In this document: positions 1-64,000 of the stretch, piece after piece
Layout of the letters: every line of letters begins with the position of its first letter
Numbering within the stretch: position 1 is the stretch's first letter
DNA from: Rhodococcus sp. Leaf278
GTDB lineage: Bacteria; Actinomycetota; Actinomycetes; Mycobacteriales; Mycobacteriaceae
Direction of reading: 5' to 3'
Assembly (NCBI RefSeq): GCF_001426085.1
Contig: NZ_LMRR01000002.1
Location: 324,679 to 388,678 of the forward strand
DNA length: 64,000 nt
Translations under genes and position numbers: made by a program
Notes under the pieces: model-generated
What the model saw: only the letters and a program-made list of their open reading frames with translations
What the model was told of the DNA's origin: nothing
The model's database searches: none

Positions 1-542
1 AGGCGCGGGGTGACACGAATCGCGCCGGTCTTGTAGACGATCAGCATGCCGAAGAACACGCCGAAGGTTCCGAGGACGGCCTGACCGATGAGGGCAGATC
101 CACCGACCCCACCGAACTCGACACCGGTGAACATCAGTGACAGTGCGCCGAGGAACACGCCTTCGGCGGCGGCGTAGGCGAGGACGATTGCCTTGTTGTC
201 CATCTTGCGACCGAAGGTCGCGAACATGACCAGGCCGAAGCCGATCAAGCCGCCGCCGATCACGAACGGGATGGCCAAGTCGGTGTTGTTGGAGACGAGG
301 AGGTACGAGATGATCGCCGTCACGCTCAGCACACCGAGGGTGATGCCGGTCTTGGTGACGACGTCGTCGATCGTCATGGCCCGCTGTGCGGGCTGCGTGG
401 TGTACGGATCGGCCTGCGTTCCGGGATGCTGGCCGAAGGTCGCGGCCTGCGAGGCTCCAGCCGTCGCAGATCCGAATGTGGCGTAGCCGCCGCCCTGCTG
501 CTTGGGCAGGTTGCGGAACACCGGGTTGCTGGAGGTGCGCAC
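1..542 (-). CDS. Bax inhibitor-1/YccA family membrane protein (C-terminus beyond window)
   Basis: This is the N-terminal 180 codons of a leftward gene cut by the window edge. The first 60 or so residues are polar, rich in Gly and Gln, and contain the sequence NPVFRNLPKQQ, typical of actinobacterial BI-1/YccA proteins. Hydrophobic segments follow, with a conserved KTGITLG stretch before the first helix and GAEG-like AAAEGVFLGALS later on. The GTG at 542-540 is chosen because a GAAGGGA ribosome site lies just upstream (about 548-556). Members of this family are integral membrane proteins linked in other organisms to calcium flux or protease control; the bacterial role is not settled. The family is clear, the function is not. 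Confidence 0.85.
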   Translation of the reverse strand, partial: MRTSSNPVFRNLPKQQGGGYATFGSATAGASQAATFGQHPGTQADPYTTQPAQRAMTIDDVVTKTGITLGVLSVTAIISYLLVSNNTDLAIPFVIGGGLIGFGLVMFATFGRKMDNKAIVLAYAAAEGVFLGALSLMFTGVEFGGVGGSALIGQAVLGTFGVFFGMLIVYKTGAIRVTPR

Positions 543-707
543 CGTGTCTCTTCCCTTCGTAAGTTCTGATCCCCATCCGGGGATCTCCCCGTCGGTCATC
601 AGTAGAACGTCTGACATCCGGACAAAAGTTCCCGAGCGGGGAACTTCTACGACGGACAAAACGGACTCTACCGGCTACACCCTCGACACGCGGCGACGAC
701 CGCGTGT

Positions 708-1166
708 GTGACACCGAATCGAAACGGGCACTATGAGGAAATGGCAATCGAAGACGGACCCGACCAGACCTTGGACCCCAGTGAAAGCGTCGACTCCGAC
801 GAGGTGCGCAACGACGACGGCGACACCGTGGTCGATCCCCCCGATCACTGGAGTGAGGCCAACAGCTTCGGCACCACCGCTCGCGAGGCCGCCGAGGGCG
901 AGAGCCTGGACCTCAAGCTCAGCGAGGAAGAACCCGACATCGCGGTCGAAGAGGAGCTCGACCGCCCCATCACCGAGACCCCCGACGACGAGTTGACCGA
1001 GGAACTGGTCGATCACGTGATCGAGGAATCCGACGAGGATCCCGACATCGACTATGCGGAAGGCCAGCGTCAGGCCGAGATCGTCGAAGGCACTCTCGTC
1101 GAGGATCGTGGACGCAACCGCGGCCAGATCGACGGAACCCCCGAAGACGGCGGCCCGGTCACCTGA
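708..1166 (+). CDS. DUF5709 acidic protein
   Basis: A 152-aa, very acidic soluble protein. The middle of the protein has the order seen in DUF5709 proteins: a D-Q-T-L-D type start, a PPDHW segment, the GTTAREAAEGESLD block (about residues 55-69) and an EEPD motif. The tail has DGTPEDGGPV. It is divergent from the BI-1 gene. The start is uncertain: GTG at 708 gives 152 aa, while ATG at 741 (after a GAGGA that is very close) would remove 11 residues. The family is widespread in actinobacteria and has no established function that I can name. Confidence 0.75.
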   Translation: MTPNRNGHYEEMAIEDGPDQTLDPSESVDSDEVRNDDGDTVVDPPDHWSEANSFGTTAREAAEGESLDLKLSEEEPDIAVEEELDRPITETPDDELTEELVDHVIEESDEDPDIDYAEGQRQAEIVEGTLVEDRGRNRGQIDGTPEDGGPVT

Positions 1167-1169
1167 TCG

Positions 1170-2297
1170 CTACCGTTGCTCGCTCGGACGTACCGAGCGG
1201 GCAACGGTGAATTTTCCGTTGCGTCCCATCAGATCGGTCGGCCCCACCGCATCGGCCAGTTCACGCCGATAGTTCAGGTGGGTGTTGAACACCGTCCACA
1301 TCTGCCCGCCCGGCCGGAGTACCCGCCCGGCTGCTGCGAAGAGCTTGCTCGCTCCGCCCGTGTGCACCGCGGCACCCTCGTGAAACGGCGGATTGCACAC
1401 CACCAGATCGACCGAATCAGGTTCGAAGGTGGACATCGCATCGTCCGCGATCACCGCCACCTGCGTCCCGTTCGCCTCCGCCGTTGCCGCTGCCGACGCG
1501 ATCGCTGCCGCCGAACGGTCGGTGGCGATCACCTCGAGATCGGGCCTCGTCCGAGCCAGCTCTGCTGCGAGAATTCCAGTGCCGCAACCCAAGTCGACGG
1601 CAGTGCGAGCTCGCGGCAACATCTTCGGGACGAACTCGAGCAGAAACCGGGTACCGATGTCCAGGCCTGCCCCCGCAAACACAGCGCCATGAGCCACGAC
1701 CGTCATGTCGATATCCGCGAGACGTTTGCTCACCGGGTAAGTCATGCCCGACGCCACCGCCCCGGTCGCGGTGAGCACTCGCGCTTTCTGCCGTCCGCGG
1801 CCGGCCGTGACGGTCGTGAAGGACCGTCGCAGCACGTCGTTCATGGCGGGGGTCATGTGTTTGTCTCGCCCACCTGCCAACACCACCACGTTCGCGGTGG
1901 CGTGCGCCGCGATGTGCTCGGCGATCTCGGTGAGCTCGGCCAGTCCTCGCGGCAGTTGCATCAGCACCGTGCCGACTCCGTCGAGTAGTTCGGCACCGAG
2001 TTCGTGCTGGGTGTACGAGCCGGTCATCGCAACCCGCGCAGCGTTCAGTTCGAGCGCCCGAACGCCGGTGACGGCGTCCTGATGGACCCGCACATCCGTG
2101 AAGCCAAGCGCCAAGGCACCCAAGGTGAGTGCACCGTAACGATCGCCGATCACCGCGATCGGTGCCGTTCTGTCGACTCCCGGACGCTCGTCGACGGTGT
2201 CGAGTACAAGGCGGTCCGCAGCGTCGACGGCATGGAGGTTGGGTGCCTCGGCGTCGGGCTCACGGCGCAAGGCGTCGAACAGTGTTTCATCGGGCAC
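1170..2297 (-). CDS. RsmC/RlmG-like class I methyltransferase
   Basis: A 375-aa protein with the two-domain design of rRNA guanine-N2 methyltransferases RsmC and RlmG. The N-terminal half is a degenerate Rossmann-like domain. The C-terminal half carries the SAM motif VDLGCGTG (about 234-241), an acidic ATD strand end, and the catalytic NPPF loop (about 302-305), followed by the RVLRPGG and NGKF elements typical of this family. The expected reaction is m2G formation in 16S or 23S rRNA; which base cannot be read from the sequence. GTG at 2297 is preferred because homologous sequence begins there and the upstream extension runs through a long palindrome. The gene lies only 4 bases after DUF5709, tail to tail. 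Confidence 0.85.
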   Translation of the reverse strand: MPDETLFDALRREPDAEAPNLHAVDAADRLVLDTVDERPGVDRTAPIAVIGDRYGALTLGALALGFTDVRVHQDAVTGVRALELNAARVAMTGSYTQHELGAELLDGVGTVLMQLPRGLAELTEIAEHIAAHATANVVVLAGGRDKHMTPAMNDVLRRSFTTVTAGRGRQKARVLTATGAVASGMTYPVSKRLADIDMTVVAHGAVFAGAGLDIGTRFLLEFVPKMLPRARTAVDLGCGTGILAAELARTRPDLEVIATDRSAAAIASAAATAEANGTQVAVIADDAMSTFEPDSVDLVVCNPPFHEGAAVHTGGASKLFAAAGRVLRPGGQMWTVFNTHLNYRRELADAVGPTDLMGRNGKFTVARSVRPSEQR

Positions 2298-2338
2298 CCG
2301 AGGAGTATCCCACCGGCGTAGGCGCGCCCTGATTCCTT

Positions 2339-2378
2339 GTGCGCGTTTTGCGTAGCTGGAGGTACGCAAAACGCGCAC
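2339..2378. repeat. Perfect 16-bp inverted repeat in a divergent intergenic region
   Basis: The arms GTGCGCGTTTTGCGTA (2339-2354) and its exact reverse complement (2363-2378) flank an 8-base loop. The element sits between the methyltransferase start (2297, leftward) and a small rightward ORF (2438), so it lies upstream of both and is not an obvious terminator for either. It could be a large operator, a hairpin in a 5' leader, or one copy of a dispersed palindromic repeat. The sequence alone does not decide. Confidence 0.85.
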
Positions 2379-2437
2379 GACCGGCCCTGTCCGCGCGGCG
2401 AGTGGCTATTGAGCTCGACTAGGGGCATGCTCGGGGA

Positions 2438-2560
2438 ATGGAACACAAGGACAAGAACGAGGCACTCTTCAGCCATCCCGACGATGCCTCGACCGACGCG
2501 CACGCCGAATCGTCCAAGCCTGCCGTCTACACCGCCCTGTTCAGCGGCACCAACGAGTAG
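2438..2560 (+). CDS. Small hypothetical protein (40 aa)
   Basis: ATG to TAG encodes a 40-residue polar peptide that begins MEHKDKNEALFSHPDD and ends AVYTALFSGTNE. It has no membrane segment and no motif that I recognise. The amino-acid composition and codon use look coding, and a GGGGA lies immediately before the ATG, which is closer than usual. It stands alone between the palindrome at 2339-2378 and the convergent peroxiredoxin gene. It may be a real conserved small protein, but evidence is limited to composition and context. Confidence 0.45.
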   Translation: MEHKDKNEALFSHPDDASTDAHAESSKPAVYTALFSGTNE

Positions 2561-2575
2561 CGACGCCCTTCGCAG

Positions 2576-3100
2576 TCACGACAGATAACGCAGGTATTCC
2601 AGGGCCTTGGTCGCATGCACGTGACCACGTTCGCTTTGCACGACCATCCGCACCACACGGTGCCGATCGATCACGAATGTCGTCCGCTTCACGGACAGCA
2701 ACTGCCGCAGATACCCACGGTCGGCCGCATGAGCCCGCCCGCGTTCGAGCTCACGAAGCCGACGCCGCCGGGTGAACCACCCACCTCGCCGCACTCCGAA
2801 CTGTTCGGCAACCCCGCCGTCGGAATCGGACAGCAAAGGAAAGTCGAACGATCTCTGCAGTGCGAAATGCTGATTCTTGTCGCGGGTGTCGGTGCTGATC
2901 CCGACTCGCTGCGCACCGAATCTGCTGAATTCTGTTCCGAGATCCCGGAAATGGCAGGCCTCGGCGGTGCAGATCGGACTGTTGGCCGCCGGATAGAAGA
3001 ACAGCACCACCGGGCCCGATGCCGTCAGCTCGGAGAGAGCACGGTGTTCACCCGAATGATCCGGAAGCTCGAAATCCGGTGCCGTCTGTCCGATTCGCAT
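2576..3100 (-). CDS. Peroxiredoxin, AhpC/TSA (BCP-like)
   Basis: A 174-aa thioredoxin-fold peroxidase. The N-terminus has the family pattern G-x-x-A-P-D-F-x-L, followed by FFYPAANSPICTAEAC, where Cys44 is the expected peroxidatic cysteine and Cys49 the resolving one, the spacing found in BCP/PrxQ enzymes. Near the middle is a long basic insert rich in Arg (about 105-130), unusual for the family. The C-terminus keeps the TFVID strand. It should reduce peroxides using thioredoxin or a similar donor in the cytoplasm. It is the last gene of a likely leftward unit behind the tyrosine phosphatase, with a 17-base gap. Confidence 0.9.
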   Translation of the reverse strand: MRIGQTAPDFELPDHSGEHRALSELTASGPVVLFFYPAANSPICTAEACHFRDLGTEFSRFGAQRVGISTDTRDKNQHFALQRSFDFPLLSDSDGGVAEQFGVRRGGWFTRRRRLRELERGRAHAADRGYLRQLLSVKRTTFVIDRHRVVRMVVQSERGHVHATKALEYLRYLS

Positions 3101-3117
3101 GACGGAGAGGGTACCGC

Positions 3118-3885
3118 TCAGTCCTGTACCAATTCGGCGACAAGTCGTCCTCGCAGGTGTTCGTCGATACCCAGGTGACTCAGATACCCCTCGAAAGACC
3201 CGTGACGGGACGTCACAGCCTGCATTCCGCGCTCCAGGTAGGACGCTCGGACTCCCAGCAACGCCGTCCCGGGCACGTCGGCGTCATCGATACCCGCCCA
3301 CGTCCGCCGCACATGGGCGAGCAACGGCTCCACTGCAGCATTGCTGGCGAGGTAATCAGCAAGGATCTCGTCCTCGCTCACTCCGACGGCCCGCAGCACA
3401 GTCGCGACCGTCCACCCGGCCCGATCCTTACCTGCGGCGCAGTGCACCAGAACCCCGCCCCGTCCGGCGGCAACAGCCTCGACCACATGCTTGATCGCGT
3501 GCGCTGCCCCGGGCAACACCGGATACGTTGCGTACGAGCGGTGCAGGTAGTCGACCTGACTCTGTTCGTCGTGGATAGGGGCCTCGTGCGGAGCGCGGTC
3601 ACCGGTGTCGTCGCGGAACGGCATCGAGATCGACTGCACGCCGTCCGGAACTCTGTCGACACCACTTCGTACGATCTCGGAATTACCGCGAAGGTCGAAC
3701 ACGGTGCGTATGCCCAGATCGAGGACGGCTCGTTGTCCACTCTCGGTGAGAGCACTCAATTCCGATGCGCGATAGAACTTTCCGGGCCGGATCTTCGAGC
3801 CGTCGACGGTACGGACACCGCCGAGGTCTCGAAAGTTCCAGGCCCCGTCGAGCGCGAACTGGTTGTGCACACGGGCGTCGGGCAT
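3118..3885 (-). CDS. Tyrosine-protein phosphatase (PtpB-like)
   Basis: A 255-aa cytoplasmic phosphatase. It begins with the N-FRDLGG motif (about 17-23) seen in actinobacterial PtpB and related proteins. The phosphate-binding loop is H-C-A-A-G-K-D-R (148-155), giving Cys149 as nucleophile and Arg155 as phosphate ligand; Lys-Asp after the glycine is typical of the lipid/tyrosine dual-specificity branch. A signal peptide is absent. Substrates may be phosphotyrosine proteins or phosphoinositides and cannot be assigned here. The gene lies between an ABM-domain protein and a peroxiredoxin on the same strand. Confidence 0.9.
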   Translation of the reverse strand: MPDARVHNQFALDGAWNFRDLGGVRTVDGSKIRPGKFYRASELSALTESGQRAVLDLGIRTVFDLRGNSEIVRSGVDRVPDGVQSISMPFRDDTGDRAPHEAPIHDEQSQVDYLHRSYATYPVLPGAAHAIKHVVEAVAAGRGGVLVHCAAGKDRAGWTVATVLRAVGVSEDEILADYLASNAAVEPLLAHVRRTWAGIDDADVPGTALLGVRASYLERGMQAVTSRHGSFEGYLSHLGIDEHLRGRLVAELVQD

Positions 3886-3931
3886 GATCTCGACTGTATA
3901 GAACGGAGGCTGCGAACAAACGTAGCTGGGC

Positions 3932-4504
3932 TCAAGCGCGGGGAACCAGCCACTTCCGCAGCCGGGAGGTGACGAACGGCATCACCACGTACACCATCAA
4001 CGGTGTGCACATCATCACCACGACCGCCGTTCGCAGGGCCACGTTCAACCCCGTCAAATGCGGAGTCAGGACGATGTTGACCAACAAGCTGACGGCATAG
4101 AACGCCACACCGATCGAGATCGCCTGCTTCCAGCGGGGCGGCGGACCACCGATCACTCGAACTGCGTCGGTCAGATTGGACTGCGGCTCGAACCATCCCT
4201 CCACGCCGGAAAGCCGATGTGTTGCAACGTCGTCGGCGATAGGGCGACCGCTGCTGAGCCAACTGCGTCGAGAGTCCGAGTGCAGCCACGCGTCGAGGTG
4301 GTCGTGGGTCTCGAACCGGTACACCACGTGGTAGTCGTTGGATCCGCCGGAACTGCGCAGCCAGCCACCACCGAGGAAGCCGGGGAAAGTGCGGACGAGA
4401 TCGATACCGCGATCGGTCCATTCGACGAAATCTGCTTCGTATCCCTCGCGAACGCACCGCGCGACCGAGGTGGTGACGTGATCGAGCGTGTCCGTCGTGG
4501 TCAT
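3932..4504 (-). CDS. Antibiotic biosynthesis monooxygenase (ABM) domain protein with C-terminal membrane helices
   Basis: A 190-aa protein. Residues of about 1-105 form a dimeric alpha-beta barrel domain of the ABM type, including the FPGFLGGGWLRSS and YHVVYRFE strands. The last 70 residues contain two hydrophobic segments (about 125-147 and 153-177) that should anchor it in the membrane, followed by a basic tail. ATG at 4504 is chosen because AAGGGG sits six bases upstream; an in-frame ATG six codons earlier lacks a site. Membrane-anchored ABM proteins of this type are common in actinobacteria and uncharacterised. It may head the unit with the phosphatase and peroxiredoxin. Confidence 0.8.
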   Translation of the reverse strand: MTTTDTLDHVTTSVARCVREGYEADFVEWTDRGIDLVRTFPGFLGGGWLRSSGGSNDYHVVYRFETHDHLDAWLHSDSRRSWLSSGRPIADDVATHRLSGVEGWFEPQSNLTDAVRVIGGPPPRWKQAISIGVAFYAVSLLVNIVLTPHLTGLNVALRTAVVVMMCTPLMVYVVMPFVTSRLRKWLVPRA

Positions 4505-4599
4505 GCGGTACCCCTTCTGCACGTGTTCGTCTCGGCTTGTCTGTTCTACACAGAGTGCGGGTCAGTGGACCAGCTTTCAAATCAGAGACACAAATGTAG

Positions 4600-4659
4600 A
4601 TGTATGGCTCATATACATGCCTCCTGTGGCATTCTGTCCATGAAGACCCCCCATGGACG
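4600..4659 (+). promoter_or_regulatory. Candidate autoregulatory region upstream of the Lrp gene
   Basis: This AT-richer stretch has two inverted repeats: ATGTAT (4600-4605) with ATACAT (4613-4618), and GTCCATG (4637-4643) with CATGGAC (4653-4659). They lie directly before the Lrp/AsnC gene at 4675 and opposite the ABM gene. Lrp-family proteins usually bind dyad sites in their own promoter, so these are reasonable candidates. No binding motif is known for this regulator, so the assignment is an inference. Confidence 0.35.
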
Positions 4660-4674
4660 ACCTGGAGTGGACGG

Positions 4675-5181
4675 ATGGCAGAGACCGAGTACGAGCTCGA
4701 CGACGTGGATCGACGCATCGTCACCGAACTGAGCCGCGACGGCCGAATGTCCATGCGCGCCTTGGCCGAGGCAACCCACATCTCCCGTGCCCACGCCTAC
4801 GTGCGCGTCGACCGCCTCCTCGACGAGGGCGTCATCGAGGGGTTCACCGCACGCATCGACTACGAGAAGGCCGGAGTCGGCGCATCCGCCTATGTGGCTC
4901 TGTCCATTCGGCAGGATTCGTGGCGTGCCGTGGCCGACGACCTGAGTACCTATCCGTTCGTCGAGCACGTCAGCTTGATGGGTGGTGATTTCGATGCGCT
5001 CGTTCTGGTCCGCGCTCCCGACACATCGGCGCTCCGACATTTGGTGCTCGACAAGTTGCAGGGACTGGACGGGATACTGTCGACCCGAACCTGGCTGATC
5101 TTCGACGAGGCGGTCGGCCCCGGCGCTCAATGGACCTCCGAGCCGAAAATCAACCAGCCGAAGAACGGGAGAACTCGATGA
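4675..5181 (+). CDS. Lrp/AsnC family transcriptional regulator
   Basis: A 168-aa regulator. Residues of about 8-55 form the winged helix-turn-helix (LDDVDRRIVTELSRDGRMSM, then ISRAHAYVRVDRL), and about 65-145 the RAM effector domain. ATG at 4675 has a GGAG eight bases upstream. The TGA overlaps the ATG of the following oxidoreductase gene in an ATGA, so the two are almost surely translated together. Lrp proteins of this kind sense amino acids; the partner gene suggests that a D-amino acid or its oxo-acid may be the signal. That is inferred from context. Confidence 0.9.
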   Translation: MAETEYELDDVDRRIVTELSRDGRMSMRALAEATHISRAHAYVRVDRLLDEGVIEGFTARIDYEKAGVGASAYVALSIRQDSWRAVADDLSTYPFVEHVSLMGGDFDALVLVRAPDTSALRHLVLDKLQGLDGILSTRTWLIFDEAVGPGAQWTSEPKINQPKNGRTR

Positions 5182-6323
5182 GCACGTCTGCTCACGACAC
5201 GCCTACCACCGATGTACTGGTTGTCGGCGGCGGAATCGGGGGTGTCTCGCTCGGATACGAACTCGCGATCGATCACCGAGTCACCCTGCTCGAGCGCGAG
5301 GACACTCTGGCCTTCCATACCACCGGACGCTCGGCTGCTCTGTTTCTGGAAACCTACGGCAACAACACGATTCGCGCTCTCACGACGGCCAGCCGTGACT
5401 TCCTGGAGAATCCGCCGGAGCACTTTCGATCCGAACTGCTCGCCCCGCGCCCCCTGCTGCAGTTCGCGTCCACCGGACGAGGCGACGCAATCGAGGCGAT
5501 GTACGCCGACGTCAGCCGATTGACACCCGACGCACAACTGGTCTCACCTACTGACGCGCGCACGTTCTTTCCGCCGCTGCGCCCCGAACTGATCGATTGC
5601 GCTCTGTACGAGCCGCATTCGATGGAAGTCGACGTGCATGCACTGCATCAGGGCTACGTGCGGGGACTCCGCGATCGAGGTGGGCGTGTCCACACCGGGA
5701 CCGAGGTGAGGTCGCTGAGGCGCATCGACGGCCTGTGGCACGCGCACACCACCGACGGGTCTGTCCACACTGCTCCACTCGTCGTCGACGCCGCGGGCGC
5801 ATGGGCGGATGTCCTCGGAGCGATGGCGGGTGCCGAGCCCATCGGACTCGTGCCGATGCGTCGTTCGGTGTTCATGGTGGCTGCACCGGACGGTCTCGAT
5901 ACCGCGCACCTGGCGACCTTGAGCGACATCGACGAGAAGTTCTACATCAAACCTGAAGGCGCACAACTGTTGTGCTCGCCTGCGGACGAGACGCCCACCG
6001 AGCCGAGCGATGCCCGCCCGGACGAGTTGGAGATCGCCCGGGCGTTCGACGACATTGCCGAGGCGACCACGTTGACCGCCCGGCACGTGCGGTCGTCCTG
6101 GGCCGGCTTGCGCAGCTTCGTGCCCGACCGAACGCCGGTCGTCGGATTCGATCCGAACATCGAGGGTTTCTTCTGGTGCGCCGGTCAGGGTGGGTACGGA
6201 ATTCAGACGTGCGCGGCACTGGCCCGAGTGGGGGCTGCACTGCTTCGTCGAGAACCTCTGCCGGTCGATGTGACCGAGCGCGGACTACGGGCAGCCGACC
6301 TGGATCCGCAGCGCTTCCGGTGA
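5178..6323 (+). CDS. FAD-dependent D-amino-acid dehydrogenase (D-arginine dehydrogenase-like)
   Basis: A 381-aa DAO-fold flavoprotein. The N-terminal dinucleotide motif VVGGGIGG is at about 11-18, followed by an E-R-E that should bind the ribose. The signature H-T-T-G-R-S-A-A comes shortly after, and the C-terminal AGQGGYGIQT segment closely resembles the active-site region of Pseudomonas D-arginine dehydrogenase (DauA). It should oxidise a D-amino acid or a secondary amine to an imino acid, with electrons passed on by FAD. It overlaps the Lrp gene by four bases. Sarcosine or glycine oxidase activity cannot be excluded. The stop at 6323 faces the TetR gene. Confidence 0.8.
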   Translation: MSTSAHDTPTTDVLVVGGGIGGVSLGYELAIDHRVTLLEREDTLAFHTTGRSAALFLETYGNNTIRALTTASRDFLENPPEHFRSELLAPRPLLQFASTGRGDAIEAMYADVSRLTPDAQLVSPTDARTFFPPLRPELIDCALYEPHSMEVDVHALHQGYVRGLRDRGGRVHTGTEVRSLRRIDGLWHAHTTDGSVHTAPLVVDAAGAWADVLGAMAGAEPIGLVPMRRSVFMVAAPDGLDTAHLATLSDIDEKFYIKPEGAQLLCSPADETPTEPSDARPDELEIARAFDDIAEATTLTARHVRSSWAGLRSFVPDRTPVVGFDPNIEGFFWCAGQGGYGIQTCAALARVGAALLRREPLPVDVTERGLRAADLDPQRFR

Positions 6324-6390
6324 GAGGCGCTGCGGGCCACGTGCACGAAAACTCGACCGGTACTACGAAGTTCCACGCACGACCAGCGGC

Positions 6391-7029
6391 TCAGCCGGAG
6401 ACGACACGTCGCAGATCGTTCACCGTGGTTCGGTAGATGTCCACCAGGTCGGCGTCCTGCCCGCCGTCGACGCGCTCGGCCCAGTCGTCGAACGCGATTC
6501 GCATGGCCATCCCGGACCCCTCGACCAGCAGCCTTGCGTAAGAACGTGATTCGTGGCCACCGATCTTGGCGGCCACAGAATCGGTGACGCGGCACAGAGT
6601 CATGGCGTCGGCCGCGAATGCGGCGGCCCGCAGATGGTCGTCGCGACCGATCAACCGCCGGGTACGCAGGAGACGATCCCTCGCCTCGTAGGGTGCAGCG
6701 GAAAATCGTTCGACGGATCGCTCGTACAGTGCTTCGATCGCGGTGAGGGTGACGCCTTCCGGTGCCGTCGACGCCAGCCAGGCGTCGAAGTCGAGCTCGA
6801 ACTCGGGAGCGAGGCCGAGAACGGATTCCTCCTTGGACGCAAAACTACGAAAGAACGTGCTCGGCGATACACCGGCCCGGCGTGCGATCTGGTCGACTGT
6901 CGTCGCAGCGCAGCCCTGTGTCTCGAACAGATCGAGCGCGGCACGGGTGATCTCGAGAAGGGTTTCGCGACGACGTCGCTCTCGCAGATCCGGTACTCGA
7001 TCGCTCATCGTCCTCCGTTCATCGGTCAC
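6391..7029 (-). CDS. TetR family transcriptional regulator
   Basis: A 212-aa repressor. The N-terminal helix-turn-helix covers about 22-65, with ATTVDQIARRAGVSPSTFFR and a F-x-S-K-E-E end, the usual TetR pattern. The C-terminal ligand domain is not classifiable by eye. It is divergent from the efflux-pump gene, and a palindrome between them (7067-7083) is the probable operator, so it most likely represses the pump and itself. The start could be GTG at 7029 or ATG at 7008; a GGAGGA lies just before the latter, but only two to three bases away. Confidence 0.88.
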   Translation of the reverse strand: MTDERRTMSDRVPDLRERRRRETLLEITRAALDLFETQGCAATTVDQIARRAGVSPSTFFRSFASKEESVLGLAPEFELDFDAWLASTAPEGVTLTAIEALYERSVERFSAAPYEARDRLLRTRRLIGRDDHLRAAAFAADAMTLCRVTDSVAAKIGGHESRSYARLLVEGSGMAMRIAFDDWAERVDGGQDADLVDIYRTTVNDLRRVVSG

Positions 7030-7066
7030 TCGCCCATTCCGCTGTCAACATACCAGTGATTTTCAA

Positions 7067-7083
7067 GTTGACAGTCACTGTCA
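7067..7083. promoter_or_regulatory. Probable TetR operator overlapping a -35 element
   Basis: TGACAGT-C-ACTGTCA (7069-7083) is a perfect 7-bp palindrome around one base. It is interlocked with a TTGACA (7068-7073) that could be the -35 of the pump promoter, and a second repeat pairs CTGTCAAC (7042-7049) with GTTGACAG (7067-7074). The position between the divergent TetR and MFS genes is that of a classic TetR operator. The match of a -10 box is poor, so the promoter itself is not secure. Confidence 0.6.
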
Positions 7084-7153
7084 GAATGGTTCAAGCTGTC
7101 TTGGTAAGAGTCAGCTCCACAATTAGCACCCATAACCCGAAAGTTCTCGCCAC

Positions 7154-8623
7154 ATGACCACATCTGACATCGACCGGAAACCCGACGCGCAACTCGCTCC
7201 GGGCAGCAAGTTACTGATCGGCATCCTTGTCATCGCGGCGTTCGTCATGATCCTCAACGAAACGATCATGAGCGTGGCGCTGCCCACCCTGATGGTCGAC
7301 CTGAACATCTCAGCGACGACGGCGCAGTGGCTCACCACCGGATTTCTGCTGACGATGGCGGTCGTCATCCCCGTCACCGGCTTCCTGTTCCAGCGCTTCA
7401 CTCTGCGTCAGGTGTTCGTAGCGGCCATGACGCTGTTCACCGTCGGCACTCTGCTCGCTGCTTCAGCGCCGGGCTTCGAGATGCTCCTGCTCGGACGCAT
7501 CACCCAGGCCAGCGGCACGGCGATCATGTTGCCGCTGTTGATGACCACCGTCCTCACTGTGGTTCCAGCGCACAAGCGCGGCGCGATGATGGGTGTGATC
7601 TCCATCGTCATCGCTGTGGCACCCGCGATCGGTCCGACGATCTCGGGAGTCATCCTCGATTCGCTGGACTGGCGTTGGATGTTCTGGCTCGTACTTCCGA
7701 TCGCACTCATCGCGTTCGCCATCGGAACCACTCTGGTGAAGAACGTGACCGAGACAAGTCGGCCGTCGTTCGATCCAGCCTCGGTCGTATTGTCCGCGTT
7801 GGCTTTCGGCGGCATCGTCTACGGCTTGAGCAGCCTCGGCCACTCGGCCGAGGAGTCCGTGGTGCCGGTATGGCTGCCGCTGATCGTCGGCATCGTCGCA
7901 TTGGTGGTGTTCGTTCTCCGGCAGGTCTCGCGTCAGGAGCGGGGTGGCGCGTTGCTGGATATGCGTCCGTTCCGCACTCCCACCTTCAGTATCGGGCTCG
8001 GCATGATCGCGATTTCGATGATGGCCTTGTTCGGAGCACTGATCCTGCTACCGATGTATCTGCAGAACGTCCGCGGACTCGACACTCTCGACACCGGACT
8101 GATGCTGCTCCCCGGCGGACTGCTCATGGGGCTGCTCGCACCGTTCGTCGGGCGCATCTTCGATCGAATCGGGCCGCGTCCCTTGGTCATTCCCGGTGCA
8201 ATGGTGGTGAGCGGCGCACTGTGGTCGATGACCGTGCTGGACGCGCAGACTGCATTGCCGCTCGTGATCGGTATCCACATGTTGCTCTCGGCGGGCCTGG
8301 CTCTCATCATGACGCCGCTCATGACCTCGTCGCTGGGATCGCTACCCACCCAGCTGTACTCGCACGGCAGTGCCATCTTCAGCACGGTTCAGCAGCTGGC
8401 CGGTGCTGCCGGTACCGCACTGTTCGTCACCGTGATGTCCAACACGGCGGCAGCCGAAATCGCCGACGGCGCAACCACTGCGAGTGGCTCGGAGGCCGGT
8501 ATCCACACTGCCTTCCTCTACGGCGGGGCAGTATCACTGGTGGCAGTCGCCGCGTCGTTCTTCATCCGGGCACCGGCACGCAGCGACAGCGATGCGCCCA
8601 TCCCCGCACAATCGGTTCACTAG
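7154..8623 (+). CDS. MFS multidrug exporter, DHA2 type
   Basis: A 489-aa membrane protein with roughly 14 hydrophobic segments. The LNETIMSVALPTLMVDL block in the first helix and the QWLTTGFLLTMAVVIP block in the second are typical of proton-driven drug:H+ antiporters of the DHA2 (EmrB/LmrB) group. The GAPAIGPTISG motif-C equivalent appears as VAPAIGPTISGVI in the fifth helix, as expected for an antiporter. It should export a hydrophobic or amphipathic compound. The TetR gene and palindrome upstream suggest induction by substrate. The stop codon is one base from the convergent stop of the fused E1 gene, leaving no room for a terminator between them. Confidence 0.9.
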   Translation: MTTSDIDRKPDAQLAPGSKLLIGILVIAAFVMILNETIMSVALPTLMVDLNISATTAQWLTTGFLLTMAVVIPVTGFLFQRFTLRQVFVAAMTLFTVGTLLAASAPGFEMLLLGRITQASGTAIMLPLLMTTVLTVVPAHKRGAMMGVISIVIAVAPAIGPTISGVILDSLDWRWMFWLVLPIALIAFAIGTTLVKNVTETSRPSFDPASVVLSALAFGGIVYGLSSLGHSAEESVVPVWLPLIVGIVALVVFVLRQVSRQERGGALLDMRPFRTPTFSIGLGMIAISMMALFGALILLPMYLQNVRGLDTLDTGLMLLPGGLLMGLLAPFVGRIFDRIGPRPLVIPGAMVVSGALWSMTVLDAQTALPLVIGIHMLLSAGLALIMTPLMTSSLGSLPTQLYSHGSAIFSTVQQLAGAAGTALFVTVMSNTAAAEIADGATTASGSEAGIHTAFLYGGAVSLVAVAASFFIRAPARSDSDAPIPAQSVH

Positions 8624-8624
8624 G

Positions 8625-10772
8625 TCAACCGACGTCCATCATCCGCACGGCCGCAGCGACGATCTCGTCCTCCGACAGGAGGACGAGATCGGCCGCACCG
8701 CCGAGAGGGACGAACGAATTCGCGCTCGACACTCGGGTGATGGCACCGTCATAGCCACCCTCTACGAGAGCGGTCACGACGCCCTCCCCCACTCCCCCGT
8801 CGTGCCGGGTCTCGTCGGCGATCAGCACTCGATCGAAACGTGCAAGCCGGTGCAACAAATCCTCGGCCGGAAGGGGAACTATCCAACGTAGGTCCACGAC
8901 CGTCACCGCAATCCCGCGTTCGCGCAACGTCGACGCCGCGCATCGGCTCATCACCACTCCGTTGCCGAACGTGACGATGGCCAGATCATCTCCGTCGAGA
9001 TGGCTTGCGGCGGTGCCGAAATTAACCGATGCTTCGTCGATGCAGCGCAGTGCGCCGTCGCCGTCGAGCAGATCAGTGCGGTGATAGAGCGCAATGGGCT
9101 CCAGAAATACGCACACTCGCCCCTCCTCAACGGCCAGTGCCACACAGGTTCTCAGAAGACCGGCGGCCTCGGCCGCCGAACTCGGAACCGCAACCACGAT
9201 GCCCGGAATGTCGCGTAGAACGGCGACCGCGTTGTCGTTGTGGAAGTGCCCACCGAAACCGCGTTGATACGCCAGACCGGCGACACGCACGACCATCCCG
9301 TTGGTGAACTGCGCATCCGAGAAGAACTTGAGCGACGCGGCCTCACCGCGCAATTGGTCCTCGGCATTGTGCAGGTACGCCAAATACTGTATCTCCGGTA
9401 TCGGGACGAAGCCGGCGAGCGCAGCACCCAGGGCGGTGCCGAGCACCGTCTGCTCGTCGAGTAGCGTGTCGAAAACTCGTGCTGCGCCGAACTTCTTGCG
9501 CAAACCCTTCGTGACGCCGTAGACGCCACCTTTGACGGCCACGTCCTCGCCGAACACGAGCACGTCCGGTCGCGCCGTCATGATGTCGGTGAGGGTCCTA
9601 TTGATCATGGCGGCGAGTGTCAGACGGTCCCCGACCACTGCAGGTCGAAGGCTCTGTTCGGTGGCGGTTACAGCAGTCGGTCGCCGATCGGTGAGCGGAG
9701 CCATCACGGCCTCTGCGGTCGACAGTCGCGTCGATTCGCCGGAGCGCAGGGAGTCGGCCGTCGCCTCGGCCTCGCTCATCACGGTCTCGCGCATCGTCTG
9801 GTAGCGGCCCTCGACGTCGGCGACGGTCAGGATCCCGGCGTCGACCAACGCACGAGCACTGGCCAGCAACGGATCTCGCTCGTAGTCACCGATGATGTCC
9901 GCACTCGAGCGGTAGGCGAGTTCGGCATCCGAGCCGGCGTGTCCCATCAGCCGCACCGTCTCGAGGTGGAGGACTACCGGACGCCGCCTCGCCCGTACCG
10001 TTGCAACCGCGTCGTCGACGGTGCGCATCAGTGCTACCGGATCGTCGCCGTCGGCCCGCACGTACTCGATGGACGCAAATCGGCTGAGCGACTGAGCGAT
10101 CCATCCCCGCGGCGATCGGGTACTGATGCCGATCCCGTTGTCCTCGCAGACGAACAGGATCGGCATCGGAACGGACTGATGCGCACAGTAGGCAGCCGAA
10201 TTGAGCGCACCCACCGTCGTCGAATGGTTGGCCGAAGCGTCACCGAAGCTGCACACCACAACGGCGTTCTCGGGCCATGGAGTTCGGTGACGCAGCGCCT
10301 TCGCCCGACCGAGCGCGAACGCCAGGCCGACCGCGCGCGGCACCTGGGACCCGATCGTCGACGTCTGCGGGACGATGCCCAGAGCCGGATGTCCGAACAC
10401 CTTGTGGCGACCGCCGGACATGGGGTCGCGAGTCGAGGCGACCAGACTCGCCAGCACGTCCCGAATGGGGGTCGAATCCGAGTACTGTTGTGCACGTGCG
10501 GCATAGAAGCCACCGGAGCGGTAGTGCAGTAACGCCGGGTCGGTGACCTCGGTTGCTGCCCCGACGGCTGCGTTGGCTTCGTGGCCGGACGATCCGATGG
10601 TGTAGTAACCGAAGCCCTCGGATTGCAACCACCGGGCCGCGAAGTCGAGATGCCGGCTGGCGAGCTGCGCATCGAAGTACCGGAGCAGACGATCCGGGTC
10701 GGCGACGACGGACCCACCGGACCGGGCGGACCGAACCTGCTTCAGGAAGTACTCGTCGATCGCCTCGGCCAC
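8625..10772 (-). CDS. Fused E1 alpha-beta subunit of a 2-oxoacid dehydrogenase
   Basis: A 715-aa thiamine-diphosphate enzyme that joins both E1 halves in one chain. Residues of about 1-340 are E1-alpha-like, with the ThDP motif GDAS (177-180) ending in D-N (211-212). From about 380 on it is E1-beta-like, starting with DRLTLAAMINRTL and containing FGEDVAVKGGVYG. GTG at 10772 has AGGG eight bases upstream. It is the fourth gene in the direction of transcription after separate E1-alpha, E1-beta and E2 genes, 52 bases behind E2. It probably feeds the same E2 with another branched or keto acid, but could be an unrelated oxidase-type E1. Its substrate is not evident. Confidence 0.85.
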   Translation of the reverse strand: MAEAIDEYFLKQVRSARSGGSVVADPDRLLRYFDAQLASRHLDFAARWLQSEGFGYYTIGSSGHEANAAVGAATEVTDPALLHYRSGGFYAARAQQYSDSTPIRDVLASLVASTRDPMSGGRHKVFGHPALGIVPQTSTIGSQVPRAVGLAFALGRAKALRHRTPWPENAVVVCSFGDASANHSTTVGALNSAAYCAHQSVPMPILFVCEDNGIGISTRSPRGWIAQSLSRFASIEYVRADGDDPVALMRTVDDAVATVRARRRPVVLHLETVRLMGHAGSDAELAYRSSADIIGDYERDPLLASARALVDAGILTVADVEGRYQTMRETVMSEAEATADSLRSGESTRLSTAEAVMAPLTDRRPTAVTATEQSLRPAVVGDRLTLAAMINRTLTDIMTARPDVLVFGEDVAVKGGVYGVTKGLRKKFGAARVFDTLLDEQTVLGTALGAALAGFVPIPEIQYLAYLHNAEDQLRGEAASLKFFSDAQFTNGMVVRVAGLAYQRGFGGHFHNDNAVAVLRDIPGIVVAVPSSAAEAAGLLRTCVALAVEEGRVCVFLEPIALYHRTDLLDGDGALRCIDEASVNFGTAASHLDGDDLAIVTFGNGVVMSRCAASTLRERGIAVTVVDLRWIVPLPAEDLLHRLARFDRVLIADETRHDGGVGEGVVTALVEGGYDGAITRVSSANSFVPLGGAADLVLLSEDEIVAAAVRMMDVG

Positions 10773-10824
10773 TCTCGCACCCTTGTCTCTGTCGAGCTGT
10801 CTCCAGCGAGCCGAGCTGCCTGCA

Positions 10825-12105
10825 TCAGCTCAGGGCGATCATATCCATCGGACTACTGAGCAACCGACCGACGAGCGCAAGGAACTGCGATCCCTGCTGA
10901 CCGTCGACGAGACGGTGATCGAACGACAGGGACAGCGTCGTCACCGAACGCAGAGCGATGGCACCCTCATGTTCCCACGGCATTCGGCGAATCGAACCGA
11001 AGCACAGGATGGCCGCTTCGCCGGGATTGAGAATGGGCGTCCCGGCGTCGACTCCGAACACGCCGACGTTGGTGATCGTGATCGTGCCGTCGGCGAGGTC
11101 GGCCGGACTGCTCTTACCTTCCTTCGCGGTACGCGTCAGATCTGCCAGTGCACGCGCGATGTCCACCAACGAGAGCTCGTGTGCGTCCTTGATGTTCGGC
11201 ACCATCAGGCCGCGTGGAGTCGCCGCGGCGATGCCCAGGTTGACGTAGTGCTTGGTGACGATCTCCTGAGCCGCCTCGTCCCAGGACGAGTTGAGGGACG
11301 GATTCGATTTCAGGGCAACGAGAACTGCCTTGGACACCAGCGCCAGCGGTGTCAGGCGCACATCCGTGAAGTGGTCGGACGCTCGCAGCGAATCCAGCAG
11401 TTCCAGAGTCTCGGTGACGTCCACCGTGACGAACTCGGTGACGTGCGGGGCCGTGAACGCACTGCGCACCATCGCATCCGCCGTGTGCTTGCGCACGCCC
11501 TTGATCGGGGTGCGCTCTTCGCGGCCGCGCCTCTGAGGGACCTGCTCGGCGGCTGTGGGTTCGCCCTGCAGGTACGACTCGACGTCCTCGCGGGTGACGT
11601 CGCCGCGAGCTCCGGTCGCGGGTACCTCGGCAAGGTCGACGGCGTTGTCCTTGGCCATCTTTCGGACCGGCGGTGCGGCGAGCGGCTTTCCGTTCTGCCC
11701 GTTCGGTGACGCAGTGACCGGTGGTGTTCCCCGGCCTCCGCGTCGACTCGAGCCTTCCTTCGCCACGCCGTAGCCGACGAGAACCGGGACGCGTTCGTCA
11801 CTGTCTTCGGCCGGGCTTGCTTCCTCCACACCTGGTACAGCTGTGTCATCTTCACTGTCGCCGCCGACTCGGATGTCGATGATCGGTACCCCGACCTCGA
11901 CGGTGTCGCCCTCCGAGACATGCAGCGCGACAACCACCCCCGCGAACGGTGAGGGAAGTTCGACGGCGGCTTTGGCCGTTTCGACCTCGGCGATGTTCTG
12001 GTTCAACTCGATCGTGTCACCGACGGCGACGAGCCAGGTCAACAGGTCGGCCTCGGTGAGGCCCTCCCCGAGGTCGGGCAACGGAAAACTCTGGATGGTG
12101 GGCAT
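10825..12105 (-). CDS. bkdC: Dihydrolipoamide acyltransferase E2 of the branched-chain 2-oxoacid dehydrogenase
   Basis: A 426-aa E2 subunit. The lipoyl domain covers about 1-80 with the lipoylated Lys45 in VETAKAAVE. A peripheral subunit-binding domain follows at about 135-165 (PPVRKMAKDNAVDLAEV), flanked by flexible linkers rich in Gly, Pro and charged residues. The catalytic domain ends with HRLVDG (His397, Asp401), the acyltransferase signature. ATG at 12105 begins the MPTIQSFPLPDLGEG sequence. It forms the core to which E1 binds and transfers the acyl group to CoA. No E3 gene is present in the window, so a shared dihydrolipoamide dehydrogenase is implied. Confidence 0.93.
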   Translation of the reverse strand: MPTIQSFPLPDLGEGLTEADLLTWLVAVGDTIELNQNIAEVETAKAAVELPSPFAGVVVALHVSEGDTVEVGVPIIDIRVGGDSEDDTAVPGVEEASPAEDSDERVPVLVGYGVAKEGSSRRGGRGTPPVTASPNGQNGKPLAAPPVRKMAKDNAVDLAEVPATGARGDVTREDVESYLQGEPTAAEQVPQRRGREERTPIKGVRKHTADAMVRSAFTAPHVTEFVTVDVTETLELLDSLRASDHFTDVRLTPLALVSKAVLVALKSNPSLNSSWDEAAQEIVTKHYVNLGIAAATPRGLMVPNIKDAHELSLVDIARALADLTRTAKEGKSSPADLADGTITITNVGVFGVDAGTPILNPGEAAILCFGSIRRMPWEHEGAIALRSVTTLSLSFDHRLVDGQQGSQFLALVGRLLSSPMDMIALS

Positions 12106-12149
12106 CGTCGAATCCTGTTCGGTGTCTGTCGGCGGCAGCGAGCGGAAGG

Positions 12150-13154
12150 TCAGTGGGAGCGGCAGCGGTCGACCGCGTCGAGAATCCGGTCGACGTCGGG
12201 CAGATAGAACTTCTCGAGCTTCGACGCGGGGTACGGGGTCCCGAAGCCGCCGACGCGCAGTACCGGTGCCTCCAGGTTGTAGAAGCAGCGTTCGGAGATC
12301 CGTGCGGCGATCTCGGAGCCGATACCCATGAAGACCGGTGCCTCGTGTGTGACGACCAGACGTCCGGTCTTGCGCACCGAGGCTTCGATGGTTTCGAAGT
12401 CGATCGGGGAGAGCGAGCGCAGATCGACGACCTCGATGGAGATTCCCTCGTGGGCAGCAACTTCGGCGGCCTTGCGGGCGGTGGCGACAAGCGGGCCGTA
12501 AGCGATGAGGGTTACGTCCGTGCCCTCGGTGACCACCCGGGCCTGGTGCAGCGGGTACGACGCGTCGAGGTCGGTGGAGTCCAGGTCGATCGCGCTCTTC
12601 TCCCAGTATCGCCGCTTCGGCTCGAAGAACAACACGGGGTCGTCGCTGGCAATGGCCTGCTGGATCATCGAGTAACCATCCGCGGAATTGCTGCAGGTGA
12701 CGACGCGAAGGCCCGCGGTCTGCGCGAAGTAGCCCTCGGGAGACTCCGAGTGATGTTCGACCGCACCGATTCCGCCGCCGTAGGGCACGCGAATCGTCAT
12801 CGGAATCTTGACGTTGCCACTCGTTCGGTAGTGCAGTTTGGCGACCTGCGAGACGATCTGGTCGAAGGCCGGGTAGATGAAGCCGTCGAACTGGATCTCG
12901 CACACCGGCCGAAATCCCCGCATCGCGAGTCCGACTGCGGTGCCGACGATTCCCGATTCCGCCAGCGGCATGTCGAGTACTCGACCGGGTCCGAAGTCCT
13001 TCTGCAGTCCGTCGGTGACGCGGAAGACGCCGCCGAGCTTGCCGATGTCCTCACCCATCAGCAGGACTTTCGGGTCGTTCTCCATCGCTCGTCGCAGACC
13101 TGCATTGATGGCCTTGCCCAACGGAAGACTGGTGGGCCGTTCCAGGGTGGTCAT
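12150..13154 (-). CDS. bkdB: Branched-chain 2-oxoacid dehydrogenase E1 beta subunit
   Basis: A 334-aa transketolase-pyrimidine type subunit. It opens with the A-I-N-x-x-L-R-R-A-M helix and the LLMGEDIGKLGGVFRVTDGL block typical of E1-beta. The PYGGGIGAVEHHSESPE segment is also conserved. Its ATG overlaps the TGA of the E1-alpha gene (ATGA), so the two subunits of the heterotetramer are translationally coupled. Together they decarboxylate the oxoacids from valine, leucine and isoleucine. The adjacent Lrp regulator and valine dehydrogenase support branched-chain rather than pyruvate specificity. Confidence 0.93.
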   Translation of the reverse strand: MTTLERPTSLPLGKAINAGLRRAMENDPKVLLMGEDIGKLGGVFRVTDGLQKDFGPGRVLDMPLAESGIVGTAVGLAMRGFRPVCEIQFDGFIYPAFDQIVSQVAKLHYRTSGNVKIPMTIRVPYGGGIGAVEHHSESPEGYFAQTAGLRVVTCSNSADGYSMIQQAIASDDPVLFFEPKRRYWEKSAIDLDSTDLDASYPLHQARVVTEGTDVTLIAYGPLVATARKAAEVAAHEGISIEVVDLRSLSPIDFETIEASVRKTGRLVVTHEAPVFMGIGSEIAARISERCFYNLEAPVLRVGGFGTPYPASKLEKFYLPDVDRILDAVDRCRSH

Positions 13155-14233
13155 GACGTAGCTCCTTCGAATCCGGCTTGGTACGAGGCGAATTGGGCCC
13201 GCTCATCGTCAAGGAGGGGGTGTGGATCGGCGTAGACGTTGTCGAACACCGACATCGCTTCCGGCTCGACGGTCTCGAGGCACCCACGGCGAAGTTCCGC
13301 AGCGACGTCGTCGGCGGTGCGCTTCACCGACGCGGCGAACGCGTCGTCGAACACGCCGATTCGCTTGAGCAGCTTCTCGATTCGGTCGATCGGATCCTTG
13401 GCGCGCCATTCGTCGTCGGTGGCACCGGAGCGGTATCGCGTCGGATCGTCGGACGTGGTGTGCGGGCCCATTCGGTAGGTGACGGCCTCGATGAGCGTCG
13501 GGCCGCTGCCCTCTCGGGCTCGAGCGAGGGCGGCTCTGGTCACGGCCAGGACGGCGAGAACGTCGTTGCCGTCGACACGTACCGACGGGATTCCGTATCC
13601 CTCGCCGCGGGCGGCGATCGTCGTCTTGGTCTGTACCGTCACCGGTTCGGAGATCGCCCACTGGTTGTTCTGACAGAAGAACACCACCGGCGCATGGAAA
13701 CTGGCGGCGAAACCGAGTGCCTCGGAGATGTCGCCCTGGCTGGTTGCACCGTCACCGAAGTAGGTGATGGCCGCGCCTTCGGCTCCTTCGAGTTGCATGC
13801 CGATGGCGTATCCGGTTGCGTGCAAGCCCTGAGATCCGACGATGATCGCCGGCGTGGTCATGCGGTATTCGTACGGGTCCCAGCCGGACAGCGTCGATCC
13901 GCGCCAGAACCGGAGCATCTGGGTGGGGTCCACTCCGCGGCAGTAGGCGACGCCGTGCTCGCGGTAGCTCGCGAACACGAAGTCCTCGGAGTCGAGCGCA
14001 CGAGCGGATCCCACCTGCGCCGCTTCCTGACCGAGCAACGGCGCCCACAGACCCAGTTCGCCCTGCCGCTGCAGCGCGGTGGCCTCGGCATCGATGCGCC
14101 GGACGACGACGAGATCGCGGTACATCTCCATCATCGCGGCCGTGTCGATATCGGCGACGAGAGGCGAGTAGGTCTCGTTCCGCACCACTGTTCCCGATTC
14201 TTTGATCAGCTGAACCAGCGAGTTGGTGTTCAT
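13151..14233 (-). CDS. bkdA: Branched-chain 2-oxoacid dehydrogenase E1 alpha subunit
   Basis: A 360-aa ThDP-binding subunit. The cofactor motif starts at GDGATSQGD (160-168) and ends at N-N (189-190). The substrate-binding R-x-H-G-V-A region and the phosphorylation-loop-like YRMGPHTTSDDPTRYR segment are present. ATG at 14233 is the start that matches family length; the longer open frame upstream is not homologous. It is the first gene of a leftward operon E1-alpha, E1-beta, E2, fused E1, and lies divergent to an Lrp-family gene across a short region with a palindrome and direct repeats. Confidence 0.93.
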   Translation of the reverse strand: MNTNSLVQLIKESGTVVRNETYSPLVADIDTAAMMEMYRDLVVVRRIDAEATALQRQGELGLWAPLLGQEAAQVGSARALDSEDFVFASYREHGVAYCRGVDPTQMLRFWRGSTLSGWDPYEYRMTTPAIIVGSQGLHATGYAIGMQLEGAEGAAITYFGDGATSQGDISEALGFAASFHAPVVFFCQNNQWAISEPVTVQTKTTIAARGEGYGIPSVRVDGNDVLAVLAVTRAALARAREGSGPTLIEAVTYRMGPHTTSDDPTRYRSGATDDEWRAKDPIDRIEKLLKRIGVFDDAFAASVKRTADDVAAELRRGCLETVEPEAMSVFDNVYADPHPLLDDERAQFASYQAGFEGATS

Positions 14234-14261
14234 GGTCCTGGCACTCTCCGTCCTGATGTGA

Positions 14262-14333
14262 TGTCCTTCACAAGGACACCACCGACATCCAGAGTGCACA
14301 AGTGATGACTTCGAGACTGAGCAGCGTGCACAA
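14262..14333. promoter_or_regulatory. Palindrome and direct repeats between bkdA and the divergent Lrp gene
   Basis: TGTCCTTcacAAGGACA (14262-14278) is a 7-bp palindrome with three central bases. Two copies of GTGCACAA (14294-14301 and 14326-14333) follow 32 bases apart, about three helical turns, and the second runs into a CAATATTG dyad (14331-14338). Spaced repeats on one DNA face are the usual layout for Lrp-type regulators, which wrap DNA. The sites fit control of the bkd operon and of the regulator itself, by inference. Confidence 0.45.
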
Positions 14334-14367
14334 TATTGCGAGTCGACGGAGCTACAGGAAGTGCGCA

Positions 14368-14847
14368 ATGACCGATTTGGACAAGACCGACGCCAAGCTT
14401 CTCCTCGCCCTCTGCTCGAAGCCTCGCGCCACCGGGGTCGAACTCGCCACGACACTGGGCTTGTCGCGCAACACCGTCCAGGCGCGTCTCGGTCGATGGG
14501 ACGACAAGGGCTCACTCACCCCGATCGATCACCGCATCCCACCGAAGTCGCTGGGGCGACCCCTGCAGGCGTTCGTCACCGCACGGGTCAATCAGCACAT
14601 GCTGGCCGCGGTCACCGAGAATCTCCGCACCATCCCCGAGGTACTCGAGGTGTTCGGACTGTCCGGAGCTGCAGATATGCACATCCGCATCGCCGCCGTC
14701 GACGCCGACGACCTGTATCGCATAGCCGGCTTGATTCTCGAGATACCCGGAGTCGAGCGCACCAACATGTCCATCGCCATGTCGGAATTGATCCAATACC
14801 GCACCAAGCCGTTGCTCGAACAGCTCGCCGAAGACGGCCGACGCTGA
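14368..14847 (+). CDS. Lrp/AsnC family regulator of the bkd operon (BkdR-like)
   Basis: A 159-aa regulator with an N-terminal winged helix (LDKTDAKLLLALCSKPRATG, then LGLSRNTVQARLGRW, about 4-45) and a RAM domain (about 65-145, including VLEVFGLSGAADMHIRI). ATG at 14368 has AGGAAG seven bases upstream. It is divergent from the bkd operon and followed by valine dehydrogenase, the arrangement seen for BkdR-type activators, which respond to branched-chain amino acids. The regulatory target is inferred from position. Confidence 0.88.
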   Translation: MTDLDKTDAKLLLALCSKPRATGVELATTLGLSRNTVQARLGRWDDKGSLTPIDHRIPPKSLGRPLQAFVTARVNQHMLAAVTENLRTIPEVLEVFGLSGAADMHIRIAAVDADDLYRIAGLILEIPGVERTNMSIAMSELIQYRTKPLLEQLAEDGRR

Positions 14848-15013
14848 GCAGGCAGACCAGCTCTGCCAGACCGATTCGCTCGCCACCGTGCAAGATGCAT
14901 GATCTCGGCAACGGCGGTTGACCAGCGTGCACGTTCACGGCAGCCTACGACGGACATGATCCCGGATACCACCCATTTCCGGTACCGCCGCCTCACCACC
15001 GAAAGAGACGCCT

Positions 15014-16123
15014 GTGTCCGTCGTTGCCGACCGCCCCGCCGCCGTGACCACCCCGCCCGACCACCTGCAGTCAGGTGTCTTCGATCGTTCCGACATGCCG
15101 CGCGACTCCGCGCACGAGCGTGTCGTGTTCTGCCAGGATCGCGACACCGGGCTGCGCGCGATCATCGCGGTGCATTCCACGACCCTGGGACCGGCGCTCG
15201 GTGGAACGCGCTTCTACCCCTACGCATCCGAGCAGGATGCGCTGACCGATGTACTGCGGCTCTCCCGCGGAATGACGTACAAGGCAGCCGTCGCGGGCGT
15301 CGATCTCGGCGGCGGAAAAGCCGTGATCCTCGGTGATCCCAACGCCATCAAGACCCCGACGCTGTTGAACGCATACGGTCGATTCGTCGAGTCCCTCGGC
15401 GGAACCTACGTCACCGCAGGCGATGTGGGCACCAACAGCAACGATCTCGACATCATCGCCGAAGAGACGGCGCACGTCGTCGGCAAGAACACCACCGCGG
15501 GCGGCACCGGAGACAGCGGTCCGCAGACCGCACTCGGAGTCTTCCTGTCACTCCGGGCGGCAGCCGAATCGGTCTGGGGCTCCGACGATCTGACCGGCAA
15601 GCGCGTCGGCGTCGAGGGGGCAGGCAAGGTGGGGTACAACCTCGTGGCCCTGCTTCGTGACGCCGATGCCGAGGTGATCGTCAGTGACTCCTACCCACCC
15701 GCCCTCGATCGCATCGCCCTGGATTTCCCCGGGGTCACCATCGGTTCCGACATCATCGGTGCGGATGTCGACGTCTACGCACCGTGCGCCATGGGCGCCA
15801 CCCTCGACGCCTCCTCGGTAGCCCGATTGACGGCGTCCATCGTCTGCGGCGCGGCCAACAACCAGCTGCTCACACCCGACGTCGAAGCGATGCTGGCGGC
15901 GCGCGGAATCGTGTGGGTACCGGACTACGTCGCCAACGCCGGCGGCCTGATCCAGGTGGAAGGCGAACTGCGCGGCAAGGATTCGGCCCAGGTGATGGCC
16001 ACGATCGGGAAGATCCGCGACACCGTCTCCGGCATCTTCGCCATCGCGCGTGCCGAGGGCATTCTGCTGGGAGCCGCAGCCGATCGTCTGGCCGAAGACC
16101 GGATCGCCGCCGCGCAGGGCTGA
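15014..16123 (+). CDS. vdh: Valine/leucine dehydrogenase (Glu/Leu/Phe/Val dehydrogenase family)
   Basis: A 369-aa NAD-dependent amino acid dehydrogenase. The substrate domain has GPALGGTRFYPY, the MTYKAAVAGVDLGGGKA block with Lys90 and Lys102, and GDVGTNSNDLD, all close to Streptomyces valine dehydrogenase. The Rossmann motif G-x-G-K-V-G is at about 201-206. It should convert valine, leucine or isoleucine reversibly to the 2-oxoacid and ammonia, delivering substrate to the Bkd complex encoded 1 kb away. GTG at 15014 has a GAAAGAGA upstream. A leucine or phenylalanine preference is possible. Confidence 0.88.
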   Translation: MSVVADRPAAVTTPPDHLQSGVFDRSDMPRDSAHERVVFCQDRDTGLRAIIAVHSTTLGPALGGTRFYPYASEQDALTDVLRLSRGMTYKAAVAGVDLGGGKAVILGDPNAIKTPTLLNAYGRFVESLGGTYVTAGDVGTNSNDLDIIAEETAHVVGKNTTAGGTGDSGPQTALGVFLSLRAAAESVWGSDDLTGKRVGVEGAGKVGYNLVALLRDADAEVIVSDSYPPALDRIALDFPGVTIGSDIIGADVDVYAPCAMGATLDASSVARLTASIVCGAANNQLLTPDVEAMLAARGIVWVPDYVANAGGLIQVEGELRGKDSAQVMATIGKIRDTVSGIFAIARAEGILLGAAADRLAEDRIAAAQG

Positions 16124-16133
16124 GAGCGGGCCG

Positions 16134-16207
16134 GCACGTGTCGCTCCACTCTGGGCCGTCGATCGGGGTTTTCCGCACGGACGGTCGCAGAGTGGAGCGC
16201 TACGTGC
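16134..16207. terminator. Long imperfect inverted repeat between convergent genes
   Basis: Arms GCACGTGTCGCTCCACTCTG (16134-16153) and the near-complement at 16188-16207 pair with two mismatches over 20 bases, around a 34-base loop that contains a short internal hairpin. It lies between the convergent valine dehydrogenase and semialdehyde dehydrogenase genes. A terminator role fits the position, although there is no clear T tract and the loop is long. The first 16 bases of the element (16131-16146) recur exactly at 46805-46820. Confidence 0.5.
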
Positions 16208-16212
16208 ACCGG

Positions 16213-17664
16213 CTACTGCAGCGCGATGTACTTGGTCTCGAGGTATTCCTCGATGCCCTCCGACCCGCCTTCGCGCCCGAAGCCCGATTCCTTGACGCCA
16301 CCGAACGGGGCAGCCGCGTCCGAGATCGCACCGCGATTGACCCCGACCATGCCGGTGTCCAGAGCCTCCGACACCCGGAGGGCGCGGTCGAGGTTCTCGG
16401 TGTAGAAGTACGCCACCAACCCGTAACGGGTGTCGTTGGCGGCCCCCACCGCCTCGTCCTCGGTGTCGAATCCGATCACGGCCGCGACGGGTCCGAAGAT
16501 CTCGTCCTGCAACAGATTCGCATCCGCCGGGATACTGTCGAGAACCGTCGGCGTGTAGAAGAATCCAGGTCCGTCCGGCACCGTGCCGCCCGTGCGCACC
16601 CGAGCACCCTTCGCGACGGCATCGTCGACCAAGGCTGCGACCGTTCTACGCTGTTTGTCGTTGATGAGCGGCCCGATGTCGGTGCCCTCTCGGTCACCCG
16701 CACCGACCGTCAAGGCCTCGATTCGCGCCGTCAATTTCGTGGTGAATTCCTCCCGCACCGAGTTCGCGACATACAGGCGGTTGGCTGCCGTGCAGGCCTC
16801 GCCGCCGTTGCGCATCTTCGCGAGCATTGCCCCGTCCACGGCCGCGTCGATATCCGCGTCGTCGAACACGATGAAGGGGGCATTGCCACCGAGCTCCATC
16901 GACGTCCGCAGCAAACGGTCGGCTGCGCTGCGTACCAACAGCTTTCCGACTCCGGTCGATCCGGTGAACGTGACCTTCCTCAGTCTCGGGTCGTCCATCA
17001 GCGGTCCGGTGACCGCCGCAGCGTCGGAGGCCGGAAGTATCGAGAGCACCCCGCTGGGCAACCCCGCATCGGCGAACACCTGCCCGAGAAGGAGCATCGT
17101 GAGCGGAGTGTCCTCGGCCGGCTTGACGATGACGGTGCATCCGGCAGCCAGGGCGGGCCCGATCTTGCGCGTTCCCATGGCCAACGGAAAGTTCCACGGG
17201 GTGATGGCCAGCACCGGGCCGACGGGCATCTTGGTCACCAGAATTCGGCCGTTGCCTGCCGGCGCAGGGGTGTACCGTCCGCCGATCCGAACGGCTTCCT
17301 CGCTGAACCAGCGTAGGAATTCGCCGCCGTAGTTCACTTCACCGCGGCTCTCCGCCAACGACTTCCCCATTTCGAGGGTCATCAACAAAGCGAAATCGGC
17401 GGCGCGCGCCTGCAGCAGGTCGAAGGCACGCCGCAGAATCTCCGCCCGCTCCCGGGCCGGAGTTGCCGCCCACGCTCCCTGTGCCGCAGCCGCCAGATCG
17501 AGCGCGGTGATCCCGTCGGCCGCCGTGGCGTCGGCGACGGTGGTCAACTCCTCGCCGGTCGCCGGGTTCAGTACCGAGAATCGGGCACCCGACGCCGACG
17601 GAGACTGGGCTCCGCCGAGCCAGAGATCGGTGGGCAGCGAGGCGATCAAATCCTGAGCCGACAT
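16213..17664 (-). CDS. gabD: Succinate (or glutarate) semialdehyde dehydrogenase
   Basis: A 483-aa aldehyde dehydrogenase. The ITPWNFP motif, the F-T-G-S-T-G-V-G coenzyme site, general base Glu257 in MELGG and nucleophile Cys291 in NGGEACTAANR are all present. The C-terminal AAPFGGVKESGFGREGG segment is typical of GabD. The start ATG at 17664 lies one base after the stop of gabT, so they form one unit. It should oxidise succinate semialdehyde to succinate with NAD(P). If the pathway starts from lysine it would act on glutarate semialdehyde (DavD role). Confidence 0.9.
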   Translation of the reverse strand: MSAQDLIASLPTDLWLGGAQSPSASGARFSVLNPATGEELTTVADATAADGITALDLAAAAQGAWAATPARERAEILRRAFDLLQARAADFALLMTLEMGKSLAESRGEVNYGGEFLRWFSEEAVRIGGRYTPAPAGNGRILVTKMPVGPVLAITPWNFPLAMGTRKIGPALAAGCTVIVKPAEDTPLTMLLLGQVFADAGLPSGVLSILPASDAAAVTGPLMDDPRLRKVTFTGSTGVGKLLVRSAADRLLRTSMELGGNAPFIVFDDADIDAAVDGAMLAKMRNGGEACTAANRLYVANSVREEFTTKLTARIEALTVGAGDREGTDIGPLINDKQRRTVAALVDDAVAKGARVRTGGTVPDGPGFFYTPTVLDSIPADANLLQDEIFGPVAAVIGFDTEDEAVGAANDTRYGLVAYFYTENLDRALRVSEALDTGMVGVNRGAISDAAAPFGGVKESGFGREGGSEGIEEYLETKYIALQ

Positions 17665-17665
17665 G

Positions 17666-19030
17666 TCAGTTCCCCTGTGCCACAGAGCGAAGCGCACCTT
17701 CGAGGACGGTGAGCGCGTCGTCCAACAGCTCGTCGGACATCACCAGGGGCGGCAGCAAGCGGATGACGTTGCCGTAGGTACCGCACGTCAACACGATCAC
17801 CCCGGCCTCGAGTGCCGCAGCCGCAACGGCTTTGGTGGCCTCGGGGTTGGGCTCGCGTCCACCGGGCACAACCAGCTCGACGGCCAGCATGGCGCCGCGT
17901 CCGCGAATGTCACCGATGATGGAGACGTCCGGAGTCAACGCATGCAGTCGGTCGAGCACGATGCGTTCGATCTCGCGGGCGCGGGCATTGAGGTCGAGCG
18001 TCTCCATCTGCTCGATGGACGCCAGTGCGGCAGCGCACGCGACAGGATTGCCGCCGTACGTCCCGCCGAGTCCGCCGGGGTGCACGGCGTCGATCAGGTC
18101 GGCGCGGCCCGTGACCGCAGCCAGCGGCATTCCGCCCGCGATGCCCTTCGCCATGGTGATCAGGTCCGGCACGACGCCCTCGTGCTCACTGGCGAACCAG
18201 GCACCGGTTCGGGTGAATCCGGATTGCACCTCGTCGGCGATGAAGACGACGTCGTTCTCGCGCGCCCAGTTCACCAGTGCAGGCAGGAAACCCTCGGCCG
18301 GTACGACGAAGCCGCCCTCACCCTGAATCGGCTCGATGAGGATGGCCGCGAGATTGGCTGCGCCCACCTGCTTCTCGATGACCGAGATCGCTCGTGCGGC
18401 AGCCTGCGCGCCGGTGACCGTAGAACCGTCGGCGTTGAGTCCTTCCCGGAAGGGGTAGGACATCGGGGCCCGATAGACCTCGGGAGCGAACGGCCCGAAA
18501 CCGCTCTTGTACGGCATCGACTTCGAGGTCAGTGCCATCGTCAGGTTGGTGCGGCCGTGGTAGGCGTGGTCGAACACGGCGACCGCTGTGCGTCCGGTGG
18601 CGTGCCGGGCGATCTTGACCGCATTCTCGACTGCCTCGGCACCGCTGTTGAACAGGACCGTGCGCTTGTCGTGATCTCCGGGGGTGAGCTCGGCCAACTT
18701 CTCGGCAACGGCGATGTAGCCCTCGTACGGCGCGATCATGAAGCAGGTGTGAGTGAAGTGCGCGACCTGATCCTGCACGGCGGCAACGACAGCCGGGTTC
18801 GAGGCACCGACGGTCGTCACGGCGATTCCGGCACCGAGATCGATCAGCGAGTTTCCGTCCACATCGACGACGACGCCGCCGTCCGCGTCCGCCACATAAA
18901 CCGGCAGCGTCGACGCAACGCCTGCACCGACGACGGCCTTGCGGCGCTCCGCCAATGCCGACGACTTGGGTCCGGGGAACGCGGTGACAATGTTGCGCTC
19001 TTGCGGAAGTCGGTACTCGATCGAGGCCAT
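17666..19030 (-). CDS. gabT: 4-aminobutyrate (or 5-aminovalerate) aminotransferase
   Basis: A 454-aa class III PLP aminotransferase. The FNSGAEAVENAVKIAR block binds the cofactor phosphate, EPIQGEGG and IADEVQSGFTRTG carry the conserved Glu and Asp, and Lys295 in TMAKGIAGG should form the Schiff base. It moves the amino group of GABA to 2-oxoglutarate, giving succinate semialdehyde for the next gene product. ATG at 19030 has AAAGGTGCGACC upstream. It is divergent from a PucR regulator. Activity on 5-aminovalerate is equally compatible with the sequence. Confidence 0.9.
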   Translation of the reverse strand: MASIEYRLPQERNIVTAFPGPKSSALAERRKAVVGAGVASTLPVYVADADGGVVVDVDGNSLIDLGAGIAVTTVGASNPAVVAAVQDQVAHFTHTCFMIAPYEGYIAVAEKLAELTPGDHDKRTVLFNSGAEAVENAVKIARHATGRTAVAVFDHAYHGRTNLTMALTSKSMPYKSGFGPFAPEVYRAPMSYPFREGLNADGSTVTGAQAAARAISVIEKQVGAANLAAILIEPIQGEGGFVVPAEGFLPALVNWARENDVVFIADEVQSGFTRTGAWFASEHEGVVPDLITMAKGIAGGMPLAAVTGRADLIDAVHPGGLGGTYGGNPVACAAALASIEQMETLDLNARAREIERIVLDRLHALTPDVSIIGDIRGRGAMLAVELVVPGGREPNPEATKAVAAAALEAGVIVLTCGTYGNVIRLLPPLVMSDELLDDALTVLEGALRSVAQGN

Positions 19031-19150
19031 GGTCGCACCTTTCATCTGGGCTGGTCCAGCAAGTATGCGGCTGTTCGATCGCCCGGTCGGCTGCCATTTC
19101 GTCCATCTCATAGGCGGATCACACTCCGTTTCGTCGACCCTGGGATTACA

Positions 19151-20644
19151 GTGCGAGATGTGAGCGTGCAGATGTCCTGGCTGCTGAGGCAGCGACACCT
19201 TCGACTGAGTCATCGCGGCGGGCCCGAGCGCAGTTCTGAGTCCATCACCTTCGCGCAAGCAACCGAACTGATCGACCCCAGCCCCTGGCTATCGGGTGGC
19301 GAGCTGATTCTGACGACCGGGCTGGGCTTCGACTCCGACGGTCCCGCGCTCGACACCTACGTTCGCACCCTGTCGACCGCGGGTGTCGCGTGCCTCGGAT
19401 TCGGAACCGGTCTGTCCCACAGCACTATTCCCCAACATATTCTCGACGCCGCAGACGACGTGGGCCTGCCGGTCGTGGAAGTTCCGTACGACACTCCGTT
19501 CGCTGCCGTCATACGGGCGGTCATGAAGCGAATCTCCGAGCAGGAGTACGAGCAGGTCGTTCGCGCTGCGTCGGTGCAGAACCGCATCACCCGGGCAGCT
19601 CTGCACGGCGGCGTCGACGCGATCGTCCGGGAACTCGCCGTTGCGACATCGACATCGGTGGCATTGATCGGCCGGCGCACCGAATCGTTTCATCCGACAG
19701 ACGCGTCGAACCTCGTCGACCAGGCTCGTGACATCGCTCGCAGCATCCGTCCGTCGGCGTCGCCCGCCACGGTCTCGGTGAGCGAACCGGGTCGAACGGT
19801 GAGTCTGCATTCTGTCCCGATCACCGGCAGCGCTTCGACTTTCCTGGCCATCCGCACCACTGGACCGATGACCGGCGTCGAGCAAATCCTGCTCGGGCAT
19901 GCCGTGTCACTGGTGACGCTCGAACTCGAGAAGCCGGCGCGCCTGCGCGCCGAACAGTCCAGGCTCAACACCCTGGCGCTCGGACTGCTCCTCGACGGAC
20001 ACCTGACCACGGACGTTCCCAGCTACCTCACCGATGCCGCCGACGAGGACTCTCTCATCAGGGTGGCAGTGGTTCGCGGACCATCCGAACGCATCGTCGA
20101 CGCGATCGATGCCGAGTGTCGGCTCCGGGGGCGGCCCACCTTCGCCCGAACCACCGACACCGGCTGCGCGCTTCTGCTCCGCGGCTCCGACGACATCACA
20201 TTCGTTGCGCGCCTACTGGATTCGTTACCCCGATCGACGTGCGCCGGCCTCAGCGCCCGCCTGCACATCACCGAGTCCCCCGCAGCGCTCCGACAAGCCT
20301 CGCTCGCCTGCGCGGCTGCCGGATCCCACGATCGCGTCGTCGAATTCACCGGATCGATGTTGTTGGCCTCCGAACCGGTGCAGGAGTCGTTGCGTGCCAT
20401 GGCCGCGGTGACCATCGCCGTGCTGGCCGAGTACGACCGCGTCCACACCGCCGATCTGGTGGCGTCACTTCGGGCCTTCCTCGAGGCCAACGGGCACTGG
20501 GAGACCGCGGCCGCGCAATTGTCCGTTCACCGGCACACGCTCCGTAACCGCATCACGCGCTGCGAGGAACTACTCGCGGTGGATCTGACATCCGCGCGGG
20601 TGCGCGCGGAGTTGTTGCTCTCACTGCTTGCCACGACGGCGTGA
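19151..20644 (+). CDS. PucR family transcriptional regulator
   Basis: A 497-aa regulator. The N-terminal PucR domain (about 1-110) includes WLSGGELILTTG and G-x-G-x-G motifs; a GGDEF-like middle region follows; the C-terminal helix-turn-helix (about 440-485) reads ANGHWETAAAQLSVHRHTLRNRI. GTG at 19151 is chosen because the conserved ITVRD start of the family falls there and CTGGGA lies upstream; GTG at 19160 is an alternative. It is divergent from gabT-gabD and probably activates them. PucR regulators control nitrogen-source catabolism such as purines and GABA. Confidence 0.85.
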   Translation: MRDVSVQMSWLLRQRHLRLSHRGGPERSSESITFAQATELIDPSPWLSGGELILTTGLGFDSDGPALDTYVRTLSTAGVACLGFGTGLSHSTIPQHILDAADDVGLPVVEVPYDTPFAAVIRAVMKRISEQEYEQVVRAASVQNRITRAALHGGVDAIVRELAVATSTSVALIGRRTESFHPTDASNLVDQARDIARSIRPSASPATVSVSEPGRTVSLHSVPITGSASTFLAIRTTGPMTGVEQILLGHAVSLVTLELEKPARLRAEQSRLNTLALGLLLDGHLTTDVPSYLTDAADEDSLIRVAVVRGPSERIVDAIDAECRLRGRPTFARTTDTGCALLLRGSDDITFVARLLDSLPRSTCAGLSARLHITESPAALRQASLACAAAGSHDRVVEFTGSMLLASEPVQESLRAMAAVTIAVLAEYDRVHTADLVASLRAFLEANGHWETAAAQLSVHRHTLRNRITRCEELLAVDLTSARVRAELLLSLLATTA

Positions 20645-20672
20645 CCGTCGGCAATCGTGTCAGGATCTGTCG

Positions 20673-21383
20673 ATGACCACGCCTCGTCCTGAACCCCACA
20701 TCGCTGTCGCTACCGCGAAGTCGGTTCGACTCGGGGTACTCCTGGCCGCAGTCGGGGGGTTTCTCGACGCCTACACCTACGTCACTCGCGGCGGTGTGTT
20801 CGCAGGTGCGCAGACCGGAAACGTGGTCCTTCTCGGCGTCGACGTCGCCGGCGGTCGGTGGGTCGAAGCGCTGGCGTTCCTACCCCCGTTGACGGCATTC
20901 GTACTCGGCGTTGCGACCGCGGAGTTCATCGCCTTACCCGCGGTGGCAAAGATCGTGCGACGGCCGGTGCGCGCGGTGCTGGTGTTCGAGATCCTGGTGG
21001 TCCTGATCGTCGGCTTTCTCCAGGCCACCGTGCCCGACGCCGTGGTCGCGGTCATCCTCGCGCACGTGGCGGGCGTGCAGGTGACCACCTTCCGTGTGTT
21101 GGTGGATTCGCCGTTCAACACCACGATGACTACCGGAAACCTCCGCAGCATGGCGATGGCGGCATTCCATCGGGTCGTCGACCACGATCGCGAGGCCGGC
21201 ACGCGGGCACGACGGTTCGGCGCGGTGATCTCCGGGTTTCTCGGCGGGGCGATGGTGGGCGCAGCTGCGGTAGAACTGTTCGGGCTACGAGCGATCTGGG
21301 TCGTAGCCCTGATGTTGACGATCGCGTTGGCACTGTTCGTGTTCGACGAGCGAGCACCGCGGTCGCTGCCGCCGAAGGGCTAG
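20673..21383 (+). CDS. DUF1275 (YoaK) family membrane protein
   Basis: A 236-aa protein with about six hydrophobic segments. The N-terminal AAVGGFLDAYTYVTRGGVFAGAQTGNVV block and the central PFNTTMTTGNLR block are the two repeats that define DUF1275. ATG at 20673 has AGGA seven bases upstream. It is 28 bases after the PucR gene and its last four bases overlap the end of the convergent monooxygenase gene. The function of the family is unknown; a transport or permeability role in the nearby catabolic pathway is possible but unsupported. Confidence 0.85.
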   Translation: MTTPRPEPHIAVATAKSVRLGVLLAAVGGFLDAYTYVTRGGVFAGAQTGNVVLLGVDVAGGRWVEALAFLPPLTAFVLGVATAEFIALPAVAKIVRRPVRAVLVFEILVVLIVGFLQATVPDAVVAVILAHVAGVQVTTFRVLVDSPFNTTMTTGNLRSMAMAAFHRVVDHDREAGTRARRFGAVISGFLGGAMVGAAAVELFGLRAIWVVALMLTIALALFVFDERAPRSLPPKG

Positions 21384-23065
21384 TCGCCCAATCGAAGTGG
21401 CGCAATGGCCTCGAATACGTCGCCCGGTCCCGGATTACCCTCGGCCGAAGAACCGCCCAGATGATGCACGACGCCCCACACCGCGTTCAGGGCCGTATGA
21501 ATTGCACCTTCCGCCCAGCCCGCGGTCCACGAGATGTCGTCGCCGGCCAGGAATATCCCTCGGTGTCGGGGGTCGAGCTCGTCCTGCACGAAGTGGGTGA
21601 ACAGTCTCTCCTGATAGCGGTAGTGACCCGGCAAGTTCGCCTTGAAGGCCCCCATGAAATCGCGTTCGGTTTCCCAGGACAGCGTCACCGGCGTCGAGAT
21701 GATGTGGCTGCGGAAATCGACGCCGGGATAGATCTCCTCGAGCGAGCGCAGCATGATGTTCATCCGCTCGGTCGGGTCGAGGGCGAGGAGCTTGAGCGAA
21801 TCGTCGGACCAGGTGTAGGACAGGCAGATCAGCCCGGGCTTGCCCTCGCCTTGTTCGAGCAGGTAGGTGCCGCGGCTCATTCGGTCGGTCAGCGTCATGC
21901 TGACCAGGTCTCGCCCGGTGACCGGATCCTTGTCCTTCCAGAACGGCCGATCGACGAGTGCGAACACTTTGGTCGACCCCATGTAGTGGGTGCGTTCGAT
22001 GGCGGTCCAGTGATCGATGGGGAACAGATCGTCGTCACATCTGATGTTGCTGAGCAACATCCAGCTCTGCGCAGTCACAACGGCAGCGGCATAGGTTCGG
22101 ATGTTGCCGCGGTCGTCGTGGATCGTGGTGCCGCCGTCGGTGCGCCTGATCTCGGTGACCCGCGACATCGTGGTGCCGCCGTTCAGGGAGGACACCGACG
22201 TACCCGCGGGCCAGTGCGCCATGTTCGTGGGCGAGTCGGTCCACAACCGCATCGGCAGTTGCTGTGAACCGCCGACGATTCCGCGATGGTGATCGTCCGC
22301 TGCCGTGATGACGACGCGAAGGATCTCGAGAATCGAGTTGGGATAATCGGTGTCCCAACCACCCGTTCCGAAACCCACCTGCCCGAACAACTCTCGCATC
22401 CGGAACGACGAAAAGTGCTCGGACGCAGCGAGGAAGCCGTAGAAGGTCTGATCGTCGAACTTCACGATCAGCTCGTTCCATATTCGCTTGATCTCGGCGA
22501 CGTCCCGCTTGCGAATGGCACGCTGGAGCGGAATCAGTTCGGCATGGTCCTCGAGCGTCCGGTTCCACGCGTCGGCAACCTCGGCGAACATCGGCGGAAG
22601 GTCGTCGAGCTTGCGGGCATAATGGCTCTCCCCCTTGAGGTCGATCACCGTACTGGGAGTCACCTCGGCCAGCGGGTTCGGAAACGGTGTCGTCTCGAGC
22701 CCGACGGCGTCGAGATAGTGGAACAGCGTGGTCGACGACGGCGGAAACCGCATCGCACCCATCTCGGCCACCACACCGGGGTGCCCCTCGAACGGTACCG
22801 AGCGCATGCGCCCACCGATCCGATCCGACTCGTACACCACCGGTTCGAGACCGAGCGCGAGCAACTCGCGCGCGACGACCATCCCCGCGAGTCCGCCGCC
22901 GATCACCGCGACCTGGGTACCGAGGGCCGACTCCGGAATGCTCCCGAGACCGGCCGGATGCGCGAGGTAGTCGTCGTACGCGAACGGGAAATCCGGGCCG
23001 AACATGGTGAGCGGCTGATCGTTCTCGACTTCGATCGAACTGTCCGGGGTGACGGGTGTGGTCAT
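21380..23065 (-). CDS. Flavin amino-acid 2-monooxygenase (arginine/lysine 2-monooxygenase type)
   Basis: A 561-aa FAD enzyme. The dinucleotide fold has AVIGGGLAGMV (53-63). Features shared with lysine 2-monooxygenase DavB and tryptophan 2-monooxygenase include GPDFPFAYDDYLAHPAGLGS, EMGAMRFPPSSTTLFHYL, the WETERDF/GAFKANLPGHYRYQ region and a C-terminal AGDDISWTAGWAEGA, ending NPGPGDVF as in DavB. It should oxidatively decarboxylate an L-amino acid to the amide one carbon shorter. The next gene upstream is an amidase, overlapped ATGA. A ureohydrolase nearby favours arginine as substrate, giving 4-guanidinobutyramide; lysine (giving 5-aminovaleramide) is the alternative. Confidence 0.85.
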   Translation of the reverse strand: MTTPVTPDSSIEVENDQPLTMFGPDFPFAYDDYLAHPAGLGSIPESALGTQVAVIGGGLAGMVVARELLALGLEPVVYESDRIGGRMRSVPFEGHPGVVAEMGAMRFPPSSTTLFHYLDAVGLETTPFPNPLAEVTPSTVIDLKGESHYARKLDDLPPMFAEVADAWNRTLEDHAELIPLQRAIRKRDVAEIKRIWNELIVKFDDQTFYGFLAASEHFSSFRMRELFGQVGFGTGGWDTDYPNSILEILRVVITAADDHHRGIVGGSQQLPMRLWTDSPTNMAHWPAGTSVSSLNGGTTMSRVTEIRRTDGGTTIHDDRGNIRTYAAAVVTAQSWMLLSNIRCDDDLFPIDHWTAIERTHYMGSTKVFALVDRPFWKDKDPVTGRDLVSMTLTDRMSRGTYLLEQGEGKPGLICLSYTWSDDSLKLLALDPTERMNIMLRSLEEIYPGVDFRSHIISTPVTLSWETERDFMGAFKANLPGHYRYQERLFTHFVQDELDPRHRGIFLAGDDISWTAGWAEGAIHTALNAVWGVVHHLGGSSAEGNPGPGDVFEAIAPLRLGD

Positions 23066-23883
23066 CGGTCGGTCTCCTGCTCGGCCCGCGAGGGTCCTGT
23101 CGGGTAGAGGTCGCTACGGCGATCGGCCAGGTGGGTATTGACGGCGCGTGATCGTTGGAGTTCGGACGGATCCAGATCCACCGTCAACAGCTGTTCGTGC
23201 ACGCCTGCACGCGCGATGTCGGTGCCGTCCGGTGCAACGGCGCACGTGAGTCCGCAGTACGTCAGACTCGCCTCGAATCCGCAGCGGTTCACGTAGGTGA
23301 TGAACAGTTGACTCTCGTACGCCCGCGTCGGGACCACGTGGGTTGCGATGATCTCGAACGGCGTCATCAAACCGGTCGGGACGATCAACCAGTGCGTTCC
23401 GGCATCGGCGTGGGCACGCACCGTCTCCGGGAATTCGACGTCGTAGCAGGTGAGCAGGCCGCAGCGCAGACCTCCGAAGTCGAACTGCACCAACAGTTCC
23501 GGCCCGGGAGTGAAATGCGTGCGATCGAGATCACCGAACAAATGGGTCTTGCGGTACCGCGCGATCGAGCGCCCGGAAGAATCCACCACCTGCACCGAAT
23601 TGAACACGGAATCACCGCTGCTCTCGGGATACCCGTACACGATCGCAACAGTTCTCGATCGCGCGATCGCGGCGATGCGCTCGAAGATCGGACCGTCGAA
23701 CGGTTCGGCGCGCTCGCTCACGAGATCCCCGATGTCGTAGCCACTGGCCGACATCTCCGGCGTGACCAGAATGGATGCCCCTGCTGCGGACGCGCTCGCC
23801 GCGGCAGCGTCGATCGCCGAGAGGTTGCTCTCGACATCGCCGGAGAACTCCGGACCCTGGAACAGCGCTGCGGTGACGCTCAC
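23062..23883 (-). CDS. Carbon-nitrogen hydrolase (omega-substituted amidase)
   Basis: A 273-aa nitrilase-superfamily amidase. The catalytic triad is visible as Glu43 (TPEMS), Lys112 (YRKTHLFGD) and Cys146 (LTCYDVEFPE). Size and motifs fit the DavA type, which opens 5-aminovaleramide, and the corresponding 4-guanidinobutyramide amidases. GTG at 23883 overlaps the stop of the XRE-cupin gene (GTGA), and its own stop overlaps the monooxygenase start (ATGA), so three genes are coupled. It should hydrolyse the amide made by the monooxygenase to the acid and ammonia. Confidence 0.87.
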   Translation of the reverse strand: MSVTAALFQGPEFSGDVESNLSAIDAAAASASAAGASILVTPEMSASGYDIGDLVSERAEPFDGPIFERIAAIARSRTVAIVYGYPESSGDSVFNSVQVVDSSGRSIARYRKTHLFGDLDRTHFTPGPELLVQFDFGGLRCGLLTCYDVEFPETVRAHADAGTHWLIVPTGLMTPFEIIATHVVPTRAYESQLFITYVNRCGFEASLTYCGLTCAVAPDGTDIARAGVHEQLLTVDLDPSELQRSRAVNTHLADRRSDLYPTGPSRAEQETDR

Positions 23884-24500
23884 GAGGAAGGACCCTGTGT
23901 CGTCTCGGGTAACGCCGGGGCCAGAACCCACAACACCTGTGCGCCACCGCCGCCCTCGCTGCGAAAACTGTGCGGTCGCCTGGGCGAGAAGGTGAACGCG
24001 TCGCCCGCACCGAGCAGAACATCGTCACCGCCGAAGGTGCCGTCGGGGTCCGCCTCGAAGGTCACCCGCACCTGGCCGGACAAGACGTGCACGAAGGTGA
24101 CGTCCAACGGCAGGGTGTATGCCTCCGCGCCGCTGCCGCCGCCCTCCTCGATATCGCCCAGCAGTACCTGCACACGCCGCTCCCCCGCCGGAGTCAACAG
24201 ATATTCCGTCATCGCCTCACCACCGAACACGATGCGCGGCAACGACTGTGCTCGAACGACGTCACCCGCCGGGGCATCGTCGAACAGCGAGCCGACCGGT
24301 ACGTCGAGCGCAGCACAGACCCGCACCAACGACGCGACCGACGCATTCACCTGATCACGCTCGAGCTTGGAGAGGTACCCCTTGGTCACCCCGCACGTAT
24401 CGGCGAGCGCGTCCAGGGTCAACCGTTTCTTCTGCCGTGCCTCCTTGAGCCGCGCGCCGATACGCGGTGCGTCGTTCTCGACCGAAGCAGCAACCGACAC
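23880..24500 (-). CDS. XRE regulator with C-terminal cupin domain (PuuR-like)
   Basis: A 206-aa regulator. The helix-turn-helix is at about 14-68 ([37 protein letters not shown]). The cupin covers about 110-200, with barrel strands [11 protein letters not shown] and [18 protein letters not shown]. This architecture is that of PuuR-type repressors of polyamine and GABA catabolism, which bind a small ligand in the cupin. It is first in the coupled set regulator-amidase-monooxygenase and divergent from the ureohydrolase gene, so it is well placed to control both. The ligand is not known. Confidence 0.88.
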
Positions 24501-24526
24501 CGTTATCGCCTCTCAGGAAACTCGTG

Positions 24527-24555
24527 TTGACAAGATCGAGTATCAGAGTAACGCT
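24527..24555 (+). promoter_or_regulatory. Possible promoter for the ureohydrolase gene
   Basis: A perfect TTGACA (24527-24532) is followed after 16-17 bases by TAACGC/AACGCT (24549-24555). The element lies 60 bases before the ATG at 24616 in the 115-base region shared with the XRE-cupin gene. The -10 match is only fair. Confidence 0.4.
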
Positions 24556-24615
24556 TGCCGGGCGAACTGGTCGACCTTCGTCACCGGAGCCCTCGAAATT
24601 CGAAAGGAATTCTCG

Positions 24616-25575
24616 ATGAACCTGAGCAATCCCGAGCACCCACCGATCGGTCCGGTCGACGCCACCAAGGTCCCCCGCTACGCCGAGCCGACCACCTTCG
24701 CGCGTCTGCCCCGTCTCGACGAGGTGTCCAGGGCCGACGTGACCATCCTCGGCGTCCCGTTCGATTCCGGCGTGAGTTACCGCCCGGGAGCGCGTTTCGG
24801 CCCGGGTCACATCCGAGCGGCCTCCAAACTGTTGCGGCCCTACAACCCTGCGCTGAAAGTGTCACCCTTCGCCCGTCAACAGGTGGCGGACTTCGGCGAC
24901 ATCGGGGTCAATCCGTTCGACATCAGCGAGGCCCTGACCACGGTGCACGACGCGGTGACGGACTTGCGCGCGGACGGCTCGTCGGTTCTCACCCTCGGCG
25001 GCGACCACACCATCGCTCTGCCGATCCTGCGATCGCTCGCACGCGATCACGGGCCGATAGCGGTGCTGCACTTCGATGCTCACCTCGACACGTGGGACAC
25101 GTACTTCGGCGCGCCCTACACACACGGGACGCCGTTCCGGCGAGCCAGCGAGGAAGGGCTCATCGACCTCGAACGCTCGCAGCACATCGGCATTCGCGGC
25201 CCTCTCTACAGTGAGCAGGACCTCGAGGACGACCGGGTGCTCGGCTTCCAGGTGATCCGCTCCGACGACTACGAGGTCGACGGCGTGGCGAGCATCGTGG
25301 AGCGGATGCGTCGCCGCCTCGACGGTGGCCCGGTGTATGTCTCGGTCGACATCGACGTACTCGACCCGGCACACGCTCCGGGCACCGGTACTCCCGAAGC
25401 CGGAGGAATGACCTCTCGCGAACTGCTGAACACACTGCGTGGACTCGTCGGACTGAATGTGGTCGGTGCCGACATCGTCGAGGTCGCTCCCGCGTACGAC
25501 CACGCCGAGATCACCGGAATAGCGGCGGCCCACGTTGCGTACGAACTGCTTTCGGTGCTGGCCCTCAACCGATAG
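24616..25575 (+). CDS. Ureohydrolase, agmatinase/guanidinobutyrase family
   Basis: A 319-aa arginase-fold enzyme. The two-manganese ligands are all there: His131 in GGDHT, Asp154, His156 and Asp158 in HFDAHLD, and Asp245 and Asp247 in SVDIDVLDP. Overall the protein resembles agmatinase and guanidinobutyrase (GbuA) more than arginase, for example [18 protein letters not shown] and RPYNPAL. It should release urea from a guanidino compound. Because it neighbours an amino-acid monooxygenase and an amidase, and GABA genes, 4-guanidinobutyrate is the most likely substrate. ATG at 24616 has AAAGGA eight bases upstream. Confidence 0.85.
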
Positions 25576-25579
25576 AACG

Positions 25580-26479
25580 TCATCGCCGGGGCAACACCAG
25601 GATCGGCACCGGCGAATGGCGGATGATCTTGGTCGCCCGCGAACCGAGGAACACCCGAGCGATGGGCCCCAACGGTCCGGACGATCCGATGGTCAGTACT
25701 TCGCCGTCCTGCCAGTGCACTTCGTCGAGGGCTTCGCGCCAGCTGCCGGCCGAGGCCAGCTCCGTTGTCACCTGTTCGGCCGGAAGTCCCACCGCAACAG
25801 CGTCGTCCACCGCCGCGGTGAGTGCCTCGCTCAGCCCCCGGGCGAGTTCGGCGGCAACATCGTCCTCGGCACGCAGTCCGATCTCGGGTGGGTACATCGT
25901 CGCCCCGCGCACGACGAACGACGCCAATCGCAGTGCAATGCCCGCATCCCTGGCCAGTTCCGCGGTCGGTCCCACCACGCGCGAGGCCTCGCTGTCACCG
26001 GAGAACGCACAGGTGATCCGTGTCAACGTCGCACGTTCACGCATGCGATATCCGCGCGGAGCGAGCGCCACCGTCACCGGCGAGGAGTGCAGCAACTTGT
26101 CTGCGGTCGACCCGACGACCACCTGCCCGAGCGCCCCGTCGCCCGAGGAACCGAGAACCAGAACCGAAGCGGAGAGGTTCAGTGATGCTTCGGTCAACGC
26201 GGTCGACACCGAGCGATGCGCCAGACGATGGAACGATGCCGTGATGTCCGGGGCCCGGTCTTCGAGGTAGTGCCGGGCCTTCGCCTCGGACTCGGCGGCC
26301 GTCACCGCCGCCCAATCCGCGAACTCGGCATCGACGCGAGCCATGGACGGCGTGGACCACGGCTTGGGCACCACCGTCGCAACGTCGATATCGGTACCCG
26401 AAGACCGCGCGAGTTGGGCACCGAGGTCGAGGGCACCGACACTGCCCTTTCCCGGCGCGAAGGCGATCAGAACGCTCAT
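25580..26479 (-). CDS. Universal stress protein, two tandem Usp domains
   Basis: A 299-aa protein with two Usp domains. Each keeps a G-x2-G-x9-G-S/T nucleotide loop: first GSSGDGALGQVVVGST (about 126-141), then GSSGPLGPIARVFLGS near the C-terminus. ATG at 26479 overlaps the stop of the permease gene (ATGA), so the two are coupled. Usp domains of this type bind ATP. Coupling of a Usp to a transporter suggests control of transport, by analogy with other Usp-transporter pairs; this is not proven. The stop is five bases from the convergent ureohydrolase stop. Confidence 0.87.
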   Translation of the reverse strand: MSVLIAFAPGKGSVGALDLGAQLARSSGTDIDVATVVPKPWSTPSMARVDAEFADWAAVTAAESEAKARHYLEDRAPDITASFHRLAHRSVSTALTEASLNLSASVLVLGSSGDGALGQVVVGSTADKLLHSSPVTVALAPRGYRMRERATLTRITCAFSGDSEASRVVGPTAELARDAGIALRLASFVVRGATMYPPEIGLRAEDDVAAELARGLSEALTAAVDDAVAVGLPAEQVTTELASAGSWREALDEVHWQDGEVLTIGSSGPLGPIARVFLGSRATKIIRHSPVPILVLPRR

Positions 26480-27918
26480 TCCGCGTCCTTTCCAACCGAT
26501 CGAAGCGCCGAATGATGTCGACCCCACAGGAAGTAGAACGCGAGAACCACGGCGAGCCAGAGCCCGAACCAGAACCAGGTGGTCCACCGCAGACCCGAGA
26601 GGATGTACACGCATGCAGCAACCGACAACACCGGCGTCACCGGGTAGCCCGGCACCTTGAACGGGCGCTCCAGCTCCGGCATCGTCCGACGAAGCACGAC
26701 AACCCCGATCGCCACGACGATGAACGCGACGAGCGTTCCTATCGAGACCAGATCGGCCAGCTTGTCCAGCGGAATGAACGCAGCGAGTATCGAGATGATC
26801 ACTGCGACCACGATCGTGTTGTTGACCGGGGTGTGCGTGCGCGGACTGACTTTGGCAAACGCCTTCGGCAACATGCCGTCTCGGCCCATGGCAAACAGAA
26901 TGCGTGTCTGCCCGTACATCGTCACCAGGGTCACCGAGAAGATCGAGATGACTGCGCCGGCCGCCAGAATCGTTGCCGGCCAGGCCTGCCCGGTGACGTT
27001 GCGGAGAATCTCGGCCAAGCCCGCTTCCTCCTGACCGGCGAAGGCGGTCCACGGCTGAGTCCCCAGAGCCGACACCGCGACCACGAGGTAGAAGACGATG
27101 ACGACGATGAGCGCCGCAATGATGGCCCGCGGCATGGTCTTCTGCGGATTCTTCACCTCGTCGCCCGCGGTGGACACCGCGTCGAGTCCGATGAACGAGA
27201 AGAAGATGGTGCCTGCGGCTGCCGTGACACCGGCAGTACCCAAGGGCATGAAATCGGAGAAGTTCCCCGAATCGAAGGCGGAGAATCCGACGACCGCGAA
27301 CAGTGCGAGCACACCGAGTTTGATGACGACCATGACCGCATTGACTGCAGCGGATTCACTGGCACCGCGAATGAGGAGCACTGCGCACAACACGATCAGC
27401 ACCACAGCAGGCAGGTTCATCACTCCCGGATCGGCGTCACCCGGTGCAGCGGACAACGCATGCGGGATGGTGAAACCGAAGAGATTGTTGAGCAGTTCGT
27501 TGAGATACCCGCTCCACCCCACCGCTACGGCGGCACTCGACACCCCGTACTCGAGCAGCAGACAGGCAGCGACCCCCATCGCGACCACCTCGCCCATCGT
27601 CACGTACGCGTACGAGTAGGTAGAGCCGGAAACCGGCACTGCCGACGCCATTTCGGCGTAACAGATAGCGGCGAGACCGGCCGCGATACCGGCCGCCAGG
27701 AACGAGAGCACCACCGCCGGACCGGCTTCCGGGACGGCGAGCGAGAGCACGAAGAAAATACCGGTGCCGATGGTGGCCCCGACTCCGAACATCGTCAGTT
27801 GGAACGTGCCGATGGTGCGTTCGAGCCCCCCGCTGCCCTGCTGATCGGGGTCCACGATCGGCTTCTTGCGGAGCAACTGTGATCGCAGCCCCGATGCGGG
27901 TCTCTTCGACGAAGTCAT
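26476..27918 (-). CDS. APC superfamily cationic amino acid permease (CAT type)
   Basis: A 480-aa membrane protein with about 12 hydrophobic segments. The start of the first helix, FGVGATIGTGIFFVLSLAVPEAGPAVVLSF, and the YAEMASAVPVSGSTYSYAY segment define the APC group; the long AFDEVKNPQ-like DAVSTAGDEVKNPQKTMPRAI loop is typical of cationic amino acid transporters. ATG at 27918 has GGAGAG upstream. It should import arginine, lysine or a related basic compound by proton symport, supplying the pathway encoded at 16213-25575. It is coupled to a Usp protein and divergent from a PucR-type regulator. Confidence 0.88.
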   Translation of the reverse strand: MTSSKRPASGLRSQLLRKKPIVDPDQQGSGGLERTIGTFQLTMFGVGATIGTGIFFVLSLAVPEAGPAVVLSFLAAGIAAGLAAICYAEMASAVPVSGSTYSYAYVTMGEVVAMGVAACLLLEYGVSSAAVAVGWSGYLNELLNNLFGFTIPHALSAAPGDADPGVMNLPAVVLIVLCAVLLIRGASESAAVNAVMVVIKLGVLALFAVVGFSAFDSGNFSDFMPLGTAGVTAAAGTIFFSFIGLDAVSTAGDEVKNPQKTMPRAIIAALIVVIVFYLVVAVSALGTQPWTAFAGQEEAGLAEILRNVTGQAWPATILAAGAVISIFSVTLVTMYGQTRILFAMGRDGMLPKAFAKVSPRTHTPVNNTIVVAVIISILAAFIPLDKLADLVSIGTLVAFIVVAIGVVVLRRTMPELERPFKVPGYPVTPVLSVAACVYILSGLRWTTWFWFGLWLAVVLAFYFLWGRHHSALRSVGKDAE

Positions 27919-28093
27919 GGTCGGCTCTCCCACCGTGGAGGCGAACGTGCGGATCGGCTGATTGTGCTCCCGGATGGTGCCTGTCGCATATCGAACACGC
28001 CGCGAAAGGCTCGATTCACGCAGCGACTCGTTTCGGGACTGCCACCGCGATGCCTACGATTGAGCTTCGATCGGATGGAGGACGGGCGAACAC

Positions 28094-29308
28094 ATGGCCA
28101 CACAGGATGGCGGGGCACGGCTCGATACGGTCGCAGGGCTGGCCGCGTCGGACGCCGGCGGCCTCGACGTCGTGTTCCTCGGCAACTTTCTCGACGTCCT
28201 CACCGATGCGGTGAACGCGGGTGTTCCGCTCAGACGACAGCAGCTCAGAGCGTTCCGGGCACAGGGTGATGCTGCTGCGCGTGCCGGAGTCGCATTGCGC
28301 GCACTGCTCGACCTGTATCTGTCCTCGGCATGGCGGTTGTGGCGAGAACTGCCCGCAGTGACGGCAGCCGCCGACAATCCCGCCGGCGTCGTGACGGCAG
28401 GCGAGGTGATGCTGCGGGCCGTCGACGACGCAGTGGCCGAACTCGCCGAGGGCTTTCAACTCGCCCGTCGCACGCTCGTTCGTGCCGAGGTACTCGCCCG
28501 CCGCGAGTTCGTCGACGATCTGCTGTCCGGAACATCCGACGTCGCCGGGGTACTCGGACGCGCCCAGACGTTCGGACTGGATCTGTCGAGTCCGCACGCG
28601 GTAGCGGTGGTCACGTCGAGCAAGCCGTTCACCGACGCGAGTTCGGCGATCGGGCTCGTCGAGCGCAGCGTGCAGGGCAGCAAGGGTGACGCCGAGTTGC
28701 TCGTCGCAACCAAACAGGGCCGGTTGATTCTGGTATTCCCGGCACCTGACCGCGAGGCCGTCGAGTACGTGCTCACCAGAGCGGGACGTGTGCTCGGTAC
28801 GTCTGCACGGACCCCGACCGACTCCGTCGACCTCCGTCGCGACGGCGAGTACGGAAGGACGCAGATCGGAGTCGGTCGCCCACGCGGAGGAGCAGCGGGC
28901 GTCGCCGCGTCGTACCGGGAGGCGCTCGACGCTCTCGAACTCGCCGCCGCGCTCGGGCTCGATACGCCGGTGGTCGACGCCCGAGATCTACTCGTCTACC
29001 GAGTTCTCATCAGTGACCGAGCCGCCATCGCCGATCTGGTCGACACGTTGCTGACGCCGCTTCTGGTCGCCCGCGGTGGTGCGGGTCCGTTGCTGGAAAC
29101 GTTGCAGGTGTACTTCGACACCGGCGCGAACTCCGCATCCACCGCGCGGCGCATGCACTTGTCGGTGAGAGCGGTCACGTACAGATTGTCACGAATACAT
29201 GATTTGACCGGCCAGGATGTGGGCAACCCCGTCGAGGCATTTGCGCTGCATACAGCCGTGCTCGGTGCCAGGTTGCTCGATTGGCCCGGCGGTCGCGTGC
29301 CGTCATGA
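28094..29308 (+). CDS. PucR/CdaR-type helix-turn-helix regulator
   Basis: A 404-aa regulator without the classical N-terminal PucR domain. The N-terminal half is helical, of the type found in actinobacterial PucR-like proteins (RsbT co-antagonist-like). The C-terminal helix-turn-helix covers about 340-395 and reads FDTGANSASTARRMHLSVRAVTYRLSRIHDLTG. It is divergent from the permease-Usp genes across 175 bases, which makes these its likely targets. Similar architecture is seen in the regulator at 33028-34242, which has the same length. The signal is unknown. Confidence 0.82.
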   Translation: MATQDGGARLDTVAGLAASDAGGLDVVFLGNFLDVLTDAVNAGVPLRRQQLRAFRAQGDAAARAGVALRALLDLYLSSAWRLWRELPAVTAAADNPAGVVTAGEVMLRAVDDAVAELAEGFQLARRTLVRAEVLARREFVDDLLSGTSDVAGVLGRAQTFGLDLSSPHAVAVVTSSKPFTDASSAIGLVERSVQGSKGDAELLVATKQGRLILVFPAPDREAVEYVLTRAGRVLGTSARTPTDSVDLRRDGEYGRTQIGVGRPRGGAAGVAASYREALDALELAAALGLDTPVVDARDLLVYRVLISDRAAIADLVDTLLTPLLVARGGAGPLLETLQVYFDTGANSASTARRMHLSVRAVTYRLSRIHDLTGQDVGNPVEAFALHTAVLGARLLDWPGGRVPS

Positions 29309-29325
29309 CGGGTTGAGTCGAACAA

Positions 29326-29344
29326 ATTGCCGGGTTCCGGCAAT
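29326..29344. terminator. Short hairpin downstream of the PucR-type gene
   Basis: ATTGCCGG (29326-29333) pairs perfectly with CCGGCAAT (29337-29344) around GTT. It is 17 bases after the stop at 29308 and followed by CAAACC rather than a T tract. A weak terminator is the simplest reading. Confidence 0.4.
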
Positions 29345-29533
29345 CAAACCCGACGAAACATGTCCGCAAAACAACCCTGCCTGCTTGAAACTGAACAGTC
29401 ACACTGGAGTAGTCGCGGTCGCACCCACCAAGCGTGGGGCCCTGCGGAAGGACCCACGATTCCCGTCGAGCAGAACGCTCGGCCGGAACGCCACCGGATC
29501 AGCAGAACGAGAACGTGAAGGAGCATGTGACAG

Positions 29534-29689
29534 ATGTCGTCATTGGTACAGAAGTTGACCTCATTCGCTCGCAGCCCACAGGGCAAGAAGATGGTCGATC
29601 AGGCACGTAGATACGCAACCAAGCCGGAGAATCAGGCGAAGTTGAAGCAGCTCGGCAGCAAGTTCACCGGTAAGGGTGGTCGTTCATGA
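29534..29689 (+). CDS. Small basic protein (51 aa) coupled to TerC
   Basis: ATG at 29534 to TGA at 29689 encodes a 51-residue basic, soluble peptide that begins MSSLVQKLTSFARSPQGKK and ends LGSKFTGKGGRS. The TGA overlaps the ATG of the terC-family gene in an ATGA, and GAAGGAG lies upstream, about ten bases away. I recall similar short basic proteins in actinobacteria, but have no function for them. Positive charge and size suggest nucleic-acid or membrane-surface binding. The coupling is strong evidence that the ORF is translated. Confidence 0.75.
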   Translation: MSSLVQKLTSFARSPQGKKMVDQARRYATKPENQAKLKQLGSKFTGKGGRS

Positions 29690-30756
29690 ACGTCGTTCCA
29701 TGGTGGGCGTGGGCGGCTTTCGGTGCCGTCGTCCTCATCCTGCTGGCAATCGACCTGCTGGCGCACCGCGGTGCCCACATCATCGGCTTCAAGGAGGCCG
29801 CATGGTGGAGTGCCCTGTGGGTCGGCGTGGCCATCATCTTCGGCATCGTCGTGTTCTTCACGCTCGGCACGACGGCCGGCGTCGAATACACCACGGCATG
29901 GTTGTTGGAGAAGAGTCTGTCCGTCGACAACCTCTTCGTTTTCGCGCTGATCTTCGGTTACTTCAAGGTTCCCCGTGAGTATCAGCACCGCGTGTTGTTC
30001 TTCGGTGTCATCGGTGCCCTGGTCTTCCGTGGCATCTTCCTGGCCGCCGGTGTGGCCATCGTCAGCAAGTTCGCTGCCGTTCTGTTCGTATTCGCAGCCA
30101 TCCTGCTGTACAGCGCATGGAAGCTGATGAAGGACGAGGACGACTCGTACGACCCCGGTACCTCCATCGCAGTCCGCTTGCTCAAGAAGATCGTCCCCGT
30201 TCAGGACGAGTACGCCGGTACCAAGTTCTTCGTCAAGGAAGCGGGTAAGCGGGTGGCCACGCCGCTGCTCGCCGTCGTAGTGGCGATCGAGGCCGCCGAC
30301 CTGGTGTTCGCAGTCGACAGCGTTCCTGCTGTTCTGGCCGTGACCGACGACCCGTTCATCGTGTACTCCTCGAACGCGTTCGCCATCCTCGGACTGCGTG
30401 CCCTGTACTTCTTGCTCGCAGGGTTGCTCGAGAAATTCCACTACCTGTCCAAGGGTTTGGCGATCATCCTGGCCTTCATCGGCGTCAAACTGATGCTGCA
30501 GGCCGGACACAAGGTGATCAGCACGTCGATCCCCGAGATTCCCTCCCTGGTCAGCCTGGTGGTCATCATCGTGGTCCTGACAGGCTCGATCATCCTGAGC
30601 CTGAAGAATCCCCCGCCCGAAGACGACAGCGCAGACGCCGTCGACAAGGTCGCGGCCGACAGTCCGATCGTCGATCCGACGGATGGAACATCCGCCGCCG
30701 GCAGCTCTACGACGACAACGTCGGGTACGGATTCACCGAGACTCGACAAGTCCTAG
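29686..30756 (+). CDS. TerC/Alx family membrane protein
   Basis: A 356-aa protein with about nine hydrophobic segments. The SLSVDNLFVFALIFGYF and AADLVFAVDSVPAVLAVT segments, each with acidic residues inside the membrane, are the conserved motifs of TerC/Alx. The last 50 residues are a polar tail rich in Ser, Thr and Asp. Alx and related proteins export manganese or are linked to metal loading of exported enzymes; tellurite resistance gave the family its name. It is coupled to a 51-aa basic protein upstream and followed by a strong terminator, then dps. Confidence 0.9.
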   Translation: MNVVPWWAWAAFGAVVLILLAIDLLAHRGAHIIGFKEAAWWSALWVGVAIIFGIVVFFTLGTTAGVEYTTAWLLEKSLSVDNLFVFALIFGYFKVPREYQHRVLFFGVIGALVFRGIFLAAGVAIVSKFAAVLFVFAAILLYSAWKLMKDEDDSYDPGTSIAVRLLKKIVPVQDEYAGTKFFVKEAGKRVATPLLAVVVAIEAADLVFAVDSVPAVLAVTDDPFIVYSSNAFAILGLRALYFLLAGLLEKFHYLSKGLAIILAFIGVKLMLQAGHKVISTSIPEIPSLVSLVVIIVVLTGSIILSLKNPPPEDDSADAVDKVAADSPIVDPTDGTSAAGSSTTTTSGTDSPRLDKS

Positions 30757-30767
30757 CACCGCACCGC

Positions 30768-30800
30768 ACATGCCCCGCCGATCAGTTCGGCGGGGCATGT
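30768..30800 (+). terminator. Rho-independent-type terminator after terC
   Basis: ACATGCCCCGCCGA (30768-30781) pairs perfectly with TCGGCGGGGCATGT (30787-30800) around a five-base loop and is followed by TTGTGTT. It lies 11 bases after the stop at 30756. Confidence 0.85.
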
Positions 30801-30833
30801 TTGTGTTCCGGGGCGTTGGGGCAAACACTGATC

Positions 30834-31382
30834 ATGGCTGAAAAGAACTCGTACACCGTTCCCGGACTCACCTCGGAAAAGGGCGCGCGCGTCGCCGAAA
30901 TCTTGCAAGATCGACTGAACGCGTACAACGACCTACATCTGACGCTCAAGCACATCCACTGGAATGTCGTCGGACCCAACTTCATCTCGGTGCACGAGAT
31001 GCTCGACCCGCAGGTCGAGGCGGTTCGCGGTTTCGCCGACGACGTTGCGGAGCGCATCGCAACCCTCGGCGCATCGGCCAAGGGCACGCCCGGCACCATC
31101 GTCTCCGAACGTAGCTGGGACGACTACTCGATCGGACGCGCGACGGCCATCGAGCACCTCGGCGCTCTCGATCTCGTCTACACCGGCGTCATCGAGACCA
31201 CGCGCAAGAACATCGAAGAGGTCGGCGACATCGACCCCATCACCGAAGACATGCTCATCGGCCAGAGCGCCCAGCTCGAACTGTTCCACTGGTTCGTCCG
31301 CGCGCACCTGGAGAACTCCGGCGGGCAGCTGTCCACCGCGAGCGCAACCACCGAGGTCGACGCAGCAATTCAAGCAGGCTAG
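30834..31382 (+). CDS. dps: DNA starvation/stationary phase protection protein Dps
   Basis: A 182-aa ferritin-like protein. The inter-subunit ferroxidase residues fall at the exact Dps spacing: His42 and His54 on one subunit, Asp58, Asp69 and Glu73 on the other. The KHIHWNVVGPNF and VSERSWDDYS segments are typical. It should form a 12-mer that oxidises and stores iron using hydrogen peroxide, and may coat DNA through the basic N-terminus. ATG at 30834 begins MAEKNSYTVPG; the SD is weak. It is isolated between two strong hairpins, so it probably has its own promoter close to the first. Confidence 0.93.
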   Translation: MAEKNSYTVPGLTSEKGARVAEILQDRLNAYNDLHLTLKHIHWNVVGPNFISVHEMLDPQVEAVRGFADDVAERIATLGASAKGTPGTIVSERSWDDYSIGRATAIEHLGALDLVYTGVIETTRKNIEEVGDIDPITEDMLIGQSAQLELFHWFVRAHLENSGGQLSTASATTEVDAAIQAG

Positions 31383-31396
31383 ACCCTCTCCACCAC

Positions 31397-31432
31397 AACA
31401 CCGCCCCCGCCGATACCGGCGGGGGCGGTGTT
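31397..31432. terminator. Strong hairpin between convergent dps and 31449-31910
   Basis: AACACCGCCCCCGCCG (31397-31412) pairs over 16 bases with its exact complement (31417-31432) around ATAC. It lies 14 bases after the dps stop and before the stop of the leftward gene, so it can serve both. Confidence 0.85.
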
Positions 31433-31448
31433 GTTCGTCCGGACGTCG

Positions 31449-31910
31449 TCAGTCGGTCGGTCTTGCCTCGTGCCCGCGGCGGCCGTGCGTACGACGCTGC
31501 TCCTTCATTTCTGCCTCGAAGACGTGACGGCGACCGTCGAGCAGTTCGTCTCGCACCGCCCGTTCATGTTCGCGTAAAGGACTCCAGTAGCCGTCGTCGA
31601 ATTCCTCGACGAGCTGGAACGTCCAGCGGCCCGGCGCGATGTTCCTGCCGATCATGTCGTCGCCGATTCTCTCCGCGAGCGCATCGTGGTCTGCGTCGGC
31701 GAGTTCCTCGACCGCTTCTCCGAGAAGGAGATCGGAATGCCCCATCAATTGGTGGAACGAATAGAGGTGCCCGCGGGCCCGCTCGACGCATTCGAGCGCC
31801 TCGGACAACTTGCCTACTGCGGCCACAGTTGCGTCGTTCACACCGCTCGGACGCCGATGCTCCGGAGACGGCGTTTCGTGGGCGGGGAGGGCGTCGCTGT
31901 CTGAGTTCAT
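31449..31910 (-). CDS. Conserved hypothetical protein (153 aa)
   Basis: A polar, helical, soluble protein with an acidic N-terminal 25 residues and a basic C-terminus. The segment ECVERARGHLYSFHQLMGHSDLL and the core RWTFQLVEEFDDGYW (about 95-110) look like a conserved actinobacterial family that I know only as hypothetical. No catalytic motif is evident. It stands alone, between the convergent dps and the divergent CsbD gene, in a stress-related neighbourhood. ATG at 31910 fits the conserved length. Confidence 0.75.
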   Translation of the reverse strand: MNSDSDALPAHETPSPEHRRPSGVNDATVAAVGKLSEALECVERARGHLYSFHQLMGHSDLLLGEAVEELADADHDALAERIGDDMIGRNIAPGRWTFQLVEEFDDGYWSPLREHERAVRDELLDGRRHVFEAEMKEQRRTHGRRGHEARPTD

Positions 31911-31958
31911 GGTCGACGGTTACCCGGATCGCATCCGTACAACCGCACCCAGAACGGG

Positions 31959-31983
31959 GATTACCGCGTCCGATCGTGGGTAT
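31959..31983 (+). promoter_or_regulatory. Possible SigB/SigF-type promoter before csbD-like gene
   Basis: GGGTAT (31978-31983) matches the -10 of actinobacterial general-stress sigma factors; GATT (31959-31962) stands at -35 distance and is a weak match to GTTT. CsbD-family genes are controlled by such sigma factors in other bacteria, which supports the guess. Confidence 0.35.
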
Positions 31984-32027
31984 AGCTCTTCGAGAACGAG
32001 TAGGACAATCTATTTCGAGGAGTTCAC

Positions 32028-32225
32028 ATGGCTGATTTCATCGACAAGGCAAAGCACAAGGCCGAAGAGCTGGTGGGCGAAGCCAAGGAGAAGATCGGTC
32101 AGAAGACCGACAACGACGATCTTGCCGCCGAAGGCGCAAAGGATCAGGCCTCGGGCAAGACCAAGCAGGTCGGCGACGATGTCTCCGACGCTGCAGGCAA
32201 CATCAAGGACAAGTTCAAGAACTGA
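32028..32225 (+). CDS. CsbD family stress protein
   Basis: A 65-aa, highly charged protein with the MADFIDKAKHKAEELVGEAKEKIGQ opening and the ASGKTKQVGDDVSDAAGNIKDKF repeat-like second half typical of CsbD. It lacks hydrophobic segments and should be disordered or helical in the cytoplasm. CsbD proteins accumulate in stationary phase and under stress; their molecular action is unknown. GAGGAG lies six bases before the ATG. A strong terminator follows 19 bases after the stop. Confidence 0.9.
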   Translation: MADFIDKAKHKAEELVGEAKEKIGQKTDNDDLAAEGAKDQASGKTKQVGDDVSDAAGNIKDKFKN

Positions 32226-32244
32226 TCCTTACGATCGCACTCGA

Positions 32245-32279
32245 CCCCGCACCTCGAACTGTTCGAGGTGCGGGGTTTT
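32245..32279 (+). terminator. Rho-independent terminator after csbD-like gene
   Basis: CCCCGCACCTCGAA (32245-32258) pairs with TTCGAGGTGCGGGG (32262-32275) around three bases and is followed by TTTT. Confidence 0.9.
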
Positions 32280-32302
32280 GTCGTCGGTGCACGATGTCCG
32301 CG

Positions 32303-33031
32303 TCACATCGGCGGATTCGGGAGCGGCATCGGACGGCCGAACAGCCAGCCCTGCCCCAGGGTCGCGCCCAATGCCCTGGCACGTCGAAGATGCCGACGAG
32401 TCTCGATTCCTTCCGCCAGCAAAGTAGCGTCGCTCGTGGCCAAGTAATTTTGCACCTGCCGCATCGCGGTACGTGATCGGTACGGCGACCGGACGATCGA
32501 CGCGTCGAGTTTGACGATGTCCGGCCTCACCGACGCGAGCAGACCGAGCGTCGCCGGGGTGGCACCGACGTCGTCCATCGCCACCGACATTCCGCGAGCG
32601 CGAGCACCCCGAACCAGCGCCATCAGCATCGGTACGTTTCGATCGAGATCTCGCTCGGTGATTTCGAGAACCACATCGAGGTCGTTGCCGATTGCATCGA
32701 GGTGGGTGTCGACGTCACGTTCGTCGACGAAGCAGCCCGGCTCGATGTTCAAGAAGAATCGCACTCTGCGCGAGTACGCGCGCTCGCGAGCCGCCCGCAG
32801 CGCAGCCGCCCGGCATGCGACGTCGACACGGCCCACCATGCCGCGCTCGCGGGCCAGTGCGAACACGGCCTCGGGTACAGCCAGGCTGGGCGAGGGCCAC
32901 CTGGCTAGCGCCTCGTAGCCGACGACCGCCCCGGTCGACAGCTCGACGACGGGTTGGAACATCGCGGCCACCGACTCGACCGAGTCGAGGGCCGCCGATG
33001 CTGCTAGTACCGCGCCGTCCGACACGGTCAC
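32303..33031 (-). CDS. Stand-alone EAL domain c-di-GMP phosphodiesterase
   Basis: A 242-aa EAL domain with no GGDEF or sensor part. Catalytic residues are present: E-A-L in GYEALARW, N in LNIEPG, E in LEITERD, D-D in AMDDVG (canonical DDFG), K in IVKLD, E in LAEGIE and Q in LGQGWLFG. It should hydrolyse cyclic di-GMP to pGpG, so would lower the messenger. The start (33031) overlaps the stop of the PucR-type regulator upstream by four bases, so both are co-translated. The DDVG deviation from DDFG is minor. Confidence 0.9.
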   Translation of the reverse strand: MTVSDGAVLAASAALDSVESVAAMFQPVVELSTGAVVGYEALARWPSPSLAVPEAVFALARERGMVGRVDVACRAAALRAARERAYSRRVRFFLNIEPGCFVDERDVDTHLDAIGNDLDVVLEITERDLDRNVPMLMALVRGARARGMSVAMDDVGATPATLGLLASVRPDIVKLDASIVRSPYRSRTAMRQVQNYLATSDATLLAEGIETRRHLRRARALGATLGQGWLFGRPMPLPNPPM

Positions 33032-34242
33032 GATATTCGCTCGTCGACCGGAGCGCGCCGGGCCTCGAGGCGGTCGGCAATCAGTGCCGCGTGCAGTCGA
33101 CGCAGTCCCGACGGCTTCATCGGATCCAGTCCGGTGAGCTGCTCGACGCGCTTGAGTCGGTAGTCGACCGTGTTGGGGTGCACCGTCAGCCAGGTAGCCG
33201 TCTTCTTTCGGTTGGAGTCCGATTCGACGAAGGCCTGCAGCGTCGGCAACAGATCGACCGAATCACGCAGTGGATCGATCAACGTCACGAGATGCTTGCG
33301 TCCCAGACCTGGCCTGCTCACCTGATACTCGAACACGAGATCCGCGATCCGATACGTTCCCGGCGAGTATCGCAGCCGACGAACGAGACTCAGCAGCTCG
33401 TACAGATGCGGCGCAGTAGCAGCGATGTCGTCGATCGCTGCCGATGCAGTGGTTGCGGTCACGGCTATCTGCCCGCCGTCTGCGAAACGCCCGACCAGTT
33501 CGTCGACGTCGACGCCGGGTATGTCGGGCAACAGAATGGTGCCGCCGGTAGCGCTGACGGATGCGATCGGCGCACAATCCGCGTCCAGCGTGGCCAGGGC
33601 AGCGTGGATTCTTCGCAGCTTTCGGGCCGCCATCATGCCGGCGTCGCCCCTGCGGGCACCTTCGTCGGCGTGGTTCGGAAAGTGCAGGGCCACCACGTGA
33701 TAATCCTCGGCGAGCAGTGCGCCCATTCGGTCCGCGATCTTGCGAGCCGTGCCGTCGCCGGTCAGCAGTGCGTCGAGCAGTTCCGCGTCGTGCCGGGGAC
33801 CGTTCTGCGTCAGCGTGCGAAATTCTGTGAGGTACGCATCGGAGACGGATTCGGTGACGGCGTCGAGTAGCTCCATGATCAACACGGTGCCGTCGACCAT
33901 CGGAGCATCGGCATTGTCGTCGGCCACGCGTGGGGCAGTGCGCAGTCCCAGTGCGCAGCCCTCGTTTATCGCGTGCTGAATCCGACCGAGCGGGACACCG
34001 TCGCGGGCCCACCTGGTTGCGGCGTCACGAAAGATGTCCATGGCACCAGCTATAGGCAGTCGGCCGGATTCCAGGACCCCCGTTGCCAGTTCGCAACAGG
34101 TGGTCGTCATGTCGTCGAGCTCACCGCGAGCACAGTCCCGGGGCGGTGGAGTGTCTTCCGGTTCCCCGATGTCCTGATCCAACATCCGGGCTACCGTCTC
34201 CCGCGGCGTCCGCAGGCGATCGGATGCACGTCGCCCGCCCAC
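33028..34242 (-). CDS. PucR/CdaR-type helix-turn-helix regulator coupled to EAL
   Basis: A 404-aa regulator. Residues of about 40-180 form the helical N-terminal region that contains MDIFRDAATRWARDGVPLGRIQHAINEG; the C-terminal helix-turn-helix (about 335-390) includes ESDSNRKKTATWLTVHPNTVDYRLKRVEQLTG. GTG at 34242 is preferred because an AGGAGG stands five bases upstream; GTG at 34284 is an alternative. It is the first gene of a two-gene unit with the EAL phosphodiesterase. Its signal and targets are unknown; coupling suggests a link between a sensed metabolite and c-di-GMP. Confidence 0.82.
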   Translation of the reverse strand: MGGRRASDRLRTPRETVARMLDQDIGEPEDTPPPRDCARGELDDMTTTCCELATGVLESGRLPIAGAMDIFRDAATRWARDGVPLGRIQHAINEGCALGLRTAPRVADDNADAPMVDGTVLIMELLDAVTESVSDAYLTEFRTLTQNGPRHDAELLDALLTGDGTARKIADRMGALLAEDYHVVALHFPNHADEGARRGDAGMMAARKLRRIHAALATLDADCAPIASVSATGGTILLPDIPGVDVDELVGRFADGGQIAVTATTASAAIDDIAATAPHLYELLSLVRRLRYSPGTYRIADLVFEYQVSRPGLGRKHLVTLIDPLRDSVDLLPTLQAFVESDSNRKKTATWLTVHPNTVDYRLKRVEQLTGLDPMKPSGLRRLHAALIADRLEARRAPVDERIS

Positions 34243-34641
34243 GTATTCCTCCTGTGACACGTGCACGCTCTCTGTCGTGGTCACCCGACTCCACCCCTCG
34301 CACTCGAAACCTGTAACAGGTTTGTCTGTCGTATCGGCTCGGCACCCCACTGCTGCGGCATCGACCTCGTGCGTCGCTCTCTACTGAGCCCGCGCAGGTA
34401 TACCGAGCGGCGAAGCGAACACACGAACCGTAGAACAAAAATCAAACCTACGGATTGTTTTGGTCAATATATCCGGCAACCCATCTTGAATAGAGGTGGC
34501 CCAACTCACTTGTGACGCCATCTCACAAATGACGCAGTGGTTACGGGCAGATTCCAAACGCCATGCCGGAGGCCGTATTCGACCGAAATCCGCGCCTACT
34601 GTTCCGGCTTGTCCATCAACCCTCGTCGAAAGTCAGGCTCC
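34243..34641. other. 399-base divergent intergenic region
   Basis: The region between the PucR-type gene and the secreted lipase has no credible ORF. It contains a perfect palindrome AAACCTGT-A-ACAGGTTT (34307-34323), an AT-rich stretch (about 34430-34490) that is unusual in this window, and TTGTGA (34510-34515) with TCACAA (34523-34528). No promoter could be assigned with confidence. Confidence 0.6.
34307..34323. promoter_or_regulatory. Perfect 17-bp palindrome, candidate operator
   Basis: AAACCTGT-A-ACAGGTTT is a perfect 8-bp dyad about one central base, 65 bases upstream of the regulator start at 34242. Size and symmetry fit a dimeric repressor or activator. The PucR-type protein encoded next to it is one candidate binder. 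Confidence 0.5.
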
Positions 34642-35829
34642 ATGACCACTTCTCGGTCCACTTTCCGCGCAACGCGGAAAGCCACCACGGTGCGCGCTGC
34701 GATGATCGCGGCAATGGCGTGCTCGCTTGCCCTCGGTACCGGTGTTGCAGCACATGCGCAGCCCACTACCGCTCCCGCTCCGCCCGCCACCGTGCAGGGC
34801 GACGACGTCATCCCGCCCGCACCGACCGAGGCGTCTCCCAAGGCCTCCGACCAGGGCATCGTTCCCCCGAGTCTTGATTCTGCTCTCCCCGCGACCAGCA
34901 CCTACGATCCGAAGACCGAGACGAAGGGAACCGGCCCGGTATTCACCAACTTCATCGCCGGCTTCCTGTACAGCGTCGTCAACCCGGACATCGCGCCGCA
35001 GGGTGCCAACGACTGGAACTGCAAGCCATCTGCAGCGCATCCACGACCGGTTGTCCTGCTGCACGGCACCTGGGAGAACGCATTCAACAACTTCGCTCGG
35101 ATGTCACCTGCGCTGAAGAAGGAAGGCTACTGTGTCTTCGCGCTGAACTACGGTGACACGGACGCCAGCATCGCCGGTCACCTCAAGTCGCTGCGCGGCA
35201 CCGACTCCGTCGCCTCGAGCGCCAAGGAAATCGCTACCTACATCGACGCTGTACGCACCGCCACCGGCTCCGCGCAGGTCGACATCGTCGGTCACTCCCA
35301 GGGTGGTCTCGTCACCCGCCAGTACCTCCGCTTCGAAGGTGGCGCGAACCCGGCCGATCCCACCAAGAACAAGGTGAACACCGTTGTCAGCGTCGCCGGC
35401 TCGAACCACGGCACCACGCTGGTCGGAATCGGCACGCTCGGTCGCACCATCAACAACATCGGCCTGAACGTGCTCGGCGTCGTGGGTGCAATTGCCGGTC
35501 CCGCGGCCTCCGACCAGGTCATCGACTCCCCACTGGTCAAGGCACTGGCCGTGGGCGGTGACACCGACCCCGGAATCAAGTACACCGTGATCGGCACCAA
35601 GTACGACGAGGTGGTCACCCCCTACAAGACGACGTTCCTCACCGCAGGCCCCGGCGCCACGGTCAACAACGTCACCCTGCAGGACGGCTGCGGAATCGAC
35701 CTGTCCGACCACCTGTCGATCTCGGTCTCGCAGCGCGCGATCGGAATCGTGAAGAACGCACTGGATCCGAAGGGCTTCCCCACGAAGTCGATCCCGTGTG
35801 CGTACAACTCCCCCATCACCGGCGGATAG
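34642..35829 (+). CDS. Secreted lipase/esterase, alpha/beta hydrolase
   Basis: A 395-aa exported enzyme. Residues 1-40 form a signal peptide: basic start, hydrophobic AAMIAAMACSLALGTGVAA core, likely cleavage after AHA. A Pro/Ala-rich linker follows. The catalytic domain begins near 95, with the oxyanion HG at 141-142 and the nucleophile Ser219 in GHSQG. Cysteines at 127, 164 and near the C-terminus may form disulfides. The C-terminal DHLSIS segment probably carries the catalytic His. It fits actinobacterial class 2-type triacylglycerol lipases that act on extracellular esters. It is alone on its strand. Confidence 0.88.
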   Translation: MTTSRSTFRATRKATTVRAAMIAAMACSLALGTGVAAHAQPTTAPAPPATVQGDDVIPPAPTEASPKASDQGIVPPSLDSALPATSTYDPKTETKGTGPVFTNFIAGFLYSVVNPDIAPQGANDWNCKPSAAHPRPVVLLHGTWENAFNNFARMSPALKKEGYCVFALNYGDTDASIAGHLKSLRGTDSVASSAKEIATYIDAVRTATGSAQVDIVGHSQGGLVTRQYLRFEGGANPADPTKNKVNTVVSVAGSNHGTTLVGIGTLGRTINNIGLNVLGVVGAIAGPAASDQVIDSPLVKALAVGGDTDPGIKYTVIGTKYDEVVTPYKTTFLTAGPGATVNNVTLQDGCGIDLSDHLSISVSQRAIGIVKNALDPKGFPTKSIPCAYNSPITGG

Positions 35830-35851
35830 TCACCCGCTCGGCACTACGTCG

Positions 35852-35887
35852 ATGAGGACGATCGACCGTACGGTCGGTCGTCCTCAT
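35852..35887. terminator. Bidirectional hairpin between lipase and LLM genes
   Basis: An 18-bp dyad centred at 35869/35870, with one G-T pair, covers ATGAGGACGATCGACCGT and its complement. It overlaps the last codons of the leftward LLM gene and lies 22 bases after the lipase stop. Confidence 0.75.
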
Positions 35888-36906
35888 TGCGCTGCAGGGC
35901 TCCACCCCAGGGCCGGACCCAGCTCGAGCGCCATGTCGGTGAGGATCTGCACGTAGTCCTCGTGGTCGAAGCTGAACGGCAATGCGAACGCCACCTCGTC
36001 CACCGCGCAGAACGACTTGTTGGCATACAACTGCTCGGCAATCCGATCCGAGGTACCGACGAGGTCGGGTGCGAACGTCATGCGCGCCGGGCCCTGCGGC
36101 TCGTGCGTACGTACCGATCGACCCCGCGCATACTCCTCGTACTTGGCGATCTGAGTGGCACTGGCGCTGTCGGTCGGAATCACGACCAGTCCCTGCGACA
36201 CCCTCGCATTGGGCCCTGCCGGGTGGAACTGCCGGAACCTGTCGATGTGCGAGAGCTGAATCTCATCGAAATCGATCGACTCCTCGGCACGTACCACGCT
36301 GCTCACCAGGAGATTCATCTCGTTTTCACCGGCCCACTGCGCCGAGCGAAGGCTTGCGCCGCCGTACCACATGCGATGGCGCAAGCCGGGCGAATGCGGT
36401 TGCACACGATCGGAATACGATTCGATTCCTTCGGTTCCCGCCCACGTCGACGCCGGCTCACCGGCAACGAAACCGAGCAACCTCGATACGCGTCCGTACC
36501 CGAAATCCTCGTCGTTCGCGGTGTCCGGATACAGCGAGTCCTTGACGCGCTCGAACTGCATCGGTGGACCGACACTGACGCCGGGATTGATCCGTCCACC
36601 CGAGAGCACATCGACCGTCGCGAGATCCTCGGCCAAGCGCAGTGGGTTCTCCCAACCCAGCGGGGTGACCGCCGTGCCGAGCGCTATCCGATGGGTCCGC
36701 TGCGACGCCGCAGCCATCACCGCAACCGGCGACGAAATTCCGTACTGCAAATGTCGGTGTCGAAGCCACGCGCTGTCGAAGCCAAGCCGTTCGCCGAGTT
36801 CGATGATGCTCAACGTCGATTCGTGCCCTCGCGCGGGATCGGCTTCGTCGAACAACCCGATCGTGAGGAAGCCGAGCGAACGCAGCGGCTGAGAAGGCTG
36901 GGGCAC
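35884..36906 (-). CDS. LLM class flavin-dependent oxidoreductase
   Basis: A 340-aa luciferase-like TIM-barrel protein. The first strand LGFLTIGLFD, the ERLGFDSAWLRHRH segment, the IALGTAVTPLGWENPLRLAED block and DVLSGGRINPGVSVG are typical of the bacterial luciferase superfamily. It should use FMN or F420 and act as monooxygenase or reductase; the cofactor cannot be told by eye. GTG at 36906 has GAGGAG upstream. It starts 33 bases after the stop of the GT2 gene, so it may be the last gene of the leftward glycosyltransferase operon, though function need not be related. Confidence 0.85.
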   Translation of the reverse strand: MPQPSQPLRSLGFLTIGLFDEADPARGHESTLSIIELGERLGFDSAWLRHRHLQYGISSPVAVMAAASQRTHRIALGTAVTPLGWENPLRLAEDLATVDVLSGGRINPGVSVGPPMQFERVKDSLYPDTANDEDFGYGRVSRLLGFVAGEPASTWAGTEGIESYSDRVQPHSPGLRHRMWYGGASLRSAQWAGENEMNLLVSSVVRAEESIDFDEIQLSHIDRFRQFHPAGPNARVSQGLVVIPTDSASATQIAKYEEYARGRSVRTHEPQGPARMTFAPDLVGTSDRIAEQLYANKSFCAVDEVAFALPFSFDHEDYVQILTDMALELGPALGWSPAAQ

Positions 36907-36939
36907 TGGCTTACTCCTCGGTGCGAATGTTCGACCAGC

Positions 36940-37770
36940 CTAAGCGACGTGACCGGAGGTGCGCCGAATCCCGGAGTTGCCGAACTCGATGAGACCGCGG
37001 GCCGCGAACGCATCGAGCCAACCGACCATCGGCCACCGACCCCACCGATCGAAAAATCGGCGCGCGTTGGCAACGATGTCGTCGAGATGCTCCACCGGTG
37101 GATCGGAGACCGGATGCCACTGGTGATACGCATGCGCTCCACCCACCCACCGCAACCCGATGCCCGACGCCACCGCCGTGGCAGCAAAATCGGTGTCCTC
37201 GCCGCCGTAGCCGGTGTAGTCCTCGCAGAAACCACCCAGTTCGGTCCAGGTCTGCGTGGTGACGGCGAAGGACAGTGACCAGAAGAGATCGAAGTTGTCC
37301 CCGTGCTCGACGGTTCCGACCGGCGGATTCGGGCGGGCCGGATGCGGCGCAGTCAGTGCCGCCAACGCCGGACCCTCGGTACCGACGTCGCGTTCCTTCA
37401 GATAGGTCACCGGACCGCACAGCAGGGATCGCTCGTTGCCGGGAGTTGTTGCCGCACAACGGTATCGCTCCAGCAAGTCCGGCCCCGGGATGCAGTCGAC
37501 GTCGAGGAACACCAACAACTCCGCGCCGCGCTCGACTGCAGCCGCCGCGCCGAGATTACGAGCACGTGCGAGCGGCAGCGCCGCGTCGGCGGGCATCTCG
37601 ATACACCTGGCGGCGGAACCGGTCCGGGTCAGCACGTCGGCAATTGCGTCGTCGCCCATGGACACGACGATGTGGTCGACCGGTCCCACTGTGGTCCGCC
37701 GCAGACCGCGCACCTGAGCGCCCAGGTGCTCGTGTCGACCGGCCACCACGGTGACGACCGCGATGTTCAC
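36940..37770 (-). CDS. Glycosyltransferase family 2 (with GEDxDF motif)
   Basis: A 276-aa GT-A fold enzyme. The nucleotide-sugar metal-binding site is D-V-D in LLVFLDVDCIPGP (about 93-105). The later GYGGEDTDFAATA motif (about 188-200) is the acid pair used by galactosyl- and N-acetylgalactosaminyl-type transferases. GTG at 37770 overlaps the stop of the gene upstream (GTGA) and has GGAG six bases before it. It is fourth in a coupled run of transferases, 40953 to 36940. Donor and acceptor cannot be predicted. Confidence 0.85.
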   Translation of the reverse strand: MNIAVVTVVAGRHEHLGAQVRGLRRTTVGPVDHIVVSMGDDAIADVLTRTGSAARCIEMPADAALPLARARNLGAAAAVERGAELLVFLDVDCIPGPDLLERYRCAATTPGNERSLLCGPVTYLKERDVGTEGPALAALTAPHPARPNPPVGTVEHGDNFDLFWSLSFAVTTQTWTELGGFCEDYTGYGGEDTDFAATAVASGIGLRWVGGAHAYHQWHPVSDPPVEHLDDIVANARRFFDRWGRWPMVGWLDAFAARGLIEFGNSGIRRTSGHVA

Positions 37771-38771
37771 TGCCGACTCCGTCGAGCTACGGATTGTTCG
37801 ATGGCCCGGGCGGCTCGCGCGGGCGCACCGTCGGTGTGCAGTGCCGACCACCGGGCACCCCCGAGATCGAGCGCGCGATCCGCCGTGCCATGCCACCGGG
37901 CTACGGACGGCCACGTATCGAGCACCTCGGCGATCGACCCGTCGGCCAGGGCCCGGGCGGTGGCCGACTGTTCGCCGAAAGGCCGGGCCTGTGGGACGAC
38001 GATGGCCGGCGCGCCCGAGGCGGCGACGTCCGCGACGGCGTTCTGACCGGCGTGCGTGACGACAAGAGCAGCCGAACACAGCACCGGCCAGACATCGTCG
38101 ATCCATTCGCCGCCGGCGACGCCAAGGGTGCGAAACTCGAAGCGGGCATCTACCGCGGACCACGAGTCCACCAGATCGCGGGTGAGCGACGTACCGCCTG
38201 CCGCACCCAGCACCACCACCGTCGGAACAGCAGAAGGCGAGGTTCGCTCACGTCCGGCGAATCGGCTGATCGAGCCCGAGAACGTCGTCTTGTCCGCGAA
38301 GGGCAACAGCCAGATCGGGTCGTAGACCTCGCGTGACCATGGCGCGACGATGTGTGTCGCGGCCCGGTAGGCCAGACCGTGGATCGGATCCGTGCGCTCC
38401 CCCGGAATCGCCATCACGATCACCCGAACTCCCATGAGACGCAGGAACGTCGCCACTTCCACCGACACGTCCACCACTACCGCCGACGGCTTCTCACGCG
38501 CCACCCACTGCGCGATGATCGCCATCCGCTCGGTCAGCCCGTCCACGTCGTGCGGTGCCCAATGCAGCACTCCTCCCGCCGAACTGTCCTGCGCCACTGA
38601 ATCTGTGGAGTCGTCCACATCGAGCGGCAGCGAGATCCATTCCGCCGCCGCGTGCGCGGGAGGTCGAGTTCTCGAGGACAAGACGGTCATCGGTTCCGAC
38701 ATCGAGCGTGCAATGGCGTCGGCGCGGGTGACGTGACCGACCCCGTGATGGTGCGCGTAGTAGCCGATCAT
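37767..38771 (-). CDS. MurG-like glycosyltransferase (GT-B)
   Basis: A 334-aa GT-B protein. It begins MIGYYAHHHGVGHVTRADAIA, the N-terminal G-H-x-x-R type acceptor-side motif of MurG-like and macrolide-type transferases. The C-terminal domain has VVLGAAGGTS and VVTHAGQNAVADVAASGAPAIVVPQARPFGEQ, a HAGxN donor site usually used for UDP- or NDP-sugars. It overlaps its neighbours by four bases on both sides (ATGA at 38768-38771, GTGA at 37767-37770). Function is an unknown step in an extracytoplasmic or intracellular glycan. Confidence 0.82.
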   Translation of the reverse strand: MIGYYAHHHGVGHVTRADAIARSMSEPMTVLSSRTRPPAHAAAEWISLPLDVDDSTDSVAQDSSAGGVLHWAPHDVDGLTERMAIIAQWVAREKPSAVVVDVSVEVATFLRLMGVRVIVMAIPGERTDPIHGLAYRAATHIVAPWSREVYDPIWLLPFADKTTFSGSISRFAGRERTSPSAVPTVVVLGAAGGTSLTRDLVDSWSAVDARFEFRTLGVAGGEWIDDVWPVLCSAALVVTHAGQNAVADVAASGAPAIVVPQARPFGEQSATARALADGSIAEVLDTWPSVARWHGTADRALDLGGARWSALHTDGAPARAARAIEQSVARRSRQ

Positions 38772-39877
38772 GCGATCGCGAGCCGATCGTCGACCGAGTC
38801 CTCGACTGCACGGAGCGTCGAGCGGTACAGCGCCTCGTACTCGTCCACCATCCGATCCATCGAGCACACCGCTTCTGCGCGCGCCCTGACGTCGCTTCTC
38901 TTCAGGGCCGCTGCTCGTGGGATCGCAGCGGCGAGGCCCTGCACATCATCGGCCGGTACGAGAACGCCCGACGATGCATCGACGATCTCCGGAATGCCGC
39001 CACGCGCGAACGCGGCGACGGGAGTGCCGCAGGCCAGAGCCTCCGCCACCACGAGTCCGTACGGCTCGGACCACACCGGCGACACCAGCGCGACCTCGGC
39101 ACCGGCCACCAAGGCCGCCAACGCCGGCTGATCGAGGTGACCGACGTAACGAATGTCGTCGTCGAGCAGCGGTTCGACGACGTCGTGAAAATAGTCGAGA
39201 TTACTCAGTGGACCCGCGATGCGAAGTGAGCGTCCTGCCAACCTCGCGGCGGCGATGGCCAGGTGCAGTCCCTTCTCGGGAACGACCCTGCCGGACCACA
39301 CCACGTAGTCACCACCGCTGCCGAAGGGCCACTCCTCCAACGAGATTCCATTACGAATGACGACGGTGCCGGTAGTGACATCGGCCCATTGCGAGGCCGC
39401 GAACTCACTGACCGCGGCGAAAGTATTCGCTCCGGCAGGGGCCAGCGCCACAGCCGACTCCAACCATGCGAACGGCGGTGTGTGCAGGGTCGTCACCATC
39501 GGCACCGACAACGTCGAAGACATGGCCAGCGGCAGGTAATGCAGACTGTGGTTGTGCACGATGTCGAAGGACTCGCACAACGTCCCGGCCAGTTCCATCA
39601 TGACCGCGAGATACGCGTGGTGCTCGCGAATGGCGGTCGGCGTGATCGCGACGTCGGCAATCGATATCGGCGTCAGATCCAATGTTCGGACCGGCAGCAG
39701 CGTCGCGTCCAGATCGACGCTCGAGCCGTCCGCTGCGAACAAACTCACTCGGTGCCCGCGCTCGGTGAGTGCACGCACCAGGTTGTAGACGTGTGCCTCC
39801 AGACCGCCCGCGAAAGGCTGAGCCACCGGAAAACTCGATGACGCCAGCACCGCGATGCGAAGTGGGTTCTCGTTCAA
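38768..39877 (-). CDS. Glycosyltransferase family 4
   Basis: A 369-aa GT-B retaining transferase. The N-terminus has the GGLEAHVYNLVRALTERGHRV motif of family 4, the middle has the VWSGRVVPEKGLHLAI stretch, and the donor site has the EX7E signature in SEPYGLVVAEALACGTPV. It uses a TTG start at 39877, supported by an AAAGGAG six bases upstream; the TTG overlaps the TGA of the preceding gene (TTGA). The C-terminus overlaps the next gene by four bases. It should add a sugar, such as mannose or glucose, to a growing glycan. Confidence 0.87.
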   Translation of the reverse strand: MNENPLRIAVLASSSFPVAQPFAGGLEAHVYNLVRALTERGHRVSLFAADGSSVDLDATLLPVRTLDLTPISIADVAITPTAIREHHAYLAVMMELAGTLCESFDIVHNHSLHYLPLAMSSTLSVPMVTTLHTPPFAWLESAVALAPAGANTFAAVSEFAASQWADVTTGTVVIRNGISLEEWPFGSGGDYVVWSGRVVPEKGLHLAIAAARLAGRSLRIAGPLSNLDYFHDVVEPLLDDDIRYVGHLDQPALAALVAGAEVALVSPVWSEPYGLVVAEALACGTPVAAFARGGIPEIVDASSGVLVPADDVQGLAAAIPRAAALKRSDVRARAEAVCSMDRMVDEYEALYRSTLRAVEDSVDDRLAIA

Positions 39878-40953
39878 CGCATCTCCTTTGTCACTGCTGA
39901 ATAGATTGCTGCATGGGTTTCTGCGATCGTTCGTCTCTGCTTCGCTCGGCAGTCGGGATCGAGTGCGGGCGTTCGATCGTCGTGTGCTGCCTGCACGGCC
40001 GCAACGAGGCCGACCGCGTCGAAAGAGTCGATTCCCATTCGGAAACTGTGCACCGGGGCCTGATCCGAATAGAAGCCGCAATCCGACGCGACCACGGTCG
40101 TCCCCAGATCGCGGCATGCTTCCAGCCAGCCCGAGTGGGTGCCGAATCTGTACGGCAACAACGACACGTCGATCTCGGTGAGATAGTCCCAGAGCTCGCC
40201 GTCGTCGAACCGCTGATGGACCCGCACATCGACGTCGGGAAACGTATTGTAATCCAACAGTTTTGCGCCGATAGTGGGGCTGTACCAGTGGCTCGAGCTC
40301 TCGAAGACATCCTGGTCGATGTCCAACCGAACCGTCGCATCCGGCAGCGATCTCGCTGCCTCGACCACCGCGTCCATCACCGTCAGCGGGTCCATGTTGG
40401 ATCGGAGATTCTTGGCGTGAACACCGATGACGAACGAGTTCGACCGGAGTCGGGCGCGTTTCATTCGCTCGAGCGGCACCACGTGCGGATGCTCCACTAC
40501 CGTCGCGCGTACCCCCCATCGATCGTGGATCCACGCGGCTGCGCCCTCGGTCAGGGTGATCACCGCATCGGCTCCTGGAACCAGAACGTCCAGTTGCCGA
40601 AGATGATCGGCGTTGTCGGCGACGTGGGGATTGTGCAGATCGTGAACGGTCAGAACGAACGCCTGCCGGTTGGCGCGTAGATGTTCGACGGTGCGAGCGA
40701 GCTCCTCGGGGCCGAACGTCTCGAACCCGAAATGTACGTGCAGAACGTCGAACTGGACGTCGGTCTGCTCGGCGAGCCACCGAGCGTCGAGAAGCCGCGG
40801 CGGCCACCACTGCCCTGGGACATCCACGCGGACGGGAGGAGGGTCAGGCAGCAACACGACGGGCTCCGAGGTTGACGCCGTACCGTCGCCGAGCACTGGC
40901 TGCAGATGCTGAACGTAGACGTGCGAGGACGGAACCGAGGCAACACGAATCAT
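39874..40953 (-). CDS. Glycosyltransferase (GT4-like), first gene of the leftward operon
   Basis: A 359-aa GT-B-like protein. The N-terminal half has the FDVLHVHFGFETFG and FVLTVHDLHNPH strands seen in GT4-like acceptor domains, and the TLTEGAAAWIHDRW segment; the C-terminal half has LLPYRFGTHSGWLEACRDLGT, where a canonical E-x7-E is replaced by a G-W-L-E-A type site. ATG at 40953 has AAGGAAG just upstream. It overlaps the next transferase by four bases. It is divergent from the WcbI-like gene. Specificity is unknown. Confidence 0.8.
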   Translation of the reverse strand: MIRVASVPSSHVYVQHLQPVLGDGTASTSEPVVLLPDPPPVRVDVPGQWWPPRLLDARWLAEQTDVQFDVLHVHFGFETFGPEELARTVEHLRANRQAFVLTVHDLHNPHVADNADHLRQLDVLVPGADAVITLTEGAAAWIHDRWGVRATVVEHPHVVPLERMKRARLRSNSFVIGVHAKNLRSNMDPLTVMDAVVEAARSLPDATVRLDIDQDVFESSSHWYSPTIGAKLLDYNTFPDVDVRVHQRFDDGELWDYLTEIDVSLLPYRFGTHSGWLEACRDLGTTVVASDCGFYSDQAPVHSFRMGIDSFDAVGLVAAVQAAHDDRTPALDPDCRAKQRRTIAETHAAIYSAVTKEMR

Positions 40954-40963
40954 GACTTCCTTC

Positions 40964-41019
40964 GGGTACAGGCAGGGCAATCGTGCCTGGTCCCGACACG
41001 CGATACGAGTCCTGTACCC
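40964..41019. promoter_or_regulatory. Spaced inverted repeat between divergent glycan operons
   Basis: GGGTACAGG (40964-40972) and its exact complement CCTGTACCC (41011-41019) are 38 bases apart. They occupy the 168-base region between the start of the leftward transferase operon (40953) and the rightward WcbI gene (41122). The spacing could suit two dimers of a regulator or a loop; no known site is matched. Confidence 0.45.
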
Positions 41020-41121
41020 ACTTTTGCCCGGGTTCAATCGGGGTTGGCGCAGCAGGTCGTGCGGGGTTACCTTGACGAGGAAATGGTCCACTACGAACGA
41101 GCACACGACGTCGGGGCAAGC

Positions 41122-42069
41122 ATGGACGGGCGCACCCGCCACTACGGCGAATTCTACGAACTGGCCGAACGAGCACAGGGCAGTCACGCCCTGGAACAGG
41201 ACGACCGGCCGCTCCTTCTGGTCTGGGGAAATTGTCAGGCCGAGGCACTGCGCATTCTCCTCGATTCCGATCCGGCCATGCCGCTGCGGACGGTGCGGAT
41301 ACCGCCCGTCCACGAGCTCGAGTCCTCGGACTTGCCCTACGTCGACCGGCTCGTGGGCCGAGCGTCGGTCCTTCTCACCCAACCGGTTCGAGCTGGCTAT
41401 CGTTCGTTACCGCTCGGGGTACCCGATCTGACCGAGACCTTGCCACGCGGCGCCACCGTCGTGCGATGGCCGGTGCTCAGATATGCAGGGCTGCATCCCT
41501 TTCAGGTCATCGTTCGACATCCGAGCGATCCTGCCGCCGTTCCGAGCCTGGTTCCGTACCACGACCTGCGCACAATACTTGCCGCCGACAGCGGACTCGG
41601 CGAAAACGACGACTGGGACCGCTCTGTCTCCGGCGACGGTCTGCGGCACGCCGCCGAGGCGAGCCTCGGCGAATTACGTCGACGCGAGAGCCGAGATACC
41701 GACATTGCAGCATCCGACCTGTTCGCCGATGCCGGGCGCGCTGCCACCCACACGATCAATCATGCAACCAATGTGGTGCTGACTGCGCTGGCCCAGCGAG
41801 TACTCGACCAGCTCGGAACCGGCTGCACCGCCGCGGATCCGGGCCGCGAATTGCTCGGTGGTGTTCGGGCACCGGTCGAGCAACGAGTCCTCGACGCACT
41901 CGATCTCGACGGCGATTCACGGCCCGAGTGGTCGGTGGACGGCACGCCGCATTCACCGAGTTCGGTGCACCGCGCCCATCTGCGATGGTACGCAGCTCAT
42001 CCAGAATTCGTCGATGCGGCACTGGAGCGGCATGCGGAACTGATTCGCATCCTGGGGCTCGTGCCGTGA
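41122..42069 (+). CDS. WcbI-like polysaccharide biosynthesis putative acetyltransferase
   Basis: A 315-aa protein. The LLLVWGNCQAEALRILL segment (about 31-47) is the hallmark of the WcbI family, which includes putative acyltransferases in capsule loci. ATG at 41122 is favoured by a GGGG nearby; ATG at 41083, preceded by GAGGAA with no spacing, would add 13 residues. The stop overlaps the next gene's GTG (GTGA). WcbI in Burkholderia binds CoA and is proposed to acetylate capsule sugars; transfer of that role here is inference. It opens the rightward half of the glycan island. Confidence 0.75.
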   Translation: MDGRTRHYGEFYELAERAQGSHALEQDDRPLLLVWGNCQAEALRILLDSDPAMPLRTVRIPPVHELESSDLPYVDRLVGRASVLLTQPVRAGYRSLPLGVPDLTETLPRGATVVRWPVLRYAGLHPFQVIVRHPSDPAAVPSLVPYHDLRTILAADSGLGENDDWDRSVSGDGLRHAAEASLGELRRRESRDTDIAASDLFADAGRAATHTINHATNVVLTALAQRVLDQLGTGCTAADPGRELLGGVRAPVEQRVLDALDLDGDSRPEWSVDGTPHSPSSVHRAHLRWYAAHPEFVDAALERHAELIRILGLVP

Positions 42070-44387
42070 CGCAGGCTGTGCACCATCTCGTCGTGGGCCC
42101 TCCTGAGCATGGAGTGATTCGCTGCGCACGCGAACTCGCCTTTGCGACAGCCAGTCCGGTTATCTCGGACTTCGAAGATCTGCCCATCGACATTCCGATA
42201 CACGTCCACTTCACCGACCGGCTGTTCGGCCGAACCGCCACCGAGGCCGCGGATGCCTTCGTCTCCATTGTGGAGCGGCACCGAGCCCCGGTGACCGTCA
42301 CGCTGCACGACATCCCTCAGGCATCGGACGGAACCGCCTTCGAAGCGCGAACGACATGCTATCGGCGGGTGATGGGCTGTGTATCCGCAGTCGTCGTCTC
42401 GAGCATGCACGAACGACTACTGCTCGACGACATAGCGAACCGCCCCATCGATGTTCGCGTCGTTCCGCTCCCTATCCACAGTGCGACGCCGCGACCCGGA
42501 CAGCGCGCTGCCATGCGCAACGTTGTCGGTGTACTGGGGTTCGTGTACCCGGGCAAAGGCCACGAAGAAGTACTGGAGGCCATGAGACCTCTCGACAATG
42601 CCGTCGACCTACTGTCGATCGGATCCGCATCGCCGGGCCACGAGACCATGATCGACGAACTCACCGGTGCTGCCGAAAAACTCGGCCGATCATTCGACTC
42701 CACCGGCTTCGTTCCCGACGCCGACCTCGACGAACTTCTTCGATCGATCTCAATACCCGTCGCCTTTCACCGGCACCTGTCGGCATCCGGTTCGATCAAC
42801 TCCTGGATCGCGGCAGGCCGTCGACCGTTGGTCCCCCGTGGTCGGTACGTGGAGGAGATCGAGGCCAATTCTCCAGGCACACTGTGGATCCACGAGAACT
42901 CCGTCGACGGCCTCGCTGCGGCCATGACCGAAGCGCTCGATCATCCCGACAGGACCTGGCAACAACCCGGCGTCGTTCCCTACCCGACACTTCACCAGGC
43001 AGCGGCACTGTATTCCGCACTGTTTCGAGAACGGTGCGAGCGGACAATTCAGGAGCTGCCCGATGGACGCTGGGTGATACCGGGCAATCGGTGGGACCTG
43101 GTGCCACCTGTCGACCGGAACCCGTCGGTGTCGGTGGTGATCCCGTACTTCGAGCAACAACGCCAGTTGGAGTTGGTTCTGACCGCGCTGACCGTACAGT
43201 CGTATCCGGGCTCCCGCATTCAGGTGATCGTGGCCGACGACGGTTCCGCCATCGCGCCCGACGTGGATGCCTTTCGTTCCACGCTCGACGTCACCGTCGT
43301 ACGACAGTCCGACCTGGGGTTTCGTGCAGCAGCTGCCCGCAATCTCGGCGCGTCGGCCGCCCACGGTGAGATCCTGTTTTTTCTCGACGCGGATACCGTT
43401 CCCGAGCCCGGGTACATCGCGGAATCGGCCCGGCTGCTCGCGGCCCTGCCCGACGCCCTCGCCGTCGGACGTCGACGCCATGCCGATATGGCGGGCTGGA
43501 CCTCGAGCGATGTGGCGGAGTGGCTCGGCGGACGATCGGCCGGACCGCCTGAGTTGAAGGAACCGCGGTGGCTCCGAGACGGATACGCAGGCTCGCGCGA
43601 CTTGCTCGACGCCGATCGACGCTCGTACCGGTACATCATCAGCGCGGTCATGTCCTGTACTCGGCAGCTCTTCACGGAGATCGGCGGGTTCGACGAGAGC
43701 ATCGTCGGATACGGCGGAGAGGACTGGGATTTCGCGCACCGCGCCTACGACTCCGGAGCCGTCCTGGCACACCTTCCGCGCGCGGTCGCTTGGCACGACG
43801 GGCCGGAATGGGCCGAGCGGACGGGCGGAGACCGCGAACGAAAGAACCTCGAGGCGATGACGCTGGCGTCACGGATCACCGACCCGGCGGCGCGTACCCA
43901 CGGTCTGATCTACGCCGTGCCCGAGATCGTCGTGGTCGTGAATTCCGCGGGGCACAGCTCGGCGTCTCTGCTTCGCACCGTCGGATCCGTTCTTCGCGGA
44001 AGCGATTGCGAGTTATGGCTTCAGGGTCCCGACGCAGCCGAGTTGCGACGGCCGTGGGGGGACGTCGATCCGCGGGTGAAGCACGGGCAGCCGAACGACA
44101 CCGGCCGCAGCCACGCTGTTGTGCAGGTGCACGGCCCGGTGCTCTTCGGCAAGTACGCCCTGCGCCGAATGCTCGCCACCGGGGCCGATCGGATGATCGT
44201 GGACGTCGGGGGTACGGGAGTCGTCGAATTGAGCACATCTCGGGCCAATGCACGTGCGGCGCGGTGGGCAGCGGCTCTGGGGCGCACACCGGAGGACGTC
44301 GCCGACGATATGTTCGGCCGTATGCACCGCACCGGTGTCGAATTCGGGCTCTCGATCGGCGAGCAGCAGCCGAATCTGGCCTGGTGA
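42066..44387 (+). CDS. Two-domain glycosyltransferase (GT4-like + GT2)
   Basis: A 773-aa fusion. Residues of about 1-330 form a GT-B-like domain with HDIPQASDG and GFVYPGKGHEEVLEAM motifs. A GT2 domain begins near 352 with VSVVIPYFEQQRQLELVL; its metal site D-A-D is in FFLDADTVP (about 437-445) and its acid pair in GYGGEDWDF (about 548-556), the same motif as in the stand-alone GT2 at 36940. About 170 further residues at the end are unassigned. GTG at 42066 and the stop at 44387 both overlap their neighbours by four bases. It could add two sugars in sequence. Confidence 0.83.
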   Translation: MTQAVHHLVVGPPEHGVIRCARELAFATASPVISDFEDLPIDIPIHVHFTDRLFGRTATEAADAFVSIVERHRAPVTVTLHDIPQASDGTAFEARTTCYRRVMGCVSAVVVSSMHERLLLDDIANRPIDVRVVPLPIHSATPRPGQRAAMRNVVGVLGFVYPGKGHEEVLEAMRPLDNAVDLLSIGSASPGHETMIDELTGAAEKLGRSFDSTGFVPDADLDELLRSISIPVAFHRHLSASGSINSWIAAGRRPLVPRGRYVEEIEANSPGTLWIHENSVDGLAAAMTEALDHPDRTWQQPGVVPYPTLHQAAALYSALFRERCERTIQELPDGRWVIPGNRWDLVPPVDRNPSVSVVIPYFEQQRQLELVLTALTVQSYPGSRIQVIVADDGSAIAPDVDAFRSTLDVTVVRQSDLGFRAAAARNLGASAAHGEILFFLDADTVPEPGYIAESARLLAALPDALAVGRRRHADMAGWTSSDVAEWLGGRSAGPPELKEPRWLRDGYAGSRDLLDADRRSYRYIISAVMSCTRQLFTEIGGFDESIVGYGGEDWDFAHRAYDSGAVLAHLPRAVAWHDGPEWAERTGGDRERKNLEAMTLASRITDPAARTHGLIYAVPEIVVVVNSAGHSSASLLRTVGSVLRGSDCELWLQGPDAAELRRPWGDVDPRVKHGQPNDTGRSHAVVQVHGPVLFGKYALRRMLATGADRMIVDVGGTGVVELSTSRANARAARWAAALGRTPEDVADDMFGRMHRTGVEFGLSIGEQQPNLAW

Positions 44388-44482
44388 CGAGCAATACCGT
44401 GTCGAGCAAACGATTCAACGAAGGCCTGGGACGTATACGTGTCGAGGCTCGTCGGGACGAAGTGAAGAGCAAGGTCGGATGA
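44384..44482 (+). CDS. 32-aa ORF coupled at both ends
   Basis: GTG at 44384 overlaps the TGA of the double transferase (GTGA), and its own TGA at 44480-44482 overlaps the ATG of the next membrane-protein gene (ATGA). The peptide is basic and polar, starting MTSNTVSSKRFNEGLGRIRVE and ending EVKSKVG, with no hydrophobic segment. Two exact 4-base overlaps in a row make chance unlikely. It may be a short translated linker keeping the operon coupled, or a real small protein. It is too short for family assignment. Confidence 0.55.
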   Translation: MTSNTVSSKRFNEGLGRIRVEARRDEVKSKVG

Positions 44483-44715
44483 AGATGAACAGAACGCTGT
44501 ATTCGATGATCTGCATGATGGCAATCATCGCTTTTGTCGCATTGCTATGGGGCACAGTCGGTTACGTCTATGCAGATTCCCACCCGTTACGCCGCGCGGC
44601 GTTCGTCGGTGGCGGAGTGCTGGTCTCGGGATGGCTGATCGTGCTCGTTGCCGCAGGCGTCAAGATCTCTCGGTTGAAGGCCCGCAGACGAGAGAGCAAC
44701 TCCGACAGCGATTGA
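44479..44715 (+). CDS. Small membrane protein (78 aa)
   Basis: A 78-aa protein with two hydrophobic segments, MICMMAIIAFVALLWGTVGYVY (about 9-31) and AAFVGGGVLVSGWLIVLVAAGV (about 40-61), and a basic RLKARRRESN tail. ATG at 44479 has AAGG five bases upstream. Coupled to the short ORF before it. The two-helix hairpin form resembles small membrane partners of transport or glycan enzymes, but nothing identifies a function. Confidence 0.75.
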   Translation: MKMNRTLYSMICMMAIIAFVALLWGTVGYVYADSHPLRRAAFVGGGVLVSGWLIVLVAAGVKISRLKARRRESNSDSD

Positions 44716-44812
44716 GAACGTCGGCGACGGGTATTCGGTTCCGAAGTCTCGACGCGCACCGTCCTGCTCGGCGCTCGGCCGAGTTCCCAGCAACACCGAG
44801 CAAGGATCGTCG

Positions 44813-45526
44813 ATGGTCAGTCAGCACAGTGTGTCCGGTCAGCGGAATTCCGCGAGTCACCCGGCGACTCGCGACGAATACCTGGCGACCTGGTCGACGC
44901 TGCACAACAGCATCGATCCGTCGTCGTCGGTGTTGGTCAAATGGTGGCTCCGGGTGGTCTACGCACTGAGTGCGCCGCTGGTTCGCGCATCCGTGTCCGC
45001 CCATGCCGTCACCTTCACCGCTGTTGTCGTGGCCGGCGCGGCAGTCGCTCTGTCTCGGCCCGGCACCTCGGCACCTCTGCTCGCGGCAGTGCTCATCGCT
45101 CTTTCGGGCCTGCTCGACAGCATCGACGGCGGCGTCGCGATGATCGGCAGATCCCAGTCACAATGGGGTTATCTCCTGGATACGGTGGCAGATCGCTGCA
45201 GCGATCTGCTGTTGCTCGCGAGCGGCTTCGCGTTGGGAGCCCCGATGCCTCTGGTCGTCGCGGTCGGGGTGACGACTCTCCTGCACGAGATGGCGCGAGC
45301 CCGGGCCGTCGGTGCCGGCATACCCGACGTCGGATTTCTGACGGTATGGGAGCGCCCTTCCCGAGTTATCGCTGCTGCAGTCACTGCCACCGTTGCCGGT
45401 GCCGCTCCGGCGAGTGCCGGTTCATCGGCGACCATCGGTATTTCCGTGACGTGCACACTGGCCGTTGTCGGCTTCACTCAGTTGATGTTCGGGCTGCATC
45501 GTCGGGCCGATCGAACTCCGCGGTGA
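44813..45526 (+). CDS. CDP-alcohol phosphatidyltransferase family protein
   Basis: A 237-aa membrane enzyme with about five to six hydrophobic segments. The family signature is present from residue 102: D-S-I-D-G-G-V-A-M-x8-G-x3-D-x3-D, with Asp102, Asp105, Asp123 and Asp127. The usual Arg after Ala is Met110. The soluble start, DEYLATWSTLHNSID, is typical of actinobacterial members. It should transfer a phosphoalcohol from CDP to an acceptor, for a lipid or a polymer. It follows the glycan genes by 97 bases with AAGGA before the ATG. The last 53 bases overlap the convergent YihY gene. Confidence 0.82.
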   Translation: MVSQHSVSGQRNSASHPATRDEYLATWSTLHNSIDPSSSVLVKWWLRVVYALSAPLVRASVSAHAVTFTAVVVAGAAVALSRPGTSAPLLAAVLIALSGLLDSIDGGVAMIGRSQSQWGYLLDTVADRCSDLLLLASGFALGAPMPLVVAVGVTTLLHEMARARAVGAGIPDVGFLTVWERPSRVIAAAVTATVAGAAPASAGSSATIGISVTCTLAVVGFTQLMFGLHRRADRTPR

Positions 45527-46310
45527 CCAGCCAACCTGCGAGCGCCAAGATGTGGAACACGAACATCCACAGCATGATTGCCACGCCCCCGCCGATCGCG
45601 GTGAGACCGCCGAACGGCGCGCCGAGATCCACCGGAATGGCCAGAAACAGAATGAAGCCGTGTACGAACCCGGTGACGATGGACGAGGTGACCAGCGATC
45701 CGACGATCAACGCTCGCCAACCCACCGCCCGTGGAGCAATCACTCGGTAGGTCCACGCGAGAGGAACCGACAGAATCAGCCATAGACAGTTGAACCCGAG
45801 GAACACGCGCAACGTCATCGCACCGATCCCGCCGTCGCCAGTTGTCGCCCCCAGTAGCCGCGCAACACACAACACGCCGGCCAGCAGGACCGGGGCGGCC
45901 GCGAAGAACGGGACCATCGCCAGTCGGCCACGCCATCCGGTGAACGACTCGCGGGTCGGCGAGAACCGCACGATCGCTCTGCGCAGCCCCTCTCCGTAGA
46001 AGGTGGCCGGAAAGATCGATATCAGAACCCCGATCGGGCTCAGCTCGATCCCGGCGGTAGCCAGCCCGTCCACTGCGGCGCGCGCATCCAGCGCGTCGGG
46101 CAGCAGCGCCGCCACCGCATCGAACCCGGACCTGACCCACTCCGCCGATACCAGTAGAGCAGTCGCGCGAATGGTGAGTAGCAGCAACGGAACGACAGCG
46201 ATGACGGCGTAGAACGTGAGTCCACCTGCGATCAGCGTGGTGTCCTCGCGAGCGAACCCCGCTTTGATGGCACCCAGGCTTCGACTCGCTCGCCTACGAA
46301 TTGTTGTCAC
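45474..46310 (-). CDS. YihY/BrkB family membrane protein
   Basis: A 278-aa protein with six hydrophobic segments. The AREDTTLIAGGLTFYAVIAVVPLLLLT opening and the later FGGLTAIGGGVAIMLWMFVFHILALAGWLVTAEFDR tail define the family. GTG at 46310 begins VTTIRRRASRS; no clear ribosome site is seen, and the longer frame upstream has no homologous look. Members were once thought to be RNase BN; present evidence only supports a membrane protein with unknown role. It overlaps the CDP-alcohol transferase gene by 53 bases at their 3' ends. Confidence 0.85.
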   Translation of the reverse strand: MTTIRRRASRSLGAIKAGFAREDTTLIAGGLTFYAVIAVVPLLLLTIRATALLVSAEWVRSGFDAVAALLPDALDARAAVDGLATAGIELSPIGVLISIFPATFYGEGLRRAIVRFSPTRESFTGWRGRLAMVPFFAAAPVLLAGVLCVARLLGATTGDGGIGAMTLRVFLGFNCLWLILSVPLAWTYRVIAPRAVGWRALIVGSLVTSSIVTGFVHGFILFLAIPVDLGAPFGGLTAIGGGVAIMLWMFVFHILALAGWLVTAEFDRPDDAARTSTE

Positions 46311-46344
46311 GGCTGGAAATGTGTCACAGAATGCCGGTGCAACG

Positions 46345-46737
46345 TCATTCGAGGGTGACATCCACTCCGTCGATGGCCTTGAGGAACGGGCAGATCGATG
46401 TCGCCTGAGCCAACACCGCTTCCGGATCGTCCGTGCCGGGCAGGGATACCGAGAGCGCGAACTTCGCGTCGTATCCGGATGCGTCGGAGTCGGTGAGAAC
46501 CACTGTGCCCGTAACCGCCAGTTCGTCGACGCTGCCGCCGACTGTTCCCAGAGCGATGCGCAGCGATTCGACCAGGCAGCTCGACAACGCTGCGGCCATG
46601 AGCTGCTCAGGATTGGTTGCTTCGCCGGGGCCACCGAGTTGTTTGGGCTCTCGCACACCGAGTGACAGGACGCCGTCGTCGGACGTGACGCCGGTCGCGC
46701 TGGCGGAAACGGTTGCGGTGTATAGCTCGGTGTTCAT
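46345..46737 (-). CDS. OsmC/Ohr family peroxidase
   Basis: A 130-aa two-cysteine protein. Cys54 in LSSCLVESL and Cys116 in SICPFLKA match the peroxidatic and resolving cysteines of Ohr/OsmC. The start MNTELYTATVSASAT is typical. It should reduce organic hydroperoxides in the cytoplasm using lipoylated or thiol donors. No OhrR-like MarR gene is adjacent, so regulation is not evident. The gap to YihY downstream is 34 bases. Confidence 0.9.
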   Translation of the reverse strand: MNTELYTATVSASATGVTSDDGVLSLGVREPKQLGGPGEATNPEQLMAAALSSCLVESLRIALGTVGGSVDELAVTGTVVLTDSDASGYDAKFALSVSLPGTDDPEAVLAQATSICPFLKAIDGVDVTLE

Positions 46738-46840
46738 CCACGAAGAATGTCCACTCCATCTGCGATCGAAACCGGGGCATGTCGCGAACGACCCGTCCGT
46801 CCCACCGGCACGTGTCGCTCTTCACACATCCGCGACTCCT

Positions 46841-46866
46841 GTTTGACCGAACCTACTCACGGGTAA
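46841..46866 (+). promoter_or_regulatory. Likely general-stress sigma promoter for the ferritin-like gene
   Basis: GTTT (46841-46844) and GGGTAA (46861-46866) are 16 bases apart, matching the GTTT-N14-17-GGGTAT pattern of actinobacterial SigB/SigF promoters. The start codon is 84 bases downstream. Confidence 0.55.
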
Positions 46867-46949
46867 TGACCCAGACAGGGCCGGGCATCTCGCTGTCACG
46901 CACAGGCATCGGCCGCACGATATCGACCATCAACCGAAAGGGGAGCACC

Positions 46950-47903
46950 ATGAGCACATCCACTTTGATCGCCCAGTTGCGCGTCGCGCTGCAGCTGACG
47001 AACACGGAAATCCAGATCGCGGAAACTCGCGTCGTTCAGGCGCGCACCGAGGCGGTTCGTCGAGAACTTGCACAGAACGCCGCGAACGGTCGCGATCGCG
47101 CCGCAGCCATCGAAGAGGCCCTCCGCGGTCTCGGCGGCCTACCCGATCTCGTATCGCCGTTCCTGGGACGCACACTCGCTGCTGTCAAGGCCGTCGCCGA
47201 GCAGGCTCAGCCGTTCGACGAGGCCCTGCTGGGCGATCTCGCCCTCGAGCAGCAGCTGCTCGGCCGCGCCAAGTACATCAAGGCGCTGGCAACCGCTGCG
47301 CACGAGCCGTCCGTGGTTGCTCTGGCGACTCGACTGGCCACTGCCCACACGGCCACAGTCGAGTGGATCGAAACGGTCCTCGCAGAAGACGCACTGGGCG
47401 GACCCGCGGCACTGCGTCGCACTCCGTTCCAGGCCGCCGCAGGTACCGCGGTCAAGATCGTCAACGCGCCGGCAACGTGGTCGGCACGAGGCATCGACCG
47501 CGCGCTGGATGCAGCTCGCGCCACCCCGGACCGCCTCAGCGCACTGCTCGGCCGCGGCGCACATGCCGGTGACGTCGCAGTCAAGACACTGACCGCGAGC
47601 CGCGATGCAGCACTCGAAGCTGCCGAGGACGTCACCCGCAGCGAAGGAGTCGACGCCGTCGCCGACGCGATCCACACTGCCCGTACGGCCAGCGGGACCC
47701 TCGATGCCGATGAGCTACCGATCGCAGATTACGACGATCTCAACGTCTCGGACGCGGTCGCCGCGATCAAGGACCTCACCGACCCGACCGACGTTCGCAC
47801 CGTCGTGACGTACGAGGAGGCACACAAGAACCGCCACGGTGTCGTGTCCGCAGGACAGACGCGCGTGGCAGCAATCGCTAAGGACGTCATCTCCGTCGAC
47901 TGA
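46950..47903 (+). CDS. Ferritin-like domain protein (317 aa)
   Basis: A soluble all-helical protein. Residues of about 1-165 look like a ferritin-like four-helix bundle, rich in Glu and His pairs: AETRVVQARTEAVRRELAQ, ALEQQLLGRAKYIKALA, TAHTATVEWIETVLAED. The C-terminal half has AAGTAVKIVN and IADYDDLNVSDAVAAIKDL and ends KDVISVD. ATG at 46950 has AGGGGAG seven bases upstream. I know similar proteins only as ferritin-like in actinobacteria; storage or stress protection is plausible. A stress-type promoter precedes it. Confidence 0.83.
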   Translation: MSTSTLIAQLRVALQLTNTEIQIAETRVVQARTEAVRRELAQNAANGRDRAAAIEEALRGLGGLPDLVSPFLGRTLAAVKAVAEQAQPFDEALLGDLALEQQLLGRAKYIKALATAAHEPSVVALATRLATAHTATVEWIETVLAEDALGGPAALRRTPFQAAAGTAVKIVNAPATWSARGIDRALDAARATPDRLSALLGRGAHAGDVAVKTLTASRDAALEAAEDVTRSEGVDAVADAIHTARTASGTLDADELPIADYDDLNVSDAVAAIKDLTDPTDVRTVVTYEEAHKNRHGVVSAGQTRVAAIAKDVISVD

Positions 47904-47933
47904 TGTAGATCGATTCACCCTTTTGCGAATACC

Positions 47934-47963
47934 GATGCGGCCCGTGAGTTTCCGGGCCGCATC
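47934..47963. terminator. Hairpin between ferritin-like and alcohol dehydrogenase genes
   Basis: GATGCGGCCCG (47934-47944) pairs over 11 bases with CGGGCCGCATC (47953-47963) around an eight-base loop, and flanking GAATAC/GTATTC extend the pairing. It lies between two convergent stops. Confidence 0.75.
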
Positions 47964-47978
47964 GCTGTATTCGAAGAC

Positions 47979-49160
47979 CTATGGCTTCAGCAGAACCTTG
48001 ATGGCACCGTCCTGCTTCTTCTGGAAGATGTCGTACGCGTGCGGAGCCTCGTCGAGAGGTAGTTCGTGTGTGGCGAACGAATCGACGCCGAGAGGGTCGT
48101 CGTCACCGAGCAACGGCATGATGTCGTCGACCCACTTCTTGATGTTCGCCTGCCCCATGCGAAGCTGAATCTGCTTGTCGAACATGGTCATCAGCGGTAG
48201 CGGATCGGCCATGCCGCCGTACACGCCGATGATCGAGATGGTTCCTCCGCGGCGAACGATGTCGATGGCCGAGTACAGCGCACCGAGGCGATCCACACCG
48301 GCTTTCTGCATCATCGGAGCCGCAACGGCGTCCGGGAGCATCCCGACTATCTGCTGCGCCATCTTGCCGACCGGTGATCCGTGAGCTTCCATGCCCACTG
48401 CATCGATGACGGAGTCGGTTCCCCTGCCGTCGGTCATGTCCCGAATAACGTCGCCGACGCCACCGCTGTGTTCGGCGAGGTTCACCGTTTCGATCCCCCG
48501 CGCAGCTGCCCGGGCAAGCCGTTCGGGAACGAGGTCGACCGCGATCACTCGGGCACCCTTGTGCTGCGCGATGCGAGCGGCCATGTCACCGATGGGCCCG
48601 AGACCGAGCACGGTCACCGATCCGCCTTGGGGAATCGCTGCGTATTCCACGGACTGCCACGCGGTAGGCAATACGTCCGACAAGTACACGAATCGCGAGT
48701 CCGGCGGCCCCTCGGGGACCTTGATGTGCGTGAACTGCGCCTGCGGGACACGGAGGTACTCGGCCTGTCCGCCGGGCACCTGTCCGTAGAGCTTGGAAAA
48801 GCCGAACAGTGCTGCACCCATTCCCTGTTCGCGAACCTGTGTGGTCTCGCACTGGGTGTACAGACTCGAATTGCACATGTAGCAATGCCCACACGAGATC
48901 TGGAACGGGATGACCACACGGTCTCCGACGGCCAGATCACCGGCGTCCGAACCGACTTCCTCGACGATGCCCATGGGCTCGTGACCCAAAATGTCGCCCT
49001 CGTCCATGAAGGCTCCGAGAGTTTCGTACAGATGCAGATCGGAGCCGCAGATGTTGGTGGTCGTGATCTTGACGATCGCGTCCGTCGGCTGCTCTATCCG
49101 CGGATCTGGAACGGTGTCCACGCTGACTTTTCTCTTGCCCTGCCACGTGACTGCGCGCAT
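47979..49160 (-). CDS. Zinc-dependent alcohol dehydrogenase (formaldehyde-dehydrogenase-like MDR)
   Basis: A 393-aa medium-chain dehydrogenase. Catalytic zinc ligands are Cys38, His60 and Glu61, and the structural zinc uses Cys90, Cys93, Cys96 and Cys104. The coenzyme fold has GLGPIGDMAA. The extra insert GMLPDAVAAPMMQKAG is typical of the glutathione-independent formaldehyde dehydrogenase-like group, which accepts various aldehydes and alcohols. ATG at 49160 has AAGGA four bases before. The substrate cannot be fixed. It is divergent from the haem-oxygenase-fold gene. Confidence 0.88.
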   Translation of the reverse strand: MRAVTWQGKRKVSVDTVPDPRIEQPTDAIVKITTTNICGSDLHLYETLGAFMDEGDILGHEPMGIVEEVGSDAGDLAVGDRVVIPFQISCGHCYMCNSSLYTQCETTQVREQGMGAALFGFSKLYGQVPGGQAEYLRVPQAQFTHIKVPEGPPDSRFVYLSDVLPTAWQSVEYAAIPQGGSVTVLGLGPIGDMAARIAQHKGARVIAVDLVPERLARAAARGIETVNLAEHSGGVGDVIRDMTDGRGTDSVIDAVGMEAHGSPVGKMAQQIVGMLPDAVAAPMMQKAGVDRLGALYSAIDIVRRGGTISIIGVYGGMADPLPLMTMFDKQIQLRMGQANIKKWVDDIMPLLGDDDPLGVDSFATHELPLDEAPHAYDIFQKKQDGAIKVLLKP

Positions 49161-49285
49161 GAGGTCCTTCCGGTGGAATCGACACCGGAGTTCGATGTCG
49201 TGCAGAACGCATTGCCTGTTGTGACGACTCACAAACACCTGCGAGGACTGCGATTGGTACTGTCCGGCGGTGGGTAGCCTCAGGT

Positions 49286-50293
49286 ATGACCGAGCTTCTC
49301 CACGCCCGCCCGACCGTCGCACTCTCTCCAGTCCTGCCGGTACCGTGTGGGCCGATTTCCGAAGCCGTCGTACGGTGCCTGACCACAGGTGAGCCGGGCA
49401 AGACCTCGAATTTGCCGACTCTCACGGATGTCGATTCGACGTCACGAGACGTACAACTCGCCTTGTTGATCTGCTACGAATTGCACTATCGCGGCTTCGT
49501 CGGCGTTGCCGACGAATGGGAGTGGGACCCCGATCTCCTGCGCCTGCGCGCATCCCTCGAATCCGCTTTTCTCGAGTATGTTCGGGCTCACGTCGAACCC
49601 GGGAACGATGCAGCCGCGGAGATGGACGCACTGTCCGTCGAGGCGACATCGGGAACCGGACCGTCGTGGTATCTGCGCGACGAGGGATCGTGGGAGCAGA
49701 TGCGCGAGTATTTCGTGCATCGGTCGATCTACCATCTCAAGGAGGCCGATCCGCATGCCTGGGCCATCCCCCGTTTGACCGGTCAGGCCAAAGCGTCGTA
49801 TGTAGCAGTCGAATTCGACGAATACGGCGGTGGGAAAGGTGACCGTGTCCACCAGAAGCTGTGGGCCGACTCGATGGTGGCCGCGGAACTCGATGCGTCG
49901 TACCTCGGCTACATCGACCGTGTGCCCGCTCAGACTCTGGCGTGGGTGAACCTGATGTCGCTCCTCGGTCTACATCGAGGGCTCCGTGGTGCCACTGTCG
50001 GACATCTTGCCGCCACCGAGATCACGTCGTCGCCGGGCTCACAGCGATACGTACTCGGTCTGAAAAGGTTGAAGGCACCCCAGGCCTGCATCGCGTTCTA
50101 CGCAGAGCATGTCGAGGCGGATGCGATGCACGAGCAGGTGCTCAGGCACGATGTCGTCGGGAATCTGCTCCGTGACGAGCCCGAACTCGAGGCCGATGTG
50201 GTGTTCGGAATGCGCGCACTGGACTTCGTCGAGAACGAACTCGCCGATCACGTCATGTCGCGCTGGTCCACCGGTCGGTCCTCGCTCGACTGA
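49286..50293 (+). CDS. Iron-containing redox enzyme family protein (haem-oxygenase-like fold)
   Basis: A 335-aa soluble protein. The conserved metal-ligand region is HLKEADPHAWAIPRL...VEFDEYGGG (about 151-183) followed by EHVEADAMHEQ near 270, a pattern of Glu and His residues typical of the haem-oxygenase-like diiron oxidase/oxygenase (HDO) group. No haem site is implied. Such enzymes carry out N-oxidation, desaturation or decarboxylation in specialised pathways; here no pathway is nearby. The last 46 bases overlap the CDGSH gene on the other strand. Confidence 0.83.
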   Translation: MTELLHARPTVALSPVLPVPCGPISEAVVRCLTTGEPGKTSNLPTLTDVDSTSRDVQLALLICYELHYRGFVGVADEWEWDPDLLRLRASLESAFLEYVRAHVEPGNDAAAEMDALSVEATSGTGPSWYLRDEGSWEQMREYFVHRSIYHLKEADPHAWAIPRLTGQAKASYVAVEFDEYGGGKGDRVHQKLWADSMVAAELDASYLGYIDRVPAQTLAWVNLMSLLGLHRGLRGATVGHLAATEITSSPGSQRYVLGLKRLKAPQACIAFYAEHVEADAMHEQVLRHDVVGNLLRDEPELEADVVFGMRALDFVENELADHVMSRWSTGRSSLD

Positions 50294-50538
50294 GCCGGAC
50301 GCTTCTTGGCGCGATGACTGGTGTCGCACAACGGATAGTTCCTACTCCGCCGACATGTGCACACCGCCACCGCGAACCTGTCGGAACACACTCGCGTGCC
50401 GTCGTCCAACACGATGTCGACGGGGCCGTCGATGACCATGGGCCCGCCCTTGACGATGCGGACCGTCGTGCGCTTCGTTGCGGACGCCGTTGGACCGGCG
50501 TTGTTCTCGACGGCGCTGTCGTCGTCATCGGTCGGCAC
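50248..50538 (-). CDS. CDGSH iron-sulfur domain protein
   Basis: A 96-aa protein. The cluster ligands are visible as Cys60, Cys62, Cys71 and His75 in the C-T-C-x8-C-D-T-S-H motif, the signature for a three-Cys one-His [2Fe-2S] cluster. The first 30 residues are acidic and polar, unlike a membrane anchor, so it should be cytoplasmic. It starts 13 bases inside the end of the HemK-like gene, with which it is co-directional. It may pass electrons or iron-sulfur clusters to the haem-oxygenase-fold protein encoded opposite. Confidence 0.88.
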   Translation of the reverse strand: MPTDDDDSAVENNAGPTASATKRTTVRIVKGGPMVIDGPVDIVLDDGTRVCSDRFAVAVCTCRRSRNYPLCDTSHRAKKRPAQSSEDRPVDQRDMT

Positions 50539-51208
50539 GAATGACCACCAAATCCTCGATGTCGCGAGATGCTTCGAGAAGTCCGACCTGCTCGAGCCAG
50601 GCAGCCCTCTCGGTCATGACCGGACCGAACGAGATCGATCGACGTGCCGGAACGGACACGGTCAGGCCCGTACGACGCAGCATTGCCTCGGTTCGTGCAG
50701 GGTCGGAATACTCCGACTGCACCACTAGAAGGGTGCCGCCGGGAACGAGCAGGTCGTACGCGGCGTCGCACAGCGGATCCAACACCACTCGGCCGTCGTG
50801 GCCGCCGTCCCACGCTCGGTGCGGACCTACGCCGGCGGGCACCGACTCGGAGGGCACGTAGGGCGGATTGCACAGAACCACGTCGAACGGCTCGAGCACC
50901 GACGCGTCCGCGAACGACCCGAGGCGGACATCGACGTTCGCATCGAGGGCAGCTGCGTTGCGACGAGCGCACGCCACCGCGAGCGGCGAGATGTCGAACG
51001 CCAGCACTTCACGTGCGCCCAGCGACGCCGCAGCGAGCGCGACGGCACCGCTGCCGGTACACATATCGAGCACACGGGCACCCTGCACCACCCCGGCCCG
51101 CGACGCCATCTCGCACAGCAGCCACGAATCGTCCTGCGGCTCATACACTCCGGGATCTGCGTGAACCGCGCGGGTGGATCTGAACGTATCGAAATCGGCC
51201 GTCGTCAT
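50525..51208 (-). CDS. HemK2/PrmC-like class I methyltransferase
   Basis: A 227-aa SAM-dependent methyltransferase. Motif I is VLDMCTGSGAVALAAASLGA (about 46-65), the acidic AFDIS at the second strand, and the NPPY catalytic motif at 114-117 that marks glutamine or DNA/protein N-methyltransferases. The protein lacks the N-terminal helical domain of PrmC. ATG at 51208. It is transcribed with the CDGSH gene; the trio with the haem-oxygenase-fold gene looks conserved in this group of bacteria. The target may be a release factor, protein or small molecule. Confidence 0.83.
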   Translation of the reverse strand: MTTADFDTFRSTRAVHADPGVYEPQDDSWLLCEMASRAGVVQGARVLDMCTGSGAVALAAASLGAREVLAFDISPLAVACARRNAAALDANVDVRLGSFADASVLEPFDVVLCNPPYVPSESVPAGVGPHRAWDGGHDGRVVLDPLCDAAYDLLVPGGTLLVVQSEYSDPARTEAMLRRTGLTVSVPARRSISFGPVMTERAAWLEQVGLLEASRDIEDLVVIRADR

Positions 51209-51454
51209 CGAGGTGTCCTCTCGGAGTTCGTCATCGCAAGACGTGCCCTCTCGGGCTGTGTGCCGAGCGTGGACTCCACTCGAAGGTGGGTATCGTATGC
51301 CCGATTGCATCGGCCGCAAACAAGCCGCTTGAAACCGCACGAATCGGGTAGTCCATCGACACCTTGCGGTGAAGAAAATGCCGCCGTTCGCCCGAGTCGG
51401 GCCCATACCGTCTGCGTCGGCAGCACTGCCGCGTCGTTCTTCGAGGAGATTCTC

Positions 51455-51874
51455 TTGTCGGTTCTACCGTCCATCGACCCTGTTCCTGCCGTCGTCGTGC
51501 CGTCGCTTCGGCAGGTGGTTCCGGCACCGACTGCCGGTGCCGGCATCACCGTCACCGAACTCGTGGGTGCCACCGTCGTTCGCGTTGCCGGAGACTTCGG
51601 TCGTCAGGATCTCGGCGTGCTGGCCGAGACACTCGGTGAAGCATCGGTCGAAGGCTCCAGGTTGGTGCTCGATCTGACCGCAGTCGACGTGGTGCCGGCG
51701 GGCACGGCAGCAATCCTTGATGCCACGTCGATGCACCTGAGCCGGTGGGGCGCTCGACTGGCTGTGGTCGCCGCTGTCGAGTCGACCCGAGCGCTGGCCG
51801 CGGACACACTCGGCCGCACCGTATTTCACACCACAGCCGACGCTGCACTCGCATTCAGAGAGATGTCGGCTTGA
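51455..51874 (+). CDS. STAS domain protein lacking the phosphorylatable serine
   Basis: A 139-aa protein. The STAS fold occupies about 35-135 with the VTELVGATVVRVAGDFGRQDL start and LVLDLTAVDVVP segment. In anti-anti-sigma factors a D-S-S/T-G motif follows; here it reads V-P-A-G-T, without the serine. TTG at 51455 is preferred because GAGGAGA precedes it by five bases. The TGA overlaps the start of the SQR-like gene (TTGA), so the two are coupled. It could still bind a partner protein or a nucleotide, but not be switched by the usual kinase. Confidence 0.8.
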   Translation: MSVLPSIDPVPAVVVPSLRQVVPAPTAGAGITVTELVGATVVRVAGDFGRQDLGVLAETLGEASVEGSRLVLDLTAVDVVPAGTAAILDATSMHLSRWGARLAVVAAVESTRALAADTLGRTVFHTTADAALAFREMSA

Positions 51875-53100
51875 CCTCGGTTGGCGTCGACGGCCACCAC
51901 GACGTTCTCGTCCTCGGCGGGGGCAACGCGGGCATCAGCGCGGCAGCACGCGCACTTCGACTCGGTATCGACGACGTGGGAGTCATCGAACCCCAGTCCG
52001 TGCACACCTACCAGCCACTGTTGTCGTATGTCGGAGGAGGCCAAGCCCGACTCCGCGACGCCGAGCGAACCCAGCGCTCGGTGATGCCGAAGAGCAGCAC
52101 CTGGATTCAGGACACGGTAGCCCGGGTCGACCCCTACGAGAAGGTGGTCACGACCGCATCCGGTCGGAGCTACGGCTATCGGGACCTGATCATCGGGACC
52201 GGTCTGGTGCCCGATCACGACGCGCTGCCAGGAATTGCCGATGCCGCCGACTCTGCCGCGGTGACGAGCAACTACCTGGGGCTGGCAGAAAAGACCTGGC
52301 AGCTGATCTCCCACTTCCCGTCACCCGAGGTCGGCGACTCATCCGCGCGCGGGACGGCAGTATTCACAGTGCCGCGGCCACCGGTGGGCTGCACCGGAAC
52401 CACACTGAAACCGTTGTTCCTGGCCGCCGCCCACTGGCGAGCGACCGGGCAACTCGCAGACATCGACATCACCCTGGTGATCGACCGCGAGGTGCTACTC
52501 GATGTGCCACGGCTGGATTCGATGTTGCTCGATCACCTTCGCGACCTCGACGTACGGATACTGCACCGCACCGCGGTGACCGCACTTTCCCCCGACACTC
52601 GTCAGATCACCGTCACCGATCACCTCGGCACCCAGCAGATCATCGACTACCGGATGCTGCACCTGGTGCCCCCGTTCCGCGGACAGCCGTGGGTCGAGGC
52701 GTCGAACCTGGCTGCAGACGGACAACACGGTCTCGTCGACATCGACCCCCACACTCTGCGCCACCGCCGACACAGCGAGATCTGGGCCGCCGGTGACGGT
52801 GCCGCAATCGACACCGATTCTTCCGGCGGTGGGCTGAGAAAGCAGATCGCCGTTCTGATCGACAATCTGCTGGCCGCCAGAGCCGGACGAGAACTGTCCT
52901 CGTACGACGGGTACACCGTGGCACCGGTGACGATGGACGCCCACCGTCTCGTTGCGGCCGAGTTCGACCGGACCGGGTCACTCACACCATCGCTACCGTC
53001 GTTTCTCGATCCGCTGAAAGCACGACGATCGGCCTGGCTGTTCGACCGCTACGGCCTGCCACTGAGTTACTGGAACATGATTCTCCGCGGACGGCTCTGA
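51871..53100 (+). CDS. SQR-like FAD/NAD(P)-dependent oxidoreductase
   Basis: A 409-aa flavoprotein of the sulfide:quinone reductase group. The N-terminal motif is LVLGGGNAGISAA (13-25), the second ribose region is VTVPRPPVGCTG, and the AAGDGAAID segment is near 310. True SQRs use two or three redox cysteines; only one, Cys174, exists here, so the normal persulfide relay looks broken. TTG at 51871 overlaps the STAS stop. It may still reduce quinone with another donor or only bind sulfide. The C-terminus has an amphipathic LSYWNMILRGRL tail that may touch the membrane. Confidence 0.8.
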   Translation: MTSVGVDGHHDVLVLGGGNAGISAAARALRLGIDDVGVIEPQSVHTYQPLLSYVGGGQARLRDAERTQRSVMPKSSTWIQDTVARVDPYEKVVTTASGRSYGYRDLIIGTGLVPDHDALPGIADAADSAAVTSNYLGLAEKTWQLISHFPSPEVGDSSARGTAVFTVPRPPVGCTGTTLKPLFLAAAHWRATGQLADIDITLVIDREVLLDVPRLDSMLLDHLRDLDVRILHRTAVTALSPDTRQITVTDHLGTQQIIDYRMLHLVPPFRGQPWVEASNLAADGQHGLVDIDPHTLRHRRHSEIWAAGDGAAIDTDSSGGGLRKQIAVLIDNLLAARAGRELSSYDGYTVAPVTMDAHRLVAAEFDRTGSLTPSLPSFLDPLKARRSAWLFDRYGLPLSYWNMILRGRL

Positions 53101-53116
53101 CAACACCGCCCAGCGA

Positions 53117-54322
53117 TCAATCGACGTCGACTGCTGCCATCAGGCCATGGGGATCATGGATGTCGACCTCGTGGCCGTCCTCACGCAAACCGGCGGCCGC
53201 GTCGTCGAGCAGTCGACGGGCGACGTCGTCCATTGCCCGCACGTGATTCAGATCGAGGGTGATACGGCGATCGGCACCGATAACCTCGGCCAGCGTGGTC
53301 AGCACCGATTCGGCTCCGGCGAAACGTAGGTCACCTTGCAGGTGCACGGTCGTTGCGTCCTCGCCCGTTACCTCACGAATGGCCGACGTACCGCTCGGCG
53401 CCACGTGCATCATGTGTAATTCCAGATCCCGAGAGAGACGCTCGAACACCGCGACGCCCCGCACACTGTTTCCGTGTTCGTTCAACTTGGGCGACAGCAC
53501 GGCCAACCCGACCTGGCCCGGCAGCACACCCACGATCGCACCGGCCACTCCGCTCTTGGCCGGAATCCCCACTGTCGCAACCCAACTGCCCGACCCGTCG
53601 TACATCCCGCAGGTGGACATCACAGACAGTACGTGGCGGTTGACTGCGCCGTCGATCAACCGTTCTTCGCTCACGGGATCGACTCCCCCGTTGGCCATTA
53701 CCGACGCAATGGTGGCCAAATCCACGCAGTTGACGTCGACCGAACATTGACGGGCGTAGCCGTCGACCACCTCGGCCGGATCGGCTGCGAGAATTCCTAC
53801 GGATTTGAGAAGATGTGCGATCGCGGTGTTGCGATCGTCCGATTCGATCTCGGCTTCGTAGACGGACGTATTGGTGCTCAACTGTCTTCCGGCGCAGCGG
53901 CTGTGCAAGTCCCTGACGCGTTCGGCACGCTCCTGGGCCGAGCTCCCGCGAATCATGGAGTGCACAGCGAGTGCGCCTGCATTGATCAGCGGATTGCGCG
54001 GCCTGCCCGTGGCGCGTTCGAGCGAGATCTCGTTGAACGAATCGCCCGAAGGTTCGACGTCGGTGGCCTCCAGCATGCGTGCGAGTCCGTTGTCTTCGAC
54101 AGCCAATGCATAGGCGAGCGCCTTGGAGATGGACTGGATGGAGAACTCGGTATCGCAATCACCTGCGGCATACACCGATCCGCCGACGGTCGCCAGGGCC
54201 ACCGCGAAAGTATCGGGGTCTGCTCGCTCGAGTTCGGCGTTCCCCTTCGCGATTGCCCCGCCGTCGAGTCGACGGCAATCGTCGAGGACGGATTCGAGGT
54301 AACGGGTAATCGGTGACTGCAT
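53117..54322 (-). CDS. glsA: Glutaminase with C-terminal STAS domain
   Basis: A 401-aa glutaminase. The serine-hydrolase-like active site has Ser64 and Lys67 in SIQSISK. The conserved RNPLINAGALA, the NTSVYEAE motif, the STCGMYDGSG and GIPAKSGVAGAI motifs are present. From about residue 315 a STAS domain follows, as in many actinobacterial GlsA proteins. It should hydrolyse glutamine to glutamate and ammonia. The gene is convergent with the SQR-like gene, 16 bases apart. The STAS part could bind membrane or regulatory partners. Confidence 0.92.
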   Translation of the reverse strand: MQSPITRYLESVLDDCRRLDGGAIAKGNAELERADPDTFAVALATVGGSVYAAGDCDTEFSIQSISKALAYALAVEDNGLARMLEATDVEPSGDSFNEISLERATGRPRNPLINAGALAVHSMIRGSSAQERAERVRDLHSRCAGRQLSTNTSVYEAEIESDDRNTAIAHLLKSVGILAADPAEVVDGYARQCSVDVNCVDLATIASVMANGGVDPVSEERLIDGAVNRHVLSVMSTCGMYDGSGSWVATVGIPAKSGVAGAIVGVLPGQVGLAVLSPKLNEHGNSVRGVAVFERLSRDLELHMMHVAPSGTSAIREVTGEDATTVHLQGDLRFAGAESVLTTLAEVIGADRRITLDLNHVRAMDDVARRLLDDAAAGLREDGHEVDIHDPHGLMAAVDVD

Positions 54323-54715
54323 CGTTTCACGCTAACTCGACGAGGAAGTCATTCCCGCATCAAGTGATTCAGTGCTCGCGCTCCGAGTCCGTCGTCGACG
54401 CGCTCTGGAACATTTCCAAGAAGGATCCGAAGCTCTCGCCACCCGCTGCTTTGTCTCGTGTGTCCTGTGCGGGTCCGACCGCCGCATTGTCTGATTCCAT
54501 GCCTCCGATGCTGCCGTTCGGACATGTCGGAAAATCCAGGCGAAGTATCACGATAGGGCCACAAAGTATAACGAATCGATAACGGCCGCCAAGATACCCG
54601 TCGTGACCAGTGACAACTGGCCGACGGTGTTCTCGGGTTCGCGCACGGCCGCCCATTGACGTACGCGGTTTGTCGGAAGTGCGACGGTAGAGTCGGGCCC
54701 GACCGAAGGGACGAT
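54323..54715. other. Mainly non-coding stretch between glsA and the Mo hydroxylase
   Basis: Apart from a doubtful 43-codon ORF at 54369-54500, nothing coding is visible. A TATAAC with neighbouring AT-rich sequence near 54574 might belong to a promoter for the rightward molybdenum hydroxylase genes, but no -35 fits convincingly. Confidence 0.4.
54369..54500 (-). CDS. Small hypothetical protein (43 aa), doubtful
   Basis: ATG at 54500 to TGA encodes a polar acidic peptide starting MESDNAAVGPAQDTRDKAAGG and ending STTDSEREH. A GGAGG lies one base upstream of the ATG, which is too close for an ideal site. No motif is recognisable. It follows the divergent large-subunit gene region and precedes glsA on the same strand. 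Treat as a weak candidate. Confidence 0.3.
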   Translation of the reverse strand: MESDNAAVGPAQDTRDKAAGGESFGSFLEMFQSASTTDSEREH

Positions 54716-56902
54716 GTGACGGACGCGATACCCGGACGGCGCACCGTATCGCGCCGCTCGTTCTTCACCGCAGTGGTGGCGGGCTCGACGCTGATGCTCG
54801 TGACGCGGGCCAGGGCCTCGGCAGATCCGGCCCGCATCGATGAACCCGAACAGGTCCTCACCACGCTTCCGGCCGACTCGAATCTGGTGATCCTCGAGGT
54901 GCGTGGTGACGGATCCGTGCACTGCGCATTACCCCGTGCCGAGATCGGACAGGGGCTCACCACCTCGGTGGCGATGCTGATCGCAGAAGAGCTGGACATC
55001 CCACTCGACAAGACGGTCGTGTCACTCTCCCGCGGCCGGCAAGAACTCATCGGCAACCACTACACAGGCGGCTCCAACTCCATCCAATCTCTGTGGGAGC
55101 CCGCTCGGTTCACCGCTGCGACCGCGCGGGCGCGACTGTTACGCGCGGGCGCCGATCGATGGGGTGTCGACGTCGGCACGCTGAGGATCGTCGACGGCGT
55201 CGTCAGTGCACCGGACGGACGGGCCGCACACTTCGGCGAGCTGGTGGCCGCGGCTGCGGCTCCGGAACTGCGCTTCGAGGCGATGGACCCGAAGTCGGAG
55301 GCAGGCCTGCGCGTGGTCGGCACACCGACCACGCGCCAGGATGCTCGCGCGATCGTCACCGGCCGGCTCACCTACACGCTCGATCTCGACGTGCCCGACG
55401 CCATGCCGGTCGTCGTCCGGCGCCCACCGACGATCAACGGAACCGTCGCTTCGGTGGACGAGGCGGGGTTGCGAGCGATGCCAGGGGTGATCGATGTCGC
55501 GGTCGTGTCCACCGGGGTCGCCATCATGGCGCGAACCTTCGGATTCGCACTCGCCGCGAAGGATGCTGCGGTGGTCACGTGGAACGCCGGAACTATCGAC
55601 GACGAGTCCACCCGGTCCATTCAGGACCGGCTCCGCCGCAGTACTCCGGCGTTCACCGGCTTCGGCGGAGTGGGCAGGCCCGAGCTGCCGGGCGAGACGA
55701 AGCTGAACGTCGACTTCGACTTCGCTCCCGTCTCGCATGCCGCGATGGAAACCAATTCGGCGGTCGCCGACGTGCGATCCGATCGTGCAGATGTCTGGGC
55801 GTCGATGCAACTACCCAACTACGCCGGGCAGAAAATTGCTCTGACACTGGGCCTTCCGCTGAATCGGGTCACCACCCACGTGATGAACGGCGGGGGCTCG
55901 TTCGGGCGAAGGCTCTACCTCGACGGCCCGCTCGAGGCAGCCGTCATCTCCCGCGCAATGGGCAGACCGGTGCGCTTGATGTGGTCGCGGGTGGACGACA
56001 TGCGGCACGGCCGCGCCAGGCCCGCGGTACACACCAAGTTCGACGCAGTGCTCGCACGCGGCTCGGTGATCTCGTGGGAGCAACGCGTGGCCGCAGTCTG
56101 CACCGATTTCGACGGCGGTTTCGGTGACCTCGTCACCGACGCACTGGCACCGTCCCCGCTGATCTCCCAGACGCTGTTCCACAGCACCCGCGACCCGTAC
56201 TCGTTCACCGAGAGCAGTATCAGAACCCTCGTCGAGGTACCGGTCCAGATGCCCACCGGCAGTTGGCGATCGGTGTTCTCCGGGACCGTACGTACCGCAG
56301 CCGAGATCATGGTGGATCGCATCGCCGACGCCCTCGACACCGATCCATTGGAGCTCCGCATCGGTGCGGTGGCGAGCGACCGCCACCGTGACGTCCTGCG
56401 CACGCTCGCCGCAGAGGGCAACTGGGGTGCAGATCTCGGCCCCGGCCGCGCGCAGGGCATCGGGTTCCATGCCGAATTCGGTTCCAGTGCGGGATATCTC
56501 GTCGAGATCGACGCACAGGACCCGCGGGTGCCCCGCGTGAGGAAGGCCGTCATCGTCGTGGACGTCGGCCGCGTGGTCAACCCTCGCAGCCTCGAGGCTC
56601 AAATGATCGGCTGCCTGATGGACGGCATCTCGACCACCCTCAGGGCCGGGCTGCACTACGAGCAGGGGCTGCCTCTCGAAGGTAGTTACTCGCAATTCCA
56701 CTATGCCCGCCAACGCGATTCACCACCGGATGTGCGGGTGGTCATCATGCCTCCCACCACCGAGACCCCCGGTGGCGCAGGAGAACTGGGGGTGCCCGCT
56801 GCCGCCGCTGCGGTGGCCAACGCGTACGCACGCGCCACCGGCACCACCCCCACCAGCTTCCCGATATTGTTCGACGTCGACTTCGAACCGTTCCCGAAAT
56901 GA
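54716..56902 (+). CDS. Tat-exported molybdenum hydroxylase large subunit (IorB-like)
   Basis: A 728-aa xanthine-oxidase-family subunit. Residues 1-40 carry a twin-arginine signal, VSRRSFFTAVVAGSTLMLV. Two CODH-type halves follow, with ALPRAEIGQGLTTSVAMLIAEEL, ETNSAVADV, GGGSFGRR and the catalytic Glu in PGGAGELGVP near the end. GTG at 54716 has AAGGGA upstream and puts the Tat signal near the N-terminus; a TTG at 54656 would only add a poor extension. It should hydroxylate an N-heterocycle or aldehyde in the periplasm-like space, with the Fe-S partner encoded next. Confidence 0.88.
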   Translation: MTDAIPGRRTVSRRSFFTAVVAGSTLMLVTRARASADPARIDEPEQVLTTLPADSNLVILEVRGDGSVHCALPRAEIGQGLTTSVAMLIAEELDIPLDKTVVSLSRGRQELIGNHYTGGSNSIQSLWEPARFTAATARARLLRAGADRWGVDVGTLRIVDGVVSAPDGRAAHFGELVAAAAAPELRFEAMDPKSEAGLRVVGTPTTRQDARAIVTGRLTYTLDLDVPDAMPVVVRRPPTINGTVASVDEAGLRAMPGVIDVAVVSTGVAIMARTFGFALAAKDAAVVTWNAGTIDDESTRSIQDRLRRSTPAFTGFGGVGRPELPGETKLNVDFDFAPVSHAAMETNSAVADVRSDRADVWASMQLPNYAGQKIALTLGLPLNRVTTHVMNGGGSFGRRLYLDGPLEAAVISRAMGRPVRLMWSRVDDMRHGRARPAVHTKFDAVLARGSVISWEQRVAAVCTDFDGGFGDLVTDALAPSPLISQTLFHSTRDPYSFTESSIRTLVEVPVQMPTGSWRSVFSGTVRTAAEIMVDRIADALDTDPLELRIGAVASDRHRDVLRTLAAEGNWGADLGPGRAQGIGFHAEFGSSAGYLVEIDAQDPRVPRVRKAVIVVDVGRVVNPRSLEAQMIGCLMDGISTTLRAGLHYEQGLPLEGSYSQFHYARQRDSPPDVRVVIMPPTTETPGGAGELGVPAAAAAVANAYARATGTTPTSFPILFDVDFEPFPK

Positions 56903-56908
56903 GGATCC

Positions 56909-57373
56909 GTGGCTGAACAGAAGTTCGTCGTCAACGGGGTCGAAGTGTCGGTCGACCTACCCGACGACATGCCGTTGCTCTGGGCCCTGCGAGACGAGCT
57001 CGGCGTCCGCGGCCCCAAGTACGGGTGCGGCATCGGCGTGTGTCACGCCTGCACCAGTCACCTCGACGGCAAGGAGGTACTCCCCTGTGTCACACCCGTC
57101 TCCGATGCCGTCGACAAAGAGGTCACGACCATCGAGGGACTCGCCGACGGCGATGTTCTCCATCCGGTGCAGCAGGCGTGGATCGACGAGGACGTCTCTC
57201 AATGCGGTTACTGTCAGCCGGGCCAGATCATGGCTGCCGTTGCTCTCCTGAAGCGCATCCCCGATCCGACCGACGAGGACATCGACACCATCGAAAACGT
57301 CTGCCGGTGTGGTACCTACCCCCGAATTCGACGGGCCATCAAGGCAGCCGCGAAAGCGATGTCGCAGGGCTGA
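56909..57373 (+). CDS. [2Fe-2S] subunit of the molybdenum hydroxylase (IorA-like)
   Basis: A 154-aa ferredoxin-domain subunit. The plant-type cluster ligands are Cys40, Cys45, Cys48 and Cys60; the second cluster uses Cys99, Cys102, Cys132 and Cys134. It has no signal peptide and probably leaves the cell bound to the Tat-dependent large subunit. GTG at 56909 is only six bases after the large-subunit stop, so the two are translated in tandem. The order large-then-small is the reverse of the usual IorA-IorB order. A strong terminator follows. Confidence 0.9.
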
Positions 57374-57393
57374 TCGAACGGTTTCTGCCACAG

Positions 57394-57432
57394 CACAACA
57401 CCCCGCGAACCACAGGTTCGCGGGGTGTTGTG
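57394..57432. terminator. Strong hairpin between Mo hydroxylase and katG
   Basis: CACAACACCCCGCGAAC (57394-57410) pairs perfectly over 17 bases with 57416-57432 around CACAG; TTT follows on the plus strand. It serves two convergent genes. Confidence 0.9.
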
Positions 57433-57445
57433 TTTACTACCCGAT

Positions 57446-59692
<2,247 letters not shown>

Positions 59693-59719
59693 TTATGACG
59701 ATCGGGCTGTGATCGGTGG

Positions 59720-60199
59720 TCACGAACTCTGCTGTGTTCGAGACCGGGGAGGGAACTGAACGGGAACCGCCGGCTGCTCACGAGCGGCCGAACACTGTGC
59801 GCAGAGGCCCCAGTAGATGACCTCCGCCTCGTCGATCGTGAAACCGACGGAGTCCGATGCCGTGAGACACGGCGTCTCGCCGACGGCGCAATCGACATCG
59901 GCGATGACGCCGCACGAACGACACACGGCGTGATGATGGTTGTCTCCGACGCGCGATTCGTAGCGTGCGGGCGAACCCGCCGGCTCGATCCGCCGAACCA
60001 AGCGCGCCAGCGTCAAGGCATTGAGGACGTCGTAGACCGTCTGCCGCGACACCTCGGGCAGCATGGATCGCACGAGACCGAGAATGGTGTCGGTATCTGC
60101 GTGCGGGTTGGTTTCGACAACCTCCAGTACCGCGACCCGGGGACGGGTCACGCGCATATCGGCGGCGCGCAATTGCTCCGCATGCGGCGAGATCGGCAT
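59720..60199 (-). CDS. furA: Fur family regulator FurA
   Basis: A 159-aa metalloregulator. The winged-helix part has DMRVTRPRVAVLEVVETNPHADTDTI and VSRQTVYDVLNALTLARLVRRIEPAGS, then RYESRVGDNHHHAVCRSCG with a zinc-type C-x2-C, close to mycobacterial FurA. ATG at 60199 is chosen because a promoter's -10 (60209-60214) lies just upstream, so the longer GTG starts inside it are unlikely and the message may be leaderless. It should repress katG and itself with ferrous iron and respond to peroxide. Confidence 0.92.
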   Translation of the reverse strand: MPISPHAEQLRAADMRVTRPRVAVLEVVETNPHADTDTILGLVRSMLPEVSRQTVYDVLNALTLARLVRRIEPAGSPARYESRVGDNHHHAVCRSCGVIADVDCAVGETPCLTASDSVGFTIDEAEVIYWGLCAQCSAAREQPAVPVQFPPRSRTQQSS

Positions 60200-60208
60200 C
60201 ACGGGATC

Positions 60209-60238
60209 AGTATCCACCCGCTTTCTGGACCAAGTCAA
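60209..60238 (-). promoter_or_regulatory. furA promoter with FurA-box-like sequence
   Basis: Read leftward, TTGACT (60238-60233) and GATACT (60214-60209) are 18 bases apart. The -35 runs into TTGACTTGGTCCAGAAA, resembling the conserved operator upstream of mycobacterial furA. The expected start of transcription falls on or next to the ATG at 60199, which implies a leaderless message. Confidence 0.65.
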
Positions 60239-60292
60239 GTATTCGGTTGGAATTTACCGGCCGTTCTTCACGCAGCCCATCCGAGCAACCCG

Positions 60293-61034
<742 letters not shown>

Positions 61035-61070
61035 GGTGACTCCTGAAAAGTTGTCGTGTGTGATGAGACG

Positions 61071-63224
61071 TCAGTGAGAAAAGCGGATGGCGGGCAACGC
61101 GGCACGTAGCCATGCCGGCGACCACCACGCGCCGTGCCCGGTCAGCCGTAGCAGGACCGGAAGCAGCACGAGTCGAACCAGGAACGCGTCGAGCAGTACC
61201 GCAACGCCGAGGATGATGCCCATCTCTTTCGGAGGCAACGGATCCGACAGTGCGAATGTGAAGAACACTGCCACCATCACCGCCGCAGCGGCAAAGATCA
61301 CTCGTCCGGAATGGGCCAATCCGTCGACCTGAGCAACCTTGGCGTCGCCCGAGCGCTCGTAGTGTTCCTTCGCGGTGGCCAGCAGGAACACCGTGTAGTC
61401 CATGGCGATGGCGAAGATCATCGCAAAGAAGAACACCGGTCCCCAGCCGTCCAAGAATCCTTGTGGGGTGAAACCGAGCAATGATGCGCCGTGGCCGTCC
61501 TGGAAGATCGACTTGGCGACTCCGAAGGCTGCTGCCGTGGACAGCAGGCTCACCAGAGTGCCGAGCAGCGCGATCAGCGGGGCCTGCAGCGCCACCAGAA
61601 GCAGCACGAAACCGAGGACCAGGATGATCCCGACGACGATCGGCAGGTAGTCGTTCAAAGCCTGCTGAAGATCCAAGTTCTCTGCAGGTGCGCCACCGAC
61701 GAGTGCCGAATCGGGCAGCGTGGCGCGCAGATCCGCGAGAATCGAGCCCATCGCTTCGTCGGACGGATCCACTGACGGAATTACCTGCAGCAGTGCATAT
61801 CCCGAGCCGTCTGCGGCACTCTGCGGCGGCGTCACCATCGAGATCCCGTCGACCGCGGCAGCGACGGTCGCGGTCTCGACTGCTGCCGCGTCGGGCACGA
61901 TGATCTGTAGCGCTCCCGGCGCACCCGGTCCGAACTGGGCCTGCACGAGGTCGTACCCCTGGCGCACCGGTGCATCCTCCGGCACCACCGCGATCGACGG
62001 CATCGCCACCTTCAAGCCGAGTACCGGAAGTGCCAAGGCGATCAGAATTCCCACGGAGACGACCGCGAACGGCCACGGATGCTTGTGCAACAATTCGCCC
62101 CATGCCGCGAACTTCGGGGATCGATGCTCCTGCCGCTTGGCATACGGCAAGGAGGCGGCGTTGACCTTCGGTCCGAGCGCCCCCAATGCCGCAGGCAGCA
62201 GCGTCATGGTCGCCAGCAACACGAAAGCGACGGCCAGCATGATGCCGACAGCCATCGTGCGTACCGCGGGCGCGGGAACGAGCAGCACGGCGGACAGACT
62301 CACCAGCACCGTCAGCCCGGACAACACGACGGCTTTACCTGCCGTATCCATGGTTTCGGCCACCGCGGCCCGAGTGTCGGCGGTGCGCAACGCGTCGCGG
62401 AATCGAGCGACGATGAACAGGGCGTAATCGATCCCGAGCGCGAGCGCGAACATCATCGCGAAGTTCATGGCCCACACCGAGATCGGAGTGACACCGTTGA
62501 GCAGAACGAGACCACCAGCGGACGCGACGAGTCCGGCGACGGTGAGCAGCAGCGGCAAGCCGGCGGCGACGAGTGATCCGAACGCAAGCACCATGATCGC
62601 CAATGTGACCGGCCACGAGAACAATTCGGCCTGAATCATGGCATCGTGGTTCGCCTTGTTGAAGTCCGACCACAGGGCCGACGAGCCGGTGGGATACACC
62701 TCGATTCCGTCGGTCGAGAGCGCGGTCAACCGCTCCTTCACATCGTCGACGGCCTTGACCATCTCGTCGGTCGTGCCGTTCGCTCCGGCCATGACGATGC
62801 CGGTTCGTCCGTCCGGGCTGATCGTCATCCCCGGTTGCGGCAGGACGACGTCACCGAATCTTGTGTCTCCCGAGAACACATCGGACACGTCACCGATCAC
62901 TGCCTGAACGGCGGGATCGGTGACGGGTGCCGCGTTGGAGTGGACGACCACCTGCACCGCGGCGGAGGAATTACCGCCGAAGTGCTGCTGGGCCAATTCT
63001 CGAACCTGGACGGATTCGGATCCGTTCGCCTGCCATCCCGCTCCGGCCAGCGACGAGAACACCGAGGGCGCAAAAGAACCCAGGCCCACGAGCGCGATGA
63101 GCCATACGCCGAACACCCACCGCCGATGAGTCACCATCGAGCCGCCGGCGCGGCCGAGCACGCCAGGCCCGGCTACCGGCCTGTCATCCGGTGGGCGAAG
63201 AAGTTCGGCATCGCGCAGCGACAT
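61071..63224 (-). CDS. MMPL family transporter
   Basis: A 717-aa RND-type exporter with about 12 hydrophobic segments in two repeats, each with a large extracytoplasmic loop after the first helix. Helix 4 of the first half has the MMPL signature MMFALALGIDYALFIVARFRD and the second half IFAIAMDYTVFLLATAKEHYE, each with the Asp-Tyr pair used for proton flow. ATG at 63224 has AGGAG five bases before it. Such proteins export lipids, siderophores or drugs. The four CsoR-type palindromes upstream suggest control by the repressor at 60293. Confidence 0.9.
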   Translation of the reverse strand: MSLRDAELLRPPDDRPVAGPGVLGRAGGSMVTHRRWVFGVWLIALVGLGSFAPSVFSSLAGAGWQANGSESVQVRELAQQHFGGNSSAAVQVVVHSNAAPVTDPAVQAVIGDVSDVFSGDTRFGDVVLPQPGMTISPDGRTGIVMAGANGTTDEMVKAVDDVKERLTALSTDGIEVYPTGSSALWSDFNKANHDAMIQAELFSWPVTLAIMVLAFGSLVAAGLPLLLTVAGLVASAGGLVLLNGVTPISVWAMNFAMMFALALGIDYALFIVARFRDALRTADTRAAVAETMDTAGKAVVLSGLTVLVSLSAVLLVPAPAVRTMAVGIMLAVAFVLLATMTLLPAALGALGPKVNAASLPYAKRQEHRSPKFAAWGELLHKHPWPFAVVSVGILIALALPVLGLKVAMPSIAVVPEDAPVRQGYDLVQAQFGPGAPGALQIIVPDAAAVETATVAAAVDGISMVTPPQSAADGSGYALLQVIPSVDPSDEAMGSILADLRATLPDSALVGGAPAENLDLQQALNDYLPIVVGIILVLGFVLLLVALQAPLIALLGTLVSLLSTAAAFGVAKSIFQDGHGASLLGFTPQGFLDGWGPVFFFAMIFAIAMDYTVFLLATAKEHYERSGDAKVAQVDGLAHSGRVIFAAAAVMVAVFFTFALSDPLPPKEMGIILGVAVLLDAFLVRLVLLPVLLRLTGHGAWWSPAWLRAALPAIRFSH

Positions 63225-63233
63225 GGTGCTCCT

Positions 63234-63350
63234 ATACGGGTGGGGGTATCGATCGGAGTAGTGGAAACCCCGAACGATCGAACGAGACCACCATCGCATA
63301 TACCCAAGGGGGTATGCAAGTACCCCTGGGGGTACCGGCCCCAGGGGTAC
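63234..63350. promoter_or_regulatory. Cluster of CsoR-type operators before the MMPL gene
   Basis: Four related boxes lie in the 166-base gap upstream: ATACGGGTGGGGGTAT (63234-63249, imperfect), ATACCCAAGGGGGTAT (63300-63315), GTACCCCTGGGGGTAC (63320-63335) and CCCCAGGGGTAC (63339-63350, half site). They share the TACCC...GGGTA pattern with the box at 60601. Confidence 0.7.
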
Positions 63351-63390
63351 TCGAATTCGCAGCGGGCGCGCCGCTGACGTCAGTCGTCGA

Positions 63391-63855
63391 TCAGCGGCGG
63401 CCGTTCCACTGCTTCTCTATCCCCCGCAGAACCTCGAGCGTCTGGGCCGAGTCTGCATCGACGGCCATCCGCGACCGAGCGCGCTCGAGCGCACGCTCGG
63501 CGCGCGTCACGGCACGGTGGCCCGAGTCGGTGGCCTCGACCAAGTACTGCTGCCGATTCCGCGGATTGACGCTTCGCACCAGCAGTCCGGCGGCCACCAG
63601 GGTCGCGGTGGTCGCGGTGATGCTTGTTCTGTGCCGCACCAACTCTCGCGACAGCATGCTGTACGACGTCGGCCCTCGCCTGCACACCAGTTCCAGAACC
63701 TCGTACCTCGCCCAGCTCAGCCCATGCGCGTCCAGTGCCTCCGCTAAACGGACCCGCGCGGCCGACGCCATGCGCAGCACCGTCGACACGATTTCGAGCT
63801 CGGTCGAATGTGCCGGAGACGTATCACCGTCGAAGGATTCGGCGAGGGCAGTCAT
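63391..63855 (-). CDS. MarR family transcriptional regulator
   Basis: A 154-aa winged-helix protein. The DNA-binding part covers about 45-110: YEVLELVCRRGPTSYSMLSRELVRHRTSITATTATLVAAGLLVRSVNPRNRQQYLVEATDSG, including a wing with R-x-R/Q-Q type residues. No conserved redox cysteine is seen in the N-terminus. It lies 10 bases behind the biotinyl carrier gene on the same strand and should be co-transcribed with it, ahead of the MMPL region. Its signal and target are unknown; fatty-acid-related control is a guess. Confidence 0.87.
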   Translation of the reverse strand: MTALAESFDGDTSPAHSTELEIVSTVLRMASAARVRLAEALDAHGLSWARYEVLELVCRRGPTSYSMLSRELVRHRTSITATTATLVAAGLLVRSVNPRNRQQYLVEATDSGHRAVTRAERALERARSRMAVDADSAQTLEVLRGIEKQWNGRR

Positions 63856-63865
63856 CGGATACTCC

Positions 63866-64000
63866 CTATTTGATTTCGGTGAGGACGGTGCCTTGGGTGA
63901 TGGCGTCGCCTGCGGTGACGGACAGGCCGGTGACGGTGCCGGCTTTGTGGGCGGTGACGGGGTTTTCCATCTTCATCGCTTCGAGGACGGCGATGAGGTC
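63866..64000 (-). CDS. Biotinyl C-terminus of an acyl-CoA carboxylase alpha chain (partial)
   Basis: The last 44 codons of a leftward gene cut by the window edge. E-A-M-K-M-E-N-P-V carries the biotinylated lysine; the following T-A-H-K-A-G-T-V and [10 protein letters not shown] strands complete the biotinyl domain. The sequence is close to the end of actinobacterial AccA-type biotin carboxylase/carrier chains, but a stand-alone carrier protein or a pyruvate carboxylase cannot be excluded because the start lies outside. It ends 10 bases before the MarR gene. Confidence 0.82.

Follow-up and report, generated by a model that had tools for sequence, protein, structure and literature searches.

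The oxygenase route of L-arginine catabolism (EC 1.13.12.1, an amidase and EC 3.5.3.7) is already known from older biochemistry in Streptomyces, Arthrobacter and Brevibacterium. Pseudomonas aeruginosa uses a transaminase route (AruH, AruI, KauB and GbuA), which starts with transamination and shares with the pathway proposed below its end in 4-guanidinobutyrate, guanidinobutyrase and GABA. According to the available text of a 2007 survey, conversion of arginine to GABA was first described, by its products, in Streptomyces griseus; this route is filed there as an oxidase/dehydrogenase pathway and its first enzyme is called not yet characterised (PMC2242806). No described actinobacterial catabolic cluster for the arginine oxygenase route was found among the open-access PMC papers searched; the author of an earlier note on this DNA knew of none for the full route in this group.

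The window analysed here, a stretch of 64,000 nucleotides from Rhodococcus sp. Leaf278, contains a cluster (Table 1) that likely encodes the arginine 2-monooxygenase route from L-arginine to succinate, with a probability of about 0.8 as judged from sequence. In the scheme that we infer for every substrate, transport step and regulatory link, the permease would import the amino acid and the flavin monooxygenase would catalyse oxidative decarboxylation of arginine to 4-guanidinobutyramide. Ammonia release by the nitrilase-fold amidase would then form 4-guanidinobutyrate, from which the ureohydrolase would split urea to yield GABA. The freed urea would be handed to a urease, which is encoded elsewhere in the genome, while GabT and GabD would convert GABA to succinate semialdehyde and then to succinate. 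This predicted chemistry is like that of the Streptomyces, Arthrobacter and Brevibacterium route, step for step. This gives predicted genes, together with a predicted regulator and control site, for an arginine-to-GABA path that uses oxygen.

Table 1. Features of the predicted arginine 2-monooxygenase cluster (positions within the window)
Feature	Position	Strand	Evidence
GabD-like aldehyde dehydrogenase	16213..17664	-	PF00171; best NCBIfam model TIGR01780, 544 bits (cut-off 646)
GabT, 4-aminobutyrate aminotransferase	17666..19030	-	TIGR00700, 609 bits (cut-off 507); NF004714, 796 bits (cut-off 639)
PucR-family regulator beside gabT (start codon provisional)	19118..20644	+	PF07905, PF13556
Flavin amine oxidase (amino-acid 2-monooxygenase), predicted L-arginine 2-monooxygenase	21380..23065	-	3we0, 727 bits; tryptophan 2-monooxygenase, 207 bits; signature, tree
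Nitrilase-fold amidase, predicted 4-guanidinobutyramide amidohydrolase	23062..23883	-	PF00795; the top-scoring PDB entry is an amidase (141 bits)
XRE-cupin regulator, leads the XRE-amidase-monooxygenase run	23880..24500	-	PF01381, PF07883
Putative regulatory site GAAAC-N5-TTGAC in the intergenic region shared by the divergent XRE and ureohydrolase genes	24517..24531	+	Motif conservation
Arginase-family ureohydrolase, predicted 4-guanidinobutyrase	24616..25575	+	PF00491; PDB 3nip, 281 bits; 3nio, 271 bits; agmatinase 4dz4, 211 bits
APC/CAT-like permease, candidate basic amino-acid importer	26476..27918	-	PF13520, PF13906

Every gene named in the earlier note was found in its place and in the family given there; the XRE-cupin regulator gene was missing from that list. 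The amidase keeps the Glu-Lys-Cys triad of the nitrilase superfamily (E43, K112 and C146), just as had been noted, with a GTG start at 23883. GabT passes its models, and GabD is confirmed as an aldehyde dehydrogenase that scores below the cut-off of the SSADH model. Similarly, the permease described as CAT-type is indeed APC/CAT-like, and the named NCBIfam model that fits it best, a branched-chain transporter, stays below cut-off (505 bits; cut-off 690); for this reason it was rejected as proof of arginine uptake. A relative of the permease (50-54%) directly adjoins the amidase gene in loci of Geodermatophilus, Tsukamurella, Mycobacterium and Amycolatopsis. Because the XRE and amidase genes (GTGA) and the amidase and monooxygenase genes (ATGA) overlap by four bases, these three genes probably form one transcript.

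The monooxygenase and ureohydrolase genes are inherited together. Within the genus, the monooxygenase is present in 31 of 37 genomes, and in all 31 the ureohydrolase lies on the same contig, divergently oriented and separated by 744-9045 bp (median 1.7 kb), an arrangement beyond chance. None of the six genomes without the monooxygenase carries a ureohydrolase of that clade. The co-occurrence check proposed in the earlier note therefore came out for the arginine route, and a phylum sample agrees: a ureohydrolase at E<1e-120 was found in 14/16 genomes with the monooxygenase vs 23/380 without it. The order ureohydrolase-XRE-permease-amidase-monooxygenase recurs in Geodermatophilus (L129-L131) and Mycobacterium (L138), and the same genes occur in a different order in Tsukamurella (L132). 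Blastococcus (L128) has ureohydrolase-XRE-monooxygenase, and amidase, monooxygenase and ureohydrolase lie on a single strand in L049 and in Haloechinothrix (L134). Three genomes of the genus (G002, G022 and G036) have monooxygenase-XRE-ureohydrolase with no amidase match nearby. GabT and GabD adjoin the cluster in only part of the loci.

The monooxygenase resembles the Pseudomonas DavBA-DavTD system and the AIU 813 L-lysine oxidase/monooxygenase (3WE0) in family, Arg/Tyr/Asp contacts and amidase partner. However, those enzymes have Ala515 and Cys254 and form a separate clade (support 100/100), whereas the window enzyme lies outside it and has Gly and Ala, so the label 'DavB type' was not upheld. 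The tree was built with lysine enzymes of the AIU 813 type and polyketide-linked enzymes from Streptomyces, without tryptophan or phenylalanine monooxygenases; the tree check suggested earlier was thus run in part, and in that part it sets the window enzyme apart from the AIU 813-type enzymes. Together with the co-occurrence, this partial tree supports the earlier arginine-route reading, with its predicted substrates. The pocket residues of the window enzyme are W237, D240, A256, H260 and G516 (alignment numbering), and all five residues that make up the L-AAO/MOG family's pocket for basic side chains (Arg102, Trp235, Asp238, Tyr416 and Trp418) are kept. Gly515 with Ala254 occurs in 115 of 118 window-like proteins and in 7/7 second-copy Streptomyces monooxygenases, a kind of enzyme to which arginine has been assigned as substrate, and Ala515 with Cys254 in 117 of 119 AIU 813-like proteins. 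The groups differ in 16 alignment columns; these two positions, which are among them, provide a simple re-annotation test for a family labelled lysine/tryptophan 2-monooxygenase in metagenome sources, although Gly515 and Ala254 may mark ancestry only. One protein inside the AIU 813 clade (L067) nevertheless carries Gly515, with a ureohydrolase of 48% identity encoded close by, and two that are sister to that clade (L064 and L065) carry the window-type signature.

A lysine route (DavB, DavA, DavT and DavD) would lead to glutarate and leave the ureohydrolase an unrelated neighbour. GabT and GabD are able to serve 5-aminovalerate, the first enzyme belongs to the same family with a lysine enzyme (3we0) as its best PDB match, and some relatives are named lysine 2-monooxygenase in metagenome sources. 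An actinobacterial operon has also been called davBA in print; among the davBA strains named in the available part of that paper, P. putida's included, none made product (PMC8274714). The lysine route was rejected as the main reading and seems very unlikely in view of the tree, the pocket residues, the unbroken ureohydrolase linkage in the genus and a separate, dedicated lysine 6-aminotransferase encoded elsewhere in the genome. Further, a locus with AIU 813-type residues and gabT/gabD (L054) is without a ureohydrolase nearby. It is also rather unlikely that the cluster encodes a broad oxygenase route for arginine, ornithine and lysine, with the ureohydrolase serving the arginine branch only, since the constant linkage suggests that arginine dominates. 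Such breadth would be consistent with the retained Asp238, which contacts the basic group, and with the AIU 813 enzyme, for which the accessible text gives monooxygenase kcat/Km values of 74 for Lys, 200 for Orn and 24 for Arg (PMC5832979). Because that enzyme has the same Asp and acts on all three, the window enzyme, to judge by its pocket residues, may also take Lys or Orn. This broad specificity stands as a counterpoint to the arginine reading, as does the statement, in the available part of one report, that S. lividans has no arginine monooxygenase (PMC5082578).

Were the ureohydrolase an agmatinase or a 3-guanidinopropionase, the cluster would not be one pathway. A genome search gave no PF00491 gene besides this one, and the protein has the two-metal His/Asp site (H131, D154, H156, D158, D245 and D247). 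It passes the NCBIfam agmatinase model TIGR01230 (234 bits; cut-off 174), a name that is weak evidence because the human protein called 'agmatinase' proved to be a hydrolase of guanidino acids, according to the accessible text of PMC9772407. Its Arg74 occupies the position of GbuA Arg72, where the putative agmatinase 4dz4 has Ala and where, in the same source, Arg can reach the substrate carboxylate (PMC9772407). No PF01276 or PF17810 arginine decarboxylase that could make agmatine was found in the genome, in a search that covered these two families; agmatinase identity was thus set aside as unlikely. Tyr163 of the ureohydrolase lies where GbuA has Met161 and GpuA Tyr157. Its closest PDB entry is 3nip, 10 bits above 3nio; by these scores the enzyme stands at nearly the same distance from GpuA as from GbuA. 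Among 79 aligned sequences, 68 combine the Arg with Tyr163, and GpuA is one of them; however, Tyr is also present in a 4-guanidinobutyrate-specific A. niger enzyme (available text of PMC10833137). With the linkage to the monooxygenase added, either alternative identity appears highly improbable.

For the arginine route, the XRE-cupin regulator probably governs both the ureohydrolase and the amidase-monooxygenase operon through their shared intergenic site. Of 25 loci that have the XRE regulator, 24 show GAAAC-N5-TTGAC upstream of the ureohydrolase gene, compared with 0/13 loci that lack it, and in eight loci a second copy lies ahead of the permease, amidase or monooxygenase gene. The site in Table 1 is the sole exact copy in the window. 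Allowing one mismatch gave 3 matches vs 2.67 expected; thus, only the exact form is informative.

In a sample of 121 Streptomyces genomes the monooxygenase is near-core (115 genomes, with six lacking it); the ureohydrolase is absent in five and both are absent in four. The ureohydrolase was near the monooxygenase in none of the first-copy Streptomyces loci examined, in contrast to its clustering here with the XRE regulator and candidate site. Among the matches listed for the S. violaceorubidus enzyme (at least 120, names incomplete), neither S. lividans, which has to be supplied with 4-guanidinobutyramide to produce azalomycin, nor S. coelicolor appears. An S. griseus genome encodes exactly one relative at E<=1e-15 (69% identical), a candidate for the first enzyme of its arginine-to-GABA route. 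We would tentatively suggest, at somewhat less than even odds, that Actinomycetota have a dedicated arginine-oxygenase regulon, with the XRE-cupin protein as a switch at GAAAC-N5-TTGAC; that the family annotated there as lysine/tryptophan 2-monooxygenase is mostly arginine monooxygenase; and that the Gly/Ala change at 515 marks, and may set, the choice between arginine and lysine.

Through the same monooxygenase and amidase chemistry, this catabolism would be connected with polyketide antibiotics that have arginine starter units. The arginoketide starter genes of azalomycin, ECO-02301 and lydicamycin have, in the available part of PMC5082578, an arginine monooxygenase step and a 4-guanidinobutyramide hydrolase step like those predicted here. 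There, the acid passes to a CoA ligase and a polyketide synthase, whereas here it is predicted to pass to the ureohydrolase and GabT/GabD. Second-copy Streptomyces enzymes have the pocket residues of the window enzyme and are 59-62% identical to it; no strong fork unites the window clade with the polyketide-linked clade. Two of the second copies (L200 and L206) have polyketide synthase genes close by. L206 also encodes an AMP-ligase together with a VinK-like transacylase, with relatives in L201-L205, and a similar gene set is ascribed to a 4-guanidinobutyryl starter in the accessible text of PMC4572681.

Family and profile matches bore out the genes and coordinates that the earlier note had proposed for a predicted arginine 2-monooxygenase route, in which arginine would be converted via 4-guanidinobutyramide, 4-guanidinobutyrate and GABA to succinate. 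An XRE-cupin regulator gene is added here. Its stop codon and the start of the amidase gene overlap in GTGA, as do the amidase stop and the start of the monooxygenase gene in ATGA. The ureohydrolase gene is divergent, with 115 bases to the XRE start, and is the only PF00491 gene found by profile search in the 5.72-Mb genome (45 contigs, the window being on C2). Thus, no separate arginase or agmatinase of the PF00491 family is encoded. Arginine decarboxylases of PF01276 and PF17810 gave no match in the genome; genome searches found urease alpha and a lysine 6-aminotransferase (match over cut-off), the latter pointing to a likely second exit for lysine. Adjoining the cluster are genes, read by eye from translations, that are perhaps a branched-chain module; the best model for a nearby permease is likewise branched-chain. 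A further gene, convergent to the monooxygenase gene, had matches only in the closest relatives among the loci read.

Features of the window and of loci read around relatives (L numbers)
Feature	Record	Coordinates	Remark
XRE-cupin regulator	window	23880-24500	first gene of XRE-amidase-monooxygenase operon; extra to the earlier list
Candidate site GAAAC-N5-TTGAC	window	24517-24531	single occurrence in window
2-oxoacid dehydrogenase E1 subunits, Lrp-like regulator, Leu/Phe-type amino acid dehydrogenase	window	12150-16123	by eye
DUF1275/YoaK-like membrane protein	window	20628-21383	by eye
Second monooxygenase	L055	8673-10334	genome G013, window's genus
AIU 813-clade monooxygenase locus	L067	6505-10453	genome G236
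Ureohydrolase	L201	16835-17758	genome G506
Ureohydrolase relative between sodium:solute symporter and TPP enzyme	L207	7170-11362	Streptomyces

The co-occurrence of ureohydrolase and monooxygenase, which was among the checks suggested in the earlier note, held throughout the genus when 81 genomes (that of the window plus 80 relatives) were searched for the monooxygenase and PF00491. The monooxygenase was present in 31 of 37 genomes of the genus, and in all 31 a divergently oriented ureohydrolase gene (E about 1e-93 to 1e-95) shared its contig, at a median gap of 1681 bp (range 744-9045). The PF00491 search found no such ureohydrolase in the other six, one of which (G003) has a distant, 33% identical PF00491 gene. 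Three genomes of the genus (loci L047, L058 and L084) showed no amidase match nearby, and gabT/gabD lie near the monooxygenase in only part of the loci read. The second monooxygenase of L055 (51-52% identical) lies next to a nitrilase match; Ser replaces its Asp238, the residue that binds basic side chains, and the enzyme probably acts on a different substrate. Outside the genus, 6 of 44 genomes had the monooxygenase, which was linked to the ureohydrolase in G037, G047 and G048. In G041 the ureohydrolase is on another contig, G061 has none, and G063 has a weak distant match only.

The closest named monooxygenase relatives among the matches listed were from Rhodococcus and Rhodococcoides (94% to Rhodococcoides fascians NBRC 12155). 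Named loci, the best 80 of 586 matches, were read by tblastn with the window's proteins. The ureohydrolase gene is divergent from XRE-permease-amidase-monooxygenase in all three Geodermatophilus loci and in Mycobacterium sp. ST-F2; in Tsukamurella sputi these genes are ordered differently, and Blastococcus has ureohydrolase-XRE-monooxygenase. Amidase, monooxygenase and ureohydrolase share one strand in Haloechinothrix (L134) and genome G047 (L049), and L064 (G384) has gabT and two gabD-like genes in addition. Streptomyces and Amycolatopsis loci contain amidase-monooxygenase, in many cases with a permease, and no ureohydrolase match within the stretch read.

In a phylum sample, the monooxygenase (E<=1e-60) occurred in 16 of 396 genomes, 11 of them Streptomyces and so not 16 independent events. 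At E<=1e-50 every one of the 16 had a ureohydrolase match, as did a further 101 genomes; at E<1e-120, a threshold picked after the list was seen, the counts were 14/16 versus 23/380 without the monooxygenase (Fisher 3e-14). Among 121 Streptomyces genomes, 115 had the monooxygenase and 116 the ureohydrolase (E<=1e-110), with four lacking both, two only the monooxygenase and one only the ureohydrolase (Fisher 9e-6, kinship ignored). Two of these seven are incomplete (G521, 82%; G548, 78%), and thus some absences may be gaps.

The presence of this near-core relative in Streptomyces fits poorly with the cited statement that S. lividans lacks arginine monooxygenase and needed fed 4-guanidinobutyramide (PMC5082578). 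The possible explanations are that S. lividans belongs to the few that lack the gene, that the gene was not expressed there, or that the near-core enzyme is not specific for arginine. Streptomyces griseus, described in a 2007 survey as the species where a route from arginine to GABA was first recognized, from products, and filed there under an oxidase/dehydrogenase route (PMC2242806), has in strain NRRL WC-3645 exactly one monooxygenase relative at E<=1e-15 (69% identical). The chemistry is already known; searches of an open-access library yielded no description of this catabolic cluster, which comes with a useful prediction.

The pattern GAAAC-N5-TTGAC, which contains a TTGACA-like -35 element, was picked by eye from the upstream sequences of 19 ureohydrolase genes, and 120 loci were then scanned. 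Of 25 loci with XRE, ureohydrolase and monooxygenase matches, 24 have it upstream of the ureohydrolase gene (20/21 without duplicate records); none of 13 with the latter two but no XRE match does (0/12 distinct), and it occurs nowhere in the 80 monooxygenase loci without a ureohydrolase above 60% identity. The 32 sites in 2.35 Mb, versus 0.8 expected from base composition, are not an independent test, since the pattern was drawn from the scanned loci. Second copies in eight loci (seven genomes; L075, L119-L121, L128-L131) face the gene that directly follows XRE (permease, amidase or monooxygenase) and are partly independent support. We infer that the XRE-cupin protein binds this site.

The best PDB matches of the ureohydrolase were guanidinopropionase (GpuA, 281 bits), guanidinobutyrase (GbuA, 271), proclavaminate amidinohydrolase (245) and the putative agmatinase 4dz4 (211). 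Its Arg74 aligns with GbuA Arg72, which is described as coming from the neighbouring subunit and able to reach the substrate carboxylate (PMC9772407); 4dz4 has Ala there, and E. coli agmatinase is reported to use Trp68 from the neighbouring subunit (PMC8125230). Tyr163 occupies the GbuA Met161 position, as does Tyr in GpuA and, as reported, in a 4-guanidinobutyrate-specific Aspergillus niger enzyme (PMC10833137). Of 79 aligned sequences, 68 have the Arg and Tyr pair, including GpuA. Human 'agmatinase' is reported to be a guanidino-acid hydrolase (PMC9772407), and the NCBIfam agmatinase name on the ureohydrolase is therefore weak evidence. For the L207 TPP enzyme, 5-guanidino-2-oxopentanoate decarboxylase is the second-best model (351 bits, below the cut-off of 500); given this neighbourhood, the Streptomyces ureohydrolase clade may have a role in a 2-ketoarginine route as well.

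In the L-lysine oxidase/monooxygenase of AIU 813, the source of residue numbers here, Asp238 is described as contacting the charged end of the substrate and Ala515 as lining the pocket, C254I as leaving monooxygenase activity undetectable, and tryptophan and phenylalanine enzymes as having a wider pocket, with Gly at 515 (PMC5832979). Arg102, Trp235, Asp238, Tyr416, Trp418 and Phe473 are conserved in the window enzyme, which differs in having Ala254, His258 and Gly515. Among the matches listed (a 520-620 aa filter dropped 4 of 358), the nine-residue signature RWDAHYWFG occurs in 115/118 window-like and 116/117 Streptomyces-like proteins, and RWDCQYWFA in 117/119 AIU 813-like proteins, one of the other two having Gly515. 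In all, 16 columns separate the sequence groups, so that residue 515 serves as a marker but is no more than a possible cause.

A maximum-likelihood tree (LG+C20; 52 rows, 42 hand-chosen from 134 plus ten proteins) united AIU 813, four Pseudomonas proteins, Rhodoferax, L054, L053, L066 and L067 at 100/100, a lysine clade named after AIU 813 with other members assigned by tree position; L064, L065 and L055 attach to this clade at 100/99. Outside it is the window enzyme, placed among five Rhodococcus-type rows (98/96) within a less well supported group (85/71) that also includes Nocardioides, Gordonia, Tsukamurella and others. The tree does not resolve the deep branching of the non-lysine clades, and the outgroup L052 is very long, leaving the root unsure. 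Nor is the lysine split clean: L067 falls inside, yet its residue 515 is Gly and a ureohydrolase of 48% identity is encoded nearby, and L064 and L065 carry the window signature. The L067 monooxygenase also has Phe254, and the ureohydrolase near it agrees with GbuA in having Met at the Met161 position. In a record of the fungus Zasmidium cellare, a protein (P0284) with 85% identity to the AIU 813 enzyme points to contamination or transfer.

The second-copy Streptomyces enzymes, extra copies of the kind assigned to arginine, form a clade with L051 (100/99), and all seven (59-62% identical) have Ala254 and Gly515. Loci L200 and L206 are near PKS modules; an AMP-ligase and a VinK-like transacylase occur in L206 and L205, with relatives of both in L201-L204. 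A similar set has been assigned to a 4-guanidinobutyryl starter (PMC4572681). In the L201 ureohydrolase, encoded about 7 kb from a second-copy monooxygenase, His occupies the GbuA Met161 position; this ureohydrolase may act on a polyketide guanidine.
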